Source: Lonicera japonica (lineage: Eukaryota > Streptophyta > Magnoliopsida > Dipsacales > Caprifoliaceae). From it: a stretch of DNA of 64,000 nucleotides. The stretch's first letter is position 1; each line of letters opens with the position of its first letter. The position numbers and the translations under genes are program-made. The stretch covers positions 35,060,833 to 35,124,832 of the forward strand of contig CM038466.1 of assembly GCA_021464415.1 (NCBI GenBank). The letters run 5' to 3'. Below, in pieces: positions 1 through 64,000 of this stretch. Under the pieces are notes generated by a model. That model was not told the origin of the DNA and did no database searches. It saw nothing but the letters and a program-made list of their open reading frames with translations.

Positions 1-690
1 AAATGAACCCTTTTTGACCTGCCCCACCCTCGAATATATTATTTTTTCTCTTTCATATGCTTAAAATATTTAATAATTACACCGGATTGGGTTGAATTCA
101 AGTTCAAGTATACCAACAAGTGGGGCATGTTTAGGTCCAAAGAAAAATTCATATTGAGTTGGATTTGAGTTTAGCTAAAACATGCCCCAAATTCAACATA
201 TTGTCATCTCGAACATTGTCCAATAAATTGAATTCAGTGGGTTGATTGTTTGGATTAAAGTACAAAGAGGAGACCATAATGGACCAACTATTATTGTGAC
301 CCAGAAATGGATCTGAAAGTATACCCTGAAAATTTATAGCTAAGTAAAAATAATAATTTTGATAGAATTTAGGTCCAAGAAGGAGCCTAGCCCATTGTCT
401 AAAACTAAAATAGAGCCCAAAGACAGTGCGTCTACTTTGATCAGGAAAGAAATCTCATCGGCGCAAAAGAAAAAAAAATCCTCATGAAATTTAAGTAGTT
501 GGTAATATTAAATGAAAACTGCATATGAGGAAAATTATGTATCATCTAAAAGACATTTAATTTGTTTGGTCCCATTTAATAAAGAAGATGGAAAATGATT
601 GGAATAATAATTCCTGTTACGACAAGTTAGATGAAGAGATAAATCATTTAATGAGTTGCCCTCCATCTCGTGCTTATTTTTATAAGTAGA
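1..690. other. AT-rich intergenic DNA with old repeat fragments
   Basis: No coding region is supported. Bases 1-215 carry GC tracts in AT-rich DNA (CCCCACCC, GGGGCATG, TTGTCATC) that resemble the dispersed hAT-like family seen better at 51,928-52,795. Bases 240-450 are a diverged copy of the blocks at 32,125-32,480 and 33,846-34,170; they share the order GAGGAG, ACCAAGAAATGGATC-like, AGGCCCAAGGAGGAG-like and AAATAGAGC. Bases 615-690 match 63,650-63,720. Confidence 0.5.
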
Positions 691-702
691 TTTTGTTCAC
701 AA

Positions 703-703
<1 letters not shown>

Positions 704-763
<60 letters not shown>

Positions 764-780
764 TTATTATTATTATTATT
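704..780. repeat. (TTA)n microsatellite
   Basis: A nearly uninterrupted run of ATT/TTA triplets with one TTTTA interruption. Any leucine-rich reading through it is only the repeat translated, not a gene. The equivalent place near 63,720 lacks the run, so it expanded, or was inserted, in one copy only. Confidence 0.9.
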
Positions 781-834
781 TGTGGAATATTTTTTTATTT
801 TTAGCCCCCCAAAAAAGTTTCTTCAATAAAAAAC

Positions 835-2600
835 CAAGAGAACGTCTCAACAAATCACTCAATTCATTTTTTTATTTTTCAGACAAATAAATTATTTTCG
901 CTATCATTTCCAAGCTCAATCATATAATTTTTTTTAATCGTATTAAACTTCAATCATTCGGCTTCCAACTATCTGATAGATGTGTATGTGTTGATTATAA
1001 TTTATAACCCAACAATATGTATACATGGTTTAGTATTTTTGAAAAAATCGATTGCAAAAACTTAATTAAAGGTAAGTAAAAATAATGTAATTATTTTGTT
1101 TTAACCAAAAATGCTCACTTTTGACTGTCCACTTTAATTTATTTTTTTTAGGATTTTTTTTGGTAATGTATCATACCACACCATACCATACCAATATTTC
1201 GGTATACCAAAAATTTAGTATGGCAATAATAATGAATTTTGGCGTACCAAATTTTTGATATGGTACACGATACACTCAGTATGGTACGGTATTGTACCAA
1301 ATCCACCCCCAGTCGTGATGATCGTGCTTACAAAATACTTAGTCGAGATGATCGCGTTAATGTGGATTGCCGATAAGTATAGTGACACATGTAAAGTACT
1401 TGAGTAGTACCCAAGTTAGATGCAAAAACCTTAAACAATGATGGAGTGTATAGTATTTTTAATTGTCAAGAACAAAGGGAGTATGAAAAGTTATAAGAAT
1501 ATTGAAAATAGAGAGAAGAAGAAACAAGGGGGAAGAAGAGGATTAGGTTTATATATCCCATCTCTCTTCTTAAACGGTGGTTTCCTTTTAGGGAACTGTC
1601 GCCTCATCATTACATTGCATTTAATGTGGTGTGACAATTATTGTCCCACTTAAATTCAAAGACAACACGCCGATTAAGAAAAGCGATGACACATGGCACA
1701 CTCTTAGCCCTGAAATGAAGTTTTGCTAAGCTACCAAAGGATTCACTCACAGAAATATAACCTAAAATTTTCACTAAGTGTGGAAACTTCAGTCGAGGAT
1801 ATACCCCATTTCTGAAACTTCCATGCATCTGAGCTCATCTTGTTGGTCAAGTTCCCATAATTAGGGGCAATTGAGGGAACCTAAAATTAACAAACACGAT
1901 TTGGGCTAATATAACTTGAAAGCCTTAGGAACACAACCAACTCACCCTGGTGGGCCAAACTAACATCCAAGACGAGAAGATGGATTGGGTCGTTGGTTGA
2001 ACAGACAAAAGAACGCCAATGAAACCACTCCTAGCCGAGATGGTCCTGCTGATGTAATAACATTGCCATGATGGTCGTGCTGACAAAATAATTAGCCGAG
2101 ATGGTCGTGTTAACATATATTATTGATAAGGACATTAACACCTGTAAAGTGTTAGAGTACCCAAGTTTTACCTTATTTGGTCTTTTATTATTTACCTTAA
2201 CGGAGTATTGTAACCATAATTCTATATCTATAAATTGAATATAGAAAGTTCAATATAAGGATCCTAAACTTTAGGTAAGTAATTCTAGAATGATGGTAGC
2301 TTACTTGTATTGTTCTCTAAATTAATACATTTAAGCAATATATATACAAACAACAACAACAAAGGAGGACGTATTATCAGAATAATATCAGCGCTACTAG
2401 AGGAACTTTCCTACAACCAAAATCTTAGTCTTATTCACTCATTATTTTTCTTGTCGTTATTGAATTATGTTAGCCTAAATCACCGGTGGAGAGACCTATT
2501 TTTTTGGCACTCACAGCCTTCGTCTTGTATTTATTTTTATGTGTAAATGTTATTTTTTTCATTCCTCACTGTCTAAAGAATCTATTCCATTGAAAGAACT
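835..2600. other. Probable degraded LTR-type insertion
   Basis: Compared with the related sequence at 63,640-64,000 this stretch is extra, about 1.76 kb. Its last 250 bases (CAAAGGAGGACGTA near 2,360, then GCGCTAC and GGGGAAC-like text) resemble the end of the LTRs at 45.9 and 49.8 kb. A roughly 115-bp block at 1,309-1,422 (GATGATCGTGCT, GTAAAGTACTTGAG, ACCCAAGTTAGA) recurs in diverged form at 2,034-2,165. Clear TG..CA ends or a clean target duplication could not be fixed. No gene is supported. Confidence 0.4.
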
Positions 2601-3925
2601 AAAAAAACAAAGAGAAAATAGCATAACATCATTTTACTCATTTTTCAACTCGTATAAAATGGAGCGTTAATGTCACGTTCAAATATATCATGGTTACAAT
2701 GTTAAAATTATCATAAAAGTTAAAATAATAAAAACACTTTTGAATATCAATTCAGCATTAAAATCAATTATCGAAAAAAAAATAAAAGACATGGTCACAT
2801 GGAAAATCATGGAGAAAGAAGTTAATAAGATAGTAAGGGATTCTAAATTTAATAAGCATATTATTACTCTCAGCACATGCACATAAAGAACAAGTAATAC
2901 ATATTATAAAGTATCTGGGAATAAACAAAAAATTTCTTTTTCTTTGTTGTTATTTTTTACTCTTTAGAATTGAAAAATGTATCTTGCTCTCTACGTTTAG
3001 GAAAAAAAAAGTCTAACTTTGACTTTTACATGGGAGCGAAATTGGGATTTTTATATTGGGTTGGTTGGATTGTGACCAAAATTTAAACTAAGTAATACTA
3101 AATTTATTCTCTTTTTGTAAAACATTATAGTATAGTTTTCATACTAAAATAAACAAAATTAGAATTATAGGAGGTAAAAATTATGTATGGGCTTTTGACT
3201 AGGCCCACATTGAAAAATCTGTATTATGTTTGGCTCATAATCCAAGGTCCTTAGGCCCATCTCCATTACAGATAAGAAATTGTTTGGCCGAATAAGATTT
3301 TTTTGTATAATAGCCGACTACTATCTGGCTACCATAGCCAACTGATCAACATGTGTGAACTCAATAACAATTGACCAATATTGGTCTGCCAATAAGTAAG
3401 GGATAATTGAGCTAGAGAATAAATGATAGAAAATAACTATTTACGAGTGTGAATAGGGTTAATGACAACTGTTATCTTAAAGTAGCGTATAACTTTACCC
3501 TTTATAGTAATTTTCATATCCGACTAACTCTAATGTAGCAATATCATATACATATAAATAGGAAGGAAAACCAACACCTAGAGACAATTAATCTCCACCT
3601 CGTGTGCCCCCTTGTTGCTTTCTAGGTTAATAGGGTAATGGGCCATGGGGCGTTACTTCACTCCCGCTAGGATCGTGCTCCGCTACAGTCTTTCATTCTC
3701 ATTTTTCTATTATTGGTCTCAATTTTGGAACTTTGTTTTAATTTTGGGTTAGTTATGAAAAATGAGTAAGAAATCTATAATTTTTTAGTTAAACTAGATC
3801 TCTAAATGTGTAAATTTGATTTTGCGAAAACCTAGTTTTTTTTTGCCATAGTTTTCCGGCCAAACCGAATGGACTGACTGAGATCGACCCGATCCATACA
3901 TCTGGTCCAGTCCGGTCTTCAATAG
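2601..3925. other. Intergenic; start of a repeat later split by the 20-kb element
   Basis: Bases 2,601-2,850 match the end of the window (63,790-64,000). A TATAAATA-like string near 3,556 sits in AT-rich DNA without an open frame beside it. Bases 3,845-3,925 (CCGGCCAAACCGAATGG, CCAGTCCGGTC) are the left half of a CCGGT-rich repeat whose right half follows the element at 24,323. No gene seen. Confidence 0.45.
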
Positions 3926-4046
3926 TGTAGACACCCCGATCCGTGACCCCCGCAAGAACCCTAACGACCTACGAGAACTACTATTTTTGGGCCCGAAACT
4001 ACCCCGAAAGGTTTTGTTGGCCAACAAACCTATTTTTAAGAGAGAT

Positions 4047-4233
4047 TGTCGCACGACATACCACATTGTTGCGCGACAATCCTCCTTATGTCGCTCGACA
4101 ATCCCTCCTGACACCAGACCATCCACTCTCTGACACTTCAGTCTGTTAGAAACATCACTTCAGCCGTTTGTCGCGCGACATAAGACACATTGCCGCGCGA
4201 CATATGCCCCTTTTGGGGAAGTTTCGCGCGACA
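4047..4233 (+). promoter_or_regulatory. Array of six TGTCGCGCGACA-type palindromes in U3
   Basis: Copies start at 4,047, 4,067, 4,089, 4,169, 4,191 and 4,222. The perfect palindrome TGTCGCGCGACA is at 4,169; the others differ by one or two bases (TGTCGCACGACA, TGTTGCGCGACA, TGTCGCTCGACA, TGCCGCGCGACA, TTTCGCGCGACA). Spacings of 20, 22, 22 and 31 bp are close to whole helical turns. The 3' LTR holds six copies at 22,938, 22,958, 22,980, 23,060, 23,082 and 23,113. The binding factor is unknown; a CGCG core is also the core of the host CAMTA-type site, but that link is inference. Confidence 0.7.
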
Positions 4234-4248
4234 TACTCTTCCGAGCAG

Positions 4249-4256
4249 TATAAATA
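4249..4256 (+). promoter_or_regulatory. LTR TATA box
   Basis: TATAAATA followed by GG, 16 bp after the last palindrome of the array. The same box lies at 23,140-23,147 in the 3' LTR. It is the most likely start point for the genomic sense transcript. Confidence 0.75.
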
Positions 4257-5424
4257 GGCCAACACCCCCAAGGGTTTAAGGACAACACTTGGGATTGAGG
4301 AATTATAAGCTTTAATCTAATTTTCTAGTCTTTTATCAAGCATTCTCTATTATCGTCTTATTTCTGAGGAATTATCGAATCTATTCTCGACACTCGACCG
4401 TCTCTGGAATCGAATTCTCGAGAATATCAGAAGAAGGAAAAGATTATTATCGCCGGAGATCTCTCTGCCGCATTATATTTTCTTTCTTATTATTATTCTC
4501 GTCGGGAAGGTAAAGAAAGTCCATTCTAGTATTTAAATTAGATATATGTGTACTTGTTTTACTTCTGTTGTTCTGTCCACGTTTTAGTTGAATAAACTTA
4601 TTGCCAAGTTACAAATAGTCTACCGTTTTCAAAACAAAAGACCCTAATAAAACTATTTGCAAAACCAGAAGAGTAAGTATATTACCATCCGGATAAAACC
4701 CTGTTTTCAAAACCCGGACCGGTAAAACTTACTTAAGGAATTAAAACCCGGTGTATCTTATTTGTTTCATAGATTGTGATATGTCCGGTTGAACTCCCCT
4801 CAAAAGTTCTAATTCCATATTGAATTAGTTCCAGTAAAGATCCGAACTTTTACAAAAGTAATCACTGCACGAGAAAATCGTCATTATCTGAGAAATAATA
4901 CGGGACACTCTTTCAAAAACAAAAGGGATTTGCCATTCGTACTTACATCTTTTAATAAAGAACATCGGATCTTGGAATACAAAGATTTTCACCCGTTTTC
5001 CCCAAAAATTAGGGTTTTCACTTAGAAAGTAGTAGACTGTCAGTAAAAGCATCCAAGTTTTTCAACATAGAATAAACATATAAAAAGACCACTAGAGACC
5101 GAAAGGGTGGAATGGGTGCTTAACACCTTCCCAAACCGTAATATAGTTTTCGAACCCTATAGAATCCTGGTTTCGTAGACAAACGTGTAAAGAAAGGCTT
5201 ATCTATAGCCTTTTCTCTTACACAACTATTTTATCTGTTTTCTCGTAAAACGTACTGGCGACTCTGAAAGAACCCCTTTGCATCTAGAAATAGAACATAG
5301 GGACATGTGATATGAATCACCAAAAAATACTCCAGCAAATGGAATGACGGAGTCTGTTCCGACGTTTCAAACGCCCAACCAAACGGGGACGAGACCCGGG
5401 GGTCGCATTTACGGATTCTCATAG

Positions 5425-5442
5425 TGGCGACTCTGCTGGGGA
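5425..5442 (+). other. Primer binding site
   Basis: TGGCGACTCTGCTGGGGA begins one base after the LTR end. Its reverse complement ends in CCA as a tRNA 3' end must. I read it as complementary to a tRNA-Arg, the primer reported for Ogre-type elements, but the tRNA identity is from memory and could not be aligned here. Confidence 0.8.
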
Positions 5443-6175
5443 CTATTAGAAAACTAGACTCTTATATGTGGACTTTTGTTTATCTGTTGAATACTTGCTT
5501 TTACTGCTTTCCCTACTTATGTTAATTGATTGAGAAGAAACATTTTTCTAAGAATGGGAGTTTTTCAAAAATACGTAATCAAGATAATGATATTTGTGAA
5601 AGCAACTTCTCAAACTTTACACGCACTTTCACAAATCATGCATTGGTTCTACGAGTGTGAAATTACCCCAAACCCTCGGAAGTATTATAAGTGAGTAGGG
5701 AGTTGGCTTGCTGGGGCCAACATAAACCGAAAGCATTTACTTCCACTCTCCTTGGCCAAGTACGCCCCCGAGGTATATCGAGTGACGAGAACACTCACGT
5801 ACTCCGGAAGTATATCAAAAGGCTCTTGCACGTACCCGCCCCTGGGGTATATTGCAAGGTCTTGCCAAAAAGGAGGGAGCCTGAAGCCTTAACCTTTCGT
5901 ACACCTGCGCTGCATGTAAGATTGAGTCAGCTAAAGCACTTATCAAACAGCCGTAGGGGATGTACCACCTTACGGCTTACTTTCCAACACCTTTTTAAAA
6001 TCCGAGGCTTTTCTCGGCAATTTTTAGTGGTTCTTTTGGCAAAAACCGAGTCGCATCACAGTCTTCCTTCATCTTCGCCACGTGGTTTCGTCTACAGTCT
6101 TGAAGCAACAACAGACTGGAAGGTTGGTCCGGTCGAGATCATACCGGAAGACTAGTAAGGCCAAGCACACCCGCA
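5443..6175 (+). other. Untranslated leader of the gypsy element
   Basis: Sequence between primer site and the gag ATG. A 155-codon open frame (5,691-6,155) crosses it, but it starts with GTG, shows no recognisable domain and is proline- and arginine-rich as expected for chance reading of this composition. Ogre elements can have an extra ORF upstream of gag; I see no support for one here. Confidence 0.5.
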
Positions 6176-8329
6176 ATGGCCGATGGACGCGAGAATCAAG
6201 AGATAGATCAGAGCCTAGCCGAGGCGTCTGCAGTTCAGCCAACTTTAGCCGAAATGCACCGTCTGTTAACGACCGTCAGCATGAACCTAGCAAGCCTCGC
6301 AAACGAGCAACAAAATACCCGAGTCAGAGTAGAGGAGTTATCAGCCGTACGGACCGCACCACCGGGGTTTGAACGACTACCACCAAATCGAGATCCGAAC
6401 CAAGGACAATCTTCACAAGTGCTTCCCCTGATCCAAGGAACCAACCCACCACCAACGGGTCCCATCATAGCCGGTCCCGTTCAAACTGACCCCAACAATC
6501 AGAACCAATGGGCCCCAGATTCAGGCCCTACTTATCAGCAACCAGAACCATCCATAGTTTGGCCACAACCTCAAGTACAACCCGGATTTGACCCCCAATA
6601 CCAACCATGGCCACAAATTCCCGCAAGACCTATTCCACCACCGGCCCCAGTAGGCCCTCCTAATGAATACCCAGACATCAATCGACTACGGGCAGTATAT
6701 GCAAAATGGTTTTAGCTCGGGAATAGCCCGACGAGGTGTCAAGAGAGAGCGAAGAAATGAAGAAACTGAAAGAGCAGATGAAGGTTCTGCAAAGAGGGAT
6801 TTCTCTGATAAAAGGGGTAGACGAGATTACAGATATGAATGCTTTCTCCCTCTACCCAGAAGCAAGACTGTCTCAGGGATTCAAGCTCCCTTCCATCACC
6901 AAATTCACAGGGACCACACCCCCCAAAACCCATCTTCAAACCTACATTAGATCCCATGTAAGTATCAGGCTGTGAGGAGCCGGAGTTGGCTCAAGCCTTT
7001 CACATGACTCTCACGGGGGCCGCCCTGAGATGGTTTTTTGATCTGGAGAGACACTAAACGAAAACTTGGGGGGATATCGTGAAGGAGTTCATGACCAAAT
7101 ATGGGTCCAACGAGGATTTGGAAATTACCCGTAAACACCTAGAAATGGCCAAGCAAGGCGAGAAAGAAAGCTTCAGCGATTTCGTCACGCGCTGGAGAGA
7201 GATGGCCTCCCAAATGTCCAAACGGCCTGATGAAGAAGAACAGTTGGAGATCATACAGAAGAACTTCACTCCAGCCGTACTGAGTTGCATGGGAAAGCAT
7301 GTATTCCCACACTTCAGAGCCCTATTGAGTATGGGATCGCAAATGGAGGAAGAATTGGCTAAGAAAGTTGAAACCGACACTAAGAAAGCCTCATACACCG
7401 GGATAAAGACAGCCACTCCAGCCGTGAATCAACTAAGCTCATACCCCTACCAATAAAACCCATTCCAACAATCACAACAAGCCCCTCCGATGAGTTGGCC
7501 TGCACAAGGAGACTCTTCAAGCACCGAGGCTAAGAGAAGGAGAAACTTCTGCACCCTCCCCACTACCCTGGTCAAAAGCCTTGAACTACTCCGAAAGGCC
7601 GGACTGATCACTCCACTCAACCCGCGCCCCCCACCAAACCCTATTCCCAGCACCTGGAGAATGAATAAGAACTGTGCATACCATCAAGCAGCAGGCCACG
7701 ACATGGAACACTGCTTAGCTCTTCGCCATCGTATCCAATACCTCATTGAAGCCATAACCATCCCCGCACCCGGCGAGCCCAATGTTACCAACAACCCCCT
7801 TCCCAACCATGCTCCACCTGCGAGAATTAACGCCTTGACCACTGATGAAGAAGGCTTTGACCCCGTAGGACTCATCCGGGATGACCCAGCCTATAAGGCG
7901 CCCGTTATGCTACCAGCAAAGGCTCAAGTTACCCCAGGCATCAATCCGATAATCGACCAATGGATGGCTAAGATGAACTTCCTACTTGGGCAGGGTTTAG
8001 GAAAGGCAAATCAAGGGATCTTACGGCTACTTACAATCAAAACTAATCCCGAAAAATCTGGAATAGGATGGACTCAGGAGAAGAAGAAACAGCCATGGAA
8101 ACTCCGAGGCCCCCCTAAGGAGACAATCTGCATGACAGAAATCTCCCCCGGAACTTTTAGTTGGTCGGCAGAGCCAGAATCATCAGAAATCCCGGAAGGA
8201 TCAGACCCAGCATCCCTTTGGATACAACAAATCACCCGTTTAGGAAGGGTATACCAGCCACCACCGATGGATGCCGAGAAATCACCACCCCCTAAGGAAA
8301 TAGGAGAAGATCGAGTACTGAGCAGTTGA
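6176..8329 (+). pseudogene. gag: gag pseudogene (Tat/Ogre-like)
   Basis: Capsid-type structural protein that would package the element RNA in the cytoplasm. It starts at ATG 6,176 (MADGRENQEI) with a proline/glutamine-rich N-terminal part, then a short coiled coil (6,736-6,800, SEEMKKLKEQMKVLQ), a motif FKLPSITKFTG (6,886-6,918) typical of plant gypsy gag, and the retrotransposon gag core (about 6,985-7,400, including ALRWFFDL and FSDFVTRWREMA). A CxxH...H...C knuckle begins at 7,673 (CAYHQAAGHDMEHC) and a glycine-patch-like stretch is near 7,980-8,020. Broken by a TAG at 6,713, frame changes near 6,720 and 6,970, TAA at 7,054 and 7,454, and another frame change near 8,320. No functional product is expected from this copy. 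Confidence 0.85.
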
Positions 8330-8903
8330 AGAAAACTCAGGCACACATCACCATTTAGGGCCTCTTGGTTGCCTCCAAGCCTCACATGACCGCTTTCATC
8401 AAGCTCCTTGACGAGGCTGTCATATCACCAGACTCCACGCCTGAGCAACTGCCAACATGATCGGGTCACTTACAGTCCAAAGAAGTCTGTCATTTTCAGA
8501 TGAAGACTTGTCTCCATTGGGGAGGAAACACAGCCTGGCCCTCCATATCACTGTTTGGACTCGAGGCAAAATCTTGCCACAAGTCCTCATCGACAATGGG
8601 TCAACCACAAACGTCTGCCCCCTGAAAACTGCCAGATGTTTGGGTATCTTAGACTCAGAATTTTCCCCGTCAGCTGTGACCGTTAGAGCCTATGACAACA
8701 CCAGAAGATCCGTTATGGGTTCTCTAAAGCTTGATCTCATGGTCGGTCCTGGAAACTTTCCAGCCGACTTTCAAATCATAGACATTCTCTCCAGTTTTAA
8801 CCTACTGTTGGGAAGGGCATGGCTACACGACATAGGAGCACTCCCCTCCTCCTTGCACCAAAAGATCAAGATACCGTTCGAAGGGAACATAATCACCATC
8901 TAA
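8323..8903 (+). pseudogene. Retroviral-type aspartic protease pseudogene
   Basis: Would cleave the element polyprotein. The active-site motif appears as IDNGS (Asp codon 8,592-8,594), the D-N-G-S form of many Tat/Ogre proteases rather than D-S/T-G. LLLGRAWLHDIGALPSSLHQ near 8,802-8,860 is the conserved C-terminal flap/helix region. Upstream text (8,323-8,455) keeps the family motif around ASKPHMTAF but is in another frame and has TAG at 8,356; a frame change lies near 8,455. TAA closes the frame at 8,901. Confidence 0.85.
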
Positions 8904-10016
8904 GGAGATCCTGAAAGGACCTTGGCAGATCTGGAGTTACCTGTGTTGGGCATCGGGAGCCAGAGCATACAGTTGGGAGGCTTTTCTTACGAGCCTCAAG
9001 TACAAACTCTCACCTCCCACAGAATCGAGTATCTACCCCCTGAAAATTTCCCCGGTCTCAGTACCAAGATCACAAACATGCTGAGAATGATGAAATATTT
9101 ACCTGGAGCCAGTCTAGGAATAGAGCATCCAGGGTTACTCCAAGCCCTAGAACCAGTGACGAGGCACGAAAAAGAAGGATTGGGGTACAAACATACCGCA
9201 GAAGACGACCAAGAGAGAAGGAGCCGAGGGCCTCAGTATCCGAGCTTTAGCTCTCTGAATGGGTTTTTCGTCAAATAAGGAGAAGACTTTCCCTTTTACG
9301 GCTTTCAAGAACCTTGGAGAAACAGCGACGGAGAGAACCTTCCGGGATGGGAAATTTTCTATGAAGAGGACCTTTACATCAAGGAAAATATCCTACACAG
9401 CTTCTCTACCAAGTTGACAATCGGGTCGAAGGAAAAAAATAAAAACGAGAAAGATGAAGAGGAAGAAATTATCAGAGATCTCTTCGACATCATGGCTCTG
9501 GGGGATAACGAGCCAAGAGACGACCCTGTACACTTGATATACGCTGACCCGAACTACCAAAGAGGGAGGGGAAAGAATGAAATTATAAGGGTGAGAGGTA
9601 AGAGTGAGGGTAAGGCTAGGGAGGAGTCACTCCTAGATTTACTTTTTAAACTTGTACCTGTAAACACTATTATTAATGAAGAAAACTTTATTTTGCGTTA
9701 TTCTGTTATTTTTAATTCTGTAATTGCTTATAAGAAATTGGAAAGACTGAATGAACACCCTGAACGGGAGGAGCAGCGTATACAGAGCAAGGAAGGAGAC
9801 ACTCTTGTGATTAACTTTGGGACAAAAGAGGAAAGAAAAGAGGTCCGCATTGGGGCAAATCTAAGTGAGACAGAAAGAGAGGAATTCACACAAACTCTGA
9901 AAGAGTACGTAGATATCTTCGCCTGGTCTTATGTGGATATGCCAGGTCTGAACAGTCATATAGTCATGCACGAGATACACACCAAGCAGAAGTTGAGAAA
10001 ACTTACGCCAGAATAG
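8904..10016 (+). pseudogene. Protease-RT linker with glycine-patch-like motif
   Basis: Frame continuous with protease and RT apart from TAA at 9,276 and TAG at 10,014. YLPGASLGIEHPGL (9,097-9,139) resembles the G-patch found between protease and RT in Ogre-type elements. The stretch EVRIGANLSETEREEFTQTL (9,843-9,902) and DIFAWSYVDMPGL (9,912-9,950) are the usual entry to the RT domain. The T-rich segment 9,598-9,734 starts with GTAAGA and ends TTATAAG and could be the intron known in Ogre at this place, but removing it would shift the frame, so the call is open. Confidence 0.65.
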
Positions 10017-11862
10017 TCCTTAAAAGTGAAAGAAGAGGTGATGAAGCAACTGAGTGTGGGGTTCTTGCGGGTAATTGAGTACCCTTCATGGTTAGCTAAC
10101 ATTGTACCCGTTCCAAAGGCAAATAGAAAGGTCCGCATGTGTGTGGATTACCGAGATCTTAACAAAGCTTGCCCAAAAAATGATTTCCCATTACCCAACA
10201 TCGATTTAATAGTGGATAATACTGCCAACCATACCCTGAAATCATTTGTGGATGGTTTCACCGGATATAACCATATCAAGATACACCCAGATCACTAGGA
10301 GAAAACAGCATTCATCACACCGTGGGGGACATATTGCTACACCGTTATGCCATTCGGGCTGAAGAACGATGGGGCAACATATCAGAGGGCAGCAACAGTT
10401 ATCTTCCATGACATGATTCATAAAGAAGTAGAGGTGTATGTGGACGACATGATAATCAAGTAGAAAGAGAGGGAAGGCCATGTACCAGCCTTGCGAGCCT
10501 TCTTTTACCGGCTCCGCCAGTATTAGATGAGGCTCAATCCGCAGAAATGTGTGTTCGGGGTAACCAAAGGGAAACTCCTGGGCTATGTCGTCAGTGAAAA
10601 GGGAATCGAGGTAGACCCTGCCAAAGTCCGGGCTATCCGAGACATGCCCGAACCTCGTACTGAGAAAGAAGTCCGACGGTTTTTAGGTAATCTGCAGTAC
10701 ATCAGCAGGTTCATCTCTCAGCTTACTCAAACTTGCAAACCCATCTTCAAACTCCTGAGGAAATCTTCACCAGGAGAATGGGACGATCAGTGCCAGGAAG
10801 CTTTTGATAAGATAAAGGACTACCTCTCCAGCCCCCCAGTATTAGCCTCACCACAAACTGGACTACCACTAATTCTATACCTAACCGTCACTGATTCAGC
10901 TGCAGGAGCCATGCTAGCCCAACACCTGACCGATACCCGGAAAGAGCATGCCATCTATTACATCAGCAAGAAGCTGTCCCCGTTTGAGATAAACTACACA
11001 CCATTGGAGAAATCATGCACCGCTCTCGTCTGGGTAACACAGAAACTACGGCACTACATGCTGGTTTTTCCAGTCATCCTGGCATCACGAATTAATCCGT
11101 TGAAATACCTCTTCGAGAAACCAGCTCTCTCGAACCGAATGGCAAAATGGTTATTTCTACTCTCCGAATTCGACATCACCTACATGACCCAGAAGGTAGT
11201 CAAAGGCAAGATCATAGCTGATTACCTGGCCCACAATCCGATATTGGGAGACATGTTAGAAGAAGTCGAGTTCCCGGATGAAACCATCATGAATGTCAAG
11301 ATCGATGAGGACTGGAAATTGTACTTCGACGGGGCCGCCAACCGGAATGAAAATAGGATAGGCATCCTGTTAGTCTCTCCAGACCAAACTCACTCACCGG
11401 TATCATATCGTCTGAATTTCTTCTGCACCAACAACATGGCCGAATATGAAGCTTGCATACTCGGGTTAGAGATCGCGCTCCAAAGGGGTATAAAGAGAAT
11501 ACAGGTATACGGAGATTCAGTACTAGTGGTCCACCAAGTTCTGAAGGAATGGAAAATCAGAGATGAGAAATTAGTCCCTTACCTCGCCCGACTAGAGGAT
11601 GTCGCGGGAAAATTCAAGCATGCGGAGTTTTACTATGTCCCCAGGTCACAGAACAGTTTTGCTAACGCACTGGCAACCCTGGCATCTATGATCGATATCT
11701 CGGAAGGGATGGAAGAAATAACTCTTACAGTACAAAAGAAGTCAGGACCAGCACACTGCATGGCCTTGGAAGTAGAGAATGAAGAGGAAGGGGACTCGAC
11801 CACTTGGTTTTACGATATCTGGAACCTGTTAAAAAATCACAGTATCCCGAGCAAACAGATAA
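10017..11862 (+). pseudogene. Reverse transcriptase plus RNase H domains (pseudogene)
   Basis: Would copy element RNA into DNA inside virus-like particles. RT motifs include VRMCVDYRDLNKACPKNDFP (10,131-10,190) and the catalytic YVDD at 10,437-10,448. Then the gypsy RNase H (LILYLTVTDSAAGAMLAQ from 10,869; YYISKKLSPFE near 10,957) and a second RNase H-like domain (LYFDGAANR at about 11,319, NNMAEYEACILGLE near 11,430, NALATLAS near 11,664), the extra RNase H characteristic of Tat elements. TAG stops at 10,014, 10,296, 10,461 and 10,524 break the RT. The frame changes at an A7 run (about 11,861) just before integrase. Confidence 0.92.
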
Positions 11863-13054
11863 AAAAACACGGGTCACACTCGGGAGATTGGCATCAGGGT
11901 TCATACTTTGTGCCGGCAGGCTATATATGAGGAACTATGACGGGACCCATCTCCAATGTCTCGCGGAAGAAGAGTCCGTCAAAGTAATGGATCAGATACA
12001 TGGGGGCGATTGTGGACCTCACATGAGCGGACATACACTTTCCCGTAAGATCGTCAGACAAGGCTATTACTGGTCTACCCTGCAGAACGACTGCGTTAAC
12101 CACGTACGCCATTGCCACAAATGCCAAATCTATGCTAAATCTCAGAAACTTCCACCAAAAGAGCTGTACAACATGACTACTCCCTGGCCTTTCGCGACTT
12201 GGGGAATTGACATCATCGGAAAGATTTCACCCAAAGCCAACAACGGCCATGAATTCATACTAGTGGCCATTGACTACTTCACCAAATGGGTGGAAGCTGA
12301 GTCATTCCAGACCATTGATGCCAGAAAAGTTGCCCGATTCATCCGACGGAACATCATCTGCCGGTATGGGGTCCCACATGAGATCGTCTCGGATAATGGC
12401 ACTCACTTCGAAGGAGAGGCCAATACAGTTATGGAAGAATACGGTATCACCCGACACAAATCTTCGCCATATAGACCACAAACCAATGGGGCAGTTGAAG
12501 CTGCCAACAAGAATCTGAAGAATATCTGAAGCAAGATGACCGACACCTGCTGGGACTGGCCAGAGAAATTACCATACGCATTGTGGGGATACCGCACCAC
12601 CGAGAGGGTCTCCACCAGGGCAACCCCGCTTTCTCTTACATACGGGATGGAAGCAGTCCTCCCTATTGAGTTAGATGTCCCCTCTCTCAGAGTAATGCTA
12701 GAGAATCAAGTCAATGAACTGGAGTGGGTCCAGGCACGTTATAACGAGCTAGCCCTACTGGATGAGAAAAGATTAAAAGCCGCGTACCACCACCAAGGGT
12801 ATCAGAAGAGAATCGCTCGGGCGTTTAACCAGAAAGTGAAGACTCGGGATATCAATGAGAACGACATCATATTGAAAGAAATTCGAGAACCAGCCAGGGA
12901 CCCAAGGGAAAAGTTTGGACAAAAGTGGACAGGGCCGTACATCGTCAAAGAAATCAATACGGGGGGTGCCGCTATACTCGCTGATTTAAACGGATAGTTA
13001 CTGTACTCACCAGTCAACATGGATCGACTGAAAAAGTATTACCAATATATGTAA
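11863..13054 (+). pseudogene. Integrase pseudogene
   Basis: Would insert the cDNA into host chromatin. The HHCC zinc finger is visible (His 11,999; Cys 12,113 and 12,122). The catalytic triad is Asp 12,209 (GIDIIG), Asp 12,392 (SDNGTHF) and Glu 12,497 (NGAVEAANK), with the second Asp and the Glu 35 codons apart. A GPY/F-type C-terminal motif is present (WTGPYIVKEI near 12,931). No chromodomain follows, which fits Tat rather than chromovirus lineages. TGA at 12,527 and TAG at 12,995 interrupt it; the frame ends TAA at 13,052. Confidence 0.92.
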
Positions 13055-13286
13055 CATGTATAGATAAGAACTACGTAAACCTGAGCCCCAACTCAAAGAA
13101 AAAATTTAATTATGTTGTTTTGAAAAAATCAAAAAAGGGGGAACGTAGGCAACCTGAGAAGTGACTTCAGGCCCGGTTTAAACTTTATAAAGAATTTTAT
13201 TCCCATAAACAGTCCTTCATATATTATTATTAAAAAGTGGTTCAGAACACTGAAAGTTACAAAGGAGATACAACATACGGGATAGA
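13055..13286. other. Spacer between integrase and the antisense gene
   Basis: Non-coding. It contains the purine tract AAAAAAGGGGGA at 13,131-13,142, which may be an internal polypurine tract, and would serve as 3' untranslated region or terminator space for both the sense gag-pol and the opposing DUF7745-like gene. Polyadenylation sites were not resolved. Confidence 0.4.
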
Positions 13287-14543
13287 CTAATCTCTAGGGG
13301 TTGGCCACACTGGGTCCTCAGTAGCCAAATCGATCTGAGCCTCGTCCAAAATCTGATACACAAAAGCAATGTTATCATTAGTGGCCTCAGTACCCATGAA
13401 TCGAAACCACTCCATTTGGAGATGGTCGTCAATCAGTTCTCCTTTCAGAGATTGCCAGCAAGAGCAGATAATGTCAGCCCGTAAGGGCCGGGTAATACTG
13501 AAACGGGCATAGTTGAACTGACGAGTCAGTCGAGCACGCCACATCCTCTCTACCGATAAAGAAACATGCGGGGTCACAAATTTAGACTCAGAGGATAAGT
13601 TGTTCAGACCAAGGGGAACCTCCTGAGGAACGTTAAACTGCCGAAGAAGACGTCCTTGGAGATAAAAGGAGGTAAACCAAAGTCCGCGAAGTCGAACATA
13701 GTTCTGACCCCCTTTACTAAGCACCATCTCCCTCAGCTTCCACCAAGGAATGTTCCACCGGATAGCCCGAAAGTTCTCCGAAAACCACACCGTCCAATTA
13801 GAGGAAGACATGGTCAAAGATCCAAAGAAGGGACGACGGAAGAAATGCGTCAGATTATCGAGCCGAACCCCGTTGAAACCCATCGATCGGAAGCGCTCTA
13901 GCAGCCACATGTATAGTAAACACGAACTCCCCCTGAGGAAGGGTGAGGATCCCCTTTGAAGATCATCTAGACCATTCAGGGTCTCTGCAAGAACAATGGG
14001 CACTATGGACTCTCCATTCCTACCGCGGTAGATCAAACTCAGAATAGTCGGATCAACACGAGAGGAACCCGTCACCAGCAATATATCAGAAACAAGGCAA
14101 ATCAGGGCCGCCGCAGTACGCCCCACGCCGTAAGAGGCTCTATCTTCATAACGATGAAAGAACCTCACCATTTTATGAAGGTTAAGAAGTCCGTCAGTAA
14201 TAAAACCATCACAGGCCGCTTGGGGAATGGCTAACAGAGCAATCAGCATATCCCGAGGACCGATTTCTTCTATAGGAACTGCCATTGGGAGATGAACGTC
14301 AAAACACAACAACCAAGAGAACTCCTCATAAGTCGGACAGAGCTCATCTAGTCCAAAGCGGAAAAGATGGTCCGCAGGACTCCAGAAATACAAAGTACCT
14401 AAGAGAAAGAAAAAATCAACGGGACGATGACACCAGCCCGCTTAAGGACTAAAAACACCGAAGTTCAAACCATTTTCAGAAGATATCAAAGCATCTCGAG
14501 CATTGACGTAAGAAAAATCAGATTTTGTGCGATAAGAGGACAT
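13287..14543 (-). CDS. Antisense DUF7745-like protein, two exons, open reading frame
   Basis: Reverse-strand gene inside the retroelement. I place the start at ATG 14,543 (MSSYRTKSDF). Exon 1 is 14,543-14,471, the intron 14,470-14,399 (72 bp, GTTTGA...CTTAG, with an in-frame stop), and exon 2 14,398-13,287; joined length 1,185 nt gives 394 residues with no stop. The N-terminal motif HLFRFGLDELCPTYEEFSWL is the W/F...PT.EE entry of DUF7745/plant-mobile-like proteins, and VLAETLNGLDDLQRG... LLYMWLLERF matches the later conserved core. Function is unknown; relatives occur in plant genomes and in Tat-type elements. It is complete while all neighbours are broken. Homology was judged by eye. Confidence 0.8.
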
Positions 14544-14582
14544 TTTTTGGAAGGTGTGGGGATGAAAGAAGGAAGATGGGTG

Positions 14583-14660
14583 TATTTATAGCAAAAAAGA
14601 GGGTCCTGTGCCTGTTTGTCGCGCGACAAACCCATGTCCAGGAGGGATTGTCGCTCGACA
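14583..14660 (-). promoter_or_regulatory. Promoter of the DUF7745-like gene
   Basis: On the reverse strand a TATAAATA box (14,590-14,583) lies 40 bp before the ATG at 14,543. Upstream of it are TGTCGCGCGACA (14,617-14,628) and TGTCGAGCGACA (14,649-14,660), 32 bp apart. The text next to the second copy (CGACAATCCCTCCTG) is shared with the LTR at 4,095-4,109, so the promoter looks copied from U3. The 5' untranslated region would be very short. Confidence 0.65.
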
Positions 14661-14983
14661 AACCCATTTAGAGTCACCCTATTTTTGCTGTCCTTACACA
14701 TAACAATCATTCTTGCCAAAAGAATCGCTTATGGGTGCATTCTTGTTCTCACTTTGTTCTTTTGCAGGGACCCTAAGTACTACCGCATTACAAGTTATGG
14801 CTCCTAAATTACTAAAATCCATTATCACAGATAAGGAATACATGTATAAACATCGGAAACGAATAAAGACTTTCATAAATTAATAAAAGAACAATTTCCA
14901 AAAAACTAAATCTCTGTCTACAAGTCTATAAAAATAAGAAATACATCTCTGTTCCAAACTAACAAAAATGCATAAAGGAAAAA
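14661..14983. other. Spacer between the two antisense genes
   Basis: Non-coding AT-rich DNA. It would hold the 3' untranslated end of the PMD gene and the upstream edge of the DUF7745-like promoter. CTTTGTTCTTTTGCAGGG near 14,754 resembles a stretch after the PMD promoter (ATCTCTTGCAGGG near 21,231). No separate gene seen. Confidence 0.4.
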
Positions 14984-15351
14984 CTAATCTACTCGAGCGC
15001 GTTTTGACACACTCCCACTATCACCCGAGCCCTCCTTGGGAGTAAGATCAACTACTGGGACGCCTGGAATAGGAGGAACTGTCGCCTGGGAAGGCCCCGT
15101 CGACTGGACAGGAGCCGTAGGACGGATCACCGACGATCGAGAACGCCTAGAAGTCCGACTACTGCTCCTCCGAGACTCCGTCCGGGCATGAGAAGAAGTC
15201 AGGGGGTCGTCCGGCCGCAAAAAACGTCGATAGCCCTCTGGTAGTCACGCATATATGCTGGAGGGTCTCGACCGACGTACTGAAGCAGGTTCTAACTATA
15301 AAGGTACTGGGCGTGCCAAGCTCGCAGGTCTGCCACCCGTACACTCACCCT
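14984..15351 (-). other. PMD gene exon 5 and C terminus
   Basis: Acceptor CTTTTACAG|AGGGTG. Reads RVSVRVADLRAWHAQYLYS then TAG (15,294-15,292), then LLQYVGRDPPAYMRDYQRAI. The frame changes at a T6 run near 15,225 into a serine/arginine-rich tail ending SKRARVD and TAG at 14,984. The basic end could act as a nuclear signal (inference). Confidence 0.65.
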
Positions 15352-15438
15352 CTGTAAAAGACACGAGATAAGAGAATCAGCACAGTCAAAATAAATAAAT
15401 ATAGATATAAAAGTATCAAGAGAAGGTGAAGAAGGTAC

Positions 15439-16545
15439 CTCATCACCAGGGCGACCACCCAAGTAGTCAAAAATATCCTCAGGAAGAGGATACTCAGGGA
15501 CAGTGTATCGACGTAAACTAGCGCCGACATAAGAGATGTCTCTGGGGAGTTGGGGTAGATCTACCCACGGAATGGAAAACCCTGCCGGAACAGCCGCAGA
15601 AGTGGACCCCCCCTCCTCGCGAATAGGGAACAAAAGAGGGCGAGAAGATGAGCCGCCGAGACCTGAAGACCGGGCTAGAGGCCCCATAGCAGTCATCGGG
15701 AGAGGAGTCAACGTGGCGTAGGTACGGACCCCTGGAGGATCCACCATAGCCGTCTCCCTCAAAGGCAGAACCCCACTAGAAAGAGTAGTCGCCGCAGCAG
15801 GAGGGGTCCGCCCGAAGTGCTCGTAATCCATCCCAAGGTCCGCAGGCTCCCAAGACCTCTCAAAAAATCCTGCTCTCCCCTCGGCAACCTCAGCAGCGGC
15901 AAAGAGGACCTCCGGAGACACAGAAGGGCCGGTAGGGAACTCAAAGCCCTCAGCACGCCGCTCCTCCACGAGTGTCGTCTGAGGTGGCTGCTCCGGAGCC
16001 GCTGTTGTATCACTGCCCTCACCCCCTGACCTGTCACCACCCTCGGCAGCAGCAGGAATGTCCCTCTCCCCCTCAGGGTCCTCATCCTCGGAATCGAAGA
16101 TGTTGTCCCTCTGGTCGGGGACAGGTGGAAGGTGACCTGGAACCGCCCTAGCTAGGTGGGTCTGTCCTCGTATGTAATGGGGATCTCCTCCCAACGCCCG
16201 ATATCTCTCATAGAAGACCCGTCCCCGAGTCCCCTCCGGCTCCCTCATCAAATAACGGGCAGCAAAAGCAACATAGTCTCCCTCCTCAGTGAATGTCTGA
16301 AAGCCAAGACCGTCCACCAAGGCCTGCACCGTCACCGGATCAATCTCGCCCGTCCGCCTCATTAGAACCGGGGGAAATAGTGGAACTCGAGGCCACTGGG
16401 CCGGTGTGTGCTGGCGAATAACTCTCTCGCCTAAGTAAAAATGAAGGTCGTACTCATCCCTAATCAGCCGCCTGGTCCTCGAGGCGGTCAGAGCACGGCC
16501 ATACCCGAAATGAAGACCTAGATCACCCCAGGGGGCCCACTCAAT
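15439..16545 (-). other. PMD gene exon 4
   Basis: 1,107 nt, 369 codons, fully open. Acceptor TTTGTAG|ATTGAG, donor GATGAG|GTACCT. Begins IEWAPWGDLGLHFGYGRAL, the end of the mobile domain, followed by a region rich in Glu, Asp, Gly, Ser and Pro (about 16,100-15,900) that looks disordered. That it stays open over 369 codons while exons 1, 2 and 5 carry stops may be chance. Confidence 0.75.
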
Positions 16546-16633
16546 CTACAAAGAGAACAAAATTTTATTTTAGTTATTTATATATTCTATTTACCATTTA
16601 TTTATTGAAAGGAAAGAGTACTAAAATATTTAC

Positions 16634-16807
16634 CTGCTCCTCCAGCAGGTCATGGACGGTAGCAGCACCGGTCTCTCGAGTCCGGTATACATAAGGAGCC
16701 CTGTAGTTCCTCAAGATGAATCGGCGAAGAAAGGGAAACTGATCCTCGTTCTCGACGAGGAGATCCACCTGGGCGCGCCCTAGACGGGTATACGCCACAA
16801 ACCAACT
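16634..16807 (-). other. PMD gene exon 3
   Basis: 174 nt, 58 codons. Acceptor CTTCTTCAG|AGT, donor GAGCAG|GTAAAT. Encodes SWFVAYTRLGRAQVDL and RNYRAPYVYRTRETG without a stop. Flanking introns of 88 bp on each side are T-rich before the acceptor, as expected in dicots. Confidence 0.75.
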
Positions 16808-16895
16808 CTGAAGAAGAAACATAAAAGATATCAGCAATAATTAACAGGTAAAAAGTAAAAAACTGGAACAAAGTTAAGGGAACAAAGGTATATAC

Positions 16896-17562
16896 CTCCT
16901 ACATCAAAGAAAAGCCCTTAAGGTTCAGGGCTAAGTGGCGAGAAACCTGGTCCATAGCGTCATAGAGGACGGCAAGAGTAAAACTGCCCCAATCGTAGTC
17001 GAACATAATGTTGAAGTCCCAAAGGTAGGGCAGCCACCAGAGATGGGCTGTGTCCCCCCCACGGGCCTCGAATAGATCGTGGAGCGTCAGTAGAAGAAGG
17101 ACGCGGGCATACTGGCGCGCCTCCTGACGGGTCATCGGCGCTCCTGAGGCAACTAATCGGGCTCTCTCCGTGGCTAGCCGAGTAACCAAGACGGCCCGAG
17201 GAATTGTATCACCAGAACTCCGCCGCTCCGAAAACCATCCTAATACACCAACGATGCCCTCTGCTGTCAGACGCAAGGGGACATCGATCTGTATAGGGAC
17301 CCCCTGAAGGAATCCCAATCAGAGCAAACAAGTTGAGGGGGGTCATCGTCATCTCCCCCTAGCTCCAGTGAAAAGTGTGAGTGGTGTCCCACAGGTGACA
17401 GGCCAGAGCTGACACCAACACAGCTGCCCTAAATACCCGCTCCGGGAGGGCATCGAAGAGAGAGCTAAAAGGAGTCGAAAGAAGTAACTCCTGGACAGGG
17501 GTCGGTGCCTGTCGCCACTCTAAAGAGATGGTGTTGGGAGAACCCCAACCACGGCCAACCCA
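16896..17562 (-). other. PMD gene exon 2, domain core
   Basis: Acceptor TCCGCAG|TGGG, donor GGAG|GTATAT. It encodes the THTFHW..GEMT entry (TAG at 17,361-17,359 sits between W-S and G-E-M), a one-base frame change near 17,305, then YARVLLLLTLHDLF and WLPYLWDFNIMFDYDWGSF. The pattern Y..LLL..LF....WLP.L.D....Y.WGS..LA.LY is the classic PMD signature. Confidence 0.8.
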
Positions 17563-17584
17563 CTGCGGACAAAAGAAACAAGTA

Positions 17585-20500
17585 CAGGAATAGGAGGGTA
17601 CTTTGGTGTAATTATGAGAGATATAGGGTGATAAGGTAAATTATGTAATTTTCCAAACCTGAGGATACTTTGGTGTAATTATAAGAGATATAGGGTTATG
17701 GGGGTAAATTATGTAATTTTCCAAACTTGAGGGTACTTTGGTGTAATTATGAGAGATATAGGGTTATGGGGGTAAATTATGTAATTTTCCAAACCTGAGG
17801 GTACTTTGGTGTAATTCTAAGAGATATAGGGTTATGGGGGTAAATTATGTAATTTTCTAAACCTGAGGGTACTTTTGTGTAATTATGAGAGATATAGGGT
17901 TATAGGGGTAAATTATGTAATTTTCCAAACCTGAGGGTACTTTGGTGTAATTATGAGAGATATAGGGTTATAGGGGTAAATTATGTAATTTTCCAAACCT
18001 GAGGGTACTTTGGTGTAATTATGAGAGTTATAGGGTGATAAGGGTAAATTATGTAATTTTCCAAACCTGAGAGTACTTTGGTGTAATTATGAGAGATACA
18101 GGGTTATATGGCAAATTATGTAATTTTCCAAACCTGAGGGTACTTTGGTCTAATTATGAGAGATATAGGGTTATGGGGGTAAATTATGTAATTTTCCAAA
18201 CCCTGAGGGTACTTTGGTATAATTATGAGAGATATAGGGTTATGAGGGTAATTATGTAATTTTTCAAACCTGAGGGTACCTTGGTGTAATTGAGAGATAT
18301 GGGGTTATAAGGGTAAATTATGTAATTTTCCAAACTTGAGGGTACTTTGGTGTTATTATGAGAGATATGGGGTTATAAGGGTAAATTATGTAATTTTTCA
18401 AACCTGAGGGTACTTTGGTGTAATTATGAGAGATATAGGGTTATAAGGGTAAATTATGTAATTCCCCAAACCTGAGGGTACTTTGGTGTAATTATGAGAG
18501 ATATAGGGTTATAAGGGTAAATTATGTAATTCTCCAAACCTGAGGGTACTTTGGTGTAACTAAGAGAGATATAGGGTTATAAGGGTAAATTATGTAATTT
18601 TCCAAACCTGAGGGTACTTTGGTGTAATTATGAGAGATATAGGGTTATGGGGGTAAATTATGTAATTTTCCAAACCTGAGGGTACTTTGGGGTAATTCTA
18701 AGAGATATAGGGTTATGGGGGTAAATTATGTAATTTTTTAAACCTGAGGGTACTTTTGTGTAATTATGAGAGATATAGGGTTATAGGGGTAAATTATGTA
18801 ATTTTCTAAACCTGAGGGTACTTTGGTGTAATTATGAGAGATATAGGGTTATAGGGGTAAATTATGTAATTTTCCAAACCTGAGGGTACTTTGGTGTAAT
18901 TATGAGAGTTATAGGGTGATAAGGGTAAATTATGTAATTTTCCAAACCTGAGAGTACTTTGGTGTAATTATGAGAGATACAGGGTTATATGGCAAATTAT
19001 GTAATTTTCCAAACCTGAGGGTACTTTGGTCTAATTATGAGAGATATAGGGTTATGGGGGTAAATTATGTAATTTTCCAAACCCTGAGGGTACTTTGGTA
19101 TAATTATGAGAGATATAGGGTTATGAGGGTAAATTATGTAATTTTTCAAACCTGAGGGTACCTTGGTGTAATTATGAGAGATATGGGGTTATAAGGGTAA
19201 ATTATGTAATTTTCCAAACTTGAGGGTACTTTGGTGTTATTATGAGAGATATGGGGTTATAAGGGTAAATTATGTAATTTTTCAAACCTGAGGGTACTTT
19301 GGTGTAATTATGAGAGATATAGGGTTATAAGGGTAAATTATGTAATTCCCCAAACCTGAGGGTACTTTGGTGTAATTATGAGAGATATAGGGTTATAAGG
19401 GTAAATTATGTAATTCTCCAAACCTGAGGGTACTTTGGTGTAACTAAGAGAGATATAGGGTTATAAGGGTAAATTATGTAATTTTCCAAACCTGAGGGTA
19501 CTTTGGTGTAATTATGAGAGATATAGGGTTATAAGGGTAAATTATGTAATTTTCCAAACCTGAGGGTACTTTGGGTAATTCTAAGAGATATAGGGTTATG
19601 GGGGTAAATTATGTAATTTTTCCAAACCTGAGGGTACTTTTGTGTAATTATGAGAGATATAGGGTTATAGGGGTAAATTATGTAATTTTCTAAACCTGAG
19701 GGTACTTTGGTGTAATTATGAGAGATATAGGGTTATAAGGGTAAAATTATGTAATTTTCCAAAGCTGAGGGTACTTTGGTGTAATTATGAGATATATAGG
19801 GTTATAAGGGTAAAATTATGTAATTTTCCAAACTTGAGGGTACTTTGGTGTAATTATGAGAGATATAGGGTTATAAGGGTATATTATGTAATTTTCCAAA
19901 CCTGAGGGTACTTTGGTGTTATTATGAAAGATATAGGGTTATATGGGTAAATTATGTAATTTTCCAAACCTGAGGGTACTTTGGTGTAATTATGAGAGAT
20001 ATAGGGTTATATGGGTAAACTTATGTAATTTTCTAAAACCTGAGGGTACTTTGGTGTAATTATGAGAGATATAGGGTTATATGGGTAAACTTATGTAATT
20101 TTCTAAAACCTGAGGGTACTTTGGTGTAATTATGAGAGATATATGGTTATAAAGGTAAAATTATGTAATTTTCAAAACCTGAGGGTACTTTGGTGTAATT
20201 ATGAGAGATATAGGGTTATATGGGTAAATTATGTAATTTTCCAAACCTGAGGGTACTTTGGTGTAATTATGTGAGATATAGGGTTATAAGGGTAAATTAT
20301 GTAATTTTCCAAACCTGAGGGTACTTTGGTGTAATTATGAGAAATATAGGGTTATAAGGGTAAATTATGTAATTTTCCAAAACCTGAGGGTATTTTGTTG
20401 TAATTATGAGAGATATAGGGTTATAAGGGTAAAATTATGTAATTTTCCAAAACCTTAGGGTACTTTGGTGTAATTATGAGAGATATAGGGTTGTAATGGT

Positions 20501-20600
20501 AAAATTATGTAATTTTCCAAACCCTGAGGGTACTTTGGTGTAATTATGAGAGTTATAAGGTCATAGGGGTAAATTATGTAATTTTTCAAACCTAAAGGGT
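17585..20600. repeat. 68-bp minisatellite, about 44 units, in PMD intron 1
   Basis: Consensus unit features in order: AATTATGAGAGATATAGGG, TTATAAGGGTAAATTATG, TAATTTTCCAAACCTGAGGG, TACTTTGGTGT. Units are 66-69 bp with scattered substitutions. Marker variants recur at a fixed distance: GATACAGGGTTATATGGC at 18,095 and 18,976, GTAACTAAGAG at 18,556 and 19,440, TACTTTTGTGT at 17,870, 18,751 and 19,635. The distances are 881 and 884 bp, about 13 units, so a higher-order repeat of roughly 2-2.3 copies exists. The later units (19,700-20,600) are less regular. No coding value. Confidence 0.95.
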
Positions 20601-20723
20601 ATCACAAGTGAAAGTATGTGTTTACTAAAATCTGATGCTATTTCTAGACGGGCATGCATATTTAACATTGATTTAAAATACAGGAAACGACAGAAATAAA
20701 CAAACGAATAAAAGAAGACATAC

Positions 20724-20969
20724 CAGAAATCGACGACGAATCTCGTGAGAAACGGGCTTCATCAAGAGCCACGGAATGTCCTAGACCGGAGCAGCCCGGG
20801 TAACGTCGCGGTAGACCACCGCCTGACCACGGTCTACCCCATCCTCACTGTACTAATCGAGGTTGGCCCAGTCATCGTGGTGAAGGCTGCAGCGAAGAAC
20901 GCCCTGAGCATTTGTAAAAGTGACCTCCTCCTGGTCACCCTCCAATCTATCAGGGTGTGCAGGGTCCAT
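20724..20969 (-). other. PMD gene exon 1
   Basis: Starts ATG at 20,969 (MDPAHPDRLEGDQEE), 246 nt or 82 codons, ending CTG|GTATGT. The start is chosen because it is the first ATG after the TATA box at 21,111 and its frame runs in phase to the donor. TAG codons at 20,855-20,853 and 20,783-20,781. It resembles the acidic leader that precedes the mobile domain in related proteins. Confidence 0.65.
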
Positions 20970-21103
20970 CCGTATATATGTAATATATGAGAAGAATCGG
21001 AAAGTCGGAAAAGCGGCAGGGCTTCCGCGCTTAGGAGAAGAGAGAAAGAAAGCTAGAGAGAGAGAGAAAGGAGAGAATGAGGTGGAATGAGCTCAGCAAG
21101 GGG

Positions 21104-21187
21104 CTTATATAGTGAGGCAGTTTGTCGCGCGACAAATGGCCACATTGTTGCGCGACAAAGAGCCAGACACCGAAGTGTCGCGCGACC
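21104..21187 (-). promoter_or_regulatory. Promoter of the PMD gene
   Basis: On the reverse strand TATATAAG (21,111-21,104) is 135 bp before the ATG at 20,969. Upstream are TGTCGCGCGACA (21,123-21,134), TGTCGCGCAACA (21,146-21,157) and GGTCGCGCGACA (21,176-21,187), 23 and 30 bp apart. GTCGCGCAACAATGTGG is shared with the reverse complement of the LTR near 4,062-4,078, pointing to a U3 origin. Confidence 0.65.
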
Positions 21188-21960
21188 AACCCATCCCATC
21201 CCCTGTTTTTTTTTTACCTTTGTCTCATTTTATCTCTTGCAGGGGTACTCTAGAGAAGCAATTTTTCGAGAAATTGCTAAAAACCGCACACACAGGATAA
21301 AAATTCAAGGAGGAATTCCAAATCATCTCTCCGAGAAAATGCGAGAGCAAAATGCAAAACGATTTAAGTAGTCTCTGATCTCCCAGAAGGACCGAGACCA
21401 TCAATAAGGAAAGTAGGATATCAAAATAAGACGGGAATAGAAAAAATTGAAATAGTAGAAAAGAGAAAGAACCCGCATGAGCGCCCAAAGCAAACGAGAG
21501 AAACAGAAAAGCAGAGTGCAGAGAGAGCCACACCAAAAGTGACAGCTAGGCCCAAACCGGCTCAGGGCTTCGTTTTGGGTGAGTAAGGCTCCTGATCACG
21601 ACAAAGGGATGAAAAGACTCCTGGTTAAAAATAAAAAAGACCAGGAAAAGTCTTTCCCAAAAGAGGGAGAAATAAGGGCATCGAAAAACAGAATACGATG
21701 TGGGCCCACCAAAAAAGAAAACTAAGAAGAGAACAGATATCAGAGATTGAACTTTCAAACAAATTTTCTTTTCAGCACGATACAGAAGAGATGGTTTGGA
21801 AATCCTCGGACCATCACTCTGTGGAGAGCAAAAGAAATCCGAAAACTGCCTTCTTAGAGAAGTATCTTCACTCGAGGAAAACATGAGAGTAAAGTTCAGA
21901 AAGATACAGGGAAACGGACATCTGGATTAGACCCCGAGAAGCTCTTTTCACCATCGCAAA
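21188..21960. other. Non-coding spacer upstream of the PMD promoter
   Basis: No domain-bearing frame. Open frames on both strands here (up to 112 codons) lack recognisable motifs. It carries short purine-rich runs (AGAAAAGAGAAAGAA, AAAAAGACCAGG) and belongs to the long 3' untranslated region typical of Tat/Ogre elements. Confidence 0.45.
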
Positions 21961-22690
21961 ATTTATTCCCTCTCACTTTAGCAGTCTAGGAGAGGCTACA
22001 AACACAAAGCCCTCGCCAGAGGCAAATCATAAGCACAAAACCCTTTTTTCGGAGGCAAATCATGAACACAAGCCCTCGCCAGAGGCAAAAATACTCACAA
22101 AAGCCCTCCCAGAGGCAATTTTTCTTTCTTATTACAGATCAAAAGCCCTCCCAGAGAGGCTAGTGGAGCAATGGTAGTCCTCCCACCTGAGGCGAAGCCC
22201 TCCCAGAGAGGCACAGTGGAGCAATGGTAGTCCTCCCACCTGAGGCGAAGCCCTCCCAGAGAGGCACAGTGGAGCAATGGTAGTCCTCCCACCTGAGGCG
22301 AGAAAATCAAAGCCCTCCCAGAGAGGCACACTGAAGCAATGGTAGTCCTCCCACCTGAGGCGCAAAGTGGATTAATGGTAGTCCTCCCATCTGAGGCTAG
22401 TGGAGCAATGGTAGTCCTCCCACCTGAGGCGAAGCCCTCCCAGAGAGGCACAGTGGAGCAATGGAAGCCCTCCCAGAGAGGCAAAGTGGACCAATGGTAG
22501 TCCTCCCATCTGAGGCTAGTGGACCAATGGTAGTCCTCCCACCTGAGGCACAAAATAGGATCAGTGGTAGTCCTCCCATCTGAGGCAAGTGGAGCAAAAT
22601 CAAAGCCCTCGAAAGAGGCAATGAGGTAACGAAAAGCCCCTCTCCAGAGGCAAAACCAAACACAAAGCCCTCTCCGGAGGCATTCACGAG
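21961..22690. repeat. Imperfect tandem repeat in the element 3' region
   Basis: Repeats built from AAGCCCTCCCAGAGAGGC and AGTGGAGCAATGGTAGTCC then TCCCACCTGAGGC, period about 30-60 bp with nested shorter modules, clearest at 22,140-22,610. Both flanks carry looser AAGCCCTC(G/T)CCAGAGGC copies. The open frames through it on the reverse strand are repeat-coded, not genes. Variable 3' tandem repeats are a known Tat/Ogre trait. Confidence 0.85.
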
Positions 22691-22784
22691 CACTTTGTGC
22701 ATATACACTCCTTTAGAGTTCATGCGGGAGCCATGGATCATGGTCTTTTCCAGTCGCCTCAATTCCTTGCAAGCAAGAAACTTG

Positions 22785-22797
22785 AGTCGAGAGGGTC
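22785..22797 (+). other. Possible polypurine tract
   Basis: GAGTCGAGAGGGTC directly precedes the 3' LTR. It is purine-rich but interrupted, so weak as a plus-strand primer; no better tract lies within 60 bp. Confidence 0.4.
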
Positions 22798-24322
22798 TGT
22801 AGACACCCCGATCCGTGACCCCCACAAAAACCCTAACGACCTTCGAGAACTACTATTTTTGGGCCCGGGACCCACCCGAGCACCTGAAACTACCCTGAAA
22901 GGTTTTATTGGCCAACAAACCTATTTTTAAGAGAGATTGTCGCACGACATACCACATTGTCGCTCGACAATCCTCCTTATGTCGCGCGACAATCCCTCCT
23001 GACACCAGACCATCCACTCTCTGACACATCAGTCTGTCAGAAACATCACTTCAGCCGTTTGTCACACGACATAAGACACATTGTCACGCGACACATGCCC
23101 CTTTTGGGGAAGTGTCGCTCGACATACTCTTCCGAGCAGTATAAATAGGCCAACACCCCCAAGGGTTTAAGGACATCACTTGGGATTGAGGAATTCTAAG
23201 CTTTAATCTGATTTTCTAGTCTTTTATCAAGCATTCTCTATTATCGTCTTATTTCTGAGGAATTATCGAATTTATTCTCGGCACTCGACCGTCTCTGGAA
23301 TCGAATTCTCGAGAATATCAGAAGAAGGAAAATATTATTATCGCCGGAGATCTCTCTGCCGCATTATATTTTCTTTCTTATTATTATTCTCGTCGGGAAG
23401 GTAAAGAAAGTCCCTTCTAGTATTTAAATTAGATATTTGTGTACTTGTTTTACTTCTGTTGTTCTGTCCACGTTTTAGTTGAATAAACTTATTGCCAAGT
23501 TACAAATAGTCTACCGTTTTCAAAACAAAAGACCCTGATAAAACTATTTGCAAAACCAGAAGAGTAAGTATATTACCATCCGGATAAAACCCTGTTTTCA
23601 AAACCCGGACCGGTAAAACTTACTTAAGGAATTAAAACCCGGTGTATCTTATCTGTTTCATAGATTGTGATATGTCCGGTTGAACTCTCCTCAAGAGTTC
23701 TAATTCCATATTGAATTAGTTCCAATAAAGATCCGAACTTTTACAAAAGTAATCATTGCACGAGAAAACCGTCATTATCTGAGAAATAATACGGGACACT
23801 CTTTCAAAAACAAAAGGGATTTGTCATTCGTACTTACATCTTTTAATAAAGAACATCGGATCTTGGAATACAAAGATTTTCATCCCTTTTCCCATTTTCC
23901 CCAAAAATTAGGGTTTTCACTTAGAAAGTAGTAGACTGTCAGTAAAAGCATCCAAGTTTTTCAACATAGAATAAACATATAAAAAGACCACTAGAGACCG
24001 AAAGGGCGGAATGGGTGCTTAACACCTTCCCAAACCGTAATATAGTTTTCAAACCCTATAGAATCTTGGCTTCGTAGACAAACGTGTAAAGAAAGGCTTA
24101 TCTATAGCCTTTTCTCTTACACAACTATTTTGTCCGTTTTCTCGTAAAACGTACTGGCGACTCTGAAAGAACTCCTTTGCATCTAGAAATAGAACATAGG
24201 GACATGTGATATGAATCACCAAAAAATACTCCAGCAAATGGAACGACGGAGTCCGTTCCGACGTTTCAGACGCCCAACCAAACGGGGACGAGACTCGGGG
24301 GTCGCATTTGCGGATTCTCACA
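22798..24322 (+). repeat. 3' LTR of the 20-kb gypsy element
   Basis: About 1,525 bp, TGTAGACACCCC...GGATTCTCACA, followed by AATAG. U3 holds six palindromes and TATAAATA at 23,140. Several palindromes differ from the 5' LTR by CG-to-CA or TG changes (for example TGTCACACGACA at 23,060 against TGTCGCGCGACA), as expected from loss of methylated cytosines. Confidence 0.95.
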
Positions 24323-25355
24323 AATAGTCTTTGGCCCGGTCTTGTCTCAAAATTGAATGGACCAAAATGTTAGGTCCGGTCCGGTGTATAGGTTAACAGT
24401 CCAGTTAACCAAGCCATGAACACCCCTACTTAAATAAGAAGCACCTAAGCCCACTCCAAGATAACCAAGACACTTAAAGTGAAGTTTATTAATCAAGCAA
24501 ATTTAGTCCAAGCCCATTTATGAATCCCATTAGCCAAGTCTAAGCTCAAATTTATTAAATTAATGAAAGCCCTCAAACCATCTAATAAATTTAAGAAGAG
24601 GAGCAGCCAGCCCCAAGAAAGAATTTAGCGGAGGAATTCAATAGGAGCATCTCCTCCCTTCTTATTTTCGATTTCTTTCTTTCTTTTATTTTTCTTTTTC
24701 TTTTTCTTTTTTTTTTCAACAACTTTGAAGATTTGAAGTTTGATTTTTTTAATTAAATTAATTACAAGTAAGTTTAGTTTAGCTTTATTATTTTATGTTT
24801 ATTAATTGTCTGCATGCTAAATTTACGCTAGGGTTAAGATGAGTGTATTCATGCAAAATGATTCTACCAATTTAATGCTTCAATGTTAAATACAATTATT
24901 TATATTTGATGCATATTTTAATTGATAAAAATAAAGTTGAATTCTCATTATTTTTTGTTAGGTTCACCTTATGATTTGTTAAGAACAAATATAGGATGTG
25001 TTTTAACAGATATAATGAGTGTTTTGACCTTATACATAAGCTTGGTTGTGGAAGAATTATAATTCAATTTTATAAATTAATTAAATTTGAATTGTTTTAT
25101 TTTTTGCAAATAATAGAGTCGAGGGACCAAATTATTGCAAGAGAATAGTAGAGTTTATGCGCATAAATACTTAGAAAGATTATATTAAATATAACTTAGA
25201 AACCCTAGTCAATTAATTAGTTAATTTTATTATCTTGCTTAAAGTTATTTAATTTATTTTATTACTTTGTTTTATTTAATTTTCTTTATTTTATTTGTTT
25301 GATTCTTGTCAACTTTTTTAGCTAGATTTTGAATTTTGTGAAAAATTAACAAGAT
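24323..25355. other. Intergenic; right half of the split CCGGT-rich repeat
   Basis: Bases 24,323-24,430 (TTGGCCCGGTC, GGTCCGGTCCGGTG, CATGAACACCCCTA) complete the repeat interrupted at 3,925. The rest is AT-rich with poly-T/C runs near 24,660-24,720. A GTAAGTTTAG-like string at 24,768 suggests intron text but no exon was recognised. No gene called. Confidence 0.5.
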
Positions 25356-26706
25356 TGTTGACATAAAAGTCATTAATCTTGTTTTGATAATAACAATAAT
25401 ATTAGTCATGTGTAATTTAACTAGTGTGATGTTTGAAGTATAGCCATAAATCCAACAATTATTATACGTGGACAAAACTGACAAAATCGATGGTGAAATC
25501 AATCCTTTACATGTATTCCGAAATACATTAGTCTTCTTTACCCACAACAACATGATCAAAGCATGTTTTCAATGGCATATCAATGAGGATCAAAAGTTCA
25601 AAGCAAATGAAGAACTGAATAAACTTTATAAGCGATCGAAGACTCATTAATTTCATAATTGAGTGAGTACCTTAGACATATGTAAAGTTTATTACATGAA
25701 AAACATATATAGCTCAAATATTTCATATATCATTTTTTGATTGATTGAAAACAAGCTTGAACAAAAATTCCTTCGAAAACTCCATTCATACTAAAACCGA
25801 TTTCGAAATAAATTCATATTAAATCTGTTCGAACATATTTTGAGTTTTTCGGAAAACAGGTGTCTTAGGAACATATTTTTAAGGTCTCCAAGAAGCTTAA
25901 ATACAAAAATTCAAAATTTGGGATTTTGACTAGCAGGGCAATGCCCATAAGTCGACTGAGTAAGTCAACTGATAACCCAGAAACTAACTGTTAAAGAACT
26001 GACTTTTTGCTATTTTTGGCACCAAACCTATACCAACTCCCTCCAAACGTCCATATAATGTCTAAAACTATATATACACCATTTAAGACACATTTGAAGT
26101 ACCTTGAATCACTTTTACTCTCTATTCTTCATATATATTCATTCTACAAAGATTTAAGAATTTTTTTTGATCAATCATTCATCATTTGAGTTATGTATTG
26201 TGATCAAATTTGATAACTCTAGTGTAAGCATCAATTTTAATCCTTCAAACACTTGAGAGTTATTGTACATTGATGTTCGCTATCAAAACTTTATTCTTCA
26301 AATATTGAGAGAAGTTTATCTCTTATAATAGCAAGAGGTTTTCTTGTGTGAGTATTGTAAGTGAACAACATTTGTAAAGTGTGTGAGAAAAATACAGTTG
26401 TAGTTGTTTGATTTTCACTCGGAAGAAAATCGGTATTAGTGAAATTTCTCGGGGGCACTACTCGGGCGCGGATGTATGGTTTAAACAACCGAACCGTGTG
26501 AACAAAATGACATGGGCTTATTCGGTTTATTCATTATATCTCTAAACTCTTTATTTATTTGCTTTAATGTTATTGATTGTGATTGGGATTACTTGTTTCT
26601 TTGACTTAATTCTTGATATAGACATTAAATCTTTTTAAAATATTTTTCAAAACCAAATTAAATTTTAAAAACCTTATTCACCCCCTAGGGTATTTTCCGA
26701 CCTACA
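25356..26706 (+). repeat. Solo LTR, family A, plus orientation
   Basis: 1,351 bp from TGTTGACATAAAAG to TTTTCCGACCTACA, flanked on both sides by AAGAT (25,351-25,355; 26,707-26,711). The 3' part (CAAGAGGTTTTCTTGTGTGA, TTTGTAAAGTGTGTGAGA, TTATTCACCCCCTAGGG) matches the reverse complement of 34,540-35,986. TTCACCCCC-TCTAGGG text is common at the 3' end of some plant copia LTRs. No internal domain remains. Confidence 0.88.
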
Positions 26707-27681
26707 AAGATAATTATAAAAGATACTATTTGAGTCTCTGTGGGATCGACTTTTTTTGTGCAACATACTATCAACTGATTCGTGCTCTTGCGAGTTTTAA
26801 AATTTATGACAACTGATGATTCTCCGAACCATATTAGCAACGTCTACCACTAAGCATCATTTATCAAGTTCGAAATTATTTGCACGAGACTCATCAAGTA
26901 AGCGAAGAAGTATGCCCACACGCGTCTCACTCCTTTCAAGCTGATCCTCATTGCTCTTTAGTTACATTACCATTTCATTTGTGGTATCTTCAAGGCCAGT
27001 GCATCGGGCCCTCGATTCTTCAAGTTACATGTCCTTGCGTTTGAACTCTTCAATCGATTTCAGATAAGTCTAAGTCAAATGCTCATGCCAAATTATATTA
27101 CTAATTTCCTCATTGTAGATCTTGCGGTCTCATTAACACCAAACAAGGTTTCATCACTAATTGCATGACTTTAAATTAGTAATAACATTCTAAATTTGTT
27201 ATTTTTTTGGTAATGGTCGGCCAAAACCGCACATAGGCATAAATTAAACCAATAACGCTACTAAGTTAGGTCGATTACCAAACAAATAATGGTCAGTTCA
27301 GTTACCAATCAAAAGTGGTTAGTTCAATCAGTTGGCGGTCGATTTTTGGTTTGCGATTTGAAATTGCCACTCCTAAATGTGATAGCTATATATATATATA
27401 TATTTATATATGTTTTCATATGAATATGCAAAAAAGAAATGATATGAATATATCTTATATGTATATGCACAAATATATACTATTATATAAAGCCAGGATC
27501 AATTTTAACCGCCACAAAGTTATGTCAGACTTTTAAATTGTCTATTTTACCATTGCAGTCTCTTTATCATCAAACATATACTTGTAAGAGGTTTCAAACC
27601 TTAGACTAAGTAATTCATTATTTAGCCGCTAGACCAATTAACATTTTTATTTTATATTTTAGTTTGAACTAGATATATCTA
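26707..27681. other. Intergenic, old gypsy-type fragment possible
   Basis: GAGTCTCTGTGGGATCGAC near 26,732 and GTGCTCTTGCGAGTTTTA near 26,783 resemble text downstream of primer sites in plant gypsy elements. A (TA)n tract lies at 27,389-27,410. No coding frame with a domain was found. Confidence 0.4.
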
Positions 27682-28105
27682 AGGATGGCAATAGGTAAGG
27701 TATAGGGTGGGTTGGCTAATACCAAACCAAGTTGCAATAGCCTGCCTCGAACCCGATGCAAGTTTTGTTTTTGAAACCCAAACCGCTTTGAATATAAAGT
27801 AGAAAAACCAATTTTTTAGTTTTCTTCCAAAAAATTAACTTTACTTTTACACTTCCCAAAATTCAATTCACTTTACTTTCTCTCCTATAAAACTTTTAAA
27901 ACACCGTAACTTTAAATCCAAAAAAAAAAATTAGATAAAGAAAATATATTTGAAACCATGAGTTTTTTTTTTAATTGGTTGAAAGAAACTCCAACAAAAC
28001 CCAAATTCACTTTTCAAACTACTCTCACACTTCCAAAAACTCAACTCAAAAACTCAACTAAACAGGTCTAACCCGAAGCCACCCTGCCCCACCCCTAATT
28101 TTAAC
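27682..28105. repeat. hAT-like GC-tract repeat containing a Tourist-type fragment
   Basis: Begins AAGGATGGCAAT and ends CTGCCCCACCCCTAA, as in the dispersed family whose best copy is at 51,928-52,795. Its middle (about 27,810-28,060) matches the reverse complement of the MITE at 29,166-29,550 (CACTTCCCAAAATTCAA, GTAACTTTAAATCCAAAAA, CACTTTTCAAAC), so one repeat lies in the other. Confidence 0.5.
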
Positions 28106-29165
28106 TAAATCTTGCCAAATCAAATACAAAAACAAAATCCACCATAATTTTAATGCAAAATCAACAATGCAAAAACTTAAATCGAACAAAATTAAATATA
28201 TTTCAACAATTTTTTACTCTATTTGAAAGAATTATGATAATGCTGTGGATACTTACCAGATTTTAGGTATTCGAATTTATCTTAGAATTAAATTTGGGTA
28301 AAAGGCACTACAAAATTTTCAGATTTTGCTTATAGTTTTCTTATTTATTAATTGTAATTTTTATAATTTTCCTTCTAACTAAAATCAGTTCTTTTGCAAA
28401 AAGTTCGCCCTTCAAACATTTGATCTAAAAGATGTCTCCTTGAGTACATAGAGAATTTTAATTTTATCCTTTAAATCAAAAGTCCCATTTGGTATCATAT
28501 AGAGTATTCCTTTGCTTTTCTCTCTCCAATCTATGCTATACATTCTAGGGTTTACCTTTAGCTACGATACTCTAGGCAATCAATGAAAGAAACATCTCAA
28601 AAAAATCATGCAAAATGAATGCTAGCTCCAGAATCTCCAAGTCCAACTTAAGTAATTATATTTGGACTCAATATTGATACCAAAAAATGAATTCAAATAT
28701 TGTGACAATAATGCATTAATTAGTATATGAAATCCACAATCATTGACCAATACATTAATGTTAAGTAATAATTTTATAATGACACTGTTTGATAACATAT
28801 TTTAATAATGTAGTAGAGAAAATTAGGTTTAGTTCCTGGCTGTGCTCAAACATTTTTTAGATACAGTTTTTGAATAAGAGTGAGCTTGAAAGTTGTTTAG
28901 AGTAGACATATGCACGGGGCCTCTAATCGTATAGGAATAGCTATCAAAGTGAAAGGCCCAAATCTGTCTCGGTCGTAGTTGCCAATGGGCCCAAAATTTA
29001 TATGAGTAGCTCATACATTAGAATTGAAAGTTCAGCTGTGTATCTCATCAATAAAACTACTATATCCTACAACAATTCAACTCCAATAAAGAGAACCCCA
29101 TGTATATATTTTTACACACTCCTAATAAAATTCTCTCTAATAACTTAAATGGGGTCAAAACCTAA
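28106..29165. other. AT-rich intergenic DNA
   Basis: Nothing recognisable: no domain, no RNA gene, no repeat with clear ends. A 61-codon open frame on the reverse strand (28,829-29,014) has no support. Confidence 0.4.
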
Positions 29166-29550
29166 GGTGGTGTTTGGTTAATGTTTCTAGACAAATTTTC
29201 TAGATAAGTTTTTAAAAATTTGGTGTTTGGTTGAATGTTTTGAGTTAGAGTTTTTATGTTGAAAAGTGAATTTGGTTTTGTTTGACTTTTTTTCAACCAA
29301 TGAAAAAAATGCATAAAAAATTTCAAAAAATAGTCACAATGAATCTTATTTTATAGATCTCGATGAGTAGGTTTCAAATATATATTTTTTTTTATTTTTG
29401 GATTTAAAGTTATGACGTTTTAAAAAAAAAATTAGAGAGAGAAAGTATAGTGAAATAAATTTTGGGAAATGTAAAAGTAGAGTTAGTTTTGAGTTGAGTT
29501 TTTAAAATTTTGGGAAGGAAAAAAAAAATAGTGAGCAACCAAACACAACC
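29166..29550. mobile_element. Tourist-like MITE (PIF/Harbinger type)
   Basis: 385 bp with terminal inverted repeats GGTGGTGTTTGGTTAATG and, on the other strand, GGTTGTGTTTGGTTGCTC, flanked by TAA on both sides (29,163-29,165; 29,551-29,553). The GGnnnTGTTTGGTT end and 3-bp TAA duplication are the mark of Tourist-like elements. Non-coding. Confidence 0.75.
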
Positions 29551-30332
29551 TAAATGACCAAAAAATTACACATCAACACACACCCATAGTGTCAGCCCAT
29601 TTTTAGCCCCATGTGAGTACTCATGAATTTTCCTACAGTAGATTATATTCGTCTGCTTTTCACTAATAAACTCACTTTCCTAGATTCCATTGTGGGTAAT
29701 GATAAATTGTCACCCCGCTCCCCAATGTATATACAAATTATATTATTTTGCACTCGCAATATTTATATATTCATTTTGTTTATATATATTTTTTAAATTT
29801 AATAATAATAATAATAGATAGCTCAGTGTTTAATGATGCTTTTACGTTATTTAAGGACATATGTTTAATTCATGTTAGAAGCATTTTTTTTAAATAGAAA
29901 ATTGTAGGGGTAAAATTGGCAATTAAAAATATGATACATTTTTTGGTGGTTGAAATACGTCTTGAGTTTATAAGATAGTACGTAAAATAAAAATAATAAT
30001 TTGTAGCTCGTACCAGAGACACTATTAACTATCAACTACTAAAAAAATATTTTAAGTTTCAACCATATAATTATTTATCCTTTTTACATTTTTAAAATTT
30101 TAAAAACCATTTCCCTTTATATATACATATGTATTTATGTATATTATTTTAACTATTTCTGCTTTGTCATATTTTAAATTTTACTTCTATAATTTTTTTA
30201 TATAAAAAATATAATTACAACAAGATTCGAAACCTTCACTAGCAAGAAAGTTTACACGTTCAACTATTAGGACATTTATGATCAAGTTGATTCCATGGTG
30301 ATATGATATTCAATCAGTAGTTTTCTTATCAA
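29551..30332. other. AT-rich intergenic DNA
   Basis: Low-complexity stretches (TATATATATTTTTTAAATTTAATAATAATAAT-like near 29,780) and no gene. Nothing else stands out. Confidence 0.4.
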
Positions 30333-31236
30333 TGTTGTGCCAGCCGGCACTCGGGTCGGGCCCGGGGCACCAGCCGGGCCCGTCAGTCCGCGCACATAGT
30401 AACGATACTATCCCCAACTTAAACACCTTTGGGCCAGAGGTGTGGGGTTTTTATCTTAAAAGGCCTCGTTATTATGTGGAGACTCTCCCCCTCTTATATA
30501 CCCATGTTGAGTTCTACAATCTTTCCATGTGGGATCAATGGTTTGAGCCAACCATTCTCAACAATCTCCACCTTGGATCAAACCAGTCCACCTTGGCTCC
30601 ACCTTGGACTAACACCGGTCCGGCTCCACTTAGACCTATACCATAGTCCACCATGAATCCACCTTTGGACTGTCCATGTAGGTCACTACTCAACAACGTC
30701 CATCCGCAAGATCGTCCACCTTTGGTCAATGCACACATCTCGAGGTACACCCTATTTCACCTTACTCGAGTAACCTGCACAACCACCTTGACAGCAGCAC
30801 CCCGGGTGTACGTAGGCTGTAGCGACTCTACCCCCGGCTTCTCCGAGTCTAACTCCACCATAGGCTCTACCAAGTCCAGCTACCGGGACACTTTTTGTAG
30901 CAACTTATCACCTTAGGCTCAACCGAGTTCCTCCGACTCCACCGAGTCTAGCCACCGGTACTGCTTCACAAGTCCGTGGATCCACCATCTCCTCTGATAC
31001 CACTTGTTGTGCCAGCCGGCACTCGGGTCGGGCCCGGGGCACCAGCCTAGCCCGTCAGTCCGCGCACATAGTAACGATACTGTCCCCAACTTAAACACCT
31101 TTGGGCCACAGGTGTGGGGTTTTTATCTTAAAAAGGCCTCGTTACTATGCGGAGACTCTCCCCCACTTATATACCCATGTTGAGTTCTACAATTTTTCCA
31201 TATAGGATCAATGGTTTGAGCCAACCATTCTCTACA
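30333..31236 (-). mobile_element. TRIM (short non-coding LTR retrotransposon)
   Basis: 904 bp. LTR copies 30,333-30,563 and 31,005-31,236 (231 and 232 bp) begin TGTTGTGCCAGCCGGC and end CTCAACA or CTCTACA on the plus strand. Next to the right LTR, CTCTGATACCACTT (30,991-31,004) is the reverse complement of a TGGTATCAGAG primer site for initiator tRNA-Met, so the element points to the minus strand. Flanks ATCAA and CTCAA agree at 4 of 5 bases. The 441-bp interior, rich in CCACCTTGG, codes for nothing; open frames up to 104 codons are chance. It needs proteins from other elements to move. Confidence 0.88.
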
Positions 31237-32124
31237 CTCAATTCCTAACATATTTTTTCTAATGTCGTGGTAGGATAGTTAGACATTACACTCATACTTT
31301 CTCCTGTAACATAATTTGTGCAAATTCTTCCTCGTTGGAATTCGCTCCTTCTATCATATCCATCTACAACAAAAAAATATGAGTAAATCATGCATCAAAC
31401 TAATTAGTTATCATATTAATTATCTATATATGTACTAATTATAAAAGTCTGAATGTTAGTGGGTGATTTACACTTAAAACTCTTTTACACTTATATCAAT
31501 TGCTTAAGAATACAAATAATTTGTACTCTATCTTTTACCTTTTCGTTAAGATAAAATAAAATCCTACTACTACTATAAATCTATTTTATGTAAAATCTAT
31601 TTATTATTGAATAAAAATTGTGATCCTACTCTATTTCCCCATTGTACTCATGCTCTATTACTTTTTCTTTTTCATTTTCTCTTGGTAAAAACTCCTATTA
31701 CTACTATATTTCTTTTTTGTATAATCTATATATTGTTTAATGAAATTTGTACTCCTATACTCTATTTATTCCCCAATCCTTAATTACTATGGTAAAAATA
31801 AGCTATTGTCACAGCAGGCTATAGTATTCAAAAAGTAAAACAAAAAATTCAATCAAGTAGTTAAAATTGTAATTGATGCCCAATCAGAGAAAACTTACCA
31901 CATTTGGTATACACATATCTTCTCCATAAATAGCCTACAACATAACGAAGATATTGAGTTTTATTTAAAAAAAGAGTAAGTGTTAATTAAAAATTAGGGT
32001 ATAATAATTAGGTTATTGTTTTATTTCTTATTAGGGTGCTCAAATAACTAGGGTGGTCTTTAAAAATTAAAAATTAAAAATTAAATTTGAGTGATTAAAA
32101 AGTAAGTGTTAAAACAAATTAGAC
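31237..32124. other. AT-rich intergenic DNA
   Basis: Two loosely repeated segments around 31,560-31,640 and 31,690-31,760 share TCCTACTACTACTA(T) and TATTTATTGT-like text. No gene or RNA was recognised. Confidence 0.4.
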
Positions 32125-32480
32125 CTAGCTAGTAGATTGATTAGTTAGGGATTAGAGCATAAAGAGGAGTTGATAGTGGACTAGTTGTTATTGTACCAAG
32201 AAATGGATCCGAATTGGACCCACAAAATTTGCAAAGGAGCAAAGATTGTTTGAATTGAATTCAGGCCCAAGGAGGAGTCCAACCCATTGTTTGAAAAATA
32301 AAATAGAGCTATCACAACCCAAGACATTAAGAATTCCACCAATCAATTGCATTTCCTATGTCGAGCAATAAGAAAGTTTGCATTCTTTTTTTTTCCCCCC
32401 ATATAATATACATTATTATATTTTTAAAAGACAAGCAGCTGAATGATGGCTAATTTAAAATTTCGAATTTAATGGATCAA
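32125..32480. repeat. Duplicated block, copy 2
   Basis: About 350 bp nearly identical to 33,846-34,170 and diverged from 240-450. Shared text includes GAGTTGATAGTGGACTAG, ATTGTACCAAGAAATGGATC, ATTGGACCCACAAAATTTGC and GAGCAATAAGAAAGTTT. Non-coding; family unknown. Confidence 0.8.
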
Positions 32481-33845
32481 ACTAAATGCATATAGTTTTT
32501 TTTTTTACTCGACAGTATACTCCTCCAAATTTTTCCCCGAACAAATGGATTAACTCTGTCAAAGGAGAGTGCAAAAGGATCGAAAACCCCAACTAAATGA
32601 ACCAATAATCTTTTGACACATGAAAATACCATGTTTTTGCTAAAAATTAATAAAGATATTTTTAATAATTGGGAATAGGCGTCAAATTTTAAGTTTTCTT
32701 GCATAATGGCACGGAAATTCTAATGTGGAGCTCCTTTTGGAATAGGCAAAAGGAAAACTAAAGAATAAGAAGGACCTTTATTTATGAAACAAACTTGGCT
32801 TTTCTCTAGGGCTAGGCTAACTGTGCTTCAAGCCTTATTTTCCATGCCAAAAAATTTATTATGACTGCTTCGAAATGTGGTAAAATTATCAATCAAAGAA
32901 ATTATCATGCATCTTCCATCATCATAAGCAGCGGATACATTGAAATCATCAAACTAAAATTTTAAATTTGAATCAAAATGAATGTCCTTCAGGTAAGTCT
33001 TTGCTTTATGTACCAATTCCTATACAAACACTCGGGCGCCCTTATTTTTTATTTTCTTTTTCTTTTTCTCCTTTTAACTTTTGTCATAGAATGAAAATCA
33101 ATTCTGCACATGGTGAGCCAATGCATAGTCCAAAGTGAGTTCTTTAATCAAATTATAGTTCAAATAAGTCCCAAAATCATTATAAAGGGCTCATACAAGA
33201 TATTGGGCCAAAACATTTCTTCATCAAAGTTATCATCCAAAAAATGTAGCTTCAAAGATAAATATCTCCCAAAAAAAAAAAATTCCCCGTGATAAAAAAA
33301 GGACGTTTCAAATCCTTTTTCAAAGTAGGCCAACCCCACTATGGCAAGAAAAATTAGTATGGGAGCAAGGAAACTATTGCTAATTAAAATTTTGTCGGAG
33401 TCAAAGAACATAGTTTTAGAAAAAGTGGGAAACAAAGAAAATGGGCTTAGAGCTGGCCAAGAAATGACTTGGGGATGACAAAATTTTAAACCACTCTAAC
33501 TCGAATGGGGCACGAGTTTTTAAACCAGGTCAGGTTTTCCAAATTGAAACTCTCAAACAATGTTGGGTCGGGTTTGAGATACGTAATATAAATCTCTTTG
33601 ACCCACTTTGATTTGAATATATTGCTTTTTTTAATATCCTTACAATTACTTTAATTGCACTTGGGTGTGCGGGTTGATGTAAGTTGGAACCGGTTCGGGT
33701 TTAACTGCACTAGCAAGCAGGAACGGCTCGGGTTTTCAAATGAAAACCCTATCCTTGGTTGGTCAAGTTCAGTTCAGACATATTTAGGCCCAAACTCGCC
33801 CCAAATCCGTTGTTATCTACCAGTATCCAACAAGTTGGACCTAGC
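32481..33845. other. Intergenic with a GC-tract repeat
   Basis: Bases 33,470-33,830 (TTGGGGATGACAAA, GAATGGGGCACGAG, AACTCGCCCCAAATCC) belong to the dispersed hAT-like text. A (T)8-rich run and short open frames near 33,110-33,430 on both strands show no domain. No gene called. Confidence 0.4.
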
Positions 33846-34170
33846 TAATAGGTTCACTAGTGAGGGATTAGAGCAGAAAGGGGAGTTGATAGTGGACTAG
33901 CTGCTATTGTACCAAGAAATGGATCTGAATTGGACCCACAAAATTTGCAAAGGTGCAAAGATTGTTTGAATTGAATTCAGGCCCAAGGAGTAGTCCAACC
34001 CATTGTTTGAAAAATAAAATAGAGCTAGCACAGCCTAAGACATTAAAGAATTCCACATATCAATTTCATTTCCTGTCTCGAGCAATAAGAAAGTTTAAAT
34101 TTTAATTTTTTCATTATTATCATTTTAAAAGGCAAGCGGCTAGATGATAGCTAATTTAGAATTTATAATT
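33846..34170. repeat. Duplicated block, copy 3
   Basis: High-identity direct repeat of 32,125-32,480 at a distance of about 1.7 kb; both copies end with (A/G)GCAAGC(A/G)GCT(G/A)(A/G)ATGAT(G/A)GCTAATTTA. Recent local duplication is likely. Confidence 0.8.
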
Positions 34171-34539
34171 TAAGGGATCAAAACAAAGGCATATTTTATT
34201 TTATTTTGACATAAAAGTAATTAACAAAAGAGTTATTTGGCCTTTAACCTCCATATTTTATTTTATTTTATTTTTGGTTCTATGCCACTGGTGTTCGGGT
34301 CAACTTTTATGCACCTTGATTAATTCCCTTCATGGAAGGTGCCAATCGTTGGCTATCAAAGATTTTGCACATGCTGAGACTCGACATGAGGAAACTCTCA
34401 GTCGAACTCGGTTTTTTAAACCCAGAGTGGCTAGCCATTGAGCCACTCTATTGTGGTTTAGCCTCGTTATTATACCAAAACTGACTTTGGCACACAAAGT
34501 TCTACTTATTATAGGTTAAGCTTCCATTTGCATGGTTTT
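34171..34539. other. Intergenic repeat-like text
   Basis: GTGTTCGGGTCAACTTTTATG, CTCGACATGAGGAAACTCTC and GAGTGGCTAGCCATTGAGCC read like an old dispersed repeat, but ends were not found. The solo LTR that follows inserted at its right edge. Confidence 0.35.
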
Positions 34540-35986
34540 TGTTGGTCGGATTTCAACCCTAGAGGGGGGTGAATAGGGTTTAAAAACTTTAATGCGGAAT
34601 TAAAAACTATTTCAAAAAGTTTAAGTAAAACAAATTTACTAAACAAGTTTATCAAGGAATGCAAGCAATAAATAAACAAACAATCTCAAAACAATTAATA
34701 ATGTAGCAAGTAAATAAAGAGATTGAGTAAGAAAGATTGAACCGATTTGAAGTCCAAGGCTTTTTGTCCACACGGTTTTGGTTTACCAAACCATAATCCG
34801 CGCTCGGTTAGTTTCCCGAGAATTTTCACTAAACTCAATATCCTTCCGGGTGAAGATCAAACCACTACAAGTGTATCCTCTCACACACTCTTTACAAATA
34901 TTGCTAGACCACAATATTCACACAAGAAACTCTCTCTTGCTAACCTTGTGAGATTTACCTCTCACAATTTTTAAACAAGAATTTACCTTCTTGTTTTTTC
35001 TATGAGATTTACCTCTCACAATTTAATACAAATTGTTTGGTGACTCACACCAATGAATAAAAACTTTCAAGTGTTTGAAGAATACAATTTAAGCTCACAC
35101 TAGAGTTATCAAGATTGATCAATAAGTTTAAGCTCAAATATGATGAATATGATCAATGTATTAGCTTGAATACTTGAATAATGAGGATATATGAAAAATG
35201 AGTTTGTATGATCATTCAAGTGTGTAAAAACATGTCTAAGACCTCATATATATAGCTTGCAAAAGGATATGGCCGTTTGAAGTGGTTACAAGAAGTTATG
35301 GGACAAAACTAGACATTTACCAACTCTCCAACGGCTAAATTTTGCAATGTAGTCGACTACATGGTGTAGTCGACTCACCAATTAATTAGGTTCAATTCAA
35401 ACTTTGATTTTGAAAGCTTGGGGAGTGTTCTAGAGGTTATTCTAAGCATGTTGGAGTTGGTTTTGAACATTAAAACAACCAGATAGATTATATATGATTT
35501 TTACAAGAAAACCGGTTTATGAGAAACTACTTTGCAAAATAGGTTCAATTCAAACTTTGATTTTGAAAGTAGTTTGAATGCAATGAATGATACATTATCA
35601 TGTTTGAGCTTAGTTTGTGATCAATGATAATAACTTTACATAAAGCTAAACGCTCACTCATGAAACAAGTTTACCATTCTTCAAAGTGCTTGGGCTAGTT
35701 TCTTTGTTCTTCACTTGAATTCTTGTCTTGAAGCTTTTGATCCTTGTTCTTATGTGCTTCATGAAATGCATTGATGAGATTGATCTTCTTTGACTCCTTG
35801 TCCAATGCTTTTGTTGACTTGATCGGATATTGATAGAATGATCCTTGTCAAACTTTCTTTGAGCAGCCATGCTATTCTTGATTTTCCAAATAAGAAAGCT
35901 ATAATCTTAAATTAAGAACATGTTAAATTACACATGATTGATTTATTGTTATTATCAAAATAAGATTAAGACCTACAAGGTCAACA
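34540..35986 (-). repeat. Solo LTR, family A, minus orientation
   Basis: 1,447 bp, plus-strand ends TGTTGGTCGGATTTC and CTACAAGGTCAACA, flanked by GTTTT on both sides (34,535-34,539; 35,987-35,991). Reverse-complement relative of 25,356-26,706: both start TGTTGAC and end in the CACCCCC-TCTAGGG motif. Open frames inside (34,747-34,974; 35,658-35,870) lack domains. Confidence 0.88.
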
Positions 35987-36349
35987 GTTTTCGTTCATCG
36001 AATACTTAAATCGTTATGTCACTTATACTTTTTAATTAGAAAATAATTCCAAGTAGTTGTGGATACCAAAAATGGACATCTACAAATCATCTTCAACATG
36101 GACTGTGTGTGGTCAATATCCATAGAAGAAGATAGTTTCTTTACTAATTTTGAGTAGCTACTACTTTCGTCCAAAATAATGTCACTTTCATGTGGCTTAT
36201 TGTAGATCCAACCTTGGTCCTTATTAATTATATTGCCACTGGAATAAAGCAAAAAACAAAAACGTTTGCTTTCCATTATCCACCTTCAACACAATAAGCT
36301 AGTTTTGTTTATTTTCAATGAAAATAACTGAAATCAAAAAAATATGGAG

Positions 36350-36352
<3 letters not shown>
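35987..36352. other. Intergenic DNA
   Basis: An 85-codon open frame on the reverse strand (36,019-36,276) has no recognised domain. Nothing else is supported. Confidence 0.35.
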
Positions 36353-36381
<29 letters not shown>

Positions 36382-36390
36382 CTTCTTCTT

Positions 36391-36473
<83 letters not shown>
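36353..36473. repeat. Compound microsatellite (TTG)n(TTC)n(TTA)n
   Basis: Roughly 10 TTG, 13 TTC and 18 TTA triplets follow one another without interruption. Poly-amino-acid readings on both strands are only the repeat translated. Confidence 0.95.
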
Positions 36474-36474
<1 letters not shown>

Positions 36475-37690
36475 TCCCTGTATTTTCATTTTTTTTGAAT
36501 AGTGAGTGGCAGCGATCATAGAACAATATTTCAACTTTAATTCTCATTACAAAATGTCCCAAAAGATCTATATATAAAAATGTCACTAAAATATAATTTT
36601 AAAATGTTAGAATACTTTTTTTGTAATACTAATATATATTATTACCCGAATTTTAATTGAAAAACTAAATTAAGTTAGGGGTATATGTACATAAATAATA
36701 ACAATGAAATCAAAGAATACATTGTCTATTTCCTAATTAATTTGGGTCAAAGATGACTTCTTATTTGTTATAAACATACACAGCTTGTCTTTTGTTCACC
36801 AAAATGTATGCAGCACCATACTTGAAGAGATAAAAATAGTTTTTCCTTTAGACTAAATTGAGTGTATCCACAACACTCACGGTGAGCACTCAAGTTCATC
36901 TGTTTAATTCTAAAATATATGTATATATATACCTATTAATCCATGTTTGAAAATAACCAAAAATAAATCACAACAAATGAAAAGAATAAGATAATAGCAG
37001 CTAAAAGAACTGCATATATTACCGTTCAACCAGTTATAGTGACAATTTTTATCTTTTTACGAACATGATAAAAATTATCTCAACAAAAGCCAATTCCTCC
37101 ATTCTATTTCTACACAAATAAACATACTCAAGCTAAAATTCTCCCCTAATTAATTTTTTACTTACATTCTAATATTGAGTATATATTTTATATTGCAAAA
37201 GTTTTTGAAATGGTTCCCCCAAGCCACTTGCGAAACTTCTATATATAAAGTTTCATCAATTATTAATCCACCATCCATCACAAACAAACAGCCTAAACCA
37301 ATATCATTGCAATCTAGATCTTACAACATAAATGTCCAATTTATAAATTTTGAAAAGGATAAAATGAAGCAATGAGATCTTACCTTAGATTCGTGATGTA
37401 GAAGGGGAGAGATGGTGCGGGTGGATGGCGGCAAGGGGGAGAAGGTGGGGGTGGACGGCGACAGGGGTAAATGTTGGGGCTACGGCTAATAGCTCTGGAT
37501 GCTGCTGAGGGGGATGGAGAGACGGTGGGGCCGTGGGGCTAGGTGGAAGGAACTGAGGGAAAGAGAGTCAGGCTTACGGCGGCGAGTTGTCACAAATCCG
37601 CGCCGAAAATTAAGAAAAAAGGGATCGAGGAGGGGACGAACCGAGGAGGGAAAGAAAATGACTTAGGTTTATGGAATTTACGGATGATTT
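36474..37690. other. Intergenic DNA with a GC-rich purine segment
   Basis: Bases 37,395-37,560 are G-rich (GGGGGAGAAGGTGGGGGTGG, GGGGGATGGAGAGACGGTGG-like) within AT-rich DNA, possibly the edge of a repeat or of a 5' untranslated region. No coding frame with a domain was found. Confidence 0.4.
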
Positions 37691-37699
37691 GGTTTTTGT

Positions 37700-39569
37700 G
37701 TGAGGAAAAAAGCTAATAATGATTTTACATGTAAAATCGCGTATGGATGTGGCGCTATTGCCACCAGCATGTAAAATCGCCATTGCTAGTGGTGTTTTTA
37801 AGTTGGAAATTTTTTATTTTTTTAAATCGTCACAACCACAGACGTTTTTACCCTTTACCTCATTTTCCCAAATAAATTGAAAAATACCCCATTTATCTAA
37901 ATAAGTTTTATAACTACCCTAGTTAGACAAAAAACTCTTCTCTTTCTCTAACACGTGACCCCTTGTTCTAAAACATCAAACTATTTATAATCTCCTCCCC
38001 TCTTCTTGTAAATTGTTCATCCCGATTAAATTCCAATTAATAACACTGCAAACTATCCATTGGTAAAAGTACCATGCTCCAATCTTCATTTTAAATAAAA
38101 CCAACAACTTAAATTTGTTGTAATAAAATGCTACTACCAGCATTATAAATGAAAATATGTTGCATTAATGGACCACTACAATGGCATAATCATAAAATAT
38201 GTTTAGGAGAGTCATTTAATTAATTTAAAATAAAAATATAAGAAATAAGCATTGCTATTCAGATAAAAAAAACACAATGGACCCCACAAAAATATGCCAC
38301 GTCGTCTTGAGGTGGAAGGGCAACACCCATGTGGCATTTTGCAGAGCGATATAACGGAAATAAATATTGTTGTAGTAAAATATATTGCTGTGTAACGCCA
38401 CCATTAGACGGTTACGGTGAATGAGACCCAACATAGTCATTGTAGCCTTCACAAAGAATATAATAAGGAAAAATGATGGAAAAAATCAAATAATATTGTT
38501 AAAGAATATGAACACCACTTCTAGATGCCATGAAATGTTGGTCAATATAAATATGCCACAACCTCTAAATGCCACCAACCACCATGAAGTGTAGTGTCTG
38601 TCAACACATGCACATGTATGTAGGAGCAAATTGTCAACACTCTTTATCATTCATGTATATATATAAACTTAGGCTACTTGTAATAAACACGTCAAACAAT
38701 AATACAACCTCGTCAAGTGTAACCTGGACTAAGCATATCAAATTAGCTAGTATTCTCGTAAACCAAACATCAAATATATATATATATATATATTACCTTG
38801 GTGTAGATCTAAATCTCCTTCTGCTGAGAAATGGATGATTGAATTTTTCTTCTAATACCATGTGGAGAACTAAAAAGAGAGAGAAAAAGATTATTGTATT
38901 ATTCTTTGATGTGTTTATTACAAGTAGCCTAAGTTTATATATGTACATGAATGATAAAGAGTATGTTGACAATTTGCGCCAACATACATGTGCATGTATC
39001 GACAAACACTTCATGATGGTTGAAGGCATCTAGAAGTGGTGGCATATTTATGTTGACCAACGCTTCATCTAAAAGTGGTGGTTGGTGGCATCTAGAAGTG
39101 GTGTTCATATTTTTTAACAATATAATTTGATTTTTTCCATTATTTTTTTCTTTATTATATTTTTGTGAATGCTACAATGGCTGTGTTGGGTCCCGCTCAC
39201 CGTAGCCGTTTAATTGCGGTGTTACACAGCAACATATTTTACTACAACAATCTTTATCTCCATCATACCGCTCTGCAAAATGCCACACAGGCATACAATG
39301 CAACTCTCGTTGCCCTTCCACCTCAAGAGGACGTGGCTTCGGCTATGACGATGCTGCTCGACAGCATTGGAACATGTCAAATAGTATGAAAAAAAGTCGC
39401 GGCAAATATACAAGTCTCACAGTCTTTTAGGAACGCGATTCTGAGTCGGTTGTGTTATACCCGACAAAACATATAGTAGCTGTAGCGTCGAACTAGTACA
39501 TTTGCGCCATTCCATGCGCATTTTCCACACCACGATCTGGGTGCACCAGCAGGCCTTGGGTGAGGGTAA

Positions 39570-39642
<73 letters not shown>

Positions 39643-39976
39643 GTTATTCCAAAATGTAATTCCGTATACGAGTTATAGAACCAAATATAGTATTAACATC
39701 AGCATGGAATATCCCAGTATTAGTACTACATGAATCAAACAGATATTAGGATTAATAGTCCAATACTATTAATACTGGTATTATTAATCCCACTGACCCT
39801 AATACTTGAATTAAACAAAGCCTTAATTTACTAATTCTCTTTCTCTGATTATACATTGAGAATTAAAAAAAAAATCTCTATAGTGTAAATAATGGGATTT
39901 GTAGTCTTGCACTTTGCGATGATAACAAAGTTTTTTACTTGTGTTATGTATAAATTTTTTTTAAAAAAAATGCTTT

Positions 39977-40013
<37 letters not shown>

Positions 40014-40390
40014 AACACATGTATCGTGCTTTACGTAAAATATGATTTATTTTAATTTGTCGGAGGTTGTTGGATAAAATCACTATCAATTCAAATAACC
40101 ATCATTCTCTTTCAAGTTTTTTTGTCAAACTAGGATAGTTATAAAACTTATTTAGGTAAACCGGATACTTTTCAACTTATTTGAAAAAATGGGGTAAAGG
40201 GTAAAAACGTCAGTGCAAGTGGCAGTTTTAAAGATAAAAACGTCTATGGTAGTGACAATTTAAAAAAAATAAAAAAATTACCCAACGTAAAATTGCCATT
40301 GCTATTGGCGTTTTTACACGTAAAATCGTCGGTGGCAATAGCGATTTTACAAGTAAAAACGCCACTGGCACTAGCATTTTTATTATGAAT
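37700..40390. repeat. Large imperfect inverted repeat
   Basis: Two nested arm pairs. Outer: 37,720-37,940 pairs with 40,120-40,390 (GTTTTACATG..., GGTAAAGGGTAAAAACGTC..., CTAGGGTAGTTATAAAACTTATTTAG). Inner: 38,295-38,720 pairs with 38,905-39,355; CTTGAGGTGGAAGGGCAAC, TGTGGCATTTTGCAGAGCG and AACACCACTTCTAGATGCCA recur in reverse complement. The loop is about 38,721-38,904. Sequence between outer and inner arms is unequal in length (about 350 and 760 bp), partly through the microsatellite at 39,569. The type of element is unknown. Confidence 0.75.
39569..39643. repeat. (ATT)n microsatellite
   Basis: Uninterrupted ATT triplets, about 24 units, inside the right side of the large inverted repeat. 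Confidence 0.92.
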
Positions 40391-41968
40391 ATTTTTTTTT
40401 GTTCTTTAATTTTTGTTTCTTTGCTTGATTTTTTTTAAATATGTTTTTTCCATACATTTTCTTTACTTGATTTTCCTTTTTTTTTTTCTTTTAAATTATT
40501 TTTTTTAAAAATTTGCTTGGTTCGTTTTATTAAAAATTAAATTTTTCGTTTAAAGTTATGGCATTTAAATTACAAATAAAACTATTAGTGAGTAAGTGAG
40601 TGAGAGTTTATTGTGTGTAAATTGTTGGTATAAGAGTTTTATCTTTGAATTCTTGATCTTAAAGTGTGTATAAAATTTATCTAATGATGTACAATGCCTA
40701 TTACAATATGTATATTTTATAATATAGATTGATTTGCATTAAATTGTTCAGTACAAATAAGCAAATATTTTTTAATAATTAAAATTTAACATAACTTAAA
40801 AAAGGTACAAGAAAAAATTAAACATTTAGATAAACTCATTACACATAATAGAGATTTAAAACGAACATAAACATATCTGTCATACATTAGATGGAGAAAC
40901 TTAAACATCTATCTAATAAACATAAGAAAGAAGAAGACGTAATATAATATAAGAAAAACGTAATAATAAAACCCATTATTTCAATCAATTTTCAGTTGCA
41001 TCTGGACTCGTTGCCATTTGTTCAGTATTGTATTCAACACCTGTATTCAACGACTCTGCTCTCCATATTGCAGTTTGCCATTTCGGAATTCGAATGTTTA
41101 GAAATGCAACTCTAAACATTCGTATTTCGAAATCGAAAACTGCAACTATTAATTTGGGAGGATTACTTCCTCGGGATTCGTAAAAGAGGGGTATAATATT
41201 TATCAAGATTACACCTTTTCAATTGTTCTGTTTATAATTAAAAGGCAAGTAAGGAGGGAGAACGGAAGAAAGTAAATTGCCTTAGCTGCCATAACGACCC
41301 CACCCCCTACTCTAGCTGAGAAGCATCCTCCACCCACTTCCCTAATTACTGCTTCAATGAATACTTTCTCTTCTGCAAGTTAGGAAGTGATAAATCACGT
41401 TATATTTTGCTTATAAAACCTGCAAAACGAAAAAGAAAGGAAATAAAATTAATTTTTTATTGTTGATTTCTTTAGAAGTTGTTTAGGTCTTATTTCACAT
41501 CGTTTTAGATACGTATACACCAAAGCTATGTCCATCTGACATGTATTTAGAAACTCATTCTTATATTGGCTTTTATTAATTTGTATATACTTTTAGTGGA
41601 AAACCTTGTAATCCAATTTCATTAAATGTCTACCTCTTGCAAAATAACTAGTTTGTCAATTTGACCCGAGTGAGGATGATTTCGATTCAGTAAAGGAAAA
41701 CACTGTTCCTCTTGTATTTTTAGCTTATATTTGGAGCAAAAGAAAAATGTTTGCTATATTGTCATGGCAAGCATATTTATTGATGCTAAAAGTTTGGCAT
41801 TAGAAGAGGGGGTTCGGTGATAGATTTGCTACTAAATTTGCATGTACTTTGTTCATGAATATGATGTTTGCACGAGTCTTTTTAACATGTTACCATGAAA
41901 AGTACTTCCAATTATTTTTGTAGTCTTTCTTCCTATTCGTCGCTCGGTATCTTATTTCTTTATGTTTA
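40391..41968. other. Intergenic DNA with a small hairpin
   Basis: No gene recognised. Bases 41,070-41,147 fold into an imperfect stem: CGAATGTTTAGA pairs with TCTAAACATTCG around the loop AATGCAAC, and outer ATTTCGGAATT pairs with TATTTCGAAAT. A 73-codon frame on the reverse strand across it has no domain. Confidence 0.4.
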
Positions 41969-42192
41969 TATTAGATTAATCCCACAAAATTAGGAGATTG
42001 TTACAAAATCAGCATTAATCACGCCCTCAAACCACATTTGAATTTGAATCTAGCTAAAGTTTATGATCAGTTTTGATTTTGTAATTACTAGAATTTTACT
42101 CTTGTAAATGCTCCCAGTAATTATGGCTAGACTTTGCCTTATATATTGTACATAATACAACTCAATGTAATCAAGGAAAATACATTTTAACA
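41969..42192 (+). repeat. 5' LTR of the copia element
   Basis: 224 bp. The opening TG is TA here; the 3' LTR has TGTTAGATTAAT. Short LTRs fit a small copia lineage. Confidence 0.85.
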
Positions 42193-42204
42193 TAGTATCA
42201 GACT
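42193..42204 (+). other. Copia primer binding site (mutated)
   Basis: TAGTATCAGACT directly after the LTR; the usual initiator-tRNA-Met site reads TGGTATCAGAGC. Two mismatches, including a G-to-A change. Confidence 0.7.
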
Positions 42205-42329
42205 AGGTTTTTGGAACTTCCTTGTCTTTGTCTCTCTTTCCCTTCCTATTATGTGTATGTTTCTTATTCATTTCCTTTCTCTATTCTCCTCCTCTCGTCC
42301 TCTCATCCTCTCATCCATTCTCTTTCTTC

Positions 42330-43094
42330 ATGGCCGAATCATCTTCCTTAACCTCAATAACCCAAAACATATCATAATTCGTTAAGCTAAATGAGACCAC
42401 TTACCTGGTATGGCTTCGCCAGATTAAGCCCTTTCTCAATGGTGCGAAGCTCATAGGCTATGTCGATGGGTCAATACCAGAACCCAGTGCCACAATCAGG
42501 TCTACATCAAGTGAAGGCAAAGTAGCTAACATCATCCCAATCCAGAACATGAGAAGTGGTTCACTATCGATCAACAAATAGTCAACATACGCACCTCATC
42601 ACTCACCGAAAATGTTGCTCGCCACTATTGGCTTTTATACATCCAAGGCAATTTGGGATTGCCTCACAAATCACTTTTCTCATTAGTCAGTAGCTACGAA
42701 AACAAGCTTGAAACTTCAGTTCTTCGATCTTCAAAAGGGATCACAATCTGTTGATGCATATCTCCAACAAGCTAAGTCTATTGCTGATTCCTTAGCTTCT
42801 ATTAATCAACCTGTTGCTGATTCTGATCTAGTAGTTGCTATGCTTCATGGCCTTGGCCTGGAATATTTAGTGTTGCGCACTGCTCTCACAACCCAAAGGC
42901 TACCTGATTTTTTAGAACTTCGTGCAAGAAATTTTGCTTTTAATGCTCAGAATCGACCTCCTATTGAACATGGATTTGCCACTGCATTGTTTAATCAAAG
43001 CTCCTCATTTTCATGCCATGAGAATCACTCCTCTGCTGGGCAATCATTTAATTCTGGCTGCAATTTTTCCTCATATGGTTGGAATTTCAATTAG
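42330..43094 (+). pseudogene. gag: Copia gag pseudogene
   Basis: Starts ATG 42,330 (MAESSSLTSITQN). The motif LNETTYLVWLRQIKPFLNGAKL is the N-terminal UBN2/retrotran-gag signature, and FDLQKGSQSVDAYLQQAKSI (42,723-42,782) with AMLHGLGLEY is the gag core. TAA at 42,375 and a frame change near 42,530 disable it. No CCHC zinc knuckle is clear. Confidence 0.85.
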
Positions 43095-43339
43095 CGACTA
43101 CGTTCTTCTTTTCCCTAAAAACATGTAGTTGTTTTCCCCAATATCAGTTCGCAACATTCCAATTAGCTACATCTCCTTCTCACGCGATACAATATATGCC
43201 AGACCCTTTTTCCTTTCCTGCATGAGCCTCCTGCACTGGGTCTAAAAGCATTTTGGGCCTAGTTCCTCAATGGTGCCCAAATTGTCATTTAAATCAGCAC
43301 GGGCGAAACCAATGCCCTTACTGATAGTTTGGCCCATCT

Positions 43340-44191
43340 ACTGTTGGACCATTTTCTATAGCCCATTTTGTCACTGATTTGAATTGGTACCTGGATACTG
43401 GAGCGACTGATCACATGACTGCCATGCCCGTCAATAATCCACAGATTTATGGTAGACCTCACAATGTTTATATGGGAAATGGGGAATCAATGCCCGTTTC
43501 TCATATCAAAAACCTTTCTTTGTCATTAGGCTCCTTCAATTTTTCCTTACCCAATGTCTTTTCATATTCCTTCAATTCGTAAAAACCTTTTTTTTATAGC
43601 TTGTTTCACTAAAGATAATCTCGTTTTTTTTCTTTCTTTTTTTTTTTTGCTTCCAATTTTTATCAAATTTATTGCTTACGAATTGGTCATCTCTTATTTC
43701 AGGGCCCTTGTAAGGACGGTTTATACGCCCTCAAATTGTTTGCCATATCCGGTTCTCCTCAAGCTCTTGCCTCCATCCACTATTCAGTTTGGCATAATCA
43801 TTTGGGCCATCCGTCCTCCAACGTTCTAGCTCGTTTAAGTTCTACTATCAATTCAAAATTATCATGTAATTCTTTTTGTTGCGAGTGTGCACTTAGTAAA
43901 TCTCATCAATTACCATTCAATTTAAATAAAGAGACTATAAATACTCCGCTTTATAATATTCATAGTGATGTTTGCCAATCGCCCACTACTTCTGTTATTG
44001 GATTTAAGTATTATGTGCTTTTCACTGATGAATTCTCTCGTTATATTTGAATTTATCCCACGCGCCGTAAAAATGAAGTTCTCACTCATTTTCAAACATT
44101 GGTTGCAATGATTAAAAATATTTTTACCTCTACTGTTAAATATCTTCAGAGTGACAATGGGACGGAATACATCAATAATGCCTTCTCTCAC
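43340..44191 (+). pseudogene. Copia protease and N-terminal integrase
   Basis: Protease motif WYLDTGATDHMT (active Asp 43,394). Pre-integrase HNHLGHPSSNVL...CCEC from 43,793 is the zinc-binding part; integrase core follows with HSDVCQSPTTS (first Asp near 43,967) and QSDNGTEY (second Asp 44,153). Frame breaks occur near 43,555-43,740 (a T-rich stretch) and a TGA at 44,048. The domain is cut at 44,191 by the nested element and resumes at 49,995. Confidence 0.88.
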
Positions 44192-46121
44192 TGATGGGGT
44201 AAAAAATAATTTTATCATTGGCCTACAAAGATAATATTCTACACTTTCTTTTAAATAAATATTTTACACATATTCTACACTTTCTTTAAATAAATATTTC
44301 TCTCCATAATATTTTACACTTTCTTTAAATAAATATTTCACTCCATAATATTCATCACTTTCCTTTAAATAAATATTTCTCTCCATAATATTCATCAATT
44401 TCTTTAAATAAATATTTCACTCCATTCTTCACTTTTCTTTAAATAAATATTCCACTCCATAATATTTTACACTTCCTTTAAATAAATATTTCTCTCCATA
44501 ATTTTCTACACTTTCTTTAAATAAATATTTCACTCCATTCCTCACTTTTCTTTAAATAAATATTCCACTCCATAATATTCATCACTTTCCTTTAAATAAA
44601 TATTTATCTCCATAATTTTCTACACTTTTTTAAATTACCTTTTTGCCCCTCATTTTTATCAAATTTAGTTTTTTGCCATTCTACATTTACCTATAAATAC
44701 CTCCCCTCATTCATTCATTCAACACATCAAAACATACATCAAAAACACACAACAAAAACACATCATCCTTCTCTTCCAAACTTCATCCATCTCATCCAAG
44801 AGATAAAAAGCCATTGGCAATATAAATACAAGCCAATTTAAGAAGAAATAGGAGGGTCTTACACTATTTCTTTTCATACCCTAAAAAAATACCAACAACC
44901 CTTATACACTCTCTCTCCTACACAGTTTATTATTTCATCTTTTTGAAATATTTGTAATCCCAACTCTATACTTATAAATAGAATTAAGGAAATTATAGAG
45001 AGAGATTGGTAATCCTAATTCTATATTTGATGGGGTTAAATACTAATTTTACCATTGGCCTACAAAGGTAATTCAACATTTTTTACCTCCGGTAAAATCC
45101 CATTTTTACCCCAGTAAAATCTCACTTTTACCTCCACTAAAATCCCACTCAACTCCACTCAAATTCCACCCATCTCCATTAACTTTCACTCAAATTCCAC
45201 TCACCTCCATTAACTTCCACTCAAATTCCACTTACATCCACTTACCTTTGTAAAATTACCTTTTTGCCCCTCATCTTCATCAAATTTACTTTTTTACCAT
45301 TCTAGATTTTACCTATAAATACCCCATTCATTCATTCATTTAAACACACCAAAAAATCATCTTTCTACAATCTACACACAACAAAAACACACAATTCTGC
45401 TCACCAAAAATATATAATTTCTCTCCTATAGATTTTGTTAAAAAATAGAAGGGTCATATACTCTCTATTTTCATACCCCAAAAAATAGAAGGGTCTTATA
45501 CTCTCTATTTTCATACTCCAAAAAATACCAAAAACCCTTATACACTCTCTCTCCTACACAATTTATTATTTATTCTGTTGAAATATTTGTAATCCTAATT
45601 CTATACTTATAAATAGAATTAAGGAAATTATAGAGAGAGAAGTTGGTAGCTTGTATTATCTTCCAAATTGATCTCCTTTGAGCTAATACAAAACAAGCAC
45701 ACACAAAAGGAGGACGTACCACTGGAATAGCATAAGCGCTACCGGGGGAACCTACCTTAAAAAAAAAAGTCATGTGTTCATCATTGCGCCGCATTTATTT
45801 TTTATTCACCGATATTCGCTTATTGATTGGTTAATTATCTATCTCTAGATTTTAACACCATCAATATTTATAAATAGAATTAAGGAAATTATAGAGAGAG
45901 ATTGGTAGCTTGTATTATCATCTAAATTGATTGCCTTTGAGCTAATACAAGCAAGCACACACGAAAGGAGGACGTACTGCTAGACTAGCATAAGCGCTAC
46001 CAGGGGAACCTACCTAAAAAAAAAATGTCATGTGTTCATCACTGCGCCGCATTTATTTTTTATTTACCAATATTCACTTATTGATTGGTTAATTATCTAT
46101 TTCTAGATTTTGACACCATCA
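44192..46121 (+). repeat. 5' LTR of the nested element (split)
   Basis: About 1,089 bp of its own sequence plus 841 bp of solo LTR and target duplication. Bases 44,240-44,625 are a tandem array of about 38-bp units built on CTTTAAATAAATATTTC and CTCCATAATATTCATCACT. A TATAAATA box lies at about 44,691. The same array and box are in the 3' LTR. Confidence 0.88.
45028..45863 (+). repeat. Solo LTR inside the 5' LTR of the nested element
   Basis: 836 bp, TGATGGGGTTAAATAC to TTTTAACACCATCA, flanked by ATATT on both sides (45,023-45,027; 45,864-45,868). It is related to but diverged from its host LTR, and has ACTCAAATTCCACTCACCTCC-type repeats at 45,150-45,240 in place of the host's AT array. Confidence 0.88.
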
Positions 46122-48860
46122 GTTGGCACTGTCTGAGAGAACGATAAGCTCTCTAAAGCTCTCGTTCTTTAGAAATTACGAGTGAATTTTCGGTACAAAA
46201 ACTCCAAATCTCATGAGTCAACGTAGCTCAATATTCTTGAGCGCATAACTTCTTACTCAGGACTCCAAATTATACGATTCTGGAGTCCATTTTGGATAAA
46301 ATTTCAAGAGTTACAATTTTTCAGTTCAAGCCGTTTTCAAATTCGACCATCTCGGGGTTCAAAACTGAGATACAAACTTTTTGGAACGGAAAAGGTAAAA
46401 ATTCCGCGGGCCTACGGCAGCTCAATATTATTGGGCGCATAACTTCTTGCTCAAAATTGCATATTATTCGATTCTGGAGTCCATTTTGAAGAAAATTTCA
46501 AGAGTTACAACTTTTCAGTTCAAGCTTTTTTCAAATTTGGCCATCTCGGGGTTCAAAACGGCGATACAAAGTTGCTGCAATAAAAAATGCGAAAATTCCG
46601 CAGGCCTACACTAGCTCAATATTTACGGGCGCATAATCATTCAAAAATCAGGTAAAATCGACGAGCTTAAAAAAAATTTATTACAATTGAATATAATTTT
46701 TATCAAGTTCATCCAACAAACCACAAGAAAGAAATTAAAGATATTTTTAGCGGATATCAAACTTTCACAAAGCTGAATGTGATTTTAAAGACTGTCAGAC
46801 AACCGCAGGACCACCTCAGCTCAAAGAGATCTGGCTGAGAATGATCATCTACTGCTGCACGACTGGTCCAAAGACCAAAATTTTGACGTTTCCTGATAAT
46901 AAATGAGAAAATTGTTAGAATTTGCCTAAGTCAGAAGGGGGCATGACTCTACTCAAAACTTAGCCAAAAAGAACAATTTTTTCTTTTAAGAAACCAATGA
47001 CTTAAATGAGAAAATTGTCAGAATTTGCCTAAGTCAGAAGGGAGCATGATTCTACTCAATACTTAACCAAAAAGAACAAATTTTCCTTTTAAGAAACCAA
47101 TGACTTAAATAAGAAAATTGTCAGAATTTGCCTAAGTTAGAAGGGGGTATGACTCCACTCAAGACTTAGCCAAAAAGAACAAATTTTCCTTTTAAAAAAC
47201 CAAGGATTTCGAAAAAAAATTCATATCACCATATCGAAGGGCCATGCTTTAAACAATCATAAGTGGAACATCTCCAGAACGTTTGTACAATGCCCTCATT
47301 AGAGGTGCACATTATCTAGTCACTTAAAAAAGGCTGAAGAATTTGAAGATCATCAGCACCAAAATTCAAAATAGTACTAAAATCAGAAGAAGAATAATCA
47401 GAAAAATCATGTCCTATATCCCCTAAAGTCGTCCAGTCAAGGCTCGTTGGTTCGGCAAACTCCGCAACAAAATCAGCTTGAGAAGATTAAGATAAAAAAT
47501 CGTCCGAGGCAACCTAGTGATAGGCATCCAAGGTAGCCTGGTGATAGGCGCCCGATGCAGCCTGTTAATAGGACAGATTCGGAAATGACGGCAAATCCAC
47601 TTCAGTTGGAAGAGCCCCATTTTCTATAAGATTCACGGTAGTCGAAACGATATCATGTACACCCTCTTTCGACATAAGGATCCTTAAAAAACTTATGGGA
47701 ACATGTTCTGGAAGATTCACGGCAGTCGGAATAATATCATGCACGTTATTTTCTACCAACGAAGGGAACTTCGAGGAACCTCCAGGAGGAGCAAATGAGC
47801 ATAACGGGTTAACGAAGGAAGACCCTCCTTCTAATCGAGCCTCTAATGCGTCACCCGTGCCTGTAACTCTTCCACCTTCTGTTCAAAAGAAGCAAGGAGA
47901 GTAGTACAGCCTTTAGTGGAATTCTCGATTCTCGCCGTGGCTTCAAGAAGATATGAACTGAGAGTCTCAAGATGTTAGTTTTCTGAGACATCTTGCAAAA
48001 AAGATGCAACTTCCTTACCCCGAAAACAGTGAAGATTGTGTGATAATCCTGACGATCAATCACATTTGAAATTTTTTTAGCATATTCTCAAGATAGAGGA
48101 CATCTCTTGTGGCTATAAGCACAAGCTACACATGGAGGACCTGCAAAACGGTGAGTGTTCAACATTATTTCGGTTTACTTTTATAAGAGAAACTGTATTA
48201 CAAATGAGAAAAATGGCATTGGAAGAAATGGATTGGGTCTCGAGGAAGATGAAGAGGGAGAAGGGATAAGAGCACGAATTTCGAGTTTGAAAAAGAAGGG
48301 AAAGCTGTCTGAAAAGGGGAGATGGCGAGGAGCCTCCGACAGGGAGAATTTCGAGGGAAGCAATCTTGCTGAAAAGGGGCCGACAATAAAAGGTGCCACA
48401 AAATATATATATATATATATATGTATATATGAAATAAAGAGTTGGAAAAAGCGCGAATAGAATCAAACTATTTATGACAAAAAGTATAGCGAGCTTTACA
48501 TGTTAATGTTCCAAACTCTACGACTTGCATCCAATGTCTAACGAGTTATACACATTGATGTTTCGAGCTCAATAACTAGCATCCGAGATCTAACTTCCTT
48601 GAATTAAGACTCGAGATCAACGTCTAGCCAGCCTTACATAATGATGTTCTAAAAACTCTAAGACTAATGATCAAAGTCTAGCTAGCTTTACACATTAATG
48701 TTCTGAGCTCCACAAACTTACGGTCAAGGGTTAACGAAACCTTACACGTCGATTACTCGAGCTCTCCCCTTGATTAGCTTTCAGCCGAACCACTTAACCG
48801 ACAAATATATTTATCCTTCACATTCAGCTTTCAGCATAAAAATAAAGGATAGGGGGCAAT
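46122..48860 (+). other. Non-coding interior of the nested element
   Basis: No domain-bearing frame. Two arrays are visible: 46,200-46,640, where a ~200-bp unit (ACTCCAAAT, GGAGTCCATTTTGGA, CATCTCGGGGTTCAAAAC) recurs two to three times, and 46,905-47,205, three ~105-bp units (AAATTGTCAGAATTTGCC, AAAAAGAACAA). A frame of 101 codons at 48,155-48,460 lacks similarity I recognise. The polypurine tract is probably AAAGGATAGGGGGCA just before 48,861. Confidence 0.6.
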
Positions 48861-49989
48861 TGATGGGTAAAAAATAATTTTATCATTGGCCTACAAAGAT
48901 AATATTTTACACTTTTTTTTAAATAAATATTTTACTCATATTCTACACTTTCTTTAAATAAATATTTCACTCGATTCATCACTTTTCTTTAAATAAATAT
49001 TTCACTCCATAATATTCACCACTTTCCTTTAAATAAATATTTCTCTCCATAATATTCATCACTCTCTTTAAATAAATATTTCACTCCATTCCTCACTTTT
49101 CTTTAAATAAATATCCCACTCCATAATATTTTACACTTCCTTTAAATAAATATTTCTCTCCATAATTTTTTACACTTTTTTTAAATAAATATTTTACTCC
49201 ATTCCTGACTTTTCTTTAAATAAATATTCCAATCCATAATATTCATCACTTTCCTTTAAATAAATATTTCTCTCCATAATTTTCTACACTTTCTTTAAAT
49301 TACCTTTTTGCCCTTCATTTTTATCAAATTTACTTTTTTGCCATTCTACATTTACCTATAAATACCTCCCCTCATTCATTCATTCAACACACCAAAACAT
49401 ACACCAAAAACACATCATCTTTCTGTTCCAAAATCCATCCATCTCATCCAAGAGATAAAAAGCCATTGGCAATATAAATACAAGCAAATTTAAGAAGAAA
49501 TAGGAGGGTCTTATACTCTCTCTTTTCATACCCTAAAAAAATACCAACAACTCTTATACACTCTCTCTCCTACACAGTTTATTAATTCATCTTCTTGAAA
49601 TATTTGTAATCCTAATTTTATACTTATAAATAGAATTAAGGAAATTATAGAGAGAGATTTGTAATCCTAATTCTATACTTATAAATAGAATTAAGGAAAT
49701 TATAGAGAGAGAGATTGGTAATCCTAATTCTATATTTATAAATAGAATTAAGGAAATTATAAAGAGAGATTGGTAGCTTGTATTATCATCCAAATTGATT
49801 GCCTTTGAGATAATACAAGCAAGCACACACGAAAAGAGGACGTACTGCCAGACTAGCATAAGCGCTACCGGGGGAACCTACTTTAAAAAAAAATGTCATG
49901 CGTTCATCACTGCGTCGCATTTATTTTTTATTTACCGATATTCACTTATTGATTGGTTAGTTATCTATTTCTAGATTTTGACACCATCA
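48861..49989 (+). repeat. 3' LTR of the nested element
   Basis: 1,129 bp. The 38-bp AT array is at 48,905-49,290. A ~50-bp unit (TAATCCTAATTCTATA, TAAATAGAATTAAGGAAATT) is repeated about three times at 49,605-49,760, more than in the 5' LTR. Ends GACACCATCA. Confidence 0.9.
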
Positions 49990-49994
49990 CTCAC

Positions 49995-51927
49995 TATTGC
50001 AAAGCTTTGGGTATTCAACAAAGATTTTCTTACCCTCATAAACCTCAACATAATGGCCTTGCCGAGTGTAAACACTGCTACATTACCACCATGACTCGCA
50101 CTCTCCTTACATATGGCGTTCCACAAAATCTTTGGGTTAAAGCCGTGTGTTTGGTTGTTCATGCTTTCCTCATCTTGGGTCGTATGTTTCCAATAAATTA
50201 TCAAGTCTTAGTATAGTGTGTCTTCTTAGGTTACAATCCTCATCACAAAGGTTATTGTTGTCTAGATCTCTCCACAGGTCGAGTCTATGTGTCTAAAAAT
50301 GTTTTATTTAACGAAATAAATTTTCCATATAGAAATTTGCAAGCACAAACAGTTCCGACAGCAGGCCCTGATGAATTTACTCACATCTGCAGCCCAATTT
50401 CAGCTCCAGTTCACATGAACCATCATCCAGCAGCCCAGGCTCAAAACCCATTAATTTCAACCAAAATTCATCAGACATATCGACTCATCCCACACGAGTC
50501 AATAATTCGCCTTCCTCTCTACGCTCAGCCAGTCCGTCTCCTCTTCCAAGTGTCAGCCCATCGTTGCTCATCACCTACTGTCGGCGATCGATCCCTACGC
50601 TGCCAAACCCTACCACCTCGCTGATCACCGAGACAATGCAGCAGCCCAATGATCCAGTTTATATCGAATTACAGTCGCCTAGTTCAACTCAAGAACCACA
50701 CCCTCTCTCTTCCTCGACTCCTATAGTGACCGAGCCTCCTCCTTTACAACGACACCCTATGGTCACGCGATCTTGTGATGGCACGCTTCCACATAAAGTT
50801 CAAAGTGACGACACGGTCCCCTATCCTCTTCTCTGAGCCCTATTACATACCATTGCCGATGCTGAACCAACTTGTTACACTATGGTAGCCAAGCAAGACG
50901 TTTGGCGTGCAGCCATGGCTGGCGAAATCAATGATTTGCTGAAAAATTAAACCTGGACATTGGTCCCTCCTTCCTAATTGCAAAATACTGTAGGCTGCAA
51001 ATGGGTCTTCCAAGTCAAGCACAATTCGGATGGCACGGTTGAGTGGCACAAAGCTTGCCTGGTTGCAAAGGGGTTTCATCAACAACAAGGTATTGACTAT
51101 GATGAAACCTTTAGTCCTGTCATTAAACCTGCCATTATTCGTACTGTATTATCCCTTGCTATATCCAGAGGCTGGTCACTTAGGCAATTGGATGTCAAGA
51201 AAGCCTTTCTGCATGGCTTCCTCAAAGAAGATGTGTATATGGTGCAACCACCCGATTTTACTGACCAGACTCGACCCTCTTATGTCTACAAGCTCAATAA
51301 GGAGATCTAAGGTCTCAGGCAAGCTCCACGAGCTTGGTTTCATCCTATGACTTTCTTCTTGTTATCTGTTGGTTTTGTGCAGAGTCTAGCAGATTCGTCC
51401 TCATTTATATTTCGCCATGGACCAAATATCATTTACTTTTTACTATATGTTGATGACATTGTGGTTACTAGTAGTGACAATAAGTAGCTCCAAGGTTTTA
51501 TTGATGCGTTGGGACGTGGTTTTGATATCAAGGACCTTGGTACTGTTCATTATTTTATGGGTTTGCAGGTCACCCCGTTCAATGGTGGCATTCACATAAG
51601 TCAACTTCGGTATGCTCATGATTTACTGCAAAAGAATGACATGCTCCTCAGTAAACCTGTTGGCACCCTTATGTTTGCCAAAATCATCCTCTCTGCATCT
51701 GAAGGTGACATTCTTTCTAATTCGACAGCTTTATGAGAAATTATCAGATCTCTGCAATACCTCACCATCTCCTGTCTTGATATTGCTTTCGTTGTCAACC
51801 CTATCTCTCAGCTCATGAGTCAGCCATGCCAACCACATCTTGTTGTTGCCAAACGCATCCTCTGTTACATCAAAGGAACACTTGATTATGGCTTAGTTTT
51901 TAGTCCCCAACAACATCCTAGTTTCAG
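49995..51927 (+). pseudogene. Copia integrase C-terminus and reverse transcriptase
   Basis: Resumes with HYCKALGIQQRFSYPHKPQHNG; the integrase catalytic Glu is at 50,064 (NGLAE). A long proline/serine-rich linker (50,340-50,830) follows, then RT: NTVGCKWVFQVKHNSDGTVE (50,986), ACLVAKGFHQQQGIDYDETF, QLDVKKAFLHGFLKEDVYM (51,186-51,242) and catalytic YVDD at 51,446-51,457. TAA at 50,948, TAA at 51,308 and TAG at 51,485 among other breaks make it inactive. It ends where the GC-tract element begins. Confidence 0.9.
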
Positions 51928-52079
51928 TAGGGATGAACCTGGTTGGTTTCCAACCTGATCCAACCTTAATGGAACGAGTTTGGGGTGGGTTTTATTGAGC
52001 TAGGATCGGGTTTGGATTTTCAAAAAAAAAACCAAATTAGGCAAGTTAAGGTTTTACCTTTTAAAAACCCGACTCTAAC

Positions 52080-52110
<31 letters not shown>

Positions 52111-52204
52111 GTAAATATAAAAATTATATATAATGTTTATTAGAAAAAAAAAAAAAACCTAGACACTCTCAATTGTTGACCCCCGTTCCTCTCCAACTCA
52201 TTCT

Positions 52205-52239
<35 letters not shown>

Positions 52240-52795
52240 CACACACAGCCACACTCTCACAGTCGACAGTCCCACGCACGCTGCTCTAGCTCCGATGACG
52301 ACTCCTCCACCTCCCTCGCGGCCATGCCAGCACGCCACTATTCCTCCAGCGCTGGCACGGGTAAGGTTCGATCTCACATTTGCATGTGTTGATTTCACAA
52401 GATTTTGATAAAATTAGGGATTTTAAGCTTTTAGTGTTAGTGAATTTTGTATATAGATAAATAATTAGTGAATTTTGTATGTATATAAAAAAATTAGTGG
52501 ACATCTAATACACCCTCCGCTTATGGCATGTGCTTGTAGATTTGTAAAATTTCTTTAATTTCCGTACTTCCTCTGGATTTTTGTGGTCTCTAGCTCCACT
52601 CTGTTACGAAGGTTAGAGGAAGAAAAGCTTCTTTTGGTGCAGGGCGGGGCTCCAAGGCAATCTTGCGGGGCAGGTTTGGGTTTAAAAAAGAAACCCGACT
52701 TAGGTTTGGAGCGGGTTTGAGGGGGGCTAGAGTATATGCGGGTCGGGTTTGGTATTGGCCTAACCTGCCCCATACCCGACCCGTTGCCATCCCTA
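51928..52795. mobile_element. GC-tract, hAT-like non-autonomous element
   Basis: 868 bp with ends TAGGGATGAACC and, on the other strand, TAGGGATGGCAACGGGTC. Both margins are rich in GGGTTTGG-type runs. The interior holds (TA)n near 52,090, (CT)n at 52,206-52,234 and no domain. TAGGG-type short ends suggest hAT, but no 8-bp duplication is visible, and copia sequence for most of the RNase H is missing, so insertion came with a deletion. Confidence 0.6.
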
Positions 52796-53103
52796 GTCTA
52801 CATGGTTAACTTTCCTTCTTTATGAACTTGGTGCACTTCTCCAATTCCCAATTTCGCTGCATTGTGACAACCTCAGTGCTACATACATGGCCTCGAATCC
52901 AGTTTTTCATGCTCGCACGAAGCATATAAAATTGGATTATCATTTTGTGTGTGAGAAAGTAGCTCTTGGCAGCTATCGGGTTTAATGCTTCATTCCTTCT
53001 ATCGATCAGCCTGCCGATCACCTTACTAAGCCTCTGCATAAGCATTGCCATGTCTCTATTGCTGGCAAACTTGAATGTGCAGGACCACCAAGTTGAAGGA
53101 GGG
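52796..53103 (+). pseudogene. Copia RNase H C-terminal remnant
   Basis: [21 protein letters not shown] (from about 52,868) and LDYHFVREKVALGS (52,932) are the end of the copia RNase H, with ADHLTKPLHKH near 53,014. The start of the domain, including its first catalytic residues, is lost under the insertion at 51,928. The frame ends TGA near 53,096. Confidence 0.82.
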
Positions 53104-53335
53104 TGTTAGATTAATTCCACAAAATCAGCGGACTGTTACAACCTCAGCATAATCACACCATCAAGAGACTAACCACATTTGAATTTGAATCTAGCTAGAG
53201 TTTAGGATTAGTTTTGATTTTTTAATCACTATAGTTTATTACTCTTGTAAATGCTCCCCATAATTATGCCTAGACTCTGCTTTGTATATTGTACATAATA
53301 CAACTCAATGTAATCAAGGAAAATACATTTTAACA
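53104..53335 (+). repeat. 3' LTR of the copia element
   Basis: 232 bp, TGTTAGATTAATTCC to ACATTTTAACA, followed by GTTTC. It has a few small indels against the 5' LTR; divergence is clearly greater than between the LTRs of the 20-kb gypsy element. Confidence 0.88.
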
Positions 53336-53847
53336 GTTTCATACTAATTATCCTCTTATTTGTTTCCATAGGTTGTTGCATCCGCAAGTGATGTGAATAC
53401 TTGTGAATTTGTGATACAGAGCTCAGGTCCTTGTTCATGGTATTTCAATTAATAATGACCTGTGGTGCAAAGGTAAAAACCGTTGTATATACATATTTTA
53501 CTGGAAAATCTGACCTTTAGTTTTGGTGCAGAATAATGTTTGCTTTTTGTTTCTGAATTACTTAAATTCTGTTAAATTGCGCTTGTTTCTTATGTTCAGT
53601 TGTTTTGGAAACCAAGGCAAGAAGATTTTACTTTGGAAACTTTTTTAAACACTAATTTAAACTAAGGTATTTTTGAACACTAATTTCAATTAATTCTATT
53701 TCCAAGGCACGGAAAATTTAAAGTTTTGGAAAGTTGATACTTTGGGTTACAGAATTTTGACATCCCAAAATCGAAACCACAATTCTTACTCTTGGATAGA
53801 GGGGGTGATGAAGATCTCACACTCCTATTCAAAATCTCTTCAGTTGG
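53336..53847. other. Intergenic DNA
   Basis: AT-rich; no gene recognised. The right edge (CACACTCCTATTCAAAATC) leads into the foldback. Confidence 0.35.
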
Positions 53848-54243
53848 ATGAGTGATTTCTTCTTCTTTTGGTTCTCAATGGCTGAAGCTCCATTTTTTAA
53901 TTGCGTTGACAATTTTAAGGGTCCAATCAACTCATATGAATCTCTCTCGTATAGGTTTTCCCAGGTTATCATCTCAGTTAATGGTGATGGATTTTTGTGG
54001 AAAGGAGGAGACTTCTTGTTCTTAAATCTCAATTTCACGAGAACGCAAGAATCCTCCATGGCCCTTGAAGAGATTGAGATTTCAGAACAAGAAGTCTCCT
54101 CCTTTTCACTAAAACCCATCACCATTAACTGAGATGATAACCTGGGAAAACCTATAAGAGAGATTCATATGAGTTGATCAAACCCTTAAAATTGTCAACG
54201 CAATTCACAAATGGCCGTTGGGAACCAAAAGAAGAAGAAACCA
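53848..54243. repeat. 396-bp foldback (near-complete palindrome)
   Basis: The left half 53,848-54,034 is the reverse complement of 54,056-54,243 with few mismatches. Paired landmarks: TTCTTCTTCTTTTGGTTC, ATTGCGTTGACAATTTTAAG, AACTCATATGAATCTCTC, TTTTCCCAGGTTATCATCTC and GGAGGAGACTTCTTGTTCT. The loop is only about 20-25 bp. Similar open frames on both strands (94 and 98 codons) follow from the symmetry and have no domain. Either a foldback MITE or a hairpin small-RNA source. Confidence 0.85.
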
Positions 54244-54928
54244 CTATCGAGAATGGCCAAAGCATAAGGAGCAACTCTTCCTACCAGCCAGGCATTAAAT
54301 AAAACTTTCTGAAGAGAGATTATTATAAGCTGGAAGCTACAGAAACACTAGCTTGTGTTGGCTAAAAATGACCTATTATGATTTAGTATAGAATTTGAGT
54401 TAAAGGTTGATTTAGTATGAATTTTAATTTTAATTTTTTTTGTACAGATTCGAGTAGCATATGATATGCATTACAACTGTTGGTTCTTAATATTATGGAA
54501 AATGTATTGCTCAATTGAATTTTATGACGCAATTACTGTATGGATTGCAGTGTAATTAAATTATGCTTTTAGCAGGTAAAAAGTAGAAATTGGTTTTAAA
54601 TATTTTTGAAAAAATTAATTCCATTGTTTGACTGTCAAAAACAGTAATAACAGCAGTCAAAAATACAATATGATAGTAACTGTTTCGACTGCAAAAGTTT
54701 AAACATCAATCAAAATGGATACTTGATGGTAATTTACTTCAGCCATGGCCTAGCAATTGAGGCTCCATTTCTCAAACTGAAAGATTTTCCTGAGCCACAG
54801 AGCTTTGTTTGACGGTCGAGTAATAGCTTGCTTCTCGCATTCTTTTTATATTTTGTTCTCACATTCTTTTTTCCCTTTTATTTTTCACTGGGTACATAGG
54901 AAATGTGCATCTTCCCCTCTTTGCCCTA
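54244..54928. other. Intergenic DNA
   Basis: AT-rich, no gene recognised. CTTCTGAAGAGAGATT near 54,309 partly mirrors AAATCTCTTCAG before the foldback, so its arms may once have been longer. Confidence 0.35.
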
Positions 54929-55111
54929 TATGCTGTGTCGAAGTTGAGTCGATATGATTGAAGACCTGCATCTTGTTTTCGGTGTGACTGACTGGGTCGC
55001 TAATGCATGGAATCTTTGTAATTTAGTGGGTTGGGTCTCGGGTTTTTGTCAATGGATTCACTCCATTTGTACTTCTTATAAATACTCTGAAGTGTTTTCT
55101 GCTAAATATAT
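54929..55111 (+). pseudogene. Left part of an old RNase H-like LINE remnant
   Basis: Reads IEDLHLVFGVTDWVANAWNL and CQWIHSICTSYKYSEVFSAK, loosely like the region before RNase H in plant L1-type LINEs. It is cut by the RTE element and seems to continue at 57,984. Weak support; it could also be another domesticated RNase H fragment. Confidence 0.35.
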
Positions 55112-57966
55112 CAACAACAACAACAACAAGCCTTTATCCCACTAGGTGGGGTCGGCTACATGGATCAAACGACGCCATAGTGGTCTGTCATGAATCATAT
55201 CTTTAGTGAAACCATTTGCCTCTAAATCCTTCTTAATAGTTTCACCTATAGTTTTTCTAGGTCTTCCTCTGCCTCTAGCAACTAGGCTTCCCTCCATATG
55301 ATCAACTCTCCTAACCACGGCATCTACAGGTCTCCTCCATACATGCCCAAACCATCTAAGTCGAGACTCAACCATCTTTTCTGTAATAGGTGCCACCCCA
55401 ACTCCCTCTCTGATGGTAACATTCCTGATCTTATCTTTCCTATTCTTGCCACTCATCCATCTCAACATTCTCATCTCAGCTACATTTAGTTTATTCTCGT
55501 GTTGGCTTTTGACCGCCCAACACTCAGTCCCATACAACATAGCTGGTCTAACCGCAGTACGATAGAATTTTCCTTTTAACTTGAGTGGTACCTTTTTATC
55601 ACATAACACACCCGAAGCTTTCCTCCATTTCAACCATCCTGCTTGAATCCGGTGTTTTACATCTCCCTCTATCTCCCCATCTTCTTGTATAATGGATCCA
55701 AGATACTTAAACCGAGTGACTTGTGGTATGACATTGTCCCCAACTTTTACCTCTAAGTTAGTAGTGCTCCGCCTTTTACTGAACTTGCACTCCATATATT
55801 ATGTCTTACTTCTGCTTAAACGAAAGCCATGCGCTTCTAAAGTTTGTCTCCAAGTTTTCACCTTCCCATTTAGTTCTTCTCTGGACTCACCCACTAGGAC
55901 AATATCATCTGCAAATAGCATACATCGCGGTGCTAGCTCTTGAATGTGTTCCGTGAGTACATCCAAGACCAAGGTAAACAGATAAGGGCTCAAAGTTGAC
56001 CCTTGGTGTAATCCTATAGTTATAGGAAAATCTTCTATGAACCCACTATGTGTTCTCACACTAGTCATAGCTCCTTCATACATGTCCTTGATAATACGAA
56101 TATAGGCAATCCTAACCCCTTTCTTCTCTAGGGCTTTCCACAAAATCTCTCTGGGTACCCTATCGTACGCCTTCTCCAAGTCAATGAAAACCATGTGTAG
56201 GTCCTTTTGATCCCTCCGATATTGCTCCATCAAACACCGCAACAAATAAATTGCTTCCATGGTCGACCTTCCGGGCATAAAACCAAATTGATTATCTAAA
56301 ATGCTAGTTTCCTTTCTTAGTCTCCGCTCAATCACCCTTTCCCATAACTTCATAGTATGACTCATGAGTTTAATCCCCCTGTAATTGGCGCAATTTTGTA
56401 TATCCCCCTTATTCTTATAGATCGGGATTAGGGTGCTTCTACTCCATTCTTCCGGCATCTTCTTTGACCTCAATATCTCATTGAAAAACCTTGTGAGCCA
56501 ACCAATGCCTTTATCACCTAGACCCTTCCAAACCTCAATAGGTATACTATCTGGCCCAACTGCTTTACCACTATCCATACGTTTCAATGCTTCTTTCACT
56601 TCCTTTTCTTGAATTCTGCGATAAAAGGTGAAATTTTGGTCATCCTCTCGCATGTTCAGCTCATCTCCACATGCTAAAATCTCATAACCTTCATTAAATA
56701 ATTTGTGAAAATAATTCGTGAAAATAATTCTTCCATCTCTCTTGTATGTCTTGTTCTTTAACCAGAACATTACCTTCTTCGTCCTTAATGCATCTCACTT
56801 GATCCAAGTCTTTTGTCTTCCTTTCTCGACCCATAGCAAGTCGGTAAATAGCTTTTTCCCCATCTTTGGTGCCTAAAGATTGGTATAATCCATCAAAAGC
56901 TTTAGTCCTCGACTCACTCACCGCATTCTTAGTCTCTTTCTTTGCTTCTTTGTAAGATTCCCAATTTTTCGCATTCTTACATAGAGACCAAGCTTTAAAG
57001 CATTTCCTTTTTACCTTAACTTTATCTTGTACACTATCATCCCACCACCAAGATTCTTTATCCCTAGGTCCACATCCTCTTGATTCACCCAGTGTCTCTT
57101 TAGCTATCTTCCTGATCCCCTCGGCCGCCTTGTCCCACATATTATTTGCGCTTCCGTTTGCCTCCCACAACCCTCCCTCCAACACTTTGTGTTGAAAGAT
57201 CCTTTGTTTTTCACCCTTCAAATGCCACCATCTAATCCTTGAAACCTTACCTTGGCCCCTTCTCTTCACTTTCCCCTTAACTCGTATATCCATCACAAGG
57301 ACTCTATGTTGGGTAGTCAAGCTCTCTCCAGGTATGACTTTACAGTCCATACAACTCTTTCTATCACCTTTCCTAAAGAGGAAGAAGTCGATCTGGGAGT
57401 ATGTTGCCCCACTCTTGTATGTGATGAGATGCTCCTCCCGCTTCTTAAAACATGTATTGGCAACCGTAAGATCATAAGCAGACGAGAAATCAAGGATAGA
57501 TTTTCCCTCGGTATTTACCACCCCAATGCCATAACCTCCATGCACCCCCCCTATAGTTTTCAGAAGAGCTCCCTACGTGTCCATTCAGATCCCCTCCTAG
57601 GAAAATCTTTTCTCTAAGTGGTATATCCTGGATCAAGCCTTCCAAGTCCTCCCAAAATTTTATCTTGAGGTGTTCTTCACACCCGACCTGAGGTGCATAA
57701 GCACTGATCACATTAAAAGTGTCTTGCTCCACTACAAATTTTAGGGCTAGGATCCTATCTCCTACCCTCTTTACATCTACAATGTCCTTCTTTCACCATT
57801 TGTCGACAATTATACCCACTCCATTTCTCGACTTAACCTTACCAGTGTACCAAAGCTTAAAACCCGAAGTGTCTAATTCCTTCGCCTTAGTTCCAACCCA
57901 CTTAGTTTCTTGAAGGCACATGAAATTGATCCTTCTCCTGATCATTGTGTCAACTATTTCCATAGA
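55112..57966 (-). mobile_element. RTE-clade LINE, nearly full length
   Basis: 2,855 bp on the minus strand, flanked by the 17-bp duplication TTTTCTGCTAAATATAT (55,095-55,111; 57,967-57,983). The 3' end on its own strand reads CACCTAGTGGGATAAAGGC followed by a (TTG)n tail, the usual end of plant RTE elements. The 5' end starts at the endonuclease ATG region, so it is at most slightly truncated. Confidence 0.93.
55142..57963 (-). pseudogene. RTE endonuclease-reverse transcriptase ORF, broken
   Basis: One protein with N-terminal apurinic endonuclease and C-terminal reverse transcriptase, which nicks target DNA and copies the LINE RNA in place. Endonuclease: NFMCLQETKWVG near 57,925, NVISAYAPQVG (57,721-57,690), GGDLNGHVG near 57,595. 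[22 protein letters not shown] (56,195-56,136), [13 protein letters not shown], and catalytic FADD at 55,915-55,904. C-terminal RMLRWMSGKNRKDKIRN and RLRWFGHVWRRP are RTE hallmarks. Breaks: TGA near 57,792, frame change near 57,545, a 16-17-bp tandem duplication near 56,705-56,740 that shifts frame, and TAA at 55,796. Ends TAG 55,142. Inactive but young-looking. Confidence 0.92.
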
Positions 57967-57983
57967 TTTTCTGCTAAATATAT

Positions 57984-58283
57984 ATGTTGGTAAAATCCCT
58001 ATAGTGTGCTGGTCGGTTTATTTGGGGCCGGGGCTAGGAACTTTTTCATCTTTGAGAAACAAGCCTGGCCATTTGGCTCATGTCGCTGCATGTTAAGGCC
58101 CTTGCTCTTATGGAAGAGATTGATTTCTTTGAGGGACTGTACGTGTCTCTCCCTACCTCTACCTGGACTTCGGGTGTTCTTCTGATGGTCTCATCCCGTA
58201 GGGATGTTCTTGTGATTAATTGTGATGTCTTTGCAAAGGGGGCACATGCTGTTGTGGCGTGCATTATCCGTGATTATGTTTAG
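57984..58283 (+). pseudogene. Right part of the RNase H-like LINE remnant
   Basis: MEEIDFFEGLYVSLPTSTW and VINCDVFAKGAHAVVACIIR (58,215-58,274) resemble the INVDGA..... GIGVVIRD pattern of RVT_3 RNase H domains. Together with 54,929-55,111 it frames the RTE insertion. Too degraded for a firm family. Confidence 0.4.
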
Positions 58284-59065
58284 CTGGGCGTCTGGTTGAA
58301 CATTTTGGTTCTAAATCTCACAATAGAAATGACCCTTCGTTAGGTTGAAATTAATATTTTCTTAAAATATATAAAATAAAAAATTCAAGCTGAGTTATCA
58401 ATTTGAGATAGAGTGAATATGATTTTATCATGTCAAATTTCACTTTAAACAGGTAAGAGATGCAACCAATCCTGAACTTGTTTGTTCCTTAACTAGTATT
58501 TTTGTTTTTTTGGGTATAAAGTTCCTTCACTAGTTCATTGACTGATTGTTAATCTAAATTTACCATCAACTGCATTGTACATGGTATATAATCTAAATCC
58601 AGTCTAACTTTCACTGCAGCACCATATTTAAGGCGCAATTACCATTCAGTCCCGCAGATAATTTTTTTAAGGATGCAGTCCATTTTTTTTAAAGGATGCA
58701 GTTTGAGGACAGATACTATTATATCCAAATATTGCGTGTCTAGTGACCCTAAACTGAACCGAATATCATCAAAATGATAATGTTAAACTGACTCGAGGAC
58801 TTAAACTAAACAACATTAGATGGCTAAGTTATTTATACCCAATATAAATAAATAACCATTGGAGAAGTGAAAGAAAATGACAGCTGCTTTCTTCTTCCTC
58901 CAACTTCAAACTTCAACAGCAAAAGCAAAACCGTAAATCTCAATATTAAACGTATTTAACAATTCAAATTGAAATTGTGTCAATACACAGCACAGATAAA
59001 CATAACTATAACGATTTGAAATTTATATTTTTTCCTATCAAAGCCCTAGAGGCTTCAATTGGGAG
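58284..59065. other. Intergenic DNA
   Basis: AT-rich, no gene or clear repeat found. Confidence 0.35.
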
Positions 59066-59495
59066 TAGGGTGTGCATAAACCGACCCGGACCGAACAAAC
59101 TGACCTGACTGAACCGAAATATAGGGTATTTTTCGGGTTATATAAATACAACGGTCTGATCCGGTCCGAAAAATCTTGGACTGTTACTATTCGACCCGGT
59201 CTATGGTCCGACTCAAAAAAATTACCCAAAATCGGGCCGAATCAAACTGTACATGAGTATTTTATATTTTGGGCCTATATATTTTGGTATCAAGACTTTT
59301 GAAATTTGGGCGTATGTATTTTTATTTGTATGTGTAGAAAGCATTGGCCCATTAAAAAAATCCAGATTGGTTGGACTGACCGAAACCGGACCGTTTAAAT
59401 TGGTTCAGTTCAGTCCAATCTTAACTAGCAATTCGGTTTGGTCCGGTCTAATAATCAACGGTCCGGTCCGGTCAACCGGACCGTGCACACCCCTA
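59066..59495. mobile_element. CCGGT-rich element with inverted ends
   Basis: 430 bp, TAGGGTGTGCATAAACC to GGACCGTGCACACCCCTA, so TAGGG(G)TGTGCA forms short inverted ends. TTGGGAG occurs at 59,059-59,065 and again 3 bp after the right end (59,499-59,505), a possible target duplication. The same type of text was split by the gypsy insertion at 3,925/24,323. Non-coding; superfamily uncertain. Confidence 0.6.
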
Positions 59496-60587
59496 AATTT
59501 GGGAGAGGCATTAGTTTGGAGTTTTAAGAGTATGAAAAACCTAGTGATTATAGAATGCGTAAAAGACGTAAAAGACAGTAGAACTGTGTTGATTTTGACC
59601 AGGTTGCTAATTGGGGATCATAATTAACCACTAGTATGTAATAGAAAATACTAGTTTTCAAGATGCACAATCATTTTATAAAAACTGCGACGTTACACAC
59701 CGTATTTAAAAAGTTACAAATTAAACTACTAAGTCAAGAAAATTGCTAAAGAAGAAACTATCAACTATTTATAACAATAAATGAATTGGGGATTAAAGAA
59801 AGAATCATTAAATAACATTAGAAAATCTAAAAAGTGTTTAAAATAAACAAGTTCATCTGAATTTCTAAATCATGATGAAATGCATTTTGAGTCTACGTAC
59901 AATATTGGAAACATAAATACATTTTAATATTAATTAAAAAGCAATGAGCATAAAGGGGAATATATAATTTGGAAGTACTTGAGGCATTTAACTTGAGACT
60001 GATAAAAAGAAACTTTATTTTTCTCATTCACATACATATTCCACCCAAATGAACAAAAAATCTCTTTAAATTAAGAAACACATATTTTTTTTCGGCTTTA
60101 CGTCTTCAAGTCCTTGAGAGACTTGTTCCATTCCTGCAAAATGTCATGAGACAGTATAATTTGTGATAAGATTATTGATTAGAGAATCAAATCTTCTGAT
60201 TTATTTCGCTAACAGAAATTACACATTGAAAATATTATCACATACGAACCTAAGAATATGTCCACTCGTTGCATTTAGATTGTATGTCCAATACGTTGAC
60301 CGTAAACCAAGGAAGTGAAATAATCAAGGAACAATATTTCATATTCATAATCCACCTTACGAAAAATAAGGAAAAGAGATTGAGAATTATATATAACTAA
60401 GCTGTAATTAGTGTTTGTACTTTGCTTTTGTGTGCTAATGAAGAAATGAATCATGCTATATATATTGGATTGTTAAAAGTTAAATATTGCATCTCTAGAA
60501 GAAAACATACACAAATAAGGTACTTATTTGTAGATCATCTCTAGAATATGATGCATACCTCTTCTTTTTTTCTTTTTCTTTTTTTAA

Positions 60588-60589
<2 letters not shown>
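59496..60589. other. Intergenic DNA
   Basis: AT-rich; no gene, RNA gene or bounded repeat recognised. Confidence 0.35.

Positions 60590-60683
<94 letters not shown>
60590..60683. repeat. Compound microsatellite (ATT)n(ATG)n
   Basis: About 18 ATT triplets pass directly into about 13 ATG triplets. The poly-Ile/poly-Met reading is the repeat alone. Confidence 0.95.
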
Positions 60684-60685
<2 letters not shown>

Positions 60686-61289
60686 TGTTACTTGTTATTT
60701 GAAAATTATATTTTAAAAGTTGGGCAAATTATGCAAATGATTCTTATAATACAAAGGGAGTAATTTACAAAACCAAAAAAATCTATTATAATTCCACAAA
60801 CATCATAATATTTATTCTACAGATTAATTGAGGCATTTCATTAAGTAGGTAAAGTGCATACAACAAACCTTTCGAGATGTATATAATGCTTTGTCCAAGA
60901 AATGTTCTTCCAACAATGTTACAAATATACAATCACAACATAGGTATATATATATATATATATTAAAACACAAAATAATCTTGTGAGCAATTTTAAGATT
61001 TGAGTAATAGTTGATTTGGTATATTGGCTGCATAAAAATAATTGGTCTCTCGTGAACAATTTTAGTATTTGCCATTGTCTTGGGGAATGAGTATAAAAAG
61101 CTCTTCTTGAAATTGGGAAAATAATCTATTTTTAACACTTTTTTAAGACCATATTTGCATTTTGAATTTCGGGAACATCAAATACTAAGAGAATTTACAA
61201 ACTAATTAGAATATGTAATATATAAATCAAAACTTGTCAGTCGTGAATTCTAAGAAGGAGCGGACCTAAGTTCTTAGATGGACTGGACT
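60684..61289. other. Intergenic DNA
   Basis: AT-rich with a (TA)n tract near 60,945-60,963. The 104-codon frame on the reverse strand (60,824-61,138) is AT-driven and lacks a domain. Confidence 0.35.
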
Positions 61290-61560
61290 GATAGGAATGA
61301 TAATGATTTAGGTTTGGGGCGGGTTTGACTAAATCTGAATCCGACCCGCCCATAAATAACCCCCACCCGAACTCGAGACTTTCTTTTTTTTTTTGTAATA
61401 TATAAATTAAAATTATATTTATATATACATATACAGGACGGGTCGGGTTGGGTTGTTAATGGCAAAACCCAAACCTACCCCGCCCTAAAAAACTCGCCCT
61501 GAACCCGCCCCACCCAGGTCAGATCGGGTTGGGAACCCAGTGGATTGGGTTTTTTTGTCA
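61290..61560. repeat. GC-tract hAT-like fragment
   Basis: GGTTTGGGGCGGGTTTGAC, CCCGACCCGCCCATAAAT-type and GGTCGGGTTGGGTTGTTAAT text like the margins of 51,928-52,795, ending near TTTGTCACCTCTG. Ends are not clear. Confidence 0.5.
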
Positions 61561-62514
61561 CCTCTGTGGGTTGAATTAAAAGAAAATTTTAATAACAAAT
61601 CTTTTTTAGAAAATGTTGGCTTATTTTTAGTTTTACCGTAGAAGTATTTCTCCCATTATTATTAAAAAACAAAAGATTGAAAATAGTTTTGCTTAGTAGT
61701 TGATAAAAATATTTGTTTTTTTATTGTTTTTAGGGAAAAAAAAATTGTTACATTAAAATGCACATATAATTTATGACCCACCCAGGATATTGAAAAATAG
61801 GACTTGTACGAAAAAAAAATTTGCAAAAAAACCACGGAATAATATTTTTGTAAATTAAAGGTCTATATTTGAGCAAACTCCAAAATGAGTGCAAAATTAA
61901 CTTTGCAGTAGTTTTTAAAATTTTATTTTTTTATGAAATCATGCAAAATTAAATTTGCATTACATGATTTTTAACATATTATTATAAATAAGTGTTTAAT
62001 TGACAGTTCTTCAGAATAATTTTAACAAATTACATATTCAAAACCTATTTATTAATAAAATGCACATAATATTTTTTTAGGAGTTATGCAATGTTTTCAC
62101 TCCTTATTTTCTAATACATCATGCAAAACAAATTTGCATTAAATTTTTTTGATGGCAAAGTTAAGTTGGCACAAAACATAATTTTGTGCAAAATTAAGTT
62201 TACACTTAACACAATTTTATTCTAAGTTAAGTTTGCATTGGATCAAACTCCTTATTTTAAAATACAATTGATAAACAAACTCTTATTTCAGAATGATAAT
62301 GATATCTAAACTTTTATTTTTAAAAATTATTATTCATTAATTTTTTTATAAAAAATATTATCAACTTTTTACCTCATTTTCAGTTTCAATTAATGCTGCT
62401 GTTTGTCTTTTCTTTTCACTTTCTCCTTATAAGTTATGATTGTAAAAGTTGGTGGATCCTTTACTTTTAATATGTTTTGGACCTTAGAGTTTACACTGCT
62501 AGAATGAGAGTGTT
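61561..62514. other. Intergenic DNA
   Basis: AT-rich. TGCAAAATTAA(A/G)TTTGCA-like strings recur several times between 61,890 and 62,240, a loose short repeat. No gene. Confidence 0.4.
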
Positions 62515-62655
62515 CGAATGCTCGGGTGGGCTGGGCTGTGGGGCTAGGGGTGGGCTAAAAGGGTGGAGTGGATTATTAAAAAACCTTTCTCGGGTGGTTA
62601 AATTTTTTGGACTAAGGTGGAGCCCGCTAAACCCAGATCTTTTTCCACCCCTGAT
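62515..62655. repeat. Short GC-tract repeat fragment
   Basis: GGGTGGGCTGGGCTGTGGGG and CTTTTTCCACCCCTGAT resemble the ends of the dispersed GC-tract family. It is only 140 bp, so a fragment or solo end. Confidence 0.4.
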
Positions 62656-63639
62656 ATTCGTAAGAATCAGGACTTTTTGATTTAGGGAGATTTTTGTCCT
62701 TAATTTTGGACAAGAGTTTATTTTTCTCTATATTTAAAAACTTCATACTAGATAGATCATTGCCTATAGTTTCTAAATTTTATTTTATTTTTTTAAAATT
62801 TTTGTTGTTTGGAACCCCATGGTACTTTGAACGTCCCTTTTGATATTCTTTTAAGATAAATGATCATTATTTGTGCTATATGATGTTCGAAAATATATGA
62901 TAAACTACCATAAAAAATTATAAATTTTAACCCCATAAGTTTGATTTTCAAGTGTATACTGACGTGAAGACATATTATAACTCAATTAATGTATATTTGT
63001 AATTTGGCTATAATAAATTAGGGTATTATATCTTTCTTAAACATCGTTCAATTATGAACATGCCACCAACACATAAACATCAAAAATAAAATAAAATATA
63101 AAATTTTATAAACCATGCGGCATAATAACTCCTTCTAAAATTTTATTGAAGAGAAGTATATCTTACATTTTTATTTTAAATAAGAATACACATTTTTGTT
63201 TGCCTAAAAAATACATATGTAATATTCATTTACTTTCTTTAGCAAAGTGGTCCATCAGCCTCTTCACCAACAACATTTAATTCAATTGACCATATAGAGG
63301 AGTCTTTCTTGTCCAGAAACAAAAAAAAAATGGTAAATTTATCTAATTAAAAAGGAAAGGAATCTTCAACAACAACATTTAATTCAATTGACCACATAGC
63401 AGTTGAATTTCTTCTAAATTTATAATATACTATATGTTCACTTCAATTATATCACAACATAGTAGAGAAGTATATATATATATACTCTCTTTAGTTGGTT
63501 TTCACATTACCAAATTGATCGATTGAATTTAACAGCGACTCTTGTTACGGGATAATAAACTTTTCTATTTCTATATAATAGTATATTAAATGCTATATTG
63601 TTTAACAATGAGTTAAAAATTGATTATTTAATTGATTAT
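62656..63639. other. Intergenic DNA with a short internal repeat
   Basis: CAACAACATTTAATTCAATTGACCA occurs at about 63,268 and again at 63,370, a ~100-bp direct repeat. No gene seen. Confidence 0.4.
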
Positions 63640-64000
63640 TTTTTTATGAATGGTTAGAAGATGAGATGAGCAATTTAATAACATGCCCTCCATCTTGTAC
63701 TTGTTTTTATGCTTAGATTTTAATTTTGTCCTTTCTCAACTCCCAAAAAAATTTGTTTCGTGAAAAAAGCTAGAAAGAGTAAAAGAAAATATTACAAGAT
63801 CACTCCCTTATTTTTAACTTGTATGAAACGAAGCCTTAATGTCATATCCAGAGTGTCGTGATTACAAAATAAAAGTTACCATCAAAGTTGAAATACTAGA
63901 AACACTTTTGAATATCAATTTAGCATTAAAATGAATTATTGGAAAAAAAAAAATACACGGCAAAGCGTGAAGAAAGAAGTTGAGAAGGTAGTAAGGGATT
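63640..64000. repeat. Second copy of the window-start sequence
   Basis: GCCCTCCATCTTGTACTTG, AAACACTTTTGAATATCAAT, TTAGCATTAAAATGAATTAT and GTAGTAAGGGATT align in order with 657-690 and 2,640-2,845. It lacks the (TTA)n and the ~1.76 kb insertion present in the first copy. It continues past the window end. Confidence 0.85.

Follow-up and report, generated by a model that had tools for sequence, protein, structure and literature searches.

The window (the whole 64,000-nucleotide stretch of Lonicera japonica DNA analysed here) contains an element in which clusters of a 12-bp palindrome, TGTCGCGCGACA, lie close upstream of the TATA boxes of the LTR and of two antisense genes, called here gene A and gene B. 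This sharing of TGTCGCGCGACA clusters by the LTR, A and B promoters is new here. The explanation that we consider probable as a whole is that the window element is a damaged member of a Tat/Ogre-like LTR retrotransposon family present in many copies, with A and B in antisense and a common palindrome-binding factor setting all three promoters.

The preliminary description had proposed a 20-kb Tat/Ogre-like retroelement, and indeed a complete Tat-type (Ogre-like) element of 20.4 kb was found at 3926-24322, with LTRs and a 5-bp target-site duplication, AATAG, on both sides (3921-3925 and 24323-24327). The LTR pair (5' 3926-5423, 3' 22798-24322) shows 47 differences over 1498 aligned sites. A second, archaeal-type RNase H is found between RNase H and integrase, as in the Tat lineage, with RT_RNaseH and RVT_3 in one frame, while the integrase of the window copy uses the next frame and overlaps that one. 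The reverse transcriptase of the window copy is broken, as is its gag-pro/pol region. A primer-binding-site-like sequence adjoins the 5' LTR; tRNA-Arg is given as the primer of Ogre in the accessible part of PMC9289625. Two reverse-strand genes had been placed between the integrase and the 3' LTR, and both are there, gene A at 14543-13287 and gene B at 20969-14984. The features, in window positions, are:

3926-5423, forward strand: 5' LTR, 1498 bp, with a TG start and a TA end, versus the CA end of the 3' LTR
4047-4233, no strand: six TGTCGCGCGACA sites of the 5' LTR with no more than 1 mismatch, lying upstream of TATAAATA (4249)
5425-5442, forward strand: primer-binding-site-like sequence, TGGCGACTCTGCTGGGGA
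7058-7456, forward strand: gag piece, Retrotrans_gag at 28.5 bits, above the cut-off of 24.1
10527-11930, forward strand: pol piece with the Tat-lineage pair of RNase H domains, RT_RNaseH plus a second one (RVT_3)
11783-12529, forward strand: integrase piece, Integrase_H2C2 and rve
13287-14543, reverse strand: gene A, intronless, PMD/DUF7745-like, in-frame stop at 14442-14444
14590-14660, reverse strand: gene A promoter, palindromes at 14617-14628 (exact) and 14649-14660 (one mismatch), TATAAATA some 47 bp upstream of the ATG
14984-15351, reverse strand: gene B exon 5, one stop and one frameshift in the window copy
15439-16545, reverse strand: gene B exon 4, 369 codons, open in the window copy, no Pfam domain
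16634-16807, reverse strand: gene B exon 3, 58 codons
16896-17562, reverse strand: gene B exon 2, PMD core, two stops and one frameshift in the window copy
17563-20723, reverse strand: gene B intron 1, 3161 bp, filled by a tandem array of 68 bp x 44 at 17594-20601
20724-20969, reverse strand: gene B exon 1, two stops in the window copy
21105-21187, reverse strand: gene B promoter, palindromes at 21123, 21146 and 21176, and TATATAA
22798-24322, forward strand: 3' LTR, 1525 bp, 6 palindrome sites at 22938-23124 (at most 2 mismatches) upstream of its own TATAAATA

The two-exon model first drawn for gene A (394 codons) had to be abandoned, as gene A is one frame starting at 14543 without an intron. 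The predicted intron skips the in-frame stop at 14442-14444, a stop found in the window alone among 21 copies, and the related protein P0001 continues uninterrupted through the region of the supposed intron. Scoring with a 384-residue query that begins downstream of the window's stop found gene A stop-free at 95 of 107 places in the genome, that of the window counted in. Among 20 copies selected for good gene A matches, 18 have the gene complete, and among 10 copies chosen by integrase, 6 carry it with no internal stop.

Both genes had been assigned to the PMD/DUF7745 class, as two separate genes in tandem. Their separateness, the TATA box before each of them and their retention in the family were upheld, but only gene B exceeds the PMD cut-off. 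Gene A remains below the gathering cut-off of PF10536 (PMD; 34.9), with 22.6 bits for the window, 24.7 for P0001 and 18.2 for the L014 copy, and below that of PF24924 (DUF7745; 26), with 12.3 bits for P0001 and 14.1 for the L014 copy; in the window piece of gene A, the Pfam profile search gave no DUF7745 match. P0002, a distant relative of gene A, exceeds the DUF7745 cut-off (27.8 versus 26). The fold model of the gene A protein is poor (mean pLDDT 47.5), and a search by sequence, to an E value of 1, found no solved relative. The PMD cut-off of 34.9 is exceeded by gene B with exon 2 of L014 (64.3 bits) and of L016 (63.7); exons 1-3 of the window copy, joined with X at the breaks, reach 51.1 bits, and the unjoined window piece alone gives 20.3, under the cut-off.

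The five-exon structure of gene B was confirmed, with GT-AG junctions and phase 0 throughout, and its splice dinucleotides recur in the 20 sampled genome copies (donors GT in 80 of 80, acceptors AG in 78 of 80). The fourth junction is also spliced in two annotated Lonicera macranthoides proteins, P0008 and P0011. G+C content is 0.56-0.585 in exons and 0.18-0.33 in introns. Exon 2 ends at about position 180 of the PMD profile (the match reaches 175 at residue 218 of 223), and many other PMD matches of the genome stop close to this end, at profile positions 181-184. With 5 in-frame stops and 2 frameshifts, the window copy cannot make the full gene B protein.

It had been proposed to look for the same pair in other copies of the family, and the pair, A and B, keeps its order in all 20 of the copies selected through gene A. 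Gene A is also present in 10 of 10 copies chosen by integrase, none of which is one of the 107 gene A places. Median dN/dS of genes A and B is 0.07-0.18 (0.18 for gene B exon 4), and third codon positions hold 63-71% of the differences among the 20 genome copies. As judged from these codon differences, the comparison shows purifying selection on both antisense genes, with a module that appears preserved across the family. That both genes are functionless relics or fragments transduced from the host would agree with a window copy broken in A as well as B and with gene B staying open almost to its usual end in only 1 of the 20 copies, and is nevertheless very improbable considering the low median dN/dS, the third-position bias and the conserved splice sites and promoters. 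Profile comparison of the A and B proteins revealed no significant similarity (29 columns at probability 0.1), and on this ground a recent tandem duplication was rejected; as the alignments are shallow, a distant kinship is possible. Three PMD genes fetched for comparison (L029-L031) are not of the window element's type. Among viral contigs, 35 stretches fitted a pattern and none of them encoded relatives.

Palindrome clusters were found in 20 of 20 copies and, within those stretches, at the three promoter places only. Such a dense short motif in the non-coding parts of the element, as in VANC-like systems, was thus seen in every one of these copies. The window holds 18 sites versus 0.27 expected. 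A further, weaker match is in pol, at 11600. Across the genome, exact TGTCGCGCGACA occurs 29,561 times versus 1 for the reversed control, and pairs with a 5-35-bp spacer number 13,909 versus 0 for the control. Adjacent palindromes are mostly two or three helical turns apart, start spacings of 24-29 accounting for merely 50 of the 13,909 pairs, although the shared descent of the copies makes both spacing and copy counts non-independent. Gene A palindromes are 32 bp apart, with 2 to 4 sites depending on the copy. An unsupervised search for 10-mers present in all three promoter stretches of 90% or more of the 20 copies returned 6, all of them from the palindrome and its flank, and none from outside. 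Palindrome columns are more conserved than flanks for gene B and the LTR. Gene A palindromes showed no excess conservation in the first ungapped alignment (0.754 versus 0.803 for flanks) or with MAFFT (0.815 versus 0.854), and gave 0.972 versus 0.805 when the register was fixed at the site flank. Clusters are also retained in two related LTRs (L032 and L033), which are 69-84% identical over longer pieces. Literature searches on the palindrome letters gave a single match, which in its available text concerns chicken PRMT4; those on a palindromic sequence with an antisense ORF gave matches whose available texts concern human elements only, and those on Lonicera Ogre retrotransposons found none.

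The three promoters look like a shared regulon, and the common clusters suggest that a single DNA-binding protein may control the whole element. We propose that the family carries two antisense accessory genes, the intronless PMD/DUF7745-like A and the five-exon PMD gene B, each of which has its own TATA promoter and would be transcribed against gag-pol. As gene B runs antisense to the genomic RNA, splicing would not remove its introns during retrotransposition, and the variable tandem array located inside intron 1 may occupy the place of least harm. The case suggests a reason for the antisense placement of a spliced gene in a retroelement and for the position of an Ogre-type tandem array within an antisense intron, such arrays being of a kind from which satellites originate (PMC7004042). 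The clusters would be occupied by one dimeric DNA-binding factor, encoded by the host or by the element, which would set gag-pol, A and B together; were it element-encoded, the module would be self-regulating, like VANC in VANDAL transposons.

Readings of the palindrome differ in who would bind it, if anyone. Sites of host factors are frequent in LTR promoters, and TATA-proximal clusters at three promoters would suit an ordinary activator site. The palindrome may thus be a host transcription factor site exploited by the element, with A and B doing otherwise, for example in particle transport or integration, a reading that we take seriously while holding it at somewhat under an even chance. It is opposed by the genome count of the exact 12-mer (29,561 versus 1 for the reversed control) and by the fact that all three clusters inspected in stretches picked through neither gene A nor integrase (L031, L032 and L033) sit in related LTRs. 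Alternatively, A, B or an A/B complex could bind the palindrome and relieve silencing or activate the element, as a retrotransposon counterpart of VANC/VANDAL; we hold this tentatively, well short of an even chance. The layout resembles that of VANC targets, namely dense short non-coding motifs multiplied by tandem duplication (PMC5735166, in the part available), and the PMD proteins MAIN and MAIL1 function in silencing (PMC5418596, likewise), whereas the same part of the latter describes the function of PMD itself as undetermined, the Pfam search gave A and B no known DNA-binding domain, and the PMD genes L029-L031 of the same genome have no exact cluster beside the gene.

It is unlikely that the palindromes are functionless, the antisense promoters having once derived from the LTR and the repeat having spread via duplication and conversion. 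Short promoter flanks are in common (a 22-bp match between LTR and gene A, 19 bp between LTR and gene B), and the gene A sites lacked excess conservation in two out of three tests; on the contrary, beyond the palindrome and its immediate flank no 10-mer recurs in all three stretches in 90% or more of copies, clusters persist in LTRs that are only 69-84% identical, and spacing is constrained, with 50 of 13,909 pairs at 24-29.

Returning to an element-encoded factor, the specific proposal is that the A and B proteins, singly or paired, bind helically phased TGTCGCGCGACA clusters in the LTR and in the promoters of A and B themselves, thereby acting in trans to coordinate the whole family or lift its silencing; we advance it with considerable doubt. 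If true, the system would parallel VANC in a retroelement, and a single genome would offer its proteins about 29,500 exact target sites. A counter-silencing role of the antisense genes is a conjecture; such a role has been suggested for PMDs captured by MULE transposons (PMC5418596, available text).

PMD clades A, B and C were described by Ikeda et al. (2017, PMC5418596), who in the accessible text report PMD-A1 and PMD-A2 from Gypsy elements only. Genes A and B may correspond to these two clades; two PMD types within one element are not stated in that text. PMD occurs in 57% of Ogre elements according to the available part of Neumann et al. (2019, PMC6317226), and the likeness to those Ogre elements extends to the second RNase H of the Tat lineage, great length, extra ORFs including PMD, and tandem arrays within expanded non-coding regions. 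On the other hand, the ORFs predicted in that survey were unspliced, had a minimum of 250 codons and did not include any in tandem-repeat regions, and the same part of it describes no two antisense genes, spliced gene or shared promoter palindrome. The antisense ORFs of Retand and Grande encode TRP28 or other domains, unlike A and B, in the available texts of Vicient (2025, PMC11963269) and Vicient and Casacuberta (2020, PMC7264820), and the former makes no mention there of "intron", whereas gene B has five exons. In the same texts, the role of Tat-lineage antisense genes is called unknown. A defined 12-bp site common to the LTR and both antisense promoters makes this question a binding experiment.

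VANDAL elements are of a non-LTR-element type and VANC is a different protein from A and B; compared with VANDAL, the motifs here are palindromic, regularly spaced and placed in three promoters. For the VANDAL/VANC anti-silencing system of Arabidopsis, binding and demethylation are demonstrated in the available text (PMC5735166). The likeness between that system and the window element lies in an accessory gene combined with dense short non-coding motifs that have been tandemly multiplied.

The two reverse-strand genes lie between integrase and the 3' LTR of a Tat-type (Ogre-like) retrotransposon, and the 12-bp palindrome TGTCGCGCGACA clusters before the TATA boxes of its LTRs and of both genes, as listed here.

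3926-24322: LTR element, with LTRs of 1498 bp (3926-5423) and 1525 bp (22798-24322) and target duplication AATAG
14543-13287, reverse strand: gene A, PMD/DUF7745-like
20969-14984, reverse strand: gene B, PMD
Palindrome sites in the window: six per LTR, two before gene A, three before gene B
11600: weaker palindrome match, in pol

The stretch 3' of the 5' LTR resembles a primer site, and gag, a dual RNase H and integrase were recognised, with the gag-pol frames of this copy split into several pieces. We also observed a G-patch match in a gag-side frame (7457-8329; 20.7 bits against a cut-off of 22), a domain known from some plant LTR elements. The two LTRs show 47 differences over 1498 aligned sites (K ~0.032). 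At commonly used plant substitution rates the element would have inserted one to a few million years ago.

The gene A frame is open from 14543 to 13287 but for a single stop codon at 14442-14444, and the preliminary description had given this gene two exons. The closest named relative, a Lonicera macranthoides protein (89%), is uninterrupted at this position. In the 886-Mb assembly (967 contigs), 95 of 107 scored places, drawn from 4305 first-look candidates and counting the window's own, are free of stops over the queried 384 residues, and among 21 copies compared the stop was found solely in the window. We therefore consider the two-exon model an artefact and gene A a single frame. A distant relative (P0002, 42%) begins at the equivalent methionine. 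The PMD/DUF7745 class proposed for the protein stands as a likeness, with scores below both the PMD and the DUF7745 cut-offs.

Other copies were compared as 10-kb stretches. Starting from the 106 gene A places outside the window, we hand-picked 20 at rough steps, all of them on the nine largest contigs; being selected on good gene A matches, this sample is biased in favour of A. Gene A was complete in 18 of these copies, and gene B adjoined it in unchanged order and orientation in all 20. As a bias check, we took 10 of 150 integrase matches, none among the gene A places, with stretches covering gene A: all ten carried a full-length gene A with an upstream palindrome, and six had no internal stop.

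Gene B, whose closest named relative is also a Lonicera macranthoides protein (86%), has in the window five exons and four introns, all phase 0. This earlier model was borne out by the splice dinucleotides of the 20 copies (GT donors 80/80, AG acceptors 78/80). Exon 1 measures 246 bp in every copy, exon 3 174 bp in 19, and introns 2-4 80-93 bp. In the 20 copies intron 1 begins GTATGT or GTACGT and, in 19 of them, ends in AG; it spans 706-1836 bp with 7-24 recognisable array units in these copies, and 3161 bp with a 68-bp x 44 array in the window. A second match to exon 2 in one copy (L022) was resolved on closer inspection. A single sampled copy keeps the gene B frame open almost to its usual end, and lesions affect exon 2 in 11 copies and exon 4 in 12; exon 4 alone gave 111 scored places (4208 first-look candidates), many with at least one stop. 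An annotated Lonicera macranthoides protein (P0011, LguiB_005335) carries sequence of exons 4 and 5 fused with a piece resembling Transposase_24 (28.0 bits against a cut-off of 28.7), perhaps an annotation spanning a nested insertion.

Median dN/dS for copy pairs with dS >0.05 was 0.11 for gene A and 0.08, 0.07, 0.08, 0.18 and 0.12 for exons 1-5 of gene B, the pairs being non-independent since the copies share kinship. Of 21 sequences including the window, we excluded any that departed from the commonest length, had more than three stops or fell out of register, which left 21 rows for A and 21, 11, 20, 13 and 17 for the five exons. Third positions hold 63-71% of between-subfamily differences in A and all five B exons.

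The palindrome occurs 18 times in the window (at most two mismatches) against 0.27 expected, and 17 of these sites have a TATA box close downstream, the exception being the pol match. Before gene A each of the 20 copies has 2-4 sites, and before gene B 2-3. Its remaining 7-10 matches fall in the region 1.7-2.6 kb upstream of gene B to which the 3' LTR maps, and no further sites were found in these stretches. With no preset motif, just six 10-mers were shared by the three promoter stretches across 90% or more of the copies; all are palindrome plus flank and absent from the rest of the sampled stretches. Genome-wide, exact copies number 29,561 against 1 for the reversed control, and pairs with a 5-35-bp spacer 13,909 against 0. 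Just 50 of these pairs have a start spacing of 24-29, and among neighbours at most 100 bp apart in the 20 copies the spacing is 20-23, 30-32 or 80-81 in all but three cases (24, 29, 33). This is the pattern expected from proteins stacked along one helix face, with counts inflated by shared descent.

Clusters are retained in two related-family LTRs (L032 and L033), 69-84% identical over longer pieces. Column conservation was 0.960 against 0.833 in flanks for B sites (3/261 shifts equal or higher) and 0.897 against 0.803 for LTR sites (4/377). For A sites it was 0.972 against 0.805 with the register fixed (4/68), an excess absent in two other versions (0.815 against 0.854; 0.754 against 0.803). 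In one subfamily (L010, L012, L013, L019, L023) part of the promoter stretch in the 3' LTR is duplicated, so that window 22957-23093 finds two matches; LTR sites in these copies number nine or ten, or exceed the count of most other copies.

Elsewhere in the window, a similar ~113-bp tandem array occurs twice (44231-44635 and 48899-49300, 4.7 kb apart), and the reverse strand of 55142-57572 encodes a reverse transcriptase (RVT_1, E 1.8e-34), perhaps of a LINE, beside an ORF with a weak AT-hook match. Three other genomic stretches (L029, L030, L031) hold a different PMD gene type, whose match to the profile is split in two (1-181 and about 236-347); this type is possibly MULE-captured, since in L030 the gene adjoins an ORF resembling, by eye, a SWIM-type zinc finger.

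The element thus presents three promoter-like stretches, a single common site and two conserved antisense genes, and a single dimeric factor may act at all three stretches. Such a factor could be encoded by A, by B or by the host; because neither protein A nor protein B shows a recognised DNA-binding domain, we place a host protein slightly ahead. A counter-silencing role, suggested for MULE-captured PMD (PMC5418596), is at most a possibility for A and B.

In searches of an open-licence library we found no report of an antisense PMD gene that is spliced and stands in tandem with another PMD gene, or of a spaced palindrome common to the LTR and both antisense promoters. Earlier work already describes Ogre elements with PMD, antisense ORFs in Tat elements, and both own promoters and tandem arrays (PMC6317226, PMC7264820, PMC5418596, PMC11963269, PMC7004042). 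Ogre arrays are known 3' of gag-pol and seed satellites (PMC7004042). The array of the present element sits within an intron of an antisense gene.
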